A DNA stretch of 36,529 bases, from assembly GCA_016875215.1 (NCBI GenBank), contig VGRX01000013.1, positions 1 through 36,529 on the forward strand, in the 5' to 3' direction. The first letter of the stretch is position 1; every line of letters begins with the position of its first letter. Both the position numbers and the translations under genes were made by a program. This stretch comes from Deltaproteobacteria bacterium. GTDB taxonomy: Bacteria > Myxococcota_A > UBA9042 > CAIXZC01. This document shows, in pieces, positions 1 through 36,529 of this stretch. Below the pieces are notes generated by a model. That model ran no database searches, had not been told where the DNA came from, and saw only the letters and a list, made by a program, of their open reading frames with translations.

Positions 1-2481
1 TGCGACGACGGCAATCCCTGCACGGACGATTCCTGCGACCCGGCTTCGGGCTGCAAGTACGTCAGCAACACCGCGACGTGCTCGGACTCGGATGCGTGCA
101 CCGAGAAGGACGTCTGCGCCGGGGGAGTCTGCGCCGGCACTCCGCTCACCTGCAACGACGGCAACGCCTGCACCAATGACTCATGCTCCCCGGTGACCGG
201 GTGCGTGTTCGCCCACAATACTCTCCCCTGCGACGACAAGAACGCCTGCACCGCGGGGGATGCGTGCAAGGAAGGCAAGTGCGTCGGCGGTCCGGCTCTC
301 TCGTGCGACGACAAGAACGTCTGCACTTCGGACACGTGCGTTCCGGTCGTCGGATGCGTCAACGTCAACAACCTCAACCCGTGCGACAACGGCAACCTGT
401 GCGACGAAGGGGACTCCTGCAAGGACGGCAAATGCGTGGGCGGCAACATCAAGATCTGCCAGGATGGCAACTCCTGCACGACCGATTCCTGCAACCCGCT
501 CAAGGGGTGCATCTACACCGCGCTGGCGGATGGGACCTCCTGCGATGACGGGAATGCCTGTACCAGCGACGACAAGTGCGGCGGCGGCAAGTGCTCGGGT
601 GTGGGCAAGGTGTGCGATGACGGCAAGCTCTGCACGACCGACTCCTGCAACCCGCAGACGAACCAGTGCGTCTTTGAGTTCAACACGCTCCCCTGCGACG
701 ACAAGAACGCCTGCACCACCGGGGACGTCTGTGCTGCCGGAGTCTGCGGGACGACGGGCAAGCTCAACTGCGACGACGGGAATCCGTGCACCAACGACTC
801 CTGCGACCCGACGCTTGGGTGCCAGCACGTCCACAACACCCTGGTCTGCGACGACAAGAACGCGTGCACGACCGGGGACGTGTGCAAGGCCGGGGCTTGC
901 GTCGGCACGCCCAAGGTCTGCAACGACAACAACGTCTGCACCGACGACTCGTGCGATGCGGCAACGGGCAGCTGCATCTACGCTCCGAACAGCAGCCCTT
1001 GCAACGACGGGAACGTCTGCACCACGGATGACGTGTGTGCCGCCGGGAAATGCGGCGGAACGCCGGTGGCCTGCGACGACAAGAACTCGTGCACGCAGGA
1101 CGTCTGCATCTCTCCCGTGGGCTGCACGTACGTTGCCAAGCCGGAGGGCTCCGCCTGCGACGACGGAAGCAAGTGTACGAACCCGGATACGTGCAAGGCG
1201 GGGGCCTGCAGCGGGACGCCCGTGGTCTGCAACGACGGCAACGTCTGCACCGACGACTCCTGCGACCCGACGCTGGGTTGCGTGGCCGCGAACAATACGG
1301 CCCCATGCAACGACGGCTCTCTGTGCACCTCCGGCGACGTCTGTGCTGCCGGCAAATGCGGCGGCACGCCGGTGGTTTGCGACGACAAGAACCCCTGTAC
1401 GACGGACTCGTGCGCCCCGGCTGCCGGGTGCGGCTTCTCTCCCGCTCCCGACGGAACCAAGTGTGATGACGGCTCGGCCTGCACGGACGGAGATGTCTGC
1501 ACGGCCGGCAAGTGCGGCGGCACGGCCAAGGTCTGCAACGACAACAACGTCTGCACGAACGATACCTGCGACCCGACGATCGGGTGCCTCTACGCCAACA
1601 ACTCGAATCCGTGCTCCGACGGCAACGCCTGCACGGCCGGCGATGTCTGCGCCGGAGGCAAGTGCACCGGGACGCCCGTGACGTGCGATGACAAGAACCC
1701 CTGCACCAGCGACACCTGTGCTCCGGCCTCCGGCTGCGTGTACACCAACAACACGTCCCCGTGCGATGACGGCAACGTATGCACCGGCGGCGATGTCTGC
1801 TCCGGCGGCTCGTGCAAGGCGGGTACCGTGAACCTGTGCAACGGGTGCAACCCAACCGCCAAGCCAGGCTGCAACGGATGTGCCTGCGAGAAGTGCGTCT
1901 GCGCCATGGACCCGACCTGCTGCACCGTCAACTGGGATGCGGACTGTGTGAACCTCTGCAAGAACTCCTCGTGCCCGCAGACCTGCCAGATGAACGGATG
2001 CAACGTCCTCCCGCAGAAGGGATGTGGGGGGTGCGGCTGCGAGGCCTGCGTCTGCGCCCTCTTGCCCCAGTGCTGCACCGTCTCCTGGGATGCTGCCTGC
2101 GCCCAGGCATGCAAGAGCAACTGCGCTTCGGCATGCGGTGGTCCGGGAGGCGCCGGGTGTCAGACCATCTGGGGCGGAGGCGGCGGTTGCGGCGGTTGCC
2201 CGTGCGAGAAGGCGGTCTGTGCTGCCGACCCGTACTGCTGCAACTCCTCCTGGGACCAGCTCTGCGTCACCGAGTGCAAGAACTGGGCGATGGCGCATTG
2301 CTACAACACGGGCGGCCAGGGCTGCCGCACCCACAACCACAGCGGCTGCCACAACTGTCCCTGCCAGATCGCGGTCTGCCTCGCTTTGCCGGGCTGCTGC
2401 TTCGGCGGGGGCGGCAGCGGCGGCCAGTGGACCTCCCAGTGCGTCGCGGCCTGCGAGAAAGCCGGATACCTCTGCAAGTAG
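1..2481 (+). CDS. Giant Cys-rich CTDC-repeat surface protein, 5' end missing (paralogue 1)
   Basis: The reading frame is open from the first base, so the start lies outside the window; 826 residues are visible. Most of it is a tandem array of about 45-residue units alternating a CDDGNPCTDDSCDP..GC half with a DDGNACT.GDVC..GKC half, which resembles the Dictyostelium CTDC repeat (PF00526). The last 200 or so residues hold four modules of the form GC.C(E)..VC..DP.CC...WD..C; the fourth deviates, with a Gly-rich insert before its W. The gene is collinear with the second paralogue at a constant offset of 4,377 bases from the window start to at least base 760, so roughly 1.7 kb, including a lipoprotein signal, is probably missing upstream. 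I infer an extracellular disulfide-rich stalk carrying a C-terminal binding head; no enzyme signature is visible. Confidence 0.9.
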   Translation, partial: CDDGNPCTDDSCDPASGCKYVSNTATCSDSDACTEKDVCAGGVCAGTPLTCNDGNACTNDSCSPVTGCVFAHNTLPCDDKNACTAGDACKEGKCVGGPALSCDDKNVCTSDTCVPVVGCVNVNNLNPCDNGNLCDEGDSCKDGKCVGGNIKICQDGNSCTTDSCNPLKGCIYTALADGTSCDDGNACTSDDKCGGGKCSGVGKVCDDGKLCTTDSCNPQTNQCVFEFNTLPCDDKNACTTGDVCAAGVCGTTGKLNCDDGNPCTNDSCDPTLGCQHVHNTLVCDDKNACTTGDVCKAGACVGTPKVCNDNNVCTDDSCDAATGSCIYAPNSSPCNDGNVCTTDDVCAAGKCGGTPVACDDKNSCTQDVCISPVGCTYVAKPEGSACDDGSKCTNPDTCKAGACSGTPVVCNDGNVCTDDSCDPTLGCVAANNTAPCNDGSLCTSGDVCAAGKCGGTPVVCDDKNPCTTDSCAPAAGCGFSPAPDGTKCDDGSACTDGDVCTAGKCGGTAKVCNDNNVCTNDTCDPTIGCLYANNSNPCSDGNACTAGDVCAGGKCTGTPVTCDDKNPCTSDTCAPASGCVYTNNTSPCDDGNVCTGGDVCSGGSCKAGTVNLCNGCNPTAKPGCNGCACEKCVCAMDPTCCTVNWDADCVNLCKNSSCPQTCQMNGCNVLPQKGCGGCGCEACVCALLPQCCTVSWDAACAQACKSNCASACGGPGGAGCQTIWGGGGGCGGCPCEKAVCAADPYCCNSSWDQLCVTECKNWAMAHCYNTGGQGCRTHNHSGCHNCPCQIAVCLALPGCCFGGGGSGGQWTSQCVAACEKAGYLCK

Positions 2482-2554
2482 CCGCGCAGCCAGCGCCCTG
2501 CCGTCCACCCCAGAGCACCTTCGCTCGGAACTCCTGCCGAAGTCCGTCAGCGAA

Positions 2555-2583
2555 TTGACACACGCACACGTCTTCAGTATTAT
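2555..2583 (+). promoter_or_regulatory. Sigma-70-type promoter for the second Cys-rich lipoprotein
   Basis: TTGACA (2555-2560) and TATTAT (2578-2583) are separated by 17 bp, six of six and five of six matches to the -35 and -10 consensus. The site lies 60 bp upstream of the ATG at 2644, with a GGAGGAAGAG ribosome-binding site between. It implies that the second paralogue is transcribed separately from the first. Confidence 0.7.
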
Positions 2584-2643
2584 TCCGGTCCGAAGTCGAG
2601 GTTCTGTCATCAAGAATGCCTTCGTGGCGGGGAGGAAGAGAAG

Positions 2644-5055
2644 ATGAAGATTCTGCACCTGGTTGTCATGGGAACACTGCTGGCTGCGCTTTCGGCATGC
2701 AGCACGGGAACCGGCATCACTCCGACGACGGACGTGACCGGAGAGGATGGTACCATCGGCGATGCCGTCGATGGGAATGTCGAACCGGACGTACCGGTCA
2801 ACCCGGACGTGCCGGTCAACCCGGACGTGCCGGTCAACCCGGACGTCGAGGAGGATGTCCCGGTCCAGCCGTGCGGCTCTGACGCCGAGTGCGACGACGG
2901 GAATGCCTGTACCACCGACAAGTGCGACCCCAAGACGGGCTGCACGCACGAGAACAACACCGAGTCATGCGATGACGGCGACCAGTGCACGACGGAAGAC
3001 AAGTGCCTGGACGGTGCCTGTGTAGCGGGGACCGGGATCGACTGCGACGACCTCAACCCCTGCACCGACGACTCCTGCGATTCGGCAACCGGTTGCCTGC
3101 ATGCGAACAACGCCCTGAGCTGCGATGACGGCGATGCCTGTTCCGTGGGTGACGCGTGCCTGGACGGGCAGTGCGGCCCCGGGACCCAGATCGAATGCAA
3201 GGACGAGAACCCGTGCACGACCGATTCCTGCGACAAGGAAAAAGGGTGCGTATTGGAGAACAACACCGACCCGTGCGACGACGGCAATGGTTGCACCGAG
3301 AGCGACACCTGCGCGGATGGCGCCTGCGTCGGCAAGGTGACCCCGGATTGCCAGTGCATTGCGGACGAGGAGTGCAAGGAGTTCGAGGATGCCAATCTCT
3401 GCAACGGCACCCTCAAGTGCATCGACAAGCTGTGCCAGGTGGACGAGACGACCGTCGTGGTCTGCTCCACGGAAGGGCTGCCGCCCTGCACCATGGCCGA
3501 GTGCGTCCCGGAGACGGGCGAGTGCCTGCCGGTGAACGAACCTGACGAAACCCCGTGCGACGACGGCAACTTCTGCACCAGCGCCGACGCGTGTACGGCA
3601 GGCACCTGTGCGGGCACCGGGATCGTGTGTGACGACGGGAATTCCTGCAGCGACGACACCTGCGATCCTGCGACCGGCTGCCTGTTCATTGCCAACACCG
3701 ACGAGTGCGACGACCTCAGCGCGTGCACCAAGGACGACAAGTGCGTCGAGTTCGAATGCGTGGGAGCGGCGGTCGAGTGCGTGGACGAGAACCCCTGCAC
3801 CGACGACTCCTGTGATCCCGCTCTGGGCTGCGAGTTCCTCAACAACAGCAACGCCTGCACCGACGGCAACCTCTGCACCGACGGCGACGTCTGCGGCGAC
3901 GGGACCTGTGCCGGCGACGTCGTGATCTGTGACGACGGCAATCCGTGCACCGACGACTCGTGCGATCCGGCCGTCGGCTGCGTGTATACGCCCAACACGC
4001 TGGCCTGTGACGACCTCAACGCCTGCACGGAGAAAGACACGTGCAAGGATGGCGCCTGCATCGGAGAGTCGCTCTCCTGCGACGACAAGAACCCCTGCAC
4101 CGACGATTCCTGCGATCCGGCCACCGGCTGTGCGAACGTCAACAACGAATCCGGCTGCGACGACGGAGATGCCTGCACCGAGAAGGACGTCTGCAAAGAC
4201 GGCAAGTGCGCCGGCACCGCCCTGGTATGCGACGACGGCAACCCGTGCACCGATGACTCGTGTGACAAGGAGAAGGGCTGCCTGTTCGTCAACAACACCG
4301 GGGCCTGCAACGACGGCAACGCCTGCACCGAGAACGACGTCTGCAAGGACGGCGCTTGTGCGGGGTCGTCGATCACCTGTTCCGACTCCAACCCCTGCAC
4401 CGACGATTCCTGCGATCCGGCCAAGGGATGCGTGTTCACGAACAACGTTGCCACGTGCGACGATTCGGATGCCTGCACCGAGAAGGACGTCTGCAAGGAC
4501 GGCAAGTGCGTCGGCGCCGCCCTGACCTGCAACGACGGCAACCCCTGCACGGACGACAGTTGCGACAAGGCAACCGGCTGCGTCTTCCAGAAGAACACGG
4601 CAGCGTGCAACGACAACAACGCATGCACGAACGGCGATGCGTGCAAGGATGGCAAGTGCGAGCCTGGGGCTGCCCTGGTCTGCGACGACAAGAACGTCTG
4701 CACGTCGGACACGTGCGTGCCCGCAGTCGGGTGCGTCTTCGTCAACAACCTGAACCCGTGCGACAACGGCGACAAGTGCGACGAAGGGGATGCCTGCCTG
4801 GACGGCAAGTGCATCGGGGGCAACAAGAAGGTGTGCGAAGACAACAACCCGTGCACGACCGATTCCTGCGACCCGGCCACAGGCTGCGTCTTCAAGAGCC
4901 TGCCTGACGGAACCGTCTGCGACGACAACAACGCCTGCACGAACAAGGACGTGTGCACCGCAGGCAAATGCTCGGGGGTCGGCAAGATCTGCAACGACAA
5001 CAACCCATGCACGAACGACTCCTGCAACCCCGTCAACCAGAACTGCATCTTTTAG
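2644..5055 (+). CDS. Giant Cys-rich CTDC-repeat lipoprotein, N-terminal part, ended by in-frame TAG (paralogue 2)
   Basis: The ATG at 2644 follows a strong purine-rich ribosome-binding site. The product starts with a lipoprotein signal ending in LSAC (lipidated Cys19), then a short acidic linker containing three DVPVNP hexapeptides, then a long array of CTDC-type repeats (803 residues to the stop). Around residues 235-300 a non-repeat island (DETTVVVCS, CVPETGEC) is shared with the third paralogue, so it is a conserved element of the family. TAG at 5053-5055 interrupts the repeat array mid-unit and the same frame continues open for another 595 codons. At the collinear position the first paralogue has GAG (676-678). 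As it stands, this ORF would make a lipid-anchored stalk without the C-terminal modules. Confidence 0.88.
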   Translation: MKILHLVVMGTLLAALSACSTGTGITPTTDVTGEDGTIGDAVDGNVEPDVPVNPDVPVNPDVPVNPDVEEDVPVQPCGSDAECDDGNACTTDKCDPKTGCTHENNTESCDDGDQCTTEDKCLDGACVAGTGIDCDDLNPCTDDSCDSATGCLHANNALSCDDGDACSVGDACLDGQCGPGTQIECKDENPCTTDSCDKEKGCVLENNTDPCDDGNGCTESDTCADGACVGKVTPDCQCIADEECKEFEDANLCNGTLKCIDKLCQVDETTVVVCSTEGLPPCTMAECVPETGECLPVNEPDETPCDDGNFCTSADACTAGTCAGTGIVCDDGNSCSDDTCDPATGCLFIANTDECDDLSACTKDDKCVEFECVGAAVECVDENPCTDDSCDPALGCEFLNNSNACTDGNLCTDGDVCGDGTCAGDVVICDDGNPCTDDSCDPAVGCVYTPNTLACDDLNACTEKDTCKDGACIGESLSCDDKNPCTDDSCDPATGCANVNNESGCDDGDACTEKDVCKDGKCAGTALVCDDGNPCTDDSCDKEKGCLFVNNTGACNDGNACTENDVCKDGACAGSSITCSDSNPCTDDSCDPAKGCVFTNNVATCDDSDACTEKDVCKDGKCVGAALTCNDGNPCTDDSCDKATGCVFQKNTAACNDNNACTNGDACKDGKCEPGAALVCDDKNVCTSDTCVPAVGCVFVNNLNPCDNGDKCDEGDACLDGKCIGGNKKVCEDNNPCTTDSCDPATGCVFKSLPDGTVCDDNNACTNKDVCTAGKCSGVGKICNDNNPCTNDSCNPVNQNCIF
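2788..2841 (+). repeat. Three 18-bp tandem repeats encoding DVPVNP
   Basis: Three consecutive in-frame copies of an 18-bp unit encode Asp-Val-Pro-Val-Asn-Pro just after the lipidation site. Copies two and three are identical and the first differs by one base. The period keeps the frame, so copy-number change would only lengthen or shorten the linker between membrane anchor and stalk. Confidence 0.85.
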
Positions 5056-6840
5056 AACAACACGCTCGCTTGCGATGACAAGAACGCGTGCACGACGGGT
5101 GACGTCTGCACCAACGGGGCCTGCGTTCCCACGGGCAAGCTCGACTGCGACGACAAGAACCCGTGCACCAACGACGCCTGCGAACCGCTCAAGGGCTGCG
5201 TGTACGTCAACAACACCCTGGCCTGCAACGATTCCAACCTCTGCACGACCGGCGACGTTTGCAGTGCCGGCAAGTGCGTCGGCAAGCCGGTCGTCTGCAA
5301 TGACAACAACGTCTGCACCGACGACTCGTGCGACGCGAAGACCGGCCTGTGTGTCTACGCCCCCAACACCAGCCCCTGCAACGACGGCAACGTGTGCACG
5401 ACCGGCGACGTCTGCTCCGCCGGGAAGTGCGCCGGCAAACCGGTCGTCTGCGACGACAAGAACCCGTGTACGCAGGATTCCTGCGTCTCGCCGGCCGGAT
5501 GCGTGTACGTCAACCTGCCGAACGGGACCAAGTGCGACGACGGCAGCCTGTGCTCGAACAACGACCAGTGCCTGCTGGGCAAGTGCGTCGGGGCGGCGGT
5601 CAACTGCAACGACAACAACGTCTGCACCGACGACTCGTGCGACCCGAAGACCGGCTGCGTCTACAAGAACAACACGGCCCTGTGCAACGACTCGAACGCC
5701 TGCACCACCGGTGACGTGTGTGCGAACGGCAAATGCGCAGGCAAGCCGATCGTGTGCGACGACAAGAACTCGTGCACCAACGACTCGTGCAATCCGGCCA
5801 CCGGCTGCGTCTACCAGGCACTGCCGTGGGGTTCGAAGTGCGACGACGGGAGCGCTTGCACCACCGGTGACCAGTGCCTCTGGACGTTCTGCTTCGGCCA
5901 GTCGCTCAACTGCAACGACAACAACGTCTGTACCAACGACTCCTGCGACCCGAAGACCGGCTGCGTCTACACGAACAACACCAATGCCTGCGATGATGCC
6001 AATGCCTGCACGGGGGCGGACAAGTGTGCGGATGGAAAGTGCTCCGGCACCCCCATCAAGTGCGACGACCTCAATCCCTGCACGGACGACTCATGCGTAC
6101 CGGCAACCGGGTGCAAGTTCGTGAACAACACCGCACCGTGCGACGACGGCAACTCGTGCACGGTCGGCGATGCCTGCTCTGCCGGCACGTGCAAGGCGGG
6201 CACGACCAACCTGTGCACCGGCTGCTCGGCTCAGGAGAAGGGCGGATGCAACGGCTGTGCATGCGAGAAGTGCGTGTGCGCCATGGACCCGACGTGCTGC
6301 ACCGTAGCCTGGACCGCGGATTGCGTGGCGCTGTGCAAGAACGCCTCGTGCCCGCAGACCTGCCAGCTCAACGGCTGCAACACGCTCCCGCAGAAGGGGT
6401 GCGGCGGGTGCGCTTGCGAGAAGGCGGTATGTGCGGCGGACCCGTTCTGCTGCAACGTTGCATGGGACAACATCTGTGCGGGCGAGTGCAAGTCGATCGG
6501 CAACTCGGTGTGCGGCTCGCCGGGCGGGGCCGGATGTGCCACCTCGCTGGCCGGTGAGAAGGGGTGCGGCGGTTGTCCGTGCGAGAAGGCGGTCTGTGCA
6601 GTCGACTCGTTCTGCTGCACCACGGCGTGGGACGCGCTCTGCGTCAGCGAGTGCAAGAACTTTTGTGTGGCCCACTGCCACAAGTCGGGCGGGCAGGGTT
6701 GCCGCGTGCATGCCACCAAGGGGTGCGGCGGCTGTCCGTGCGAGAAGGAAGTCTGCGCCAACGACGCGGCCTGCTGCAACAGCCAGTGGGATGCGTTCTG
6801 CGTCGTGGCCTGCGCCAACCTCGGCTATCTCTGCAAGTAG
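5056..6840 (+). pseudogene. Severed C-terminal half of paralogue 2: CTDC repeats and four WD/CC modules
   Basis: This is the direct in-frame continuation of the 2644 gene after its TAG. All Cys spacings stay intact through the remaining CTDC repeats and four terminal modules (CC..AWTADC, CC..AWDNIC, CC..AWDALC, CC..QWDAFC), ending in YLCK then TAG, as in paralogue 1 (YLCK) and paralogue 3 (YICK). No ATG with a ribosome-binding site occurs at its beginning; the first start-like codon in frame is a GTG at 5200 inside a repeat, without a convincing Shine-Dalgarno. It is therefore unlikely to be an independent gene. It is either the dead half of a recently broken gene, a readthrough product, or evidence of a base-calling error at 5053. 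Read through, the protein would be 1,398 residues. Confidence 0.8.
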
Positions 6841-6852
6841 TATCCGGACCGG

Positions 6853-6884
6853 GCGGAGGGCGGTTTCAGCCGCCCTCCGCTCTT
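6853..6884 (+). terminator. Rho-independent terminator after paralogue 2
   Basis: A perfect 11-bp GC-rich stem (6853-6863 with 6870-6880, six-base loop TTTCAG) is followed by TCTT. It begins 12 bases after the TAG at 6838-6840. The T-run is short, but position and stem strength fit a terminator. That it sits at the end of the downstream half supports 2644-6840 having been one gene. Confidence 0.75.
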
Positions 6885-7004
6885 CCCCTGCACTTTCGCC
6901 CAGGTCATCCGCTTTCCTTGTCGTCCGGACGATTTGGGATTCCCAAATTCACCATCAACTCCAGCGCTACCCCGGCACACTGACCCCGGCAGACTGTTCC
7001 GGAC

Positions 7005-7088
7005 CACCAGATTGGTGCCAGATGCAAGGAGCGACCGAGCCGGCCAAATGAGGCGGGGCTCAAGCCCCGTCGCAGTGAGGCGGCGACG
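7005..7088. repeat. Cluster of short inverted repeats between paralogues 2 and 3
   Basis: Three hairpin-capable palindromes are visible: CACCA-GAT-TGGTG (7005-7017), a nine-pair GC-rich stem with a CA loop (7052-7071, centred on GGGGCT/AGCCCC), and CGTCGC paired with GCGACG (7068-7073 with 7083-7088). The octamer TGAGGCGG occurs twice (7049-7056 and 7076-7083). Function is unknown; they could be REP-like elements or part of a 5' regulatory region. The rest of the 385-bp gap holds only the terminator and the promoter described separately. Confidence 0.5.
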
Positions 7089-7142
7089 AAGCAACGCCGC
7101 AGGTGGCCCGAGATGGTGGTCCGGGGGATTTCGACATCGGCA

Positions 7143-7171
7143 TTGACAGGGGGGGGGCGGATCCGTATAGT
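7143..7171 (+). promoter_or_regulatory. Sigma-70-type promoter with a G9 spacer tract
   Basis: TTGACA (7143-7148) and TATAGT (7166-7171) lie 17 bp apart, 54 bp before the ATG of the third Cys-rich lipoprotein. The first nine spacer bases are all G (7149-7157). Such a homopolymer can slip, and one base gained or lost would move the spacer to 18 or 16 bp. Confidence 0.75.
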
Positions 7172-7225
7172 GCGCCCGCTCTCAGGCGGATTGACACCAG
7201 TGCCGACATGGCAAAGGAGGAGAAC

Positions 7226-10189
7226 ATGAAGCATCTCGTACTTGGGAAGAGGACAATGGCGCTCGTCGGTTTCGCAGCCCTGCTCTTTGCGAGCGGGTGC
7301 TCGGGATCCGGTTCGATATTGACCCCCGAGGACACCGGCGGAGCAGACGAACAGTCGGGCGATGCAGTCATCGGCACCGACAACCAGGTCGAGGAGGATC
7401 TGGGGAAGGAGGATCTGCCTCCCGCCCCCTGCAAGAGCGATGCGGATTGCGACGATTCCAACCTGTGTACCACCGACAAGTGCATTCCGGGCACCGGGTG
7501 CGAGCACCTGAACAACACGGCGCCGTGCGATGACGGCGATGCCTGCACCGTGGACGACGTCTGCGCCGACGGCGTATGCGCAGGAGGGCACGGGCTCGAC
7601 TGCGACGACCTCAACGCCTGCACGGACGATTCGTGCGACGCTGCCTCCGGTTGCATGCACGTCAACAATGCGGCCGGCTGTGAGGACGGCGATGCCTGCA
7701 CGCTCGGAGACACGTGCCAGGACGGCCAGTGCAAGGGCAAGACTCCCCTCGAATGCAAGGACGACAACCCCTGCACCGATGACACCTGCAACCCGGCCAA
7801 GGGGTGCGAATTCCCGTACAACACAGCCGCCTGTGACGACGGCAACGGGTGCACCGTCGACGACGCGTGCAAGGATGGCCTCTGCGTCGGCAAGCAGACT
7901 CCCGATTGCAAGTGCACCACGGACGTCGAGTGCAAGCAGTTCGACGACAATGACCTCTGCAACGGTACCCTCATCTGCGTCGAGCAGCAGTGCGCGATCG
8001 ACGAGACGACGGTCGTCGTTTGCGATAGCGAGAGCACCCCGGCTTGTCATGTGGCCGCATGCGTCCCGGAGACGGGCAAGTGCGAAGACAAGATGGCGGA
8101 TGACGGCGTCGCGTGCGACAACGGCGACAAGTGCACCACGAACGATACCTGCAAGGGAGGGAAGTGCGAAGCCGGCGAGACGGTCACGTGCGACGACGGC
8201 AGCGTCTGCACCGACGATTCCTGCACGCCTGACGAAGGGTGCGTGTTCACGGCCAACAAGGCCGCCTGTGACGATGGAAGCGAATGCACGAAGGACGATG
8301 TCTGCGCCGAGGGGCAGTGCGCCGGCATCCCGATCGAGTGCAACGACGCCAACGGCTGCACGGACGACTCGTGCGATCCGCTCGTCGGCTGCGTGTTCAC
8401 CAACAACTCCTCGGCCTGCAACGACGACAGCTTCTGCACCGAGAACGACGTCTGCCTGGACGGGAAGTGCGGTGGGACCGCGGTCGTCTGCAGCGACGGC
8501 AACGGGTGCACGGATGACACCTGCGACCCCAAGCTCGGATGCGTCTACACGAACAACACGGCCGTCTGCGATGACAAGAACAAGTGTACGGTCGGCGACA
8601 TCTGCGGCGAAGGCGCCTGCCTGGCGGGGGCCCCGGCCGACTGCGACGACAAGAACGTGTGCACGTCCGACACGTGCGTTCCGGAGGCGGGCTGCGTGCA
8701 GGTCAACAACGCCAACGCGTGCGAGGACGGCGACCTGTGCACCACCGGCGACATCTGCAAGGACGGCAAGTGCGGCGCCGGTGCGGCGGTAGTCTGCAAC
8801 GACAACAACCCCTGCACTGCGGACAAGTGCGACCCCAAGATCGGGTGCGTGTTCACTCCGGTGGCGGATGACACCAAGTGCGACGACGGAAACGCCTGCT
8901 CCACCGGGGACAAGTGCAAGGCGGGTGTCTGCGGCGGCGTCGGGCTCAACTGCGACGACAAGAACCCGTGCACGGACGACAAGTGCGACAATCCGCAAGT
9001 GGGCTGCTACCACGTGTACAACACCGCCAAGTGCGACGATGGGAATGCCTGCACCGTGGGTGACATCTGCAGCCAGGGTGTCTGCCAGGCCGGCAAGACC
9101 CCCCTGGAATGCAACGACAAGAACCCCTGCACCAACGACAAGTGCGACCCGGCCACGGGCTGCGTCTTCACGAACAACGGGCTGTTCTGCAATGACGACA
9201 ACGCCTGCACGACGACGGACCAGTGCTCGGGCGGCAAGTGCGTCGGCAAGCCCAAGCTGTGCAACGACCTGAACCTCTGCACGGACGACTCTTGCGATCC
9301 CAAGACCGGATGCCTGTTCGCACCCAATACGCTCGGTTGCGACGACGGCAACGCGTGCACCCTGGCCGACAAGTGTGCGGACGGGCAGTGCAAGGGCGGC
9401 ATGCCGCTGCTCTGCAACGACTCGAATCCGTGCACGGACGACACTTGCGTTCCTGCCACGGGTTGCAAGTTCACCAACAACACCAAGCCGTGCGACGACG
9501 GAAACGTGTGTACCGGCGGCGACGTGTGCAACGGCGGAAGCTGCCTCGCGGGCAAGGTCAACATGTGCAACGGCTGCAACGTCAGCGACAGCAAGGGGTG
9601 CAACGGCTGTGCCTGCGAGAAGTGCGTGTGCGCCATGGATCCCTACTGCTGCGAGGTGAAGTGGGATTCCTCCTGCGTGAGCGAGTGCAAGAGCACCTCC
9701 TGCCCCCAGACCTGCCAGATGAACGGCTGCAACCCGCTTCCGCAAAAGGGGTGCGGCAACTGCGGCTGCCAGGCCTGCGTGTGCGCCGAGGACCCGTTCT
9801 GCTGCAACACGGCGTGGGATTCGCTCTGCGCCAGCGAATGCCAGGAGTGCGGCTCCGCGTGCGGCGCCCCCGGCGGCGCCGGCTGCCAGAATTCCGTCCC
9901 GGGAGAGAAGGGATGCGGCGGCTGCGCTTGCGAGGAGGCCGTCTGTGCGGAGGATCCGTTCTGCTGCAACACGGCGTGGGACAGCATCTGCGTGAACGAG
10001 TGCATCAACGATGCCGTGGCGCACTGCTACAACACCGGCGGCCAGGGGTGCAAGACGCACGAGACGAAGGGCTGCGGCGGCTGCGCCTGCCAGGTCAAGG
10101 TCTGCGCCGCGGAACCGTCCTGCTGCAACACCAAGTGGGATGCCAAGTGCGTCCAGAAGTGCATCGACACCGGCTACATCTGCAAGTAG
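7226..10189 (+). CDS. Giant Cys-rich CTDC-repeat lipoprotein, intact (paralogue 3)
   Basis: I chose the ATG at 7226 because AAAGGAGGAG stands just before it and the next residues form a lipoprotein signal ending in FASGC (Cys25); an in-frame ATG-initiated extension to 7103 would put the signal internally and start upstream of the promoter. The 987-residue product has the same architecture as its neighbour: acidic linker, CTDC-type repeats, the DETTVVVC / CVPETGKC island near residues 230-295, more repeats, then four terminal modules (CC..KWDSSC, CC..AWDSLC, CC..AWDSIC, CC..KWDAKC) and a GYICK ending. It is shorter than the reconstructed second paralogue, so repeat number varies between copies. 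Probably a lipid-anchored, cell-surface disulfide-rich rod. Function unknown; adhesion or matrix binding is only an inference. Confidence 0.9.
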   Translation: MKHLVLGKRTMALVGFAALLFASGCSGSGSILTPEDTGGADEQSGDAVIGTDNQVEEDLGKEDLPPAPCKSDADCDDSNLCTTDKCIPGTGCEHLNNTAPCDDGDACTVDDVCADGVCAGGHGLDCDDLNACTDDSCDAASGCMHVNNAAGCEDGDACTLGDTCQDGQCKGKTPLECKDDNPCTDDTCNPAKGCEFPYNTAACDDGNGCTVDDACKDGLCVGKQTPDCKCTTDVECKQFDDNDLCNGTLICVEQQCAIDETTVVVCDSESTPACHVAACVPETGKCEDKMADDGVACDNGDKCTTNDTCKGGKCEAGETVTCDDGSVCTDDSCTPDEGCVFTANKAACDDGSECTKDDVCAEGQCAGIPIECNDANGCTDDSCDPLVGCVFTNNSSACNDDSFCTENDVCLDGKCGGTAVVCSDGNGCTDDTCDPKLGCVYTNNTAVCDDKNKCTVGDICGEGACLAGAPADCDDKNVCTSDTCVPEAGCVQVNNANACEDGDLCTTGDICKDGKCGAGAAVVCNDNNPCTADKCDPKIGCVFTPVADDTKCDDGNACSTGDKCKAGVCGGVGLNCDDKNPCTDDKCDNPQVGCYHVYNTAKCDDGNACTVGDICSQGVCQAGKTPLECNDKNPCTNDKCDPATGCVFTNNGLFCNDDNACTTTDQCSGGKCVGKPKLCNDLNLCTDDSCDPKTGCLFAPNTLGCDDGNACTLADKCADGQCKGGMPLLCNDSNPCTDDTCVPATGCKFTNNTKPCDDGNVCTGGDVCNGGSCLAGKVNMCNGCNVSDSKGCNGCACEKCVCAMDPYCCEVKWDSSCVSECKSTSCPQTCQMNGCNPLPQKGCGNCGCQACVCAEDPFCCNTAWDSLCASECQECGSACGAPGGAGCQNSVPGEKGCGGCACEEAVCAEDPFCCNTAWDSICVNECINDAVAHCYNTGGQGCKTHETKGCGGCACQVKVCAAEPSCCNTKWDAKCVQKCIDTGYICK

Positions 10190-10288
10190 CCCCCTCTCCT
10201 CGGTTCCCCCGTCCTTTGCCATGGCCGTTGCCGTAGCCGGCTCGCCCACGAGACGTCGATCAGTTCTTCCCCCCCTGCCAAGTTTCTC

Positions 10289-10317
10289 TTGAACATCTCT
10301 GCCCATGCTGGTTTACT
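10289..10317 (+). promoter_or_regulatory. Possible promoter for the M20 peptidase gene
   Basis: TTGAAC (10289-10294) and TTTACT (10312-10317) are 17 bp apart and 36 bp upstream of the ATG at 10353. Each hexamer matches the consensus at about four of six positions, so this is a moderate candidate. Confidence 0.4.
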
Positions 10318-10352
10318 CCGTCTCGGATCGCTCGTCCGTGGAGGAGGAACAG

Positions 10353-11720
10353 ATGGAACAGGTATTTTTGTACATCCGAGAGAACCGTGAGCGGCATCTT
10401 GCCGAGCTCTTCGAGCTCCTGCGCATCCAGAGCATCTCGGCCGATTCGACGAAGAACGCCGAGACGCGCAAAGCCGGCGAGTTCATCGAGCGATTGATGA
10501 AGCGCATCGGCATCGAGAACGTGCGCCTGATCGAGACGGGGGGTCACCCGGTCGTCTACGGCGACTGGCTGCATGCCCCTGGCAAGCCGACCGTCCTGGT
10601 CTACGGGCACTACGACGTCCAGCCCGTGGACCCACTGTCCGAGTGGGAATCCCCGCCGTTCGAGCCGACCATCCGTGACGGTGCCATGTATGGCCGCGGC
10701 ACGTCGGATGACAAGGCGCAGGTGATGACGCACCTCTACGCGCTCGAAGCGCTCATGAAGGTCAACGGCCGGCTCCCCTGCAACATCAAGTTCTTCCTCG
10801 AGGGAGAGGAAGAGTCGGGCAGCGCACACACGGCCCCGTTCGTGGTCGAGAACAGCGACATGCTCTTGTGCGACGCCGTCGCGATCTCGGACACGGCCTG
10901 GTATTCCCGGCAGGTACCGACGATCGTCTATGCGCTGCGTGGCCTGTCCTACATGGAGTTCAAGGTCAAAGGACCGGTGCGGGATCTGCACTCCGGCAGC
11001 TACGGCGGCATGATTATGAATCCGCTCAACGCTGTGGGCCGGATCATCTCGAAGCTCCAGGACGAGGACGGCCATGTGCTCGTGCCCGGGTTCTACGATG
11101 ACGTGGTGCCGCTCACGGACGAGGAGCGGCGCGAATTCGCTGCGGTCGGGGACCCGGATGGAGAGATCATGGCCGACATCCGGATTCCGGCCATGTGGGG
11201 TGAGAAGGGCTACACGACCATGGAGCGCAACTGGGGGCGCCCGTCGCTGGACGTGAACGGGATCTTCGGCGGCTTCCAGGGAGAAGGCGGAAAGACGGTG
11301 ATTCCGTCGTTCGGCGGCTTCAAGCTGAGCACCCGGCTGGTTCCGAATCAGAAGCCAGAGAAGATCTTCCGTCTCGTTGCGGACTATGTCCGCTCCATCT
11401 GCCCCCCCGGCGTGTCGGTGGAGGCGAAGTACCACCACGGTGGAGAGCCGGTCAGCGTTCCGACCGACAACTTCTTCATCGAGTCAGCCCGCGGGGCGTT
11501 CGCAGAGGTCTTCGGCAAGCGGCCGGCGCTCGTGCGGGAAGGTGCGTCGATCCCGATCACGGCGACTTTCGTCCAGGTGCTCAAGGCAGCGCCGGTTCTC
11601 ATCGGGTACGGCCTTCCCGACGACCACATCCACTCCCCCAACGAGAAGATGGAGCTTGAGAACTACTACAAGGGTATCGAGACCAACGCGGTCATGTACC
11701 TGAAGTTCGGCGGCCGGTAG
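10353..11720 (+). CDS. M20-family metallopeptidase (dipeptidase type)
   Basis: The 455-residue product has the length and motif order of M20 dipeptidases of the CNDP/DUG1 type: GHYDVQP near residues 85-91 (first metal His and the following Asp), GRGTSDDK near 114-121 (bridging Asp), EGEEESGS near 150-157 (catalytic and metal Glu), an ISDT metal Asp near 180, DLHSGSYGG in the dimerisation lid, and DDHIHSPNE near the C-terminus (last metal His). It has no signal peptide, so it is predicted to be a cytoplasmic two-zinc exopeptidase cleaving dipeptides or small peptides. The start at 10353 is preferred over 10305 because GGAGGAGGA lies directly before it. The lipase-like gene follows after 40 bp on the same strand, so the two may be co-transcribed. 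Substrate cannot be read from sequence. Confidence 0.9.
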   Translation: MEQVFLYIRENRERHLAELFELLRIQSISADSTKNAETRKAGEFIERLMKRIGIENVRLIETGGHPVVYGDWLHAPGKPTVLVYGHYDVQPVDPLSEWESPPFEPTIRDGAMYGRGTSDDKAQVMTHLYALEALMKVNGRLPCNIKFFLEGEEESGSAHTAPFVVENSDMLLCDAVAISDTAWYSRQVPTIVYALRGLSYMEFKVKGPVRDLHSGSYGGMIMNPLNAVGRIISKLQDEDGHVLVPGFYDDVVPLTDEERREFAAVGDPDGEIMADIRIPAMWGEKGYTTMERNWGRPSLDVNGIFGGFQGEGGKTVIPSFGGFKLSTRLVPNQKPEKIFRLVADYVRSICPPGVSVEAKYHHGGEPVSVPTDNFFIESARGAFAEVFGKRPALVREGASIPITATFVQVLKAAPVLIGYGLPDDHIHSPNEKMELENYYKGIETNAVMYLKFGGR

Positions 11721-11760
11721 AGCCGGAGGTGGCCGCCCCGACTTGCGAGGAGGTGGCGAC

Positions 11761-14700
11761 ATGCGGAATGCAGTCCCTGTTCCGGTGCGATTGCAGGTGT
11801 CTTGTGCCATCTGGGCGATCGGCGTGTTTCAGTTGCTTGTCGCGCCAGGGTGCGCCCCGTTGCCTGAGGGGCTCGGCCCCGGGCCGGGCGGCAGCGGCCC
11901 GGTGGTCCTGTTCGACCTGGAGGCACGGCCGCTGCCCCAGATCCCGTTTCCCAACGACCTGGCCACGCGGCTGGCCCCGGAGTCTCCCACGGGGCGGCTT
12001 CTGAACCTCAGCCTCAACGCTCCGACGCAGCTCGAGGAGGAAATCCGCCTGCGCGCGGACGAGCTGGACGGTTTCGGCACGTACGCCCCCATCTCGGTGG
12101 GCTTCGACGGCCCGCTGGACCTGGCCGACCTGCATCACCGCCATCTCGACAACCGCGACTTCTCGGACGACGCGGTGCTCGTGGTCGACGTAACCCCCGG
12201 CAGCCCGACGTACGGTCAGCCTGCGATGCTGGACATGGGAAGGGGCTTCTTTCCCGCCAACCTGAAGTACACGGATGCCTATTTTGCCAACGACCCGAGG
12301 GCCCAGGGGACAAACCTCCTGTACGAGAGCTACGACGAAGGGGCGGGGCCCGACACCGATGCCGACGGCGTCGCGGATTCGCCCAACGTCGAGCCCCCGG
12401 GGAGCGACCCCTGGGACAACCTGCTGACCGACTTCGAGAAGGAGACCTCCACCCTCATCATCCGCCCGGTCGTTCCGCTGCGGGAGCGGACGCGCTACGC
12501 CGTGGTGCTGACGAGACGGCTGCTGGGCCAGAAGGGAACCGGCGCCTCGTGCAAGGAGGACGCCGATTGCGGCGAGACGGGACGTTGCGACCCGAAGGCG
12601 GAGCGTTGCCGTGAGCCGGTGCGCTCTCCGTTCCGCCTCAACCACCACTTGCGCCAGCTCGACGAAAACGCACCGCTGGCCGACATCCTGCCCGGTGAGC
12701 CGTACCGGCTCTCACCGGACGAGATCTCGTTTGCCTGGACCTTCACCACCCAGTCCGTGACGGCTACTCTCGTGGCCATCCGGAACGGCCTGCACGGCGA
12801 GGGCACACTGTCCCGCTTGGCGTCGGAGTTCCCGGCAGCGCTCAATCTGATGCCGACCAAGACGCCGGAAAAAGGGGCGGAGACGGGCAGCCTTTTCGTG
12901 GTCGACATCGACGAGATCATGGCGATAGCCGGTCCCCTTCTGCCCAGCCTTGCAGGTATCATCCCGAGCCTTGCCGAATCGCAGCAGGTGCTCATCGACA
13001 GCTACCGGTACGTGGACTTCCTCGTCGCCGGGACGTTCGAGAGCCCGGACTTCCTGGTGGACCGGGATGGCGTTTCCGTTCCGGGGCATCCGGCAAACGA
13101 CGACGAGATCTTCGAGGTGGCCCCGGATACCGGTGAGGCCGTCTACGGCAGAGGGCAGGTTCCCTTCATCTGCATCATTCCCAAGGAGAACCCCGGGGGC
13201 TGGAAGGACGCCGACTTCCCGCATCTGGACGGCAAGGCGCCGTTTCCCGTGGCGATCTTCCTCCACGGCACTGCGTCCTCGAAGCTGCAGGCCATGGGAT
13301 TCGGCGGCCACTTCGCCCGGCTCGGAATCGCCACCTGTGCGATCGATGCATTTGCCCACGGCATGCCCTTCCCCGCTGTTGCCGCACCGGGCAGCCTGAT
13401 GTCCGAGGCGAACGTGAAGATGCTGATCAGCGCGTTCGCTCCGGGTTACGGCCCGATCTACGACGTGATGAAAGGGGTCCGGGCCCGGGATCTGAACATG
13501 GACGGCAACCTGGATCCCGCCGGCGACTTCTGGACCATGGACCCGTTCCATACCCGCGACTGCATCCGGCAGACGGCCGTGGACCTGGTCCAGTTCATCC
13601 GGATCCTGCGAAGCATGGACGGCACACAGCGTGCGGACGTGGACGGGGATGGCGAGGAGGAGCTGCTCGGGGACTTTGACGGCGACGGCAAGGTGGACAT
13701 CGGCGGTCCTGCGAACCACTACTACGCCTACGGCATTTCGCTGGGGGGCATCGTCACGTCGGTCTTTTCCGGAGTGGAATCCGCTCTGGATGCGGCCGTC
13801 GTGATCGTTGCCGGCGGCGGGCTGGCGGACGTTGCGGTTCGCAGCACCAACCCGGGGGTCCCGGAGATGGCGGTCATGCCTGCGCTGGGTCCGATGCTGG
13901 TGGGGGACCGCGACCCGGATTCCGGAGAGATGGTGGTACGTTTCGTGATCCCGGTATTCGACCACACGGAGCTGCTCGAGGTGGCGCGGCTGGACAAGGC
14001 ATCGGAAGGTACCACGGTCCGCCTGACCAACGTCGATTCCGGCGAATCGAGGTTTGCCGCGGTGGACGGGACGGGCAAGCTGCGCATCCACATCGCTGCC
14101 GACGCCATCCGGGCTACGGAGCTGCGCCACTACACCGGATTCGACCCGCAGCTCAGACTCGGCGGAGCAGCGTGCAAGGGGGACGGGGAGTGCGAGGCGG
14201 GTATGCCCTGCCGCCAGGGCATCTGTGCGTGCAATGGGGAGAAGGACTGTCCGTCCGGGCACACGTGCACGCCTGAAAGCCAGTGCCGCATGCTTCCCCA
14301 ACCCATCGACACGACGCTGGCGACGGATGCCCACCCGGCACTGGGGGACCGGTTCCTGCTCGAAGTGCTCGACGCGTCCGGCAAGGTGGTGGAGAGCGTG
14401 GAGCAGTTCGAGGCGGACGTCACGGTCAATGGCATCATCTACCCGAAGGGGATCCCGCTGGTCAACCTGTACCGCGGCTATGGGAACGTGCGGCAGACTC
14501 CGGCATTCCGGCGTTTCATGGGCATTGCCCAGACCATCCTCGAGCCGGGGGACCCGGTCAACTGGGCGTCGCACTATGCGCTCGAGCCGCTGGCTCCGCC
14601 TGCATCGGACAAGTCGAGCAGGCCCGGGACGAACGTCGTGGTTCTGCTGGGCGTGGGGGATACCAACGTGCCGGTCGCAACGGGGGTCGCTCTGGCACGC

Positions 14701-15348
14701 GCTGCCGGCGCTGTCGGCTACCGTGACGCGGACCCGCGCTTCGAGGGCCGTTCGGAGATGGAGGTGCTGGTCGAAAACGACGTCGTCGAGGGGCTGTTCA
14801 ACCGCTGTCGATACAAAGTCGCTGTCAAGGACAAGGACGGAGAAGTCCGGGATTCGTGCCTCCTGTTCGATCCGGACGATCTCGATTCGAGTCGCAATGC
14901 CGGTCCCTGTGACGATTGCCAGGCCACGTACGACAAGAAGGGGGAGAGCATCACCGGGTGGGTGTGCTCGGATGCCAAGGGCAACGCCTGCGGAGACGGG
15001 TTCAATGCACCCACCGACCTGCCCGAGCCGGTCCGCGCCACCGCCGTGCTGCGTGACGGCATAGCGGTTCCCGCGCGGGAAGCCGGCGCGTGCACGCGCA
15101 AGAACGCTGACGGCACGTGTGCCGTGTTCGAGGATCCCCAGGGCGTGCTGGGACTGCGGTTCGCGCTCACTCGGCCCGAGGGCTTCCACGGGCTCTACCT
15201 GATGGCCCCGTACAAGCCGTTCGACGTCGAGACCTACCAGCTCAACATGATTGCCCGTTACTTCATGTCCTCGGGTACCCAGCTCTGGGACGATCCCTGC
15301 CTGGAAGACACCACCTGCTCCTGGGTCCCCCAGTGGCCTGAGGAATAG
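11761..15348 (+). CDS. Large secreted VolA-like lipase / alpha-beta hydrolase
   Basis: The ATG at 11761 follows GAGGAGGT. The 1,195-residue product begins with a hydrophobic export signal ending in APGC, which is a poor lipobox, so lipidation is possible but uncertain. Residues about 60-260 (PFPNDLATR, LNLSL, LDGFGTYAPIS, IIRPVVPLRERTRYAVVL) resemble the bacterial virulence-factor lipase N-terminal domain (PF12262) found in Vibrio VolA. The alpha/beta-hydrolase part has an FLHGT oxyanion motif near 500 and a nucleophile elbow YGISLGG with Ser near 660. An Asp-rich Ca-binding-like segment (DVDGDGEEELLGDFDGDGKVD) precedes the elbow. Two small Cys clusters (about 265-285 and 800-850) are inserts typical of this kind of organism. 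A GVGDTNVP motif near 965 may supply the catalytic acid. Expected role: surface or periplasmic hydrolysis of phospholipid or other esters. It converges with the FadL-type gene. Confidence 0.8.
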   Translation: MRNAVPVPVRLQVSCAIWAIGVFQLLVAPGCAPLPEGLGPGPGGSGPVVLFDLEARPLPQIPFPNDLATRLAPESPTGRLLNLSLNAPTQLEEEIRLRADELDGFGTYAPISVGFDGPLDLADLHHRHLDNRDFSDDAVLVVDVTPGSPTYGQPAMLDMGRGFFPANLKYTDAYFANDPRAQGTNLLYESYDEGAGPDTDADGVADSPNVEPPGSDPWDNLLTDFEKETSTLIIRPVVPLRERTRYAVVLTRRLLGQKGTGASCKEDADCGETGRCDPKAERCREPVRSPFRLNHHLRQLDENAPLADILPGEPYRLSPDEISFAWTFTTQSVTATLVAIRNGLHGEGTLSRLASEFPAALNLMPTKTPEKGAETGSLFVVDIDEIMAIAGPLLPSLAGIIPSLAESQQVLIDSYRYVDFLVAGTFESPDFLVDRDGVSVPGHPANDDEIFEVAPDTGEAVYGRGQVPFICIIPKENPGGWKDADFPHLDGKAPFPVAIFLHGTASSKLQAMGFGGHFARLGIATCAIDAFAHGMPFPAVAAPGSLMSEANVKMLISAFAPGYGPIYDVMKGVRARDLNMDGNLDPAGDFWTMDPFHTRDCIRQTAVDLVQFIRILRSMDGTQRADVDGDGEEELLGDFDGDGKVDIGGPANHYYAYGISLGGIVTSVFSGVESALDAAVVIVAGGGLADVAVRSTNPGVPEMAVMPALGPMLVGDRDPDSGEMVVRFVIPVFDHTELLEVARLDKASEGTTVRLTNVDSGESRFAAVDGTGKLRIHIAADAIRATELRHYTGFDPQLRLGGAACKGDGECEAGMPCRQGICACNGEKDCPSGHTCTPESQCRMLPQPIDTTLATDAHPALGDRFLLEVLDASGKVVESVEQFEADVTVNGIIYPKGIPLVNLYRGYGNVRQTPAFRRFMGIAQTILEPGDPVNWASHYALEPLAPPASDKSSRPGTNVVVLLGVGDTNVPVATGVALARAAGAVGYRDADPRFEGRSEMEVLVENDVVEGLFNRCRYKVAVKDKDGEVRDSCLLFDPDDLDSSRNAGPCDDCQATYDKKGESITGWVCSDAKGNACGDGFNAPTDLPEPVRATAVLRDGIAVPAREAGACTRKNADGTCAVFEDPQGVLGLRFALTRPEGFHGLYLMAPYKPFDVETYQLNMIARYFMSSGTQLWDDPCLEDTTCSWVPQWPEE

Positions 15349-15354
15349 GCATTC

Positions 15355-16689
15355 CTACAATCTCCAGAGCAGATCGAACGCCAGGATCATGTTGGCCCCG
15401 TATCCCTTGGCGTTCGACGGTGGGTCGGTGGGACTCTCCTGGTTGTCGGTGAGGTCGTACCAGTTCCGCTCGAACGCGGCGCCGATGCGCCATGCGTCGC
15501 TGACGTTCCACCGCAGTCCGGTCCCGACGCCGATGCGATCGCGGTTGGGGTTGTCCAGCGTGACCATCGGGGTCGGAATCGGGGACCAGTCGCGAAGCAC
15601 GCCCACCATGAACTCCCACGACGGGGTGACGTGGCAGAGCACGCCGAGTGCGACGTTGAGGGAGTTCCCGTAGTTCTTCGGGTCGACGAACTCGGTCTTT
15701 CCCATGAGCGGGGCGTCCAGCACGGTCCGCTGTTCCTGGAGCACCTGGTAGTGCCAGTAACGAATGTCGGCTGCCACCTCGAAATCGTCGGAAAGCCGCC
15801 AGTTGATCCCGCCCTGGAGCGTGAAGGGAATGGCGAGGCTGGTGGTGTGGCCGATGGTCGTCACGTCGCCGGTCGGCTCCTCGAGAGTCACGCTCCCGTC
15901 CAGGTGCACCGGCGCCCCGGAAGCGAACATGGCACCGATGTCCAGGGTCGGAAGGGGGCGCAGCAGGACGCCGATGTCGCCGGTGAACGTGTACCCGAAA
16001 CCGGACAGCTCCATGCGGGAATCGGTGGGCCAGACCCCCTCGTCGAACCGCTTGTCCGGGTCATCGAAGACGAGCGGATTCATCATGCGGGATGCCTTCA
16101 TGTGGATCATCAGGCAGTTGAGATTCGCCCCCAGCACCAGCCGCGGGTCGATCTCCACGGCAGCGGACGCGGTCGCACGTGCGGCGATGAAGAGAACGTC
16201 GAGCGCCATGTAGCGCGTGGGCTCGTCCTCAGGGAGGGAGGTTCCGAACACGTTGGGAGCGTAGGCAGCGATTCCGACCCGCCAGCGTTCCGTTGCGAGG
16301 TCCGATGTGACGGCGAGAAACGGACTCACACCCATGGCGGTCTCGGGCGAGATGGTGTGGTCGGGATGGAGGTGGCCCTGGCTGTCGTACAGTCGAATGC
16401 CGGCGTCGAACAGGAACGTGGAGGCCGAGAAGTATGCTGCAGTCCCTGGAGTCAGCAGCAGCCCTGCCGGGTTGTGGAAGATGGCGGTTGGATCATCGGG
16501 GTGCGCAATCACGGCCAGCATGCCTACGCGGCGGGTCCCGAAATCCACGTTGGAGAACCCCCCGGCCTGGACGGGGAGAGCCGTCCACAGGATCATGGCA
16601 GCGCAGAGGGTGGCGGCAAGACGTGGAGAAGGCGCTCGCTTCCGGACCCACCGGCTGCAGGCCCGGGCGGGTATACCCTTCTTCGTCAT
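15355..16689 (-). CDS. FadL/TodX-type outer-membrane channel for hydrophobic compounds
   Basis: The 444-residue product has a long basic signal peptide ending near PVQAGG, then an N-terminal hatch-like region with DDPTAIFHNPAGL, the hallmark of the OMPP1/FadL/TodX family (PF03349). It continues with alternating amphipathic beta-strands and ends in an aromatic/hydrophobic C-terminus (FDLLWRL) as barrel proteins do. FadL homologues passively move fatty acids or other hydrophobic molecules across the outer membrane. The ATG at 16689 follows GAGGAAG and overlaps by four bases (ATGA) the stop of the upstream lipocalin frame, which signals translational coupling. Only six bases separate its stop from that of the convergent VolA-like lipase. 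This placement suggests uptake of lipase products. Confidence 0.85.
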   Translation of the reverse strand: MTKKGIPARACSRWVRKRAPSPRLAATLCAAMILWTALPVQAGGFSNVDFGTRRVGMLAVIAHPDDPTAIFHNPAGLLLTPGTAAYFSASTFLFDAGIRLYDSQGHLHPDHTISPETAMGVSPFLAVTSDLATERWRVGIAAYAPNVFGTSLPEDEPTRYMALDVLFIAARATASAAVEIDPRLVLGANLNCLMIHMKASRMMNPLVFDDPDKRFDEGVWPTDSRMELSGFGYTFTGDIGVLLRPLPTLDIGAMFASGAPVHLDGSVTLEEPTGDVTTIGHTTSLAIPFTLQGGINWRLSDDFEVAADIRYWHYQVLQEQRTVLDAPLMGKTEFVDPKNYGNSLNVALGVLCHVTPSWEFMVGVLRDWSPIPTPMVTLDNPNRDRIGVGTGLRWNVSDAWRIGAAFERNWYDLTDNQESPTDPPSNAKGYGANMILAFDLLWRL

Positions 16690-16883
16690 TCCGCTTCCTC
16701 GGACAGCACGACGCTCTCGATGAATGCGGGCCCGGTGAGCTTCTTCTTCTCGGTGCCGAGGTCGATCTCGATATCGGCCTCCGCTTCGAGCCGGTAGACC
16801 ACCGGGTTGCCGGCGAAGATCCTGACCACCTGCTGCTGTGCGGCGTTCATCTGGTCGAGGAGGGCATCCCGGTCATGAAGCCG
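16686..16883 (-). pseudogene. Severed C-terminal part of the Svf1/AttH-like lipocalin protein
   Basis: The frame of the lipocalin gene continues open for 65 codons after its TGA at 16886-16884. The continuation (RLHDRDALLDQMNAA, then RIFAGNPVVYRLEAEADIEI and LTGPAFIESVVL) looks like the closing strands of a lipocalin/Svf1-like domain: G.P..YR followed by an amphipathic strand and G.A..E. The frame ends in TGA overlapping the FadL ATG as ATGA, the arrangement expected at the true end of an operon gene. An internal ATG lies at codon 13 of the continuation, without a clear Shine-Dalgarno. Either the gene carries a recent nonsense mutation, or the stop is read through, or base 16884-16886 is miscalled. 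Confidence 0.72.
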
Positions 16884-17792
16884 TCATCCGGTGAACGTCC
16901 CGCTCACGCGCACCGGGTCGTTCTTCCGGCCCGCCTTGAACTTGTACCGAGTGGCATAGTCATGCCCCTTGGGATCGTTCTTCTTCTTGTCGGTGGACAG
17001 CGAGATGGAATCCGTGAAGAGGAGCATTCCGTCCTTGCCCGTCACCATCACACGGGCCACCAGCTTGCCGCCGAGCTCCTTGCGGGCCTTGAACGTGATG
17101 AAGACGACGGAGTAGTCCGAGTGGAAGAAGCGTGCGACGTACCAGTGCGACGCGTAGTCGGTGCCCAGCGCATTCTGCACCATGTGGTCGAGGTACGCGT
17201 CCCCCTCGAACGCATAGCTCTGGCCGTCGATCTCCGCCGTTCCCGTGACCGAGGCCCTCGGCACCTGGTAGAAGATGTCGACGTACTTCTCTGCATCCTC
17301 GCCGAGCTCGAGCCTCCCGCCGTAGACTTTCACACCGTCAGCCCACAGTCTCCCCTGGAGGTCCATCTTGAACTGGCTCTCCTTGACCTTGACGGTGAAG
17401 TCGCGTCCTTTCAGCGCAATCCAACTCGCGCCGACCCCGATACGGCCGATCTTCGGATCCTCGCCGTACTCGCTGGTCTTGTGCTCGAATGCCAGGTGGA
17501 CCGAGCTCTTCCCGGGCCTCGAGTAGGATACGTTGACTGCGGCGCTGCCTGCGAAGACCCCGAGGTTTGTGTAGATGAAGTTGAGGTAGACGATGTGGCC
17601 ATCCCTGGAGCGGGCAGCCATGGTCCAGCTCTCGGTATAGTACTTGTGCTTGTCCGGATGCCGGAGCCAGTCCTTGTCCGTCGTCTTCCGGGTCTTCGCC
17701 CCCGACTTCACCGGGGTGACATCGCATCGGGCGGACGCTGACGGCAGGACGAGGCCTGCCAACAGGATCAGCGCTGCGAGGTACCGCCTCAT
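16884..17792 (-). CDS. Svf1/AttH-like lipocalin-fold exported protein, ended early by TGA
   Basis: The ATG at 17792 is one base after the TGA of the preceding lipoprotein gene and is followed by a clear signal peptide (RRYLAALILLAGLVLPSASA). The 302 visible residues contain KYYTESWT, LNFIYTNLGVF, a central beta-rich core, AYLDHMVQNALG and ASHWYVARFFHSDYSVVFITF, an order resembling the Svf1-like and AttH/CrtC lipocalin-like families (paired beta-barrels that bind hydrophobic ligands). The protein stops at GTFTG just before what looks like its last strands, which lie in frame downstream. I infer a periplasmic carrier or chaperone for a hydrophobic molecule acting with the FadL-type channel. Family assignment is by pattern only and is moderately sure. 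Confidence 0.75.
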   Translation of the reverse strand: MRRYLAALILLAGLVLPSASARCDVTPVKSGAKTRKTTDKDWLRHPDKHKYYTESWTMAARSRDGHIVYLNFIYTNLGVFAGSAAVNVSYSRPGKSSVHLAFEHKTSEYGEDPKIGRIGVGASWIALKGRDFTVKVKESQFKMDLQGRLWADGVKVYGGRLELGEDAEKYVDIFYQVPRASVTGTAEIDGQSYAFEGDAYLDHMVQNALGTDYASHWYVARFFHSDYSVVFITFKARKELGGKLVARVMVTGKDGMLLFTDSISLSTDKKKNDPKGHDYATRYKFKAGRKNDPVRVSGTFTG

Positions 17793-17793
17793 C

Positions 17794-18594
17794 TCAGTTC
17801 TCCTGGATCGTGGCGGCCTGCGCCGTCCATTCGAACTCGAACTCCCATGCATCCGCGGTCTTGTCGCCGTCGAGATCGAGGTCGGGAGGGATGTCCGACT
17901 GCTCGAGGAACTTGTCCAGCGGAAGGCCGAGAACGGTGATTCCCGCCGCTTCCTTTACGGTGAGCGCGCCTACGAGCTTCCCCTCGGCAATCGCACTGCC
18001 GTCGACGGCCACCCTGCCGCTCAGCTCCAGCTCGCGAATGGGGAGCTCCGGCGGCTTGAGCGCTGCGTTCGGGAAGACCAGGAACGCCGACTTGGCTGTG
18101 GTGAAACGGTCCCCCTCGAGGATGCAGCCGACCTCGCTCCCGTCGTCCTGGAACGCGAACGAGTCGCCGGATGCCTCGCCCGCGCCGATGCGCAACGTCA
18201 GCTCCCCCGTGTCGCGGTCGTCCAGGAGCACGTCGAGCAGCACGTTGAGCCCCTTCTTCTCGACCTCGGAAGCAAAGTAGTCATTGAGCAGCTTCAGGAC
18301 CTCACCGGTGAACGGCCCGTTCAGGACGAGCGAGTCGAAGCGGTACGCCCTGTCGGACAGGTCCGCGACCTCGACGAGCGGGACATCCTCGATGGCGTCC
18401 GCTGCCGGACCGCCCGCACAATTGCAGTTGCAGGTGCAATCGCTCGTGCCGGTGCACTCGACCTTCTGGCCCTTCGGGTTGAGCGGGTCCCCGGGAAGCG
18501 CTCCCTTGCCCAGCCCGGTGTACGTCTCGTCGATGCCGCAGGCAAGCAGCCCGAGAAACGGCAGAGCGACCGACAGCGGCCGGGGGATTCCCAT
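17794..18594 (-). CDS. Lipoprotein of unknown function, first gene of the FadL operon
   Basis: The 266-residue product starts with a textbook lipoprotein signal (LLAC, Cys19) after GAGGAGGAA. A short segment with five closely spaced cysteines (CTGTSDCTCNCNC) follows, then about 190 residues of alternating beta-strands and amphipathic helices without any motif I recognise. Near the C-terminus is an Asp-rich loop (DLDLDGDKTADAWE) like an EF-hand or dockerin Ca-binding loop. The 13-codon upstream extension to 18633 was rejected because the Shine-Dalgarno and signal peptide fit the ATG at 18594. It is the promoter-proximal gene of a three-gene operon with the lipocalin protein and the FadL-type channel, so an envelope role in the same process is likely. 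Confidence 0.8.
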   Translation of the reverse strand: MGIPRPLSVALPFLGLLACGIDETYTGLGKGALPGDPLNPKGQKVECTGTSDCTCNCNCAGGPAADAIEDVPLVEVADLSDRAYRFDSLVLNGPFTGEVLKLLNDYFASEVEKKGLNVLLDVLLDDRDTGELTLRIGAGEASGDSFAFQDDGSEVGCILEGDRFTTAKSAFLVFPNAALKPPELPIRELELSGRVAVDGSAIAEGKLVGALTVKEAAGITVLGLPLDKFLEQSDIPPDLDLDGDKTADAWEFEFEWTAQAATIQEN

Positions 18595-18639
18595 GCAGGT
18601 TCCTCCTCGCCGGGCGAGCCCGGAGCGCGGCATGGGTCG

Positions 18640-18668
18640 AGTAGAGCAACGCGCGGTCCCGAAGTCAA
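18640..18668 (-). promoter_or_regulatory. Promoter of the lipoprotein-lipocalin-FadL operon
   Basis: On the minus strand TTGACT (18668-18663) and TCTACT (18645-18640) are 17 bp apart and about 45 bp before the ATG at 18594. The -35 matches five of six, the -10 four of six. The 142-bp gap to the divergent carbamoyltransferase must also hold that gene's promoter; TTGCAT (18675) with TAACCT (18698) is a weak candidate. Confidence 0.5.
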
Positions 18669-18736
18669 TAGTTCTTGCATTCCGGCCGGTTCGGGCCTAA
18701 CCTCGGTCGGCTCTTTTCAAGGAGGAGACGAGGAAG

Positions 18737-19813
18737 ATGAAGACGAACAATTTTGCTGGCCGTGACTGGATTGATGGGGAGCTGGACTACTCGAAGGAAG
18801 AGTGGGAGACCCTGATCGACCTTGCGCTGCATCTGAAGCGCGAGTTCGCCATGGGCAAGGACCAGAGCTACATCCTCAAGGGCAAGACGCTGTTCTCGAT
18901 GTTCTTCAACCAGTCGCTGCGGACCCGCAGCACGTTTGCTGCCGGAATCCAGCAGCTTGGCGGCTTTTACAACGAGCTCGATCCGGGCAAGACCTATACG
19001 CCGGCCCGCGTCGGCTACGAAGTCCCCTACAAGACCGAGCGCGTGTGCGACGTGGCCCGCATGCTCGACCGAGTCGGCAACGCGATTGCCATCCGCATGT
19101 ATGGCCCGCCCGCTCACTGGATCTATGGCTTTGCCAATACGATGATCAAGGACTTCGCGGACAATGCCGGCATTCCGCTGATCAACATGGAATGCGACAT
19201 GTACCACCCCTGCCAGGCCCTGGCCGACGTGATCACGGTCAAGGAGAAGTTCGGCGGATTCAAGGGGGTCAACCTGACCATGTCCTGGGCCTACTCGGGA
19301 TCGTTCGAGAAGCCGCGGGCCGTGCCGCAGAGCGTGGTTCTTGCTGCGACCAAGATGGGCATGAACGTCACCCTGGCGCACCCCAAGGGCTTCGACCTGG
19401 ATCCGACCGTCATCCAGCACTGCAAGCAGTTCTCGAACGAAACCGGCGGGTCGTTCAAGATCACGAACGACTTCGACCAGGGCTTCGAGGGTGCGCACGT
19501 GGTGTACCCGAAGTCGTGGGGCACGGCCTCCTGCTTCAACTACACCGATGCGACCGGCAAGATCGTCAAGAAGGCCGACCACGTGGATGCGGAGTCCAAG
19601 TTCAACAAGAACAAGAAGTGGCGGACCACCCAGAAGCAGATGGCTCTGACGGCCAAGGGCGGCATCTACATGCACTGCCTGCCGGCCGACCGCAGCCAGG
19701 AAGTGGATGACGACGTGATCGACGGACCGCAGAGCGTCGTGATCGACGAGGCTGAGAACCGACTCCACGCCCAGAAGGCCATCATGGCCCTCATCATGGG
19801 CGGCCGCTTCTAG
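18737..19813 (+). CDS. Knotted-type carbamoyltransferase (acetylornithine carbamoyltransferase / YgeW-like)
   Basis: The 358-residue product carries the transcarbamylase signatures: SLRTRSTF near 60-67 (carbamoyl-phosphate binding), HPCQ at 157-160 and MHCLPADR near 312-319. The SMG loop of classical ornithine carbamoyltransferase is absent. Instead it has SWAYSGSFEKPRAVP around 183-197 and YPKSWG near 257-262, as in the knotted branch that includes Xanthomonas N-acetylornithine carbamoyltransferase, Bacteroides succinylornithine carbamoyltransferase and E. coli YgeW. The ending IDEAENRLHAQKAIMA is close to the acetylornithine enzyme, while TLAHPKGFDL and HCLPAD are closer to YgeW, so the acceptor substrate is uncertain. 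Shine-Dalgarno AAGGAGGAG precedes the ATG. Likely role: arginine or citrulline metabolism in the cytoplasm. Confidence 0.88.
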   Translation: MKTNNFAGRDWIDGELDYSKEEWETLIDLALHLKREFAMGKDQSYILKGKTLFSMFFNQSLRTRSTFAAGIQQLGGFYNELDPGKTYTPARVGYEVPYKTERVCDVARMLDRVGNAIAIRMYGPPAHWIYGFANTMIKDFADNAGIPLINMECDMYHPCQALADVITVKEKFGGFKGVNLTMSWAYSGSFEKPRAVPQSVVLAATKMGMNVTLAHPKGFDLDPTVIQHCKQFSNETGGSFKITNDFDQGFEGAHVVYPKSWGTASCFNYTDATGKIVKKADHVDAESKFNKNKKWRTTQKQMALTAKGGIYMHCLPADRSQEVDDDVIDGPQSVVIDEAENRLHAQKAIMALIMGGRF

Positions 19814-19842
19814 GCTCGAGTCGAGGCAGTCCCGCCATTGAG

Positions 19843-19860
19843 CGGCCTCCGGAGAGGCCG
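19843..19860 (+). other. Strong GC hairpin between carbamoyltransferase and asnA
   Basis: A perfect seven-pair stem CGGCCTC/GAGGCCG with a CGGA tetraloop starts 30 bases after the carbamoyltransferase stop. A smaller CCGC-CATTGA-GCGG hairpin (19832-19845) overlaps its 5' edge, so the two could be alternative structures. No T-run follows directly, so a simple intrinsic terminator is doubtful; an RNA structure in the asnA leader is equally possible. Confidence 0.5.
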
Positions 19861-19887
19861 GGTTTCGAATCCTGTTTCCGTCCACCA
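19861..19887 (+). other. Sequence resembling the 3' end of a tRNA
   Basis: GGTTTCGAATCC followed 10 bases later by CCACCA imitates a T-arm, acceptor strand and CCA end. However, the T-loop would have eight bases and one stem mismatch, and no 5' acceptor, D-arm or anticodon arm matching it lies upstream. It is not an intact tRNA; it may be a remnant, such as an attachment-site scar, or chance. Confidence 0.3.
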
Positions 19888-19988
19888 TATAGTTGTTGAC
19901 GCCCGTCACCGCTTCATGCGATATGTCTCGCCATTGGGCTCCGAACGACACCGGAGCGTGCATGAAACTTTCACTGGAGGAACTGGCG

Positions 19989-21116
19989 ATGGCGGACAAG
20001 AAGGCAGATCTGGCGGGTCCGGGAATCAGCACGTACGAGGCGGTCAACGACGCGTTGCCGAACGATTACTCTTCGCTCCTGTCCCGCAAGGAGACCCAGA
20101 TTGCGCTCTGGGAGGTCAAGAAGTTCATCGAGGACCAGATGTGCAAGGAGCTGAACCTGTTCCGGATCGAGTCTCCGCTGATCCTGGAGCGGGACAGCGG
20201 GATGAACGACTATCTCGACCGGGACGGATCCCGTACCCCGATCGACTTCACCGCCGGCCTGGGGCTCGAGAAGCGGATGGATGCGCAGGTCGTGCAGGCG
20301 GCCACGAAGTGGAAGCGGTTCGCTCTCAAGCAGTTCGAATGCGACATGCACCAGGGCATCCTGACGGACATGCGGGCCGTGCGAAAGGACTACTTCCTGG
20401 ATCACGACCACAGCTCGTACGTGGATCAGTGGGACTGGGAGCGGGTCATCCAGGCCAAGGACCGGAACCTCGATTTTCTGAAGAGCACAGTGAAGAGCCT
20501 GTGGAAGGTCATCAAGGGTGCGGACGTGTTCGTTCGCAAGAACTTCCCGAAGCTGAACACCCCGAAGTACCCGGAAATCCCGGACGAGCTGGTGTTCCTG
20601 CATGCGGAAGAGATCCTCGACATGTTCCCCGATCTGCCGCGCAAGCAGCGTGAGACGAAGATCATCCAGAAGTACCCGGCCGTGTTCATCATCGGCATCG
20701 GCTGGACGCTGAAGGACGGCTATCCGCACGAGATGCGGGCTGCCGACTACGACGACTGGGTCACGCCGACCACGAGCGCCACGGGGGCCCCGATGCACGG
20801 GCTCAACGGCGACATCCTGGTGTGGAACCCGGTCACGAAGCGCCGCCACGAGCTGAGCTCCATGGGCGTCCGCGTCACGAAGGAGACGCTGGTCGAGCAG
20901 CTCAAGATCACGGGCCAGGAGCACTTCCTGAAGATGCCGTACCACCAGATGGTGATGAACGACCAGATCCCGCTGTCCATCGGCGGAGGCATCGGCCAGT
21001 CCCGCACCTACATGTACCTGCTGCGCAAGGCCGCTTTGGGCGAGTGCAGCGTGACCATCTGGCCCAAGCAGCTCCACGAAGTGTGCGAAGCCCACAACAT
21101 CCACCTGCTGAGGTAG
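19989..21116 (+). CDS. asnA: Aspartate-ammonia ligase (ammonia-dependent asparagine synthetase)
   Basis: AsnA makes asparagine from aspartate, ammonia and ATP in the cytoplasm, using a class-II aminoacyl-tRNA-synthetase-like fold. Family motifs are plain: YVDQWDWERV, the RAADYDDWVTP segment, GLNGDILVWNP, HELSSMGVRV and IGGGIGQSRTYMYLL. At 375 residues from the ATG at 19989 it is somewhat longer than the roughly 330-residue E. coli enzyme, mostly from an N-terminal extension and small loops. I chose 19989 because GGAGGA lies seven bases ahead; ATGs at 19893 and 19962 lack one. It follows the carbamoyltransferase on the same strand with a 175-bp structured gap, so it could be co-transcribed or separately controlled through that leader. 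Confidence 0.94.
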   Translation: MADKKADLAGPGISTYEAVNDALPNDYSSLLSRKETQIALWEVKKFIEDQMCKELNLFRIESPLILERDSGMNDYLDRDGSRTPIDFTAGLGLEKRMDAQVVQAATKWKRFALKQFECDMHQGILTDMRAVRKDYFLDHDHSSYVDQWDWERVIQAKDRNLDFLKSTVKSLWKVIKGADVFVRKNFPKLNTPKYPEIPDELVFLHAEEILDMFPDLPRKQRETKIIQKYPAVFIIGIGWTLKDGYPHEMRAADYDDWVTPTTSATGAPMHGLNGDILVWNPVTKRRHELSSMGVRVTKETLVEQLKITGQEHFLKMPYHQMVMNDQIPLSIGGGIGQSRTYMYLLRKAALGECSVTIWPKQLHEVCEAHNIHLLR

Positions 21117-21338
21117 TCTTCTCTTCTTCGGCCTCGCGGCCGCAGCAATCCATGCAGCCCCCTGGAAGACGTGCACGAGGGCGGACGGGTGTGTGCGGCG
21201 CCTACGGGCGGGCATCCCCCCGGACTAATTCTCCTGAGAGTTGATCACCTGGAGAACGGTCGATGGCCGGTGGTCGCCGAGGCAGCGGCCCGGCGCACTC
21301 CCGACAACGGGGGATGCAGCGGATTGATGAGCGGTCGT

Positions 21339-21902
21339 TCAGTCGGACATGGCACAGTAGCCCCAGAGGCCGACAAGGTTCGCCTTGGCCTGGTCCTGGA
21401 GCTCCTCGAACTGCTCCGAGTTGGTGGGATGCGGGAAGTCCTTGTAGGCACGGGCATAGCCGCTCACGATGAGCTTGGCGTTCACGTAGGTGGACCCCAC
21501 GTAGACATCGGCGAGCGTGCGCTGGTACATGTCCGGCGCCAGCTTGCCCCCCTCGGGATTGACCAGGCAGATGCGGGTGCCGGGCGGAAGCAGGCCGGTG
21601 AGGAACGCCTTGGCCTGTTCTCCGTAGCAGCAATCCTCCCGGTACTCGTCCTTGTCCTCGGCGCTCATGGTCTCCCAGGGAACGGGGCAGTCCTTTGAGT
21701 TCGTTCCCGAGGTCTCCGGGGCCTGGACGCCGAGCAGCCGGATGTTGCCGTCGAGCTCCTCCGACTTCACGGTATCACCGTCGACCACGGAAAGGACGGT
21801 CACGACCTGGCCGGAGCAGCTGCCGTCGTCCCCCCCCTCGTCACCGCATGATGCGGCAAGCCCGCACAAGCCGATTGCCAGCAGCAGCATGGTTCGCTTC
21901 AT
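21339..21902 (-). CDS. Staphylococcal-nuclease-like lipoprotein with altered Ca site
   Basis: The ATG at 21902 follows GGAGGAAGAG and opens a lipoprotein signal ending in AASC (Cys19). The rest of the 187-residue product is a single SNase-like (thermonuclease, PF00565) domain: VVDGDTVK, IRLLGVQAPET, YGEQAKAFL and YQRTLADVYV. The catalytic arginines and the Glu of the APE motif are present, but the calcium-binding Asp found in most members (RL.G(I/V)DAPE) is Gln here. Two Cys in a DCCYGE insert could form a disulfide outside the cytoplasm. It is the second gene after a lamin-tail lipoprotein (42-bp gap, same strand). I infer an envelope-tethered nuclease or a nuclease fold reused for binding; activity is doubtful because of the D-to-Q change. 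Confidence 0.85.
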   Translation of the reverse strand: MKRTMLLLAIGLCGLAASCGDEGGDDGSCSGQVVTVLSVVDGDTVKSEELDGNIRLLGVQAPETSGTNSKDCPVPWETMSAEDKDEYREDCCYGEQAKAFLTGLLPPGTRICLVNPEGGKLAPDMYQRTLADVYVGSTYVNAKLIVSGYARAYKDFPHPTNSEQFEELQDQAKANLVGLWGYCAMSD

Positions 21903-21944
21903 CTCTTCCTCCTCCATGGCGAAATGCCATCTCCTGGTCCGAAA

Positions 21945-24386
21945 TCAGGGGCACGTCGGGTTGACGAGGCCCGGGCTCGAGAGATCTCCGCAAGCAGCCG
22001 GCTCACAGGCGGCCTGCCAGTTCGCACCGTTGAGCGCATAGTCAAGCGTCGGGTCCCCCCAGGAGGGCTTGAGCTGCACAGCGACCCGCTTCCCGTCCTT
22101 GTCCTTCGGGGCAGGAATCGGGGCCTGGGATCCGAACGTCAGGGCAAACAGCTCCGTCCCGTTGCAGGAGAGCTTGAGCGCATCCCCCGACTTGTCGAGG
22201 TTCGGGGTGGTCCCGTAGCCGAAGAAGTTGGGAGCATCGAAAGCGGGGTTGGCAGCCTGGACGAGGACGAGGTGGCCCTTGGGCGGGATCATGGCATTGC
22301 CCTTGATCGTTCCGGAGCCGCCGGCGTCCGCAATGGCACACCCTGCCAGCAGGACCGCGTCATTGGCCAGGTTGAACAGCTCGAACCAAAATTTGCCATC
22401 TGCGCAGCCGGCCCCCGCGTTGGTCATGATCTCGGTGGGGATGATCTCGCCGGGCAGCGGAGCCCTGGCGCAGGTCGGATTTCCCTGCCAGGTCACGCAC
22501 GTGAAGATGCTCCCGCAAGGGGGCTCGCACGACTTGGGGGGCTCGCCGCACGAGGTGTTGGCTGCACCCGGCGTCCCCACGTCACCGCACGGCATGGCTT
22601 CGGTCGCCAGGCACCAGTTGGCCGGGTTGGCAGCGAAGCCCGCGGTCACGGCCACGCCGGGGTTCATGCTGAGCTGTGAGGCGACCCGTGGGATCATCCC
22701 GGCCTCGTTGGCCGGGCCGTCGTCCGGCTTGGGCAGACCGCCCGTCCCGTACTTGAGGTCGAACTGGGCGTTTCCGCCGCAGACGAGCTTCACTGCGTCG
22801 CCGTCCTCGTTGAAGTTGGGCGTCGAGCCGTACAGGGCGATTCCGTCGCCGGTCATGAGCTGCTGGGTCTGGGCGAGCACCAGGAATCCGCCCGGCGGAA
22901 GCAGCACCTGCCCCTTGAGCTCGGTCTCCCCCGTTTCGTCGCCGAGCTTGCACCCCGCGAGTTGGAGCCAGTCGGTCCCCGGGTTGTGCACCTCGATCCA
23001 GTCCTTGCCGTCCGAGCACGCATCGCCCGCATTCGAAAGGATCTCGGTGAGCAGGACTTCTGCGGCTGCCGGGGGACGGACGCAGACCTCCTCCCCGCCG
23101 GCCAGCACGCAGGTCGACCCGGCCGGGCACTGCGTCACGCAAGGCGTGCAGGTGGCGCAGGCGCCGCACTCGGGATTGGGGGCGCCGGGCGTCCCCGTGT
23201 TGCCGGTAGCACCGATGGGATTCCCTTCCGGAGCGACATCCCAGTTCGCGCTGTTGTGGTAGTCCGATGCCGTTGCCCCCGCGGGAAGCCGTTCCGGACA
23301 GACCTGGATCGACACCCCCTTGGCCGGCTTGGGGAAGGTGCTCTTGCTCTGGGAGAAGTCCACGTCGAACAGGGTCACCGCGGCCCCGTCCTCCCCAGGG
23401 CACTGCAGGAACAGGCGATCCCCGGTCGAATTCAGGTTGGGGGTCGAGGCGAACGTCATGACCGCATCCACCCCTTCGATCGCCTTGCCGACGAACAGGG
23501 CGAGCTCGCCCGAGCATACCGAGACCGCACCGTCGATCTTGCGCGTCCCGCTGGCGGTTCCGTCCCCGAACGAGCACCCCTGGAGGGAAAGCGTGTCGCC
23601 GGACAGGTTGAGGAGCTCGAACCAGTCGTTGGAATCGACGCCGCCGTACATCACCTCGGAAAGGACGATCTCCCCGGGGACCGGCGTACGCCCCGCCGGC
23701 ACGGACGGGGCCGGCCCCTGCCCCGGCGTCCCGGTACCCGTGTCCCCCGGGATGGCGCCCTGGGTCGCTGCCTGCCATGCCGGACACTCGGAGTTGGCCG
23801 CCTCGCAGTTGAAGTACGCCGCCTGGAGCTCGATGGACTGGTCGGCTTCGAATGCGGGGAAGGGCAGCGCCGAACCGTCCACGCATGGCGCCCCCTTGGC
23901 CCCGAAGACGACCTTGTGGATGGCGAGCTTTCCGTAGGTCTCGATCACGATCTCGACGTTCTCGTCCGGGATGCTGACGGACTTCGAGTACTCGTACACG
24001 ACGAGCCCGTCCGCCACCCCTTCCGGCAGTGGCTGGGCCCCCAGCCGGATCCAGAGGAACTTGCCGGCAGGCACGGTCACAGGCCCGCCCTTCCGGAAGT
24101 CGATCTCCGTGGCCTTGCCTCCGATCTTCTGGATTCGGACCTTGACCGAAGAGAGGTCGATCGTCTCGGCCGATGCGTTGAAGATCTCCAGCCAGCGCCG
24201 GCCCGTCACCGGGGAGCTCGGAGTGACCATGAGCTCCGTGAGCAGCAGGTCGCAGGGCTGGACCTCGGTCTTGACGGACCCGGGGCCCCATGCGGTGAAG
24301 GAGGAGTCCTCTCCCTCGTCTCCGCATGCCCAGGCAAGACCCACCATGAGCAAAGGAAGCAGCAGTCTCGACGTCCACGATGTCAT
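21945..24386 (-). CDS. Lipoprotein with four lamin-tail-like domains
   Basis: The ATG at 24386 has a GGGAGG element 7 bases upstream and starts a lipoprotein signal ending in AWAC (Cys21). The 813-residue product has four copies of a lamin-tail-domain-like unit (LTD, PF00932), beginning near residues 45 (LLLTELMVTP), 225 (IVLSEVMYGG), 440 (VLLTEILSNA) and 645 (IIPTEIMTNA). Each continues with W.E(I/L/V).N and a later ST.N....GD.L.L.C strand. Domains three and four are most alike (DACSDGKDWIEV, AGCADGKFWFEL), so the last duplication is recent. Small Cys-rich linkers (CGACATCTPC) join units. LTDs in bacteria are Ig-like beta-sandwiches often found in secreted or surface proteins with nucleases or phosphatases; here the SNase-like gene follows directly. 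Likely a surface-tethered binding protein; ligand unknown. Confidence 0.85.
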   Translation of the reverse strand: MTSWTSRLLLPLLMVGLAWACGDEGEDSSFTAWGPGSVKTEVQPCDLLLTELMVTPSSPVTGRRWLEIFNASAETIDLSSVKVRIQKIGGKATEIDFRKGGPVTVPAGKFLWIRLGAQPLPEGVADGLVVYEYSKSVSIPDENVEIVIETYGKLAIHKVVFGAKGAPCVDGSALPFPAFEADQSIELQAAYFNCEAANSECPAWQAATQGAIPGDTGTGTPGQGPAPSVPAGRTPVPGEIVLSEVMYGGVDSNDWFELLNLSGDTLSLQGCSFGDGTASGTRKIDGAVSVCSGELALFVGKAIEGVDAVMTFASTPNLNSTGDRLFLQCPGEDGAAVTLFDVDFSQSKSTFPKPAKGVSIQVCPERLPAGATASDYHNSANWDVAPEGNPIGATGNTGTPGAPNPECGACATCTPCVTQCPAGSTCVLAGGEEVCVRPPAAAEVLLTEILSNAGDACSDGKDWIEVHNPGTDWLQLAGCKLGDETGETELKGQVLLPPGGFLVLAQTQQLMTGDGIALYGSTPNFNEDGDAVKLVCGGNAQFDLKYGTGGLPKPDDGPANEAGMIPRVASQLSMNPGVAVTAGFAANPANWCLATEAMPCGDVGTPGAANTSCGEPPKSCEPPCGSIFTCVTWQGNPTCARAPLPGEIIPTEIMTNAGAGCADGKFWFELFNLANDAVLLAGCAIADAGGSGTIKGNAMIPPKGHLVLVQAANPAFDAPNFFGYGTTPNLDKSGDALKLSCNGTELFALTFGSQAPIPAPKDKDGKRVAVQLKPSWGDPTLDYALNGANWQAACEPAACGDLSSPGLVNPTCP

Positions 24387-24473
24387 TTTCCGGCCTCCCT
24401 GACAGGAATCCGTGGCCACTGCGGGCGCACCTGCACGCCAAGGCAACGCCCCGCAAGTCGCACCACCCCGATG

Positions 24474-24502
24474 ACACTAGCGAGTTGGGAAGGAACGGTC
24501 AA
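24474..24502 (-). promoter_or_regulatory. Candidate promoter of the lamin-tail/nuclease operon
   Basis: TTGACC (24502-24497) and TAGTGT (24479-24474) lie 17 bp apart on the minus strand, about 90 bp upstream of the ATG at 24386. The -35 is five of six, the -10 weak. It shares the 209-bp divergent gap with the rightward promoter. Confidence 0.4.
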
Positions 24503-24536
24503 GAACAGCCTTCGCACGATTTCGGGACGAAAGCTC

Positions 24537-24565
24537 TTAATTTCTTTCCTACCACCGGATATAAT
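24537..24565 (+). promoter_or_regulatory. Promoter with perfect TATAAT for the MopE-repeat lipoprotein
   Basis: TATAAT at 24560-24565 is a full -10 match 30 bp before the ATG at 24596. The base string 17 bp further upstream is TTAATT (24537-24542), only three of six to the -35 consensus, and the surrounding sequence is unusually AT-rich for this window. An activator, an alternative sigma factor or an UP-like element may compensate. Confidence 0.6.
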
Positions 24566-24595
24566 GTTTAACCGGGATGTTGCAGGGGGATGACC

Positions 24596-27500
24596 ATGCG
24601 GACCATTCGCTTCGGGATGGCGATCTTGATTGCGCTGTGGGGGATTGCTTGCGGCTGTTCGAGCAGCCCCAGCCAGGCGCAGCTCGTGCCGGACGGCAAG
24701 GATGATGGGAAGGACGAGGATGCTTCCGGACGAACGGACCAGGAACCGGACGTCGGAGAGCAGGACTTCGGCAAGCCGACTCCGTTCGATGCTCTGGCAG
24801 AGTACGATGCGAGTGAGAACGTGCCGATCGGCCAGAAGTGCAACGAGAACGAGGATTGCGGATTCGGCTACTGCATCGAGGCGCCGCAGGGGAAGATCTG
24901 CACGCACACGTGCATCGAGGATTGCCCTCCGGGATTCGTGTGCAAGGGGACCAGCCTGGGGGGGCCGGACCTGGAGTTCCTCTGTATCCCGACGTACTTC
25001 GACCTCTGTGCGCCGTGCACCACGGACAAGGAATGCGGCGACGATGACGACCTGTGCCTGCCGGTCGGAGGCGAGGGGACCTTCTGCGGCCTCGCTTGCG
25101 TAGGGGCGGAGGACTGCCCGGAAGGCTATTCGTGCAACAGCGTGGTGGGTGCCGGCGGGGTCAGCATGAAGCAGTGCCTCCCCCTGACGGGGAGCTGCTC
25201 CTGCACGCTGGACAACGTGGGGGAGAAGCGGGGATGCCTTCTCGAGAACCTGTACGGAAGCTGTCCGGGCGAGATGGTGTGCCAGGGTGCTGGAGGATGG
25301 TCGTCGTGCAACGCCCCGGAGCCGGAGCCCGAGAAATGCAACGGGCTGGACGATGACTGCGATGGCAAGGAAGATGACGGGTTTGCGGACTCGGACAAGG
25401 ACAGCCTTGCGGACTGCGTGGATCCGGACGATGACAACGACAACGTCACGGACGAAGCCGACAACTGCCCGCTGGATGCCAACCCCAACCAGCTCGACAC
25501 GGACAACGACGGGCTCGGGAACGTGTGCGACGACGATGACGATGGGGACGGAGACCCGGACGAGCTCGATTGCGCACCGCTGGAGCCGCTGGCGCACCAC
25601 AATGCAAAGGAAGTCTGCGACGGAGTGGACAACAACTGCAACAAGCAGGTGGACGAAGGCTTTGCCGACGTTGACATGGACGGGATGGCCAACTGCGTGG
25701 ACCCGGATGACGACAACGACGGCGACCTGGACGATACCGACTGCGATCCGCTCGAAGCCAAGGTGTTCCACGGTGCGAAGGAGGCCTGCGACGGGCTGGA
25801 CAACGACTGCAACGGCAAGGTGGACGAGGGATTCGCGGACCTGGATGGCGACGGGGTGGCGAACTGCGTGGACGTGGATTCCGACGGCGACGCTGACCCG
25901 GATCCCGAGGACTGCGCGCCCTTCAACCCGCTCATCCACCACAAGGCGGCGGAGCTGTGCGACGGCATCGACAACAACTGCAACATCCAGGTGGATGAGG
26001 GGTGGCCTGATTTCGACCTGGACGGGCTGGCCGACTGCATGGATCCGGACGACGACAATGACCAGGATCCGGATGACCTGGACTGCGCCCCGCTCGATTC
26101 GACGATGCACCACGCAGCCAATGAGAAGTGCGACGGCATCGACAACAACTGCAACGGCAAGGTGGACGAGGGCTACCCCAACTTCGACGGAGACGGCGAG
26201 GCCGACTGCATCGACAACGACGACGACAACGACGGGGATCCCGACATCGTGGACTGCAACCCGGTCAACTCCGCGGTGCACCACGGAGCGGGAGAGAAGT
26301 GCGACGGTCTGGACAACGACTGCAACCTCCAGGTCGACGAGCCCGGAGCCACGGGTTGCACCGTGTTCTACAAGGACAAGGACGATGACGGCTGGGGGAT
26401 GAGCAACAAGTTCCTCTGCCAGTGCGGCCCGGCGTCCGACTTCACGGCAACCAAACCCGGCGATTGCGACGATTCCACCTGGAGCATCAACCCGGGTGGC
26501 ACGGAGGTGTGCAACAACCAGGATGACGATTGCGACGGCGTGAAGGACAACGCAGGTGCCCTGGGGTGTGAGAACCACTACGTGGACAAGGATGGGGACG
26601 GCTTCGGCTCCGGACAGCCCTCGTGCGTGTGCTGGCCGACGCCCCCCTACGTCACGAAGAACGGCGGCGACTGCAACGAGAACTCAGCGGCAATCAACCC
26701 GAAGGTGCCCGAGCTGTGCGACGGCGTGGACAACAACTGCAACGGCAAGGTGGACGAAGGGGTGGGTTCGTCTTGCGGAACGTGCGACCCGAGCTGCCAC
26801 CAGGTCAACGTCGGCCCGAAGGGGGACGAGGCATTCACCATGGACGCGGACAACTCGGACGGCCTTGCCATGACGCCGGACGGGTTCCTCGAGCTGAGCG
26901 AGGAGCAGGTCAAGCTGGCGTTCATCTGGATCGCCAACTCTGCGGAGAACACGGTCTCGAAGCTGGACACGGACACAGGCAAGGAAGTGGGCCGCTACTA
27001 CACGTGCGCCGATCCGTCTCGCACCGCGGTGGATCTGTATTCGGATGTCTGGGTCGCTTGCCGCGGGGACGGTGGCGTGACGAAGATCGTCGCGTACGAG
27101 AAGAACTGCGTGGACAAGAACAAGGACGGTGTGATCCAGACTGCCAAGGACGGGAACGGGGATGGCAAGATCCAGGGCGGTGAGATGCTGGCCAAGGGGC
27201 AGGACGAGTGCGTTCGATTCATCACGTACCCGGGCGGCGGATGCCAGCGGGCGGCCGGCGTGGACAAGGAGAACAACGCGTGGATCGGCGAGTGGAACGG
27301 CTCCACGCTGAGAAGACTGAAGGCAGATGACGGCGCGGTGCTCCAGTCGATCGGCATCAGCTGCAACCCGTACGGCCTGGTGCTCGACCAGGACGGGATC
27401 ATCTGGGTGTCGGGCCGCGGCTGCGACAAGCTGATCCGGGTCGATCCGAAGACCAACGCGGTCCAGCACATCGGCCCGCCGTCGGGGAACCTCTACGGAA

Positions 27501-28243
27501 TCACGGTGGACAAGTTCGGCCGCATCTGGATGGGACACTACAGCAACTACGGCATCTCCATGTACGACCCGAAGAACGGGCAATGGAAGTGGATCACGCA
27601 GAACCTGGGCGGATACTGCCCGCGCGGCATGGCCGGATCCTCGAACGGGTTCATGTACTCCGGCCTGGGGTGCGGCGGAACGTACGTTGCCAAGGTCAAC
27701 CTGGAAACCTATGCCGTCAACCTGGTCAACATCTCGCCGTGCACCACACCCATCGGCGTGGCCCTGGACTCGGGAGCCAATCTGTGGGCGGTCTGCTACA
27801 GCTCATCCTCTGCCGGCAAGGTCAACACGGCCAACGACCAGTTCATCGGCAACTACCCGGTCGGCTCCAACCCGTACACCTACTCGGACATGACCGGCTA
27901 CGCAGCAAAGAACTACACCGCGCCGCAGGGGTACTACCAGCACATCATTCCGGGTGCGCCGAGCGGGATTACCACGTGGACCAGCCTCAAGGTGGACGTG
28001 ACCTACCAGGGGGCCAGCTACCTGAAGATCCGGCTGCGGGCGGCGGACACGGTCTCGTCACTGGCCGGAGCGGAGTGGAAGGGACCGTTCGGACCCTTCC
28101 CGCCCAACGTCTTCCCCATGGACCTGACCGCGATCCCGGGCATGGTCGGCAAGTACATGCAGGTCGAGGTGATCCTCGTCGCAGATGACCAGGGCAACTC
28201 GGCAATCCTCAAGGGCTTCTACGTCCAATACCACACCAAGTAG
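24596..28243 (+). CDS. Lipoprotein with eight MopE-type Cys/Asp motifs and a C-terminal beta-propeller
   Basis: The second ATG (24596) is preferred over 24590 because AGGGGG lies at a proper distance only for it. The 1,215-residue product has a lipoprotein signal (GIACGC, Cys19 or Cys21), an acidic linker, and Cys-rich EGF-like segments (about 80-245). Eight copies of the CDG.DN.CNGKVDEG motif (PF11617, named after the copper-binding protein MopE) lie between about 247 and 725, with a thrombospondin-type-3-like DNCPLDANPNQLDTDNDG stretch near 290. Residues about 740-1100 carry propeller blades (GLVLDQDGIIWVSGRG, GITVDKFGRIWMGHYS) like virginiamycin-B-lyase or SMP-30/NHL proteins. A terminal beta-sandwich of about 100 residues follows. 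The Asp/Asn-rich repeats probably bind calcium. No catalytic residues are evident; a surface scaffold is the best guess. Confidence 0.88.
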   Translation: MRTIRFGMAILIALWGIACGCSSSPSQAQLVPDGKDDGKDEDASGRTDQEPDVGEQDFGKPTPFDALAEYDASENVPIGQKCNENEDCGFGYCIEAPQGKICTHTCIEDCPPGFVCKGTSLGGPDLEFLCIPTYFDLCAPCTTDKECGDDDDLCLPVGGEGTFCGLACVGAEDCPEGYSCNSVVGAGGVSMKQCLPLTGSCSCTLDNVGEKRGCLLENLYGSCPGEMVCQGAGGWSSCNAPEPEPEKCNGLDDDCDGKEDDGFADSDKDSLADCVDPDDDNDNVTDEADNCPLDANPNQLDTDNDGLGNVCDDDDDGDGDPDELDCAPLEPLAHHNAKEVCDGVDNNCNKQVDEGFADVDMDGMANCVDPDDDNDGDLDDTDCDPLEAKVFHGAKEACDGLDNDCNGKVDEGFADLDGDGVANCVDVDSDGDADPDPEDCAPFNPLIHHKAAELCDGIDNNCNIQVDEGWPDFDLDGLADCMDPDDDNDQDPDDLDCAPLDSTMHHAANEKCDGIDNNCNGKVDEGYPNFDGDGEADCIDNDDDNDGDPDIVDCNPVNSAVHHGAGEKCDGLDNDCNLQVDEPGATGCTVFYKDKDDDGWGMSNKFLCQCGPASDFTATKPGDCDDSTWSINPGGTEVCNNQDDDCDGVKDNAGALGCENHYVDKDGDGFGSGQPSCVCWPTPPYVTKNGGDCNENSAAINPKVPELCDGVDNNCNGKVDEGVGSSCGTCDPSCHQVNVGPKGDEAFTMDADNSDGLAMTPDGFLELSEEQVKLAFIWIANSAENTVSKLDTDTGKEVGRYYTCADPSRTAVDLYSDVWVACRGDGGVTKIVAYEKNCVDKNKDGVIQTAKDGNGDGKIQGGEMLAKGQDECVRFITYPGGGCQRAAGVDKENNAWIGEWNGSTLRRLKADDGAVLQSIGISCNPYGLVLDQDGIIWVSGRGCDKLIRVDPKTNAVQHIGPPSGNLYGITVDKFGRIWMGHYSNYGISMYDPKNGQWKWITQNLGGYCPRGMAGSSNGFMYSGLGCGGTYVAKVNLETYAVNLVNISPCTTPIGVALDSGANLWAVCYSSSSAGKVNTANDQFIGNYPVGSNPYTYSDMTGYAAKNYTAPQGYYQHIIPGAPSGITTWTSLKVDVTYQGASYLKIRLRAADTVSSLAGAEWKGPFGPFPPNVFPMDLTAIPGMVGKYMQVEVILVADDQGNSAILKGFYVQYHTK

Positions 28244-28889
28244 GGGGCGGTCCACGTCCCCCGACCGCGGCCACAGGCGCACACCAAACCTCGGCATTGT
28301 CAAACAGCGGGGGGTGGTTTCATGTCCGGGGTGGGGAGCCAAGCTCGTTCCTGTACGGACACGCCTTTTCCTCTTGCTTCACTGTGCCCAGCAAAGCGGG
28401 ACACTTGCGCGCATGATGTCACACCCCTGTCACAGTCAACGACATCTCCAAGATTCCGGAGCGTTGCGATTCCGGCTGGTCTGCATCCGACACCCGCCGT
28501 GACATGTCCCACCCGATGTCACACCCCCAAAGCTGCGGCCTCCAGCGTGCGCTTGCTGCTAAGGACGAAGCCTTGTCCGACACTGAGTTACGCCGCATGC
28601 CTTCATGCAAGTTCTCAAGTCATCCATGGCCAGGGCCGGCGCGGACGCCTTGTCCTTGTCACAGGCAGCGGCCCAAACGGCGATCGCTGACCGGAAAACG
28701 ACGCCGATCTGCTCACGAATCAGCGGAGAACCGCATGCTGCCGACGGGAAAACGCGGTCCCAGAGCGCCCGCGGCCGCGGGGTGAGTCTGGCAGTTTACT
28801 TGGAGTCCGAGGGCGAACCTGCGCTTTTTTGACCTGAAAGAGTCGACTTGGCACGCTTCTTTCCATGTTAATGGGGGTATGCGTGTGCT
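28244..28889 (+). other. 646-bp intergenic region with repeated TGTCACA motifs
   Basis: No convincing gene was found on either strand; short ORFs here lack ribosome-binding sites and protein-like composition. The region holds four TGTCACA heptamers, a 13-bp direct repeat and two copies of ATTCCGG 17 bp apart near 28455. A TGGCAC string at 28849 looks like the -24 half of a sigma-54 promoter, but the required GC at -12 is absent. It marks the change from the highly GC-biased lipoprotein gene to the sigma/metzincin cassette. Confidence 0.6.
28415..28663 (+). repeat. Repeated TGTCACA motif, including a 13-bp direct repeat 100 bp apart
   Basis: GATGTCACACCCC occurs at 28415-28427 and again at 28515-28527, exactly 100 bp apart. 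Its core TGTCACA occurs four times on the plus strand: 28417, 28428, 28517 and 28657. The first two are 11 bp apart, about one helical turn. Spacing and location upstream of a sigma-like gene suggest protein-binding sites, but no binder is known. Confidence 0.45.
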
Positions 28890-30152
28890 ATGCTCGATGG
28901 TGCTGGAGTGAGGGCGAAGGTGCACTACGGCTCGGCATTGACCGAAAGGGAAAGACCGACAGCGCTTGGCTGCTCCCTGGCAGTTGATGCCGCTCCTGTT
29001 CATCCAGCAACAGCGGAGGCCGTTGGTGTCGGGGCAGCTCCGGTCATCCCGGCGAGCGGGAGCGCTGCCCGCTTGGACGCACTTCCAGAAGACGGCTTCT
29101 CAGCCAGCTGCGAGGACCATGCGCGGGCCCGTGAAGTTCCGAAGTCCAATCACGGGGGGCGGGCGGGGGAAGGAAGACTCGAACTCCAGGATGTGCTGAC
29201 ATCGCTCGCCACCGGCAAACTATCTTCCCATGAGTTCACCGTTCTCTGGGAGTTCCTCTTGCGCACTGCCCGGAATCTGTGCCACTCGGGGGCCCGCATG
29301 GGGCCGGACGGATGGGCCGCATGCGATCAGGCTGAGGACATGGCGGCGGAGGCGCTTCTGCGCCTCCTCACCTGTGAGACCTTGCCAATGACGCTGGCGC
29401 CGGGCCAGGCTGCCCCCTACCTGAGGACTACGGTTCGGAATCTCGCTGCCAGTTGGACCCGGGGCCGGAACGGCGACCCCGGAGACGCAGTCAGGTCCGA
29501 TCCTTCTTTCGCAGAGGCGCTCGGCCATGCCTTGCCGGGATCGGCAGAGGAACTCGCATGCTGCCGGGAGTTGGTGGACTCGGCTCTTCGATGCCTTGAG
29601 CAGTCTGGCCGCACGGGCCCCCGCCTCGTCCTGGTAGCCAGACTGCAGTTCATGGAGGGACGGACCGATCTCGAGATCGCCGAACTGCCAGCGTACGAAG
29701 CACTCCTCATCAGGCGAAGGAATGGCGAGACTGACCTGGCGCAGAACGTCCGGCAAGACGTCAGACGAGCTCGGCTACGCCTGATCGAGATCATCGGTCT
29801 CCTGCTCCGCCCCTCGATATCAGGAAGCAGGAAGCAGGAAGCAGGAAGCAGGAAGCATGGGCTCCTCGGCGACCTCATCATCTTCCCGGGCAGGAGAAGC
29901 GACGGTGACGAAGCCACGCTGCAGATTTCCTGTCACGAATTGGCCACGAATTGCGTCCTTGAAGGATGTGAGGTAGGCGAAGTGAAGTTCCTGGAGCGAC
30001 GAGGACATGAGGCTTTCGACAGTATGAACATGGGGGGTGTCCGGCCCGCTGACTTGCATGAATCCTGGGTTGGAATGCCGATCAGCCTCGGCATGAGCGC
30101 CGGACCTGGGAAATGCCGATCAGCCCCGGTCTCCCGCCCAATTCGACCTTGA
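28890..30152 (+). CDS. ECF-sigma-like protein with repeat-bearing C-terminal tail
   Basis: The 420-residue frame is assigned by its middle part. Residues about 95-215 look like sigma-70 regions 1.2-2 (DQAEDMAAEALLRLLT, then APYLRTTVRNLAASW), and about 225-310 look like region 4 (LVLVARLQFMEGRTDLEIAEL ... VRQDVRRARLRLIEII), with an insertion inside the helix-turn-helix. The first 90 residues are low-complexity and the ATG at 28890 has no clear Shine-Dalgarno; a GTG at 29193 would start just before the conserved part. After residue 311 a heptanucleotide repeat encodes GSRKQEA units and the last 98 residues resemble nothing, so the true C-terminus may be earlier. It lies 31 bp upstream of the secreted-protein genes and probably controls them. 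Sigma assignment is moderate. Confidence 0.55.
   Translation: MLDGAGVRAKVHYGSALTERERPTALGCSLAVDAAPVHPATAEAVGVGAAPVIPASGSAARLDALPEDGFSASCEDHARAREVPKSNHGGRAGEGRLELQDVLTSLATGKLSSHEFTVLWEFLLRTARNLCHSGARMGPDGWAACDQAEDMAAEALLRLLTCETLPMTLAPGQAAPYLRTTVRNLAASWTRGRNGDPGDAVRSDPSFAEALGHALPGSAEELACCRELVDSALRCLEQSGRTGPRLVLVARLQFMEGRTDLEIAELPAYEALLIRRRNGETDLAQNVRQDVRRARLRLIEIIGLLLRPSISGSRKQEAGSRKHGLLGDLIIFPGRRSDGDEATLQISCHELATNCVLEGCEVGEVKFLERRGHEAFDSMNMGGVRPADLHESWVGMPISLGMSAGPGKCRSAPVSRPIRP
29821..29857 (+). repeat. Five perfect copies of the heptamer CAGGAAG inside the sigma-like gene
   Basis: CAGGAAG is repeated five times without error (29821-29855) and followed by a partial CA. It lies directly after the region-4-like segment. 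Because seven is not a multiple of three, gain or loss of a unit shifts the frame. Reading on by eye, the three frames end after about 98, 39 or 17 further residues. Confidence 0.9.
30074..30125 (+). promoter_or_regulatory. 14-bp direct repeat with a palindrome upstream of the secreted-protein operon
   Basis: AATGCCGATCAGCC occurs at 30074-30087 and 30112-30125, 38 bp apart. The first copy is part of a perfect inverted repeat ATGCCGA-N6-TCGGCAT (30075-30094); the second copy keeps only part of the right arm. It lies 60-110 bp before the GTG at 30184, inside the dubious tail of the sigma-like frame. Operator or leader hairpin are both possible. Confidence 0.45.
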
Positions 30153-30183
30153 GGAGAGGAACGAACTCATTGGAGGGTACCGC

Positions 30184-30828
30184 GTGACTAGGAAATTGGC
30201 AGTGATAGCGTTTGTCAGCCTGCTCGTAGTTCATGGACCTGCCGAGCGACAGGTCCAAGCTTGCTGGGGCGAGGACATGTCGCTTGGGGGCCAGCTTTCA
30301 AAGGAGGCTGTCGTGCCTCTCCTGCTCCAGGTGGCATCCGTCGAGTACGAAACGCCGCCCAGCGGCACTATCCCCATTACTACAGTGACATTCAGCTTGC
30401 TGTCCTGGGCCTCTGGAATGCCGCTGTGCTATGGGTCCATGTCCTATCGTGGAGGGGCAACGGCGGACGGAAGGTTCATATCCGTTTCCACGTCACCAGA
30501 AATGCATGTTGGAGAGTTCTTGGTCGCACTCTGCAAGCCCGGGCCAGTTCCTCACACATGGGCCCCTGTCCTCGGTGCGGCCAGTATCCTCGAGGTACTC
30601 CCTGGCGAAGCGCCCGACCAAGACGGTTCACCCCTCACCGTTGAGAAGGCCCTGGTTTTCGTGGAAGCGGCGCACGGAGTGGTCCAGATTTTTCCACCGG
30701 GAGATCTGACCCTGGTGAACTCGAATGAGACCTACTTGACGCCGAACTGGGCGAAACCACCGATTGTGGCACTAGCTGATTTGGCGAATCTGCTTCCCGT
30801 CCCGGACCTCATGGAGGTATGCAAATGA
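30184..30828 (+). CDS. Secreted protein of unknown function, coupled to the metzincin gene
   Basis: It starts with GTG at 30184 after GGAGGGTACC and encodes 214 residues with a signal peptide (KLAVIAFVSLLVVHGPA, cleavage near QVQA before CWGED). The mature part is beta-rich, has four cysteines and contains DGRFISVSTSPEMHVGEFLVALCKPG, which looks like a beta-sandwich strand pair; I recognise no family. Its TGA overlaps the ATG of the next gene as ATGA, and the GGAGGT for that gene lies inside its 3' end, so the two are translationally coupled. By position it could be a partner, chaperone or inhibitor of the protease. Codon choice is less GC-biased than in the genes before 28 kb. Confidence 0.75.
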   Translation: MTRKLAVIAFVSLLVVHGPAERQVQACWGEDMSLGGQLSKEAVVPLLLQVASVEYETPPSGTIPITTVTFSLLSWASGMPLCYGSMSYRGGATADGRFISVSTSPEMHVGEFLVALCKPGPVPHTWAPVLGAASILEVLPGEAPDQDGSPLTVEKALVFVEAAHGVVQIFPPGDLTLVNSNETYLTPNWAKPPIVALADLANLLPVPDLMEVCK

Positions 30829-32795
30829 CGGCCAGAACAGGGCTTCTCGGTGCGTTGCTGCCATTCACTCTCGTCCTTCTGACCTCACCGGTAGAGGGCT
30901 ATGCCTGGAATGGAAAGGAAGACCACTGCGATACGCCGGGAGGCTTCGCTCGCTGGGGCTATGTGGACAGTATCGAGGTACAACTTGACCCTGGTGTAGA
31001 CAACCCTCAACACCTGGATCCGGTCGAGTGGTCTTCCCACCAACTGTCCATTATCAGGGCCGCTCTGGCGACATTCAATCACTTGCCCACTTCCCGCATA
31101 CACATCCACATATCTTCCACACCTTGCGATGGCCCGAGCGAAGAACCGGAATATGGCACGATTTGCTTCTGGCAGGTCAAGAGCGACAACAAGAATGGCG
31201 AATCGTGGTCAGACTACGATGATGCGTCTTGCACTATTGATAGGGGGTGGGTCAGGATCGACAGCACAGGAGCAGAAGATGATGCGCAGCTCTACCATCA
31301 CACAGTGCACGAGTTCTCGCATGTTTTTGGCCTCAAACACACAAACAACCCCTATGACTGGATGTACAAGTACTGGAATGCCACATATGGTGGGTCAAAT
31401 ATTCACTTGGGCATGACGCGCGATGTACGCAATGCCTATAGTTATCTATATCCCGTTGGCCACAACTTCTTCTTTGGCCACTTTGACCAACGTAGCAACG
31501 CGGGGGGGGACTACCCGTATCGCCAGTGGTATACGGATCTCATGGTTCGGGATGCTCAGGGGACTAGTGACACCATCCCTTGGTATCTAACTGTCCTGGG
31601 CAAGAGCGCCGGAGGCGGGTACGCCCTATTTGCACTCGGGGAGTACAGTGACGATGGGGACTTCGGGAACCAGAATACGCTCCCCTATGTGGTGGGGGAC
31701 TTCACGGGATCTGGTGGGGACGACATTGCTGCCGGATTGTGTTCATCTCCTGACCCTGGGGACGGAGCTGGTGACACAGTTGCGTGGTACGTGATGGAGT
31801 CAACCACAGGCAATTCAGTTGGCTTCGACACGACTGCGGTTTGGGATTCGGACTTCGGGAACGCAGAGGATGCTGACATGTACTTCGCTGCCAACATGAC
31901 CGGAAGTCAGGATGATTGCGACGATTTGGTGCTGATTCGAAATCTGTCCGCGTACGACTGCAACGCGACTACAGGCGAGTGCCAAGTGCGCCTGTATGTT
32001 CTGCCGTCCATTGATACGACAAACCCTGCAGACGGGGAGTGTGACCAGTTTGGAAGCGAGTTCTATCTCGACATAGACGTTACGGATCGTTCCGCGACCA
32101 CCGCCTGGCCTTGGGTTGTTGGTGACTTCTATACGGCCGATGGCCTTGGTTGCTCCGATATCGCATTTGGGAAAACGTCCCAGAGCGATCCGCTTCAGAT
32201 GAACTGGTATGTCGTGAAGAGCAAGGATACCAACGCTAATGGGAGGTGCGATGCGCTCGAATTGATTGCGAACGCGTGGACCTCGGATGCAGGTGATATG
32301 GGACAAATTCTCTGGTTTGCTGGAGATTTTGGGGCACCAAATGGGTCGTCTGGTCAGGATCTGGTTCGGGTCAAGGTCCTAGATAGTGCTGTGCAGTGGT
32401 ATGTGATGTACAGCAATGGGTCGTCGGCGTTTACGAATGGTCACACGCCGGTGAGTGATATGTTCATTGGGAATGACGAGCACTTTCGCGCGAAGATCTT
32501 CGCTGTTGGTAACATCAGGGGGACCCAGTCGGACATTGTTGATGATTTTGTGGCGCTTGTGGATAACGAGGCCAACGATGATCGGCTTAGATGGTACTGT
32601 GCGGCAAATAATGGTGGCTCCCCCACACCGACATGGACGGTGTACAGTACATTGACGCCCTCCACGAAGGCTTGCTGGGATCAGGCCACTGATTGGGACG
32701 ACTGGAACTCAAGCAAGGACAATGGAGGGGATGACATAAGGGAGGATTGGTGGTGCAAAACCTGCGATGTTTGGTACAACGAGACGAAACCGTAG
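30825..32795 (+). CDS. Secreted metzincin-type zinc metalloprotease with FG-GAP-like repeats
   Basis: The ATG at 30825 is chosen over 30819 because GGAGGT lies six bases ahead and the ATGA overlap with the upstream stop is typical. The 656-residue product has a signal peptide (about 1-25) and a catalytic domain with HEFSHVFGLKH (His162, Glu163, His166, His172), the HExxHxxGxxH zinc motif of metzincins, followed by a Met (about 180) in YDWMY that may be the Met-turn. This fits a matrixin-like peptidase. Residues about 210-620 hold repeated GDF-G--DI segments (VVGDFTGSGGDDIAAG, VVGDFYTADGLGCSDIAFG, FAGDFGAPNGSSGQDLV) like FG-GAP/VCBS propeller blades. No cysteine-switch propeptide is evident. 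Many codons end in A or T, unlike neighbours outside this cassette. Confidence 0.85.
   Translation: MTARTGLLGALLPFTLVLLTSPVEGYAWNGKEDHCDTPGGFARWGYVDSIEVQLDPGVDNPQHLDPVEWSSHQLSIIRAALATFNHLPTSRIHIHISSTPCDGPSEEPEYGTICFWQVKSDNKNGESWSDYDDASCTIDRGWVRIDSTGAEDDAQLYHHTVHEFSHVFGLKHTNNPYDWMYKYWNATYGGSNIHLGMTRDVRNAYSYLYPVGHNFFFGHFDQRSNAGGDYPYRQWYTDLMVRDAQGTSDTIPWYLTVLGKSAGGGYALFALGEYSDDGDFGNQNTLPYVVGDFTGSGGDDIAAGLCSSPDPGDGAGDTVAWYVMESTTGNSVGFDTTAVWDSDFGNAEDADMYFAANMTGSQDDCDDLVLIRNLSAYDCNATTGECQVRLYVLPSIDTTNPADGECDQFGSEFYLDIDVTDRSATTAWPWVVGDFYTADGLGCSDIAFGKTSQSDPLQMNWYVVKSKDTNANGRCDALELIANAWTSDAGDMGQILWFAGDFGAPNGSSGQDLVRVKVLDSAVQWYVMYSNGSSAFTNGHTPVSDMFIGNDEHFRAKIFAVGNIRGTQSDIVDDFVALVDNEANDDRLRWYCAANNGGSPTPTWTVYSTLTPSTKACWDQATDWDDWNSSKDNGGDDIREDWWCKTCDVWYNETKP
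31502..31509 (+). repeat. G8 homopolymer in the metzincin coding sequence
   Basis: Eight consecutive Gs encode Ala-Gly-Gly-Asp just downstream of the catalytic domain. Slippage by one base would cut off the FG-GAP-like part while leaving the zinc domain intact. Confidence 0.8.
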
Positions 32796-32951
32796 AGTCC
32801 TCAGAGGGGGCGTGCGCACTGGTGTCACGCGGGCGTGTTGCAGTCGGCCGTAGCGGCATTGCGAGGGCGGCTCGGGGTGCGGCTTCGGGGCGGTGGCTTG
32901 GGCCACTCTGTGGGATGCGTTGCGGCCGTTGCTTGTGACTGGGGGGGGCAA

Positions 32952-33941
32952 ATGTGGATGGGTCGGAGATCCGTTGGCCTTCTGGTAGGAGTTGGAATTG
33001 CGCTCGGATTTGCCCCGGATGCCGCATCTTCTTGCGAATGGCTTCCTCCCTCGGATGTCCTAGTGCTGCCCTCGGATGGGGCCGAGGAGGTTCCAATTGA
33101 CGCGCGCATCTGGGTGGCGGGTGGCGGCGGGAGCGAGGTTGTCGTCGTGCACGAGGGCGAGGAGATCGGGGGGACCAAGCATGGCAGCGGGTGGTGGAGT
33201 TTCGGGTTGGGAGAGATGTTTCCCTACTCCACGTACGAGTTCGTCGTGAACATATGTTTCGCTGCTGGGTGCCCGATCGTGTACGAATATGGACCTTTCG
33301 CGTTCACGACTTCGGCGGAGGAGGCAAGCTTGCCGGCGGAAGTCTCCGTGGTGGCCGTTGTCATGGGAGCGCCTGGAAGCGACGCGCTGCAAGGAGCAGT
33401 CCCGGCCTCGTGTGAGGAGCAGGTACTGGATCAGGATTGTTTCGATGAGGTTCCTGTGTTGATAGCAGGCTTTGCGGTGGAGCCGAACCTGTCCGCAGCT
33501 GTGTTTTCTGCTTGGCCGGTAGGGGCGGATGATAGTGAAATGCTGCTGAGTTCGGCAGAGTGCCCGATTCTGTTCGCTGGGCCGTCTGCAGACATTTCTG
33601 GCAGTTGCTTCTGGCTGGTGGCGTATAGTCTTGCGGGCGAGGCTTCGCAGCCAGCCAAGGCCTGCCTCGATGGTGGAGCTGAAGCTGAAACAAGTGGCTT
33701 GGCCGACAACATGAACGATGCTCGGTCAAGTCAGGCCGAGGACAAGTGGAGCGGACCTGTCGACGCTACGGGGTATGGTTCGGGTGCGGGGCGGGGGTGC
33801 TCCACAGCGTTATGTGTGCACTCCGAGGCGCGCTTGGGTTGCGTCGGAGTTCTGGTGGTGCTGCTGCTTGTCGGGGCTGTGGTGTGCCGTAGTTCGTCGC
33901 CAAGTGTGCGTTCCTGCGGAGGCGCTCCCGCACGGTCATGA
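32952..33941 (+). CDS. Exported Ig-like protein with C-terminal membrane tail
   Basis: I chose the ATG at 32952, preceded by a run of eight Gs (32941-32948) that can act as Shine-Dalgarno; the open frame extends to 32835 but those residues are Arg/Gly-rich and not signal-like. The 329-residue product starts with a signal peptide (RRSVGLLVGVGIALGFAPDAASS). An Ig-like segment follows, opening with LPSDGAEEVPIDARIWV, a common start of bacterial Ig-like (Big_5/SbsA) domains, and ending in YGPFAFTT. A second beta-rich part of about 150 residues with paired cysteines comes next. The C-terminus has a Cys-containing Gly/Ser stretch, a hydrophobic helix (GVLVVLLLVGAVVC) and an Arg/Ser tail, resembling a sorting or anchoring signal. 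The last 176 bases overlap the convergent Cys-rich gene. Confidence 0.72.
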   Translation: MWMGRRSVGLLVGVGIALGFAPDAASSCEWLPPSDVLVLPSDGAEEVPIDARIWVAGGGGSEVVVVHEGEEIGGTKHGSGWWSFGLGEMFPYSTYEFVVNICFAAGCPIVYEYGPFAFTTSAEEASLPAEVSVVAVVMGAPGSDALQGAVPASCEEQVLDQDCFDEVPVLIAGFAVEPNLSAAVFSAWPVGADDSEMLLSSAECPILFAGPSADISGSCFWLVAYSLAGEASQPAKACLDGGAEAETSGLADNMNDARSSQAEDKWSGPVDATGYGSGAGRGCSTALCVHSEARLGCVGVLVVLLLVGAVVCRSSSPSVRSCGGAPARS

Positions 33942-36333
33942 CACGGAGGCGCCGCGGAGGATGGACATGGCAAGGTTGTGAAGGTGCGTCGGCCGGGAAC
34001 GCCCGAAGTCTCACCATGACGCCTTGTTGTTTCGCCTTCCGGGACGAATGGGGAAGCACTTTCGACGCTGAGCGCAGCAGCACCACGACGGCCAGCAGCA
34101 TGCAGATCAGCACTGTGGCCATGCCGCTGCTGCCGCTCCGGCCGAGGGAGCATCCGTTCGATGCCTTGTCCTTGCCGCCGATGTTCGGAACGCAATCTCC
34201 GTCCTTGAAGGTGTAACCCGTGGGACAGGACTTGCCCGGCTTCACGTCCTCTTCAATCACGTCGGAAGTGGTGCCGCCGGCATCCGGCCACGGGGCGTCC
34301 GGGGGCAGGCACTGTCCACCCTTGCAGACGAGCACGGCCCCGCAGACGCCGCAGCTCCCGCCGCAGCCGTCATCCCCGCACTGCACGCCGGCGCAGTTGG
34401 GCTTGCAGCCCGCGCTGCACAGCCCGCTCGAATCGCACGAGTAGCCGACAGGACACTGGCCGCAGGTCCCTCCGCACCCGTTGTCGCCACATTCCTTGCC
34501 CGAGCAGTTGGGCATGCACTCCGGTCCGCACATCCCCTGAGCGCCGCAGAAGAGCCCGGCCGGACAGGTCCCGCACGAACCGCCGCAACCGTCCGAACCG
34601 CACTGCTTGCCGGAACAGGAGGGCATGCAATCGCCGACGCACTTCCCCTGCGCATCGCAGAACATCCCCGCCGGGCACTTCCCGCACTGTCCCCCGCAAC
34701 CGTCCGGGCCACAGTCCTTGCCACTGCATGCCGGCATGCACCCCGGGATGCACACGCCCGACCCATGGCATCCCATCCCCGCCGGACAGGTTCCGCACTG
34801 ACCACCGCAACCATCAGGTCCGCACTGCTTGCCCGAGCAGTCCGGGAGACAGGTCCCGGAGCACTTCCCTGAAGCATTGCAGCTCGTCCCCTCGGGGCAG
34901 GTGCCGCAGCTTCCCCCGCATCCGTCCGGGCCGCACTGCTTCGCCTGGCACGAGGGAGAACAGGTATCGCTGCACGTGCCCGCCGCACTGCAGTAGTAGC
35001 CAGGCTGACAGGAACCGCACGAGCCGCCGCAGCCATCCGATCCGCATTGCTTCCCCGCACACTTGGGCGTGCAGTTGAAAACGCACTTGCCCTGGTCGCT
35101 GCACGAATACCCGCCAGGACACGAGCCGCAGCTTCCGCCACACCCGTCCGGGCCGCATTGCTTCCCCATGAGCCAGCAATCCGGGTCGCACGGCTCGACG
35201 CACTTCCCCGTCGCGTCGCATTCCTCGTTCCACGAGCAGTAACCGCAGCTCCCGCCGCACCCGTCCGGGCCGCACTCCTTGCCAGTGCAGGCCGGGGTAC
35301 AGTCGAAAACGCACTGTCCGGCGTCGGTGCATGCGTACCCCTGCTTGCAGGTCCCGCAAGTGCCGCCACAGCCGTCGGGGCCGCACTGCTTGCCCCAGCA
35401 ATTGTTCGCGCAGCTCTGACAGTAGCCCCCTTCGGTGCACTGGTATCCCGCCTTGCACACGCCGCACGTCCCGCCGCAATCGTCCGGGCCGCACTGCTTG
35501 TAGTAGCAAGGTGCCTTGCAGTCCTTGCAACTGCCGGTGTCGGTGCAGTACCAGCCCGCCTTGCACTCGCCGCACGTCCCGCCGCAATCATCCGGGCCGC
35601 ACTGCTTGTAGTAGCACGAATCCTTGCAGTTCTTGCAGGAGCCGTCGCTGCAGTAGTAGCCCGCCTTGCATTCGCCGCACGTCCCGCTACAGTCGTCAGG
35701 GCCGCACTGGTTCCACAGGCACGGTGCCTTGCAATCCTTGCAGCTCCCGGTCTCGGTGCAGTACCAGCCCGCCTTGCACGTCCCGCAGACACCGCCGCAC
35801 GGGTTGTCCCCGCACTGCTTGCCCGAGCAGGCCCACGAGCAGCTCGAGCAGTAGCCATCGTCGCAGTAGTAACCGGCTTTGCACTCTCCGCAGGTTCCGC
35901 CACAATCATCGGGCCCGCAGTTGTTGTTCCAGCACGGTGCCTTGCAGTCCTTGCAACTCCCCTTGGCATCACAGTAGTAGCCCGCCTTGCAGGTTCCGCA
36001 AGTCCCCCCGCACGGATTGGGTCCGCACTGCTTCCCGAGGCACGCCCACGAGCAGGGCGAGCACGAGCCCCACTCGTCGCAGTATTCGCCGGCCGGACAC
36101 TCGCCGCAGGTCCCCCCGCACGGATGTGCACCGCACTCCTTGCCCCCACAGGCGAAGTCGCAGCTCTCGCACCACCCGTTCGATGTACAATACTCGGCTG
36201 CAGGGCACTTCCCGCAACTCCCGCCACATCCGTCGTCGCCGCACTCCTTGCCGCCACAATACGGGTAGCACTCCGCCAGCACAGAAGCCGGAAACAGGAA
36301 GACTAGCATTGCAGCAATTGCGACAACTTTCAT
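33766..36333 (-). CDS. 18-repeat Cys-rich surface protein with MYXO-CTERM-like signal and extra tail
   Basis: The ATG at 36333 starts a signal peptide (KVVAIAAMLVFLFPASVLA) followed by 18 tandem units of 35-39 residues of the form C...C.GK.CGPDGCGG.CG.C..GY.C...G.C, about six to eight Cys each. Repeats 4, 6, 7 and 8 share a KAPC.....CGPDDC variant, so they probably arose by local duplication. A Pro/Asp linker then leads to SNGCSLGRSGSSGMATVLICMLLAVVVLLRSASK in outline: a Gly-Cys-Ser, a spacer, a hydrophobic helix and basic residues, matching the layout of MYXO-CTERM sorting signals. Oddly, 98 further residues follow the helix before the TAG at 33768-33766, giving 855 in total and a 176-base overlap with the convergent gene. 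Function unknown; a disulfide-rich rod at the cell surface is inferred. Confidence 0.85.
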   Translation of the reverse strand: MKVVAIAAMLVFLFPASVLAECYPYCGGKECGDDGCGGSCGKCPAAEYCTSNGWCESCDFACGGKECGAHPCGGTCGECPAGEYCDEWGSCSPCSWACLGKQCGPNPCGGTCGTCKAGYYCDAKGSCKDCKAPCWNNNCGPDDCGGTCGECKAGYYCDDGYCSSCSWACSGKQCGDNPCGGVCGTCKAGWYCTETGSCKDCKAPCLWNQCGPDDCSGTCGECKAGYYCSDGSCKNCKDSCYYKQCGPDDCGGTCGECKAGWYCTDTGSCKDCKAPCYYKQCGPDDCGGTCGVCKAGYQCTEGGYCQSCANNCWGKQCGPDGCGGTCGTCKQGYACTDAGQCVFDCTPACTGKECGPDGCGGSCGYCSWNEECDATGKCVEPCDPDCWLMGKQCGPDGCGGSCGSCPGGYSCSDQGKCVFNCTPKCAGKQCGSDGCGGSCGSCQPGYYCSAAGTCSDTCSPSCQAKQCGPDGCGGSCGTCPEGTSCNASGKCSGTCLPDCSGKQCGPDGCGGQCGTCPAGMGCHGSGVCIPGCMPACSGKDCGPDGCGGQCGKCPAGMFCDAQGKCVGDCMPSCSGKQCGSDGCGGSCGTCPAGLFCGAQGMCGPECMPNCSGKECGDNGCGGTCGQCPVGYSCDSSGLCSAGCKPNCAGVQCGDDGCGGSCGVCGAVLVCKGGQCLPPDAPWPDAGGTTSDVIEEDVKPGKSCPTGYTFKDGDCVPNIGGKDKASNGCSLGRSGSSGMATVLICMLLAVVVLLRSASKVLPHSSRKAKQQGVMVRLRAFPADAPSQPCHVHPPRRLRVMTVRERLRRNAHLATNYGTPQPRQAAAPPELRRNPSAPRSAHITLWSTPAPHPNHTP

Positions 36334-36386
36334 CTCACTACCTCATCCAATACGCAAACCACCCGACATGCCCGACCACAAGGCTG

Positions 36387-36529
36387 CTACTTGCCTGACG
36401 CCGGGGCCTGATAGCAGGCCTTGAGCGCCCCCTTGATCTCCTCTTCCGGGGCCCCGAAGCTCCTCGCATCCTGTGCGCGGTTGTTGGCCTTCACACATTT
36501 CCCCTGGCCATCGAAGAAGCGGGCCAGAC
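36387..36529 (-). CDS. C-terminal fragment of an unidentified gene (start outside window)
   Basis: On the minus strand an open frame runs from the right edge to TAG at 36389-36387, encoding 46 residues (LARFFDGQGKCVKANNRAQD ... EEEIKGALKACYQAPASGK) with two cysteines. Codon use fits the GC-biased neighbours. It lies 53 bp upstream of the 18-repeat gene on the same strand, so the two may be one operon. No family is recognisable from this fragment. Confidence 0.55.
   Translation of the reverse strand, partial: LARFFDGQGKCVKANNRAQDARSFGAPEEEIKGALKACYQAPASGK

Follow-up and report, generated by a model that had tools for sequence, protein, structure and literature searches.

The contig described here raises the question of why a long and otherwise open reading frame for a Cys-rich lipoprotein is split by a single in-frame TAG. 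A sequence-only reading had offered three options, namely a very recent nonsense mutation, read-through of the stop with anchored short and long products, and a sequencing error. The window, that is, the whole stretch of DNA analysed (36,529 nucleotides), is the entire contig C13 of a MAG (5.9 Mb, 857 contigs, 94% complete).

Layout of the locus and signals for one gene or two

The TAG in an otherwise open frame was confirmed, with 803 codons before it and 594 after it, and the full frame (2644-6840) runs to its true stop, the TAG at 6838-6840 (Table 1). The intact protein has 1,397 residues; the figure of 1,398 given previously counted the TAG as one. The first part consists of a lipoprotein signal (LSAC; LLAALSAC) followed by an acidic linker and then Cys-rich repeats, and the continuation contains more repeats as well as Cys-rich modules of the CNGCACEKCVCAMDPTCC type at the C terminus. 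The split gene sits between paralogue 1 and paralogue 3. Paralogue 1 is collinear with the split gene at +4,377 from base 1 to about base 2391, so the constant offset claimed earlier holds over that length and is lost beyond it, where paralogue 1 has an insertion of 6 residues. The pairing of the stop with a GAG codon was borne out, TTT GAG at 673-678 lying opposite TTT TAG at 5050-5055. Because the tail after the stop is collinear with two paralogues and one relative, the open run past the TAG far exceeds what chance would give.

Table 1. Features of the split gene and its neighbours, and other lone stops found in the same assembly (positions are in the window unless another contig is named)
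Feature	Position	Strand	Details
Paralogue 1	1-2481	+	truncated by the contig start
Sigma-70-like promoter before the first part	2555-2583	+	TTGACA-17-TATTAT; 11/12 matches
First part of the split gene	2644-5052	+	803 aa, 116 Cys; PF00526 E 1.8e-73
In-frame TAG	5053-5055	+	in frame with ATG 2644
Same-frame continuation, ends with TAG	5056-6840	+	594 aa, 104 Cys; PF00526 E 9.1e-46
Strong terminator-like hairpin, G+C-rich, after the second stop	6850-6882	+	z -4.9; weak T tract
Paralogue 3	7226-10189	+	987 aa; own promoter-like site 7143-7171
TGA in Svf1-like lipocalin gene (16689-17852)	16884-16886	-	found in the 1.3 Mb scan
TAG in pseudopilin gene	C112:5283		relatives intact with Y, W or F
TAA in secretin gene	C37:13136
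TAA in TGase/P-domain gene	C31:2625
TAG in another Cys-rich repeat protein	C15:16415
TAG in MopE/DUF2341 protein	C92:9719

PF00526-type Cys-rich repeat segments gave 228 matches in the same genome, located on window positions 1-10189 and on many other contigs, and matches were present in all 36 of the genomes searched. These proteins form a large class-wide family, predicted to be secreted, whose repeat, named after Dictyostelium, has undergone expansion in bacteria. The C-terminal Cys-rich module is common to the three tandem paralogues and one relative, and the Pfam search gave no name for it.

The expression signals were compared at both ends of the frame. A promoter was found before the first part, and the scan from 5055 to the gene end found none. 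Among the stretches folded, a strong hairpin occurs only after the second stop, and folding at 5055 gave none comparable to it. The claim of a strong terminator only after the second half is thus upheld as regards the hairpin and its position, and it is weakened by the poor T tract and by the terminator consensus scan, which did not call this hairpin. A strong start with independent transcription just past 5055, a possibility named in the sequence-only reading, did not emerge: the tail lacks a convincing start, a signal peptide and a promoter. The presence of two separate genes, the second beginning past the stop, for example at GTG 5200, where AAGGG lies 4 bases upstream, has a nearly negligible probability. 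Ribosome-site-like patterns of this kind also occur by chance before in-frame starts within unbroken coding sequence, with two cases in the head and three in paralogue 3. Furthermore, GTG 5200 falls within a repeat, has neither a signal peptide nor a promoter, and as a start would put a protein with roughly 100 Cys in the cytoplasm. The split frame is one gene with a lesion, and the signals in the DNA show a single predicted transcription unit.

Constraint on the tail and the codon before the lesion

In a comparison of the split gene with paralogue 1, Ka/Ks was 0.365 upstream of the stop and 0.351 downstream of it, and the cysteines were kept at 36/36 and 98/100 positions, respectively. The tail contains no other stop, and 212 single changes in it could create one. 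At a neutral distance of 0.05, 3.5 new stops would be expected in the tail and the probability of none is 0.03. This makes an age below that distance probable for the lesion. Since the tail is without decay, either the lesion is very young, or it is an error of assembly, or the stop is read through; the lack of secondary decay in the tail is as expected of a recent nonsense mutation or a consensus error. An established pseudogene, fixed long ago, would explain that a stop is present, but no second lesion accompanies it, Ka/Ks is unchanged across it, and neutral distances greater than about 0.05 are disfavoured (P 0.03). We consider this origin very unlikely.

The earlier proposal that one G-to-T change explains the TAG is not established, as the paralogues differ by ~0.75 synonymous changes per site and several codons are found across the 436 corresponding repeat sites of the genome, including AAG (40), GAG (24), CAG (21), TCG (9) and TAG (1). 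AAG, GAG, CAG and TCG are each one step from TAG. As all four occur at the repeat position, the GAG of the paralogue does not fix the earlier codon, and the G-to-T change is one among several one-step routes to TAG.

Mixing of paralogue reads is also an unlikely source of the TAG, because none of the 31-mers spanning the 5053 site recurs within the window and the best paralogue match in the genome to the 300 bases around the stop is 76%. No independent copies of the site were found by an exact-pattern search of viral contigs, and a scan of genome contigs that used the neighbouring M20 peptidase returned distant loci only. This peptidase (window 10353-11720) itself shows 56-61% identity to homologues from f6, a different family within the class, and the matches in its own family are very weak; such a distribution suggests transfer or loss.

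Evidence bearing on read-through

Functional read-through of the UAG, or its decoding by a suppressor tRNA, would yield two products, a short anchored one and, in minor amounts, a long one that includes the C-terminal modules. This is consistent with the single promoter and with the terminator-like hairpin placed only after the tail. The downstream frame is under constraint, which is equally expected from a recent nonsense mutation or an error. Stop codons of E. coli can be read through at high levels in certain contexts and at low temperature, TGA more than TAG and TAG more than TAA, although most reporters with read-through at 37 C remain below 1% (PMC11126739). Leakage of stops at a low level is documented in E. 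coli (PMC11126739) and calls for no particular explanation at this locus.

On the other hand, all three paralogues and the next gene end in TAG as their ordinary stop, and RF1 is present in the genome. No decoder was apparent: a CTA anticodon (tRNA CUA) was absent from the anticodons read among 38 tRNA matches, where a missed tRNA is possible in a MAG that is 94% complete, and a search of the genome for PylS did not find it. No stimulatory RNA structure was detected downstream of the TAG at 5053 (z 0.34). Moreover, the stop is not conserved in homologues, as neither paralogue 1 (GAG) nor the distant homologue in the closest relative found (G005) has a stop at this site; the 36 genomes include none of the same genus. 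Among the repeat matches listed for the same genome, the split gene alone contains a stop, and among those listed for relatives one contains a TGA. Functional read-through is therefore left with several results against it, and we regard it as quite improbable.

We consider it very unlikely that leaky UAG termination in this lineage gives two anchored forms of giant Cys-rich lipoproteins, of which the long one carries the C-terminal Cys-rich module, and that the stop serves to switch expression. Recoding of TAG was rejected given the presence of RF1, the failure to find PylS and a CTA anticodon, and the use of TAG as an ordinary stop elsewhere. Selenocysteine does not apply to a TAG.

Lone stops elsewhere in the assembly and the origin of the TAG

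The background of lone stops in the same MAG was estimated by heuristic scans of 1.3 Mb and then 2.0 Mb (about a third of the genome). A site was retained when an in-frame stop had coding-like sequence on both sides and the frame was the best of six; the last scan also required no early ATG, and gene junctions were removed from the list partly by eye. An initial scan that used only the codon score returned mostly antisense shadow frames and gene junctions, and the six-frame comparison took its place. The scans left at least six other lone stops in mid-gene positions, among them TAG, TAA and TGA, in unrelated genes (Table 1). The intact state in relatives was established for 2/6 of these, the TGA in the window and the pseudopilin TAG. 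The Svf1_C profile spans that TGA, and the nine closest homologues of the gene in relatives have R, K or G at the site in uninterrupted frames. Selenocysteine was rejected at this TGA because the relatives carry these residues and not Cys.

Other TGAs, possibly encoding selenocysteine, were left out of the count: those of SelD (C96:168), a thioredoxin-like UxxC protein (C174:226, motif 'SCT-U-GTC') and, less surely, a PP-loop protein (C16:16630). A tRNA-Sec was found at C102:2013, and a protein near its gene (C102:3089) possibly contains selenocysteine too.

The stop-creating fraction of single changes is 3.5% in the split gene, and about 7 stops in roughly 1.7 Mb of coding DNA correspond to an estimated rate of about 1e-4 changes per base, a value that a fragmented MAG (857 contigs) could plausibly have. 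Random point changes fit these data, because the stops are of mixed kinds and lie in unrelated genes. As similar lone stops are scattered in this way, the one at 5053 is most probably a very recent disabling mutation or a base error and not a deliberate signal for read-through; it belongs to a diffuse background made up of recent nonsense alleles or errors of the consensus. Very probably, the TAG is an isolated and non-functional premature stop, being either a very recent nonsense allele in the population sampled or a wrong consensus base in the MAG, and these two origins are nearly equally probable. A genome with about 25 nonsense genes would equally be within normal biology, so that error and real mutation are not separable by this count. 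Two of the three options offered initially thus survive, namely the very recent nonsense mutation and the sequencing or assembly error, and functional read-through has gained no positive support.

On this reading, the gene has been under normal constraint until now. If the base is real, the product would be an anchored lipoprotein of 803 residues with the signal and 26 of the 41 counted repeat motifs, lacking the C-terminal Cys-rich modules; we infer both this shortened product and its loss of function. The second half would not be produced as a separate protein, because it has no convincing start, signal peptide or promoter of its own. If the base is wrong, the intact lipoprotein would be made.

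In a long gene of a fragmented MAG, one clean in-frame stop gives weak support to read-through unless the genome-wide background of stops is counted, which here amounts to at least half a dozen lone stops in a third of the genome. No literature specific to this case was found on MAG pseudogenes or on Cys-rich lipoproteins of Myxococcota. The protein shares the C-x-D-x-N-x-C-T repeat with the PF00526 (Dicty_CTDC) repeat proteins, and it differs from them by its bacterial lipoprotein signal and its distinct C-terminal Cys-rich module. With programmed read-through the locus shares an in-frame stop followed by a conserved frame, but the stop here is not conserved and neither a signal nor decoding machinery was found. 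The closer likeness is to a lone nonsense allele or a wrong consensus base in a draft MAG, with which it has in common the single substitution, the pristine flanking frame and the similar stops of mixed kinds elsewhere in the assembly. Compared with the other lone stops, the split gene is more striking only through its length, its repeats and its adjacent paralogues.

Follow-up and report, generated by a model that had tools for sequence, protein, structure and literature searches.

A lipoprotein, an AttH/Svf1-fold protein and a FadL-type channel form a co-inherited outer-membrane module in Myxococcota that may take up and process hydrophobic glycoconjugates

FadL-family channels of known function import hydrophobic molecules and, to our knowledge, they are generally described as solo actors. 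We likewise know of no established role for AttH/Svf1-like proteins in most bacteria. The AttH/CrtC/Svf1 superfamily includes AttH NE1406 (2ich), kievitone hydratase (7a0q), 25-phosphosteroid lyase (9fzn), the pericyclases CghA, Fsa2 and Phm7, and yeast Svf1, a ceramide-binding protein (review, PMC10583516). Vibrio cholerae takes up fatty acids that VolA has released (PMC9496633). The locus described here resembles these systems in part. Its channel, which we call FadL-X, belongs to the FadL/TodX transporters (PF03349) by score and by an FHNPAGL motif, but it is not the E. coli-type equivalog and has its own lipoprotein (LP) and AttH-type protein (LCN) alongside. LCN shares with the AttH/CrtC/Svf1 superfamily a two-domain lipocalin-like fold and Svf1_C matches, but differs in being exported and in having a FadL channel and a lipoprotein as operon partners. 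A lipase-like protein encoded next to FadL-X resembles the VolA/Pla-1 phospholipases (TIGR03502) in its N-terminal PFPND-type segment, its Ser-Asp-His alpha/beta-hydrolase character and its adjacency to a fadL homologue; however, it scores far under the cut-off for that family, carries no canonical lipobox, and its pairing with fadL is not conserved. In relatives, genes that follow FadL-X carry the full domain set of GH31 alpha-glucosidases (MalA-like), but they fall below the MalA equivalog cut-off (464 bits, cut-off 800) and have their own conserved N-terminal segment, M...TK.K.L...G..N. A literature search of open-licence papers turned up no account of a set that joins FadL to a lipoprotein and a lipocalin, or FadL to glycosidases.

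The window, that is, the whole analysed stretch of 36,529 nucleotides, comes from a draft Myxococcota assembly (G000; 857 contigs, 94% complete), and the features of the locus are collected in Table 1. The stop codons of the convergent lipase and FadL-X genes lie 6 bp apart. LCN starts 1 nt past the LP stop without overlap at that junction, and FadL-X is directly preceded by its own GAGGA-type ribosome-binding sequence. The carbamoyltransferase on the far side of LP is 76% identical to its syntenic counterpart in the nearest relative (G001). Elsewhere the window encodes four large Cys-rich proteins in succession, built of Dicty_CTDC repeats (1-10189, +), a frame of 832 aa that includes three stretches of lamin-tail (LTD) domain (21945-24443, -), and a protein of 1217 aa that combines seven putative metal-binding motifs of MopE type with a beta-propeller-like region (24590-28243, +).

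Table 1. Features of the locus, in window coordinates
Feature	Position	Strand	Remarks
Lipase-like large alpha/beta-hydrolase	11761-15348	+	1195 aa; outside the module
FadL-X, FadL/TodX-family outer-membrane channel	15355-16689	-	444 aa; Toluene_X, FHNPAGL hatch-type motif
LCN, two-domain AttH/Svf1-like lipocalin fold	16686-17792	-	signal peptide; frame broken by TGA
In-frame TGA of LCN	16884-16886	-	no other copy with a stop
LP, outer-membrane-type lipoprotein	17794-18594	-	266 aa; lipobox LLAC/G
Carbamoyltransferase (OTC fold)	18737-19813	+	divergent to LP; context, outside the module

A preliminary description, made from the window sequence, had joined the lipase, the channel, the lipocalin and the lipoprotein into one four-gene set. 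The lipase frame does bear the signatures named there, PFPND at residue 62 and a GISLGG elbow with Ser660, together with an HG oxyanion-type motif, a GD with Asp967, and His1143; the positions of the triad Ser660-Asp967-His1143 and of the HG motif are conserved in aligned homologues. A sequence search of the lipase against the PDB returned no match. The lipobox of the window copy (VAPGC) is non-canonical, and several homologues have canonical ones. The label VolA-like held for the PFPND segment and the triad but not for the overall score, which reached only 47.1 bits against a cut-off of 383.9 on the VolA/Pla-1 model TIGR03502. The lipase family proved to be large and paralogous: 70 of 90 relatives carry it, often many times over, and the genome of the window has nine stretches that match it. 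Of 29 further lipase loci that we retrieved, none had a gene for FadL, LP or LCN within 1.5 kb. The nearest relative shares the carbamoyltransferase and the module in synteny with the window, but a GH31 glycosidase gene, following FadL-X, stands on the side where the window has the lipase. On this distribution and neighbourhood we rejected the lipase as a member of the module and judge it an incidental convergent neighbour of FadL-X, there by chance. The conserved-neighbourhood search thus left three of the four proposed members in place.

We therefore consider it improbable that, as first proposed, fatty acids released extracellularly by a VolA-like lipase enter through FadL and are then ferried over the periplasm by the lipocalin. 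The intact triad, a channel above its family cut-off, the close convergent adjacency in G000 and the precedent of V. cholerae VolA all agree with such a scheme. Against it stand the low VolA/Pla-1 score, the GH31 gene in the lipase's place in G001, and the convergent arrangement, which gives the two genes no common operon; the check for co-occurrence of the four families also went against the idea that the lipase feeds FadL.

In contrast to the lipase, LP, LCN and FadL-X are tied together by both gene order and distribution. Among 284 Myxococcota genomes, orthologues of LCN (E < 1e-100) and of FadL-X (E < 1e-140) were each found in 14, and 13 genomes were common to both; the corresponding Fisher value of 2e-20 ignores relatedness, and it is 0.008 when only the three closest families are counted. 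The LP subfamily occurred in 14 of the 15 genomes with LCN or FadL-X. Exceptions to joint occurrence were G029, with LP and LCN without FadL-X, and G003, with LP and FadL-X without LCN. LP adjoins LCN in 12 of the 14 LCN genomes, and all three genes are contiguous in the window and in five other genomes (G001, G024, G036, G038 and G114), with an extra FadL gene in between in G001 and with FadL divergent from LP-LCN in G036, G024 and G038. G114 lies outside the window's class and yet has LP, LCN and FadL-X in an order and orientation identical to those of the window, which is an independent recurrence of the arrangement. In that genome (L138:689-6064), LP, LCN, FadL and GH31 are tightly clustered on one strand, and the LCN, FadL and GH31 genes overlap where they meet. 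LP is coupled straight to FadL-X by an ATGA overlap in G003 and directly adjoins it in G002. Since FadL-X is present in several genomes though on another contig or far from LP-LCN, the co-distribution does not merely reflect physical linkage. That LP, LCN and FadL-X constitute one co-inherited outer-membrane module is well supported, and the part of the preliminary description that saw channel, lipocalin and lipoprotein as an extended outer-membrane import set gains good support from the conserved order and the shared distribution.

The assignment of the channel is secure at family level: FadL-X matched Pfam PF03349 (Toluene_X) with 80.2 bits against a cut-off of 29.7 (1.4e-22), and N, P, A and L of its N-terminal hatch motif FHNPAGL are invariant in the subfamily alignment. 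It scored below the FadL equivalog model NF007988 (21.7 bits, cut-off 585). Several paralogues of FadL-X exist, and some of them, as in G039 and G038, have no glycosidase gene next to them.

The Svf1/AttH-like lipocalin frame reported earlier between the LP and FadL-X genes is present, with weak Svf1_C and Svf1 Pfam matches: 11 of 12 members match Svf1_C, the best at 6.4e-9, and against a gathering score of 25 the window copy reached 20.5 bits and its G001 orthologue 23.1. Read with translation table 11, the window's LCN ends at the in-frame TGA listed in Table 1, beyond which the conserved protein resumes in the same frame for about 64 C-terminal residues, up to 16690. The TGA coincides with an invariant Arg column or adjoins it; aligned orthologues have unbroken frames with a sense codon there, mostly for Arg or Lys, and a phylum-wide scan found the stop only in the window's copy. 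Because the sequence after the stop is conserved and in frame, the stop would be either recent or a sequencing error. The window's LCN is thus either truncated or mis-sequenced, and what is seen suits a nonsense change of recent date as well as a sequencing error. Consequently, the proposed ATGA coupling to FadL-X stands in part: the overlap exists at the far end of the LCN frame, but only if the TGA is ignored.

As the window copy is interrupted, we modelled the structure of LCN on the intact G001 orthologue. The model (pLDDT 85, pTM 0.84) shows a two-domain lipocalin-like fold and matches CghA, AttH NE1406, Fsa2, Phm7, kievitone hydratase and 25-phosphosteroid lyase (Foldseek E 1e-13 to 1e-9), with TM scores of 0.59-0.66 to 2ich and about 0.65 to 7dmo; a sequence search of LCN against the PDB gave no match. 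D40, H44, E53, D199, H200, R218, D270 and H274 are among the invariant polar residues of the family, and because these are many, LCN could be an enzyme as well as a carrier. The periplasmic carrier role claimed earlier would thus be one of two readings of the model, the closest solved folds including enzymes.

LP bears the clean lipobox that had been noted from the sequence. The Ca loop also noted did not hold as a family trait; DLDLDGDK is absent from several orthologues, and we dropped it as a defining feature. LP matched no Pfam or NCBIfam family. Behind its lipid-bearing Cys comes a conserved segment, CG[IL]DExYTGxGxGALPGDPL, followed by a linker up to about residue 69; in the structure model these N-terminal 69 residues are of low confidence, and beyond them the model is confident and shows a beta-rich domain that includes one long helix. 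A Foldseek search for a known fold of LP gave nothing below E 0.02, only weak matches to small beta-barrels, and we assign LP to no fold. The conserved segment, lying in a low-confidence stretch of the model, would fit a partner-binding tail.

LP profiles further uncovered a larger lipoprotein family with the core motif G..yRf..L.i..P....lN.....LNVll.v. We could evaluate the surroundings of 79 additional LP-like loci; at 30 of them a FadL gene lies no more than about 1.1 kb away, where FadL density would lead one to expect about 0.3, and 28 of the 30 pairs are divergent, mostly with gaps of 95-550 bp. A second branch of LP-like genes (L157, L159, L169, L173, L185, L188 and L195) is not beside FadL and follows a gene that we assigned by eye to the PfkB-type sugar kinases, within a conserved housekeeping block, so the LP family is not exclusively FadL-linked.

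In many relatives, glycosidase genes recur next to the module. The gene immediately after FadL-X is GH31 in G001, G114 and G004, where the two are coupled or almost so; in G035 GH31 lies near FadL-X with an Omp85-family gene between, and in G029 it is convergent with LCN. Outside the class, in G054 and G059, a member of the same GH31 subfamily is encoded a short way upstream of a remote relative of LCN; the G059 locus (L239:2490-10970) encodes, one after another, a FadL-family protein, a lipoprotein of 653 aa, GH31, a GH43-like protein and that LCN relative. Two further kinds of glycosidase gene stand next to FadL-X: a GH43-like one flanking it in G001 (second locus), G024, G008 and G036, and a GH36-like one placed after it in G017 and G035. 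From these gene neighbourhoods, the glycosidases appear to be recurrent partners of FadL-X and LCN, an excess over chance that we judged by their rarity. The GH31 subfamily was not found in G017 and G036, though LP, LCN and FadL-X are present there. The GH31 proteins have no evident signal peptide, and removal of sugar by them would therefore have to be cytoplasmic.

Envelope sugars also come into view beside some FadL-X genes: genes for a PelF-like glycosyltransferase and PelG are convergent with FadL-X in G039 (L093:3585-6507), and a PIG-L gene adjoins it in G038. These neighbours, the envelope character of all three module proteins, and a fold family for LCN that includes both ceramide-binding Svf1 and enzymes for polycyclic or steroid substrates would suit an alternative in which the substrate of FadL-X, LP and LCN is endogenous, a glycosylated lipid, a sterol-like lipid or a hydrocarbon that they transport or remodel at the outer membrane for export or homeostasis rather than scavenging. 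We regard this as unlikely, given that known FadL-family channels import, that the GH31 and GH43-type neighbours belong to degradative families, and that a patchy distribution suits a nutritional trait better than membrane homeostasis.

In the source genome itself, a search of the draft assembly did not find the module-type GH31 subfamily or the GH43-like gene. Because of this and the stop in LCN, the copy of the module in G000 may be decaying. In the strongest form of this possibility the module is inactive in G000, with LCN lost by nonsense mutation, the glycosidases gone and FadL-X serving as a generic channel. The position of the TGA in a conserved C-terminal region and its uniqueness among the copies found point that way; the conserved, in-frame sequence beyond it, the intact LP and FadL-X frames and the incompleteness of the assembly point the other way. 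We hold inactivity to be somewhat unlikely, and it would be compatible with a reading of the module at family level.

Our preferred reading, to which we assign a probability of roughly 0.5, is that LP, LCN and FadL-X form an outer-membrane module for the uptake and processing of a hydrophobic glycoconjugate, with the lipase an incidental neighbour. An amphiphilic or hydrophobic substrate would cross the outer membrane through FadL-X; LP, lipid-anchored in that membrane, could use its conserved tail to dock on the channel or would itself receive the substrate; and LCN, in the periplasm, may bind the substrate and then carry or chemically modify it. The glycosidases encoded nearby, GH31 above all and the GH43-like and GH36-like proteins, would strip sugar from it. 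Because glycosidases are encoded beside the module in many relatives, we infer that a glycolipid or other hydrophobic glycoside is the likeliest substrate. Import as the direction would follow by analogy with what is known of FadL-type channels, and we likewise infer the contact between LP and FadL-X and the part of LCN as enzyme or carrier. The absence of FadL-X from G029, the glycosidase-free FadL-X paralogues, the missing signal peptides of the GH31 proteins, the lack of the GH31 subfamily in G017 and G036 and the interrupted LCN of the window count against the preferred reading.

In reading this locus, the lipase is to be dropped and the glycosidases weighed instead. Beyond the window, we tentatively propose, at somewhat less than even confidence, that an unrecognised family of Myxococcota lipoproteins are dedicated FadL partners, and that LP-LCN-FadL-X with GH31, GH43 and GH36 glycosidases serves glycolipid uptake and deglycosylation, with the AttH-fold protein as carrier or enzyme. 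If this is true, a FadL channel can belong to a multi-protein outer-membrane machine, and a lipoprotein family adjoining FadL would extend across the phylum, one branch of it adding an AttH-fold protein and glycosidases. Bacterial AttH/Svf1-like proteins would thereby gain a testable physiological context, tied to glycosidases rather than lipases.

Follow-up and report, generated by a model that had tools for sequence, protein, structure and literature searches.

A TIMP-like exported protein is predicted to be the partner of secreted matrixins in bacterial gene pairs, of which a locus behind a sigma-like gene may be a divergent instance

The closest described bacterial system is the Mtz-Tim pair of Listeria monocytogenes, in which a secreted metzincin adjoins the gene for a TIMP-like exported protein, much as predicted for the family described here. 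The TIMP-like partner, alone or with the metzincin, is held responsible for cell-wall phenotypes, and pairs of this type are said to recur in Gram-positive bacteria (PMC8235301). The Listeria tim gene lies 3' of the metzincin gene, encodes a lipoprotein under CI/Cro control, and has a fold assigned with Phyre2 (PMC8235301). In contrast, the partner gene of the present family precedes the matrixin gene, mostly with an ATGA-type overlap, in records from Myxococcota and Acidobacteria.

The potempin genes of Tannerella forsythia immediately precede those of secreted KLIKK proteases, one of which is the matrix metallopeptidase karilysin, and the small exported potempins are stated to inhibit these enzymes; potempins are predicted lipoproteins without common sequence, and their proteases carry KLIKK ends (PMC7296668, PMC4404884). 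The metazoan TIMP-MMP system, whose origin is placed in the eumetazoan radiation, offers a likeness in predicted partner fold, in partnership with a matrixin and in an N-terminus at the same place (PMC10755359). Unlike metazoan TIMPs, most family members for which cysteines were counted have none, and the partner has one domain and a gene coupled to that of its enzyme. Finally, the regulator of our locus resembles those ECF sigma factors that carry C-terminal extensions (PMC8999054): its sigma-like core is followed by a further C-terminal part, and no anti-sigma factor was recognised for it, but it scores under the curated cut-offs and its tail has no known domain.

The window analysed here is a 36,529-nucleotide stretch of contig VGRX01000013.1 from a Deltaproteobacteria bacterium, probably one of the Myxococcota, and all features below lie on its + strand. 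The first-pass annotation had described two exported proteins encoded within 31 bp of a sigma-like gene, joined by an ATGA overlap, one being an HExxHxxGxxH protease. These particulars held: the sigma-like ORF ends 31 bp before the GTG start at 30184, and this ORF and those at 30184-30828 and 30819-32795 are all real, the ATG at 30825-30827 overlapping the TGA stop at 30826-30828, with another in-frame ATG at 30819. The larger ORF encodes a secreted protein of 658 aa. Its HEFSHVFGLKH motif (31308-31340) is followed by a DWMY Met-turn, and its C-terminus carries VxGDF..D-type repeats, both assigned by eye. It matches Pfam PF00413 (M10) at E 7.4e-6 and 26.4 bits, over the cut-off of 24 bits, and a profile of paired matrixins finds it at E 4.3e-7; a PDB sequence search with it returned nothing useful. 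By motif, Met-turn and curated score, its sequence identifies it as a matrixin of peptidase family M10. The smaller ORF encodes a 214-aa exported protein, a candidate divergent TIMP-fold partner, with a signal peptide and a VQA|C27 cleavage site assigned by eye and cysteines at 27, 82, 117 and 213. By eye, some twelve residues separate VQAC from the hydrophobic stretch, which a lipobox would adjoin.

A search with the 214-aa protein gave 22 rows at noise level, among them locus L108 (E 0.04). L108 was picked by eye among 12 rows because of its exported-protein look, before its neighbour was known; the gene after it encodes a matrixin. Relatives of the L108 protein occurred in 231 of 377 genomes of the phylum. 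We fetched 71 loci, which gave 63 distinct small proteins, and 51 of these were encoded directly upstream of a same-strand matrixin (47 detected by motif and 4 by profile). In a further one, L144 from Archangium lansinium, the small protein is fused to the matrixin (M10, E 8.8e-9); three had a matrixin upstream, seven had none found, and one had only 173 bp of downstream DNA. The fetched members were the top-scoring ones, so weaker members may be paired less often. A start codon lay at exactly -4 in 36 of the 47 motif-detected pairs. With both strands considered, the metalloprotease motif occurred in just 2 of 101 control loci, a set that omitted six window-overlapping loci, the seed L108 and L100. 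The window's own genome has 12 M10 matches, 8 above the cut-off, and its matrixins C2, C89 and C21 each have a clear family member directly upstream. To judge from these sequences, the partner-matrixin gene pair appears to be widespread in bacteria, and its partner family is an unnamed one. No fitting Pfam or NCBIfam model was found for the 29 members scanned: PF03146 (NtA) was weakly matched by more of them than any other family (3/29, best E 0.037), and one member matched DUF3969 at E 1.8e-4, better than any matched NtA. In the literature consulted, which covered few subscription papers, this family was not described from Myxococcota or Acidobacteria.

AlphaFold2 modelled one member, L143, with a pLDDT of 95.3 and a pTM of 0.89. 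Foldseek with this model returned agrin NtA first (E 3.7e-4) and then MMP-bound TIMPs. The model superimposed on N-TIMP-3 with Z 11.5 over 118 residues at 2.7 A and on N-TIMP-1 with Z 11.4, the first aligned residues being 1 and 1. Further structural matches were NtA, the NTR domain of PCOLCE and chains of complement C3, C4 and C5, which end in a domain of the NTR type. From this one modelled member, the partner family is predicted to have a TIMP/netrin-type OB barrel; a PDB sequence search with two family profiles did not find TIMPs. TIMPs have a mature N-terminal Cys1, a Cys-x-Cys motif and conserved disulfides. The N-terminal cysteine is missing from most family members, and 17 of the 29 in which a mature start could be placed for cysteine counts (by a crude cleavage rule) have no cysteine in the mature part. 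On these counts the family does not qualify as TIMPs sensu stricto; the window protein has four cysteines and may begin with Cys27 once mature.

The window pair is like those of the family in the order, overlap and spacing of its genes and in the homology of its matrixin, with the metalloprotease motif at +479 after the stop of the small gene (458-656 in 46 of 47 family pairs); the match of its small protein to the family is marginal. The family search in the 377 genomes did not recover the 214-aa protein. A 30-member profile gave it 2.7 bits (single-test domain E 0.0045), outscored by at least 6 of 5000 shuffles, and a 60-member profile gave 1.7-2.2 bits (single-test domain E 0.0092), outscored by at least 12 of 5000. 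Alignment A1 omitted L132 (of 30), the 60-member profile omitted L132, L144, L176, L180 and seven near-copies, and from the 41 named loci alignment A4 dropped L144, L154, L173, L175, L176 and L179, keeping 35. Comparison by hhalign gave P 0.0058 and a probability of 6%. Of 300 shuffles, 6 reached the summed pairwise scores of the window protein and 55 its score against C2, the member from its own genome. The 214-aa protein might instead be an unrelated exported protein that precedes a matrixin by chance, which we consider rather unlikely. Its profile scores without significance, its four cysteines and the fact that, besides L108, only unexplained noise-level rows were found in the 377 genomes would suit such a protein, but its gene order, overlap and spacing are those of the family, and its top pairwise score (with L110, which is the L108 protein), itself chosen via that match, was reached by none of 300 shuffles.

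The pairing with matrixins and the TIMP-like predicted fold together suggest that the family pairs are probably a protease with a TIMP-like cognate partner, and perhaps a protease with its inhibitor. The first-pass annotation had proposed that the protease might come with a coupled partner or inhibitor of its own, which finds support at the family level, in the predicted TIMP fold and the mostly ATGA-coupled position before matrixins. We consider it somewhat better than an even chance that 30184-32795 is a divergent instance of this widespread pair, whose TIMP/netrin-like partner would keep the coupled secreted matrixin latent or confined. The partner would be exported along with the protease, its mature N-terminus would enter the active-site cleft in the manner of a TIMP, and it would thereby hold the matrixin latent or confined. 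We infer that the window small protein would likewise adopt the TIMP fold, bind the neighbouring matrixin and inhibit it by binding.

An alternative, to which we give a minor share of the probability, is that the small protein has no inhibitor role and is a folding or secretion helper of the matrixin (propeptide-like), its substrate or a targeting subunit. The Archangium fusion, at the matrixin N-terminus, occupies the place of a propeptide, and in Listeria the TIMP-like partner is freed through cleavage by the metzincin (PMC8235301). Against this stand the predicted TIMP fold, in which the presumed mature N-terminus coincides with residue 1 of TIMPs, and the Tannerella small proteins encoded directly 5' of proteases, stated in PMC7296668 to be specific inhibitors. 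In its genome, the window pair is preceded by a sigma-like gene and by a promoter region, in which there are TGTCACA sites and a sigma-54-like box.

The sigma-like ORF (28890-30152, 420 aa) had been annotated as an orphan ECF-sigma-like gene. An ECF profile, built from 17 of the 27 TIGR02937 matches in its own genome, scored it at 11.1 bits, higher than its reversed sequence or any of 2000 shuffles, the sigma2/sigma4 regions keeping their order, and profile comparisons place the sigma-like core at about 29319-29687 (residues 144-266). To this extent it is sigma-like; its assignment as ECF sigma did not reach curated standards, as it scored 18.4 bits against the NCBIfam SigE family (cut-off 141.55), had no sigma family match in a Pfam scan and was not among the 27 TIGR02937 matches of its genome at E <= 0.01. 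No homologue of the regulator was found; short matches to its core in another 18 genomes reached E <= 0.01, the best being 6.6e-4, a PDB sequence search with the core gave nothing useful, and AlphaFold2 without an alignment modelled residues 79-420 with a pLDDT of 35.8. As previously noted, no anti-sigma factor was recognised, here among six ORFs in a general Pfam scan.

Inside the ORF, behind the sigma4-like part, is a perfect 7-bp tandem repeat of 5.3 copies (29821-29857), which had been overlooked. A changed copy number would move the ORF end to 29908 or 29976, and slippage could thus switch the regulator's tail. Phase variation among three C-terminal tails would explain the perfect array and these alternative stops, but its basis is a single genome without reads and codon usage favours the present frame directly after the repeat (29860-29976); we regard it as improbable. 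The same codon usage made an entirely non-coding tail less likely; over 29977-30152 the host table supports the ORF frame and the cluster table does not. The tail found no support as a conserved domain: in a 54-bp block (29997-30050, 41/54 identical) common with the leader of a gene on contig C313 of the same genome, changes fall 1, 7 and 5 times at codon positions 1, 2 and 3, and all eight changed codons are nonsynonymous.

The repeat near 30074, proposed earlier as the natural control site, is an 18-nt direct near-repeat (30074-30091 and 30112-30129, 94% identical); the aligned leader of C313 shows no clear counterpart of it, and a better candidate lies upstream. This candidate control region, 5' of the sigma gene and common to the second locus, has TGTCACA repeats and a TTGGCACG box. 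Four TGTCACA sites (28417, 28428, 28517 and 28657), candidate activator sites, are 4 of the window's 5 copies on both strands and lie at 28417-28663. Tandem TGTCACA pairs occur at three places in two loci, the window and C313, of the 5.9-Mb genome (control pattern, 0), and a TGTCACA regulon was rejected because only these two loci carry them. The sigma-54 promoter consensus is TGGCACG-N4-TTGC. The window's sigma-54-like box (28849-28863) reads TGGCACG-N4-TTTC, mismatched at one position of the -12 GC, whereas its C313 counterpart, TGGCACGCGATTTGC, fits the consensus. The upstream region common to the window and C313 had been overlooked. The only match to a known RNA element in 28200-33900 was far under its gathering score.

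The suggestion of a self-contained sigma-controlled cassette did not find support as a recurrent unit. The ECF profile had no match directly upstream of the pair on its strand in 77 loci, although this screen would overlook a sigma factor as divergent as the window's own, which went unreported. An ECF gene lay downstream of the pair in 8 of 41 named loci (seven Acidobacteria, 2.5-3 kb; Archangium, 0.7 kb) and, at L132, upstream on the opposite strand. That the sigma-like protein drives transcription of the pair from the 30074-30129 site is the least probable of these alternatives and seems doubtful to us, since the short spacing to the pair, the lack of a terminator-like site on the + strand of 28200-33800 and the sigma-like core speak for it, but the trio was not found elsewhere in the neighbourhood search and at C313 the related leader stands before the gene for an exported protein, with no sigma gene present. 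The sigma gene has the look of a private addition to the partner-matrixin pair: the single other copy of its promoter region in the genome precedes a gene without sigma, its ORF carries the frame-shifting repeat, and no second trio was found.

We offer as tentative the broader view that pairs of a protease and a TIMP-fold inhibitor are old, common in Myxococcota and Acidobacteriota and translation-coupled, and are the counterpart or source of the metazoan TIMP-MMP system, with Cys1 of the window protein, its likely mature N-terminal residue, chelating zinc in the manner of animal TIMPs. If the pairs do work in this way, a function would be at hand for a large bacterial family that no Pfam or NCBIfam model fits (29 members scanned), many secreted bacterial matrixins would have their cognate regulators, and bacterial proteins could be used to test where the TIMP-MMP system came from.

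All three open reading frames described in the first-pass annotation were present on the + strand: a sigma-like ORF (28890-30152) that ends 31 bp before the ORF of a small exported protein (30184-30828), which in turn shares an ATGA overlap with a matrixin ORF (30819-32795). The proposed HExxHxxGxxH protease was confirmed, in that the 30819-32795 product carries HEFSHVFGLKH and a Met-turn and scored 26.4 bits against a Pfam M10 cut-off of 24; VxGDF-type repeats were seen by eye at its C-terminus. Pfam and NCBIfam placed no named domain in the small protein. Elsewhere in the window, long exported-looking proteins with Cys-rich repeats (CxGKxCGxDGCGGxCGxC and DDGNxCTxDxC types) are encoded at 33766-36333 (- strand, no Pfam match) and 1-10189 (+ strand).

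With the small protein as query, 377 genomes of the phylum yielded, apart from its own entry, 22 rows at E 0.003 to 0.047, spread over 20 genomes, the window's own included. Twelve of these rows were inspected and one, L108, from the class of the window, was chosen for its exported-protein look; that the following gene encodes a matrixin was seen only afterwards. With the L108 protein as query in turn, relatives were detected in 231 of the 377 genomes. A same-strand zinc motif was observed in 21 of 30 fetched loci (19 downstream, 2 upstream), as compared to 2 of 101 control loci with either strand counted. Among named genomes, 41 loci were recovered, mostly titled Myxococcales, Myxococcota, Deltaproteobacteria or Acidobacteria, with the motif 300-1500 bp downstream in 34. 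The member in one of these, an 'uncultured Myxococcales' record, has the same sequence as that of G038, which belongs to the window's class, and on this basis the window is assigned to the Myxococcota. In the combined set (71 loci, 63 distinct small proteins), which holds the best-scoring members and may therefore be paired more often than weaker ones, the motif lay downstream in 47 of 63, and a start codon stood at exactly -4 in 36 of those 47. The profile alone recognised a downstream matrixin in four more members (L115, L116, L130, L155), and in three the matrixin was upstream (L127, L132, L170). No matrixin was found for seven members (L113, L120, L122, L123, L128, L135, L176), and L166 has just 173 bp of DNA after the small protein gene. 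The one fusion, in Archangium lansinium (L144:4013-5380), joins the partner-family domain and a matrixin in a single 456-aa ORF; by eye, its C-terminus is hydrophobic and arginine-rich, of the sorting-signal type. The window's genome has 12 M10 matches, 8 over the cut-off, and three other matrixins (contigs C2, C89 and C21) have clear partners directly upstream. On G000:C89 (L182, L184), a partner gene is followed by two matrixin genes in series, with ATGA-type overlaps.

The window pair agreed with this family in gene order, overlap and motif offset (+479), and the paired-matrixin profile found the window matrixin (E 4.3e-7, frame residues 31-227). Judged by sequence, the pair's membership is least secure for the small protein. 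Its domain E values, each for a single test, were 0.0045 with a 30-member profile and 0.0092 with a 60-member profile, and at least 6 and at least 12 of 5000 shuffles, respectively, scored higher. Comparison with the family by hhalign gave P 0.0058 and a probability of 6%; 6 of 300 shuffles reached its summed pairwise scores, and 55 of 300 its score against the C2 partner. It contains four cysteines, one directly after the likely signal-peptidase site (VQA|C27), and 17 of 29 members counted contain none. In animal TIMPs, the zinc-binding Cys1 is the mature N-terminal position, and C27 would stand at the same place. We consider it rather probable that the small protein is a divergent family member.

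The AlphaFold2 model of a family member from L143, made from an alignment of 35 sequences with the mature start set by eye, had a pLDDT of 95.3. The top Foldseek rows were agrin NtA (E 3.7e-4), then TIMP-1 and TIMP-2, the TIMP rows being mostly structures in complex with MMPs. VIA-align matched the model to N-TIMP-3 (Z 11.5, 118 residues, 2.7 A), starting at residue 1 of both, and to N-TIMP-1 (Z 11.4); lower rows were the PCOLCE NTR and complement C3/C4/C5 chains. In searches by sequence alone, the partner family did not retrieve TIMPs. NtA was the Pfam family weakly matched by most members (3 of 29, best E 0.037), one member matched DUF3969 (E 1.8e-4), and NCBIfam gave scattered single matches only.

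The most likely working mode, on this analysis, would be a protease held latent by its co-made partner. Coupled translation would make partner and enzyme, both would be exported, and the partner would keep the matrixin inactive until it was cleaved, diluted or displaced. Two examples from the bacterial literature point in the same direction: small proteins encoded directly upstream of the Tannerella forsythia KLIKK proteases are stated to be specific inhibitors (PMC7296668, PMC4404884), and a Listeria metzincin cleaves its TIMP-like lipoprotein (PMC8235301). Both this Listeria cleavage and the fused Archangium ORF are compatible with a partner that serves instead as propeptide, helper or substrate of the matrixin.

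The regulator had been called ECF-sigma-like, and this claim held in part. The ORF at 28890-30152 ranked above its reversal and 2000 shuffles with a profile built from 17 of its own genome's 27 sigma70-ECF matches (E <= 0.01), which placed the sigma-like part at residues 144-266 in the right order. However, it was not itself among those 27, it scored 18.4 bits for the SigE family, far under the cut-off of 141.55, and Pfam detected no sigma domain; it is best described as only sigma-like. Homologues were found neither in 52 genomes of the class nor in the named genome collection, from which the window's own genome was possibly left out, and short matches occurred in 18 other genomes of the 377 (E 6.6e-4 to 0.01). 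Inside the ORF, a perfect 7-bp repeat (29821-29857, 5.3 copies), whose copy number sets the end of the frame at 29908, 29976 or 30152, is a candidate slippage switch. Codon usage favours the current reading frame immediately after the repeat, with less clear support beyond 29977.

Approximately 490 bp upstream of the sigma ORF resemble a locus on contig C313, the sole other place in the genome at E <= 0.01 (local score 75, with at most 32 in 500 shuffles). TGTCACA sites are common to both, and tandem TGTCACA pairs are confined to these two loci in the whole 5.9 Mb genome. Both also carry a TTGGCACG box, of which the C313 copy fits the sigma-54 consensus and the window copy departs from it at a single position of the -12 element. 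At C313, a 54-bp block lies within about 80 bp downstream of the box and is followed by a Cys-rich exported protein gene (L036), near which genes resembling IS21 istA/istB were seen by eye; the window copy of the block (29997-30050) lies towards the end of the sigma ORF. Since C313 has no sigma gene between the box and the block or exported protein gene, the sigma gene was either gained by insertion or lost between promoter and leader. The two copies of the block differ chiefly at second codon positions, and the changes are nonsynonymous in all 8 altered codons, which argues against a conserved protein tail of the sigma ORF.

The proposed self-contained trio was not recovered elsewhere: across 77 loci, the ECF profile detected no sigma gene directly upstream of the pair on the same strand. 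The window's own regulator went unreported in this screen, which would therefore miss equally divergent sigma genes. An ECF sigma gene lay downstream of the pair in 8 of 41 named loci; it was 2.5-3 kb away in seven Acidobacteria loci (L149:7472-8209 and the corresponding places in L151, L153, L158, L160, L164 and L167) and 0.7 kb away in Archangium. In L132, it was upstream but on the opposite strand. The window's genome appears to be alone in having the sigma arrangement. The finding is the partner-matrixin pair, which is widespread, unnamed and directly testable.
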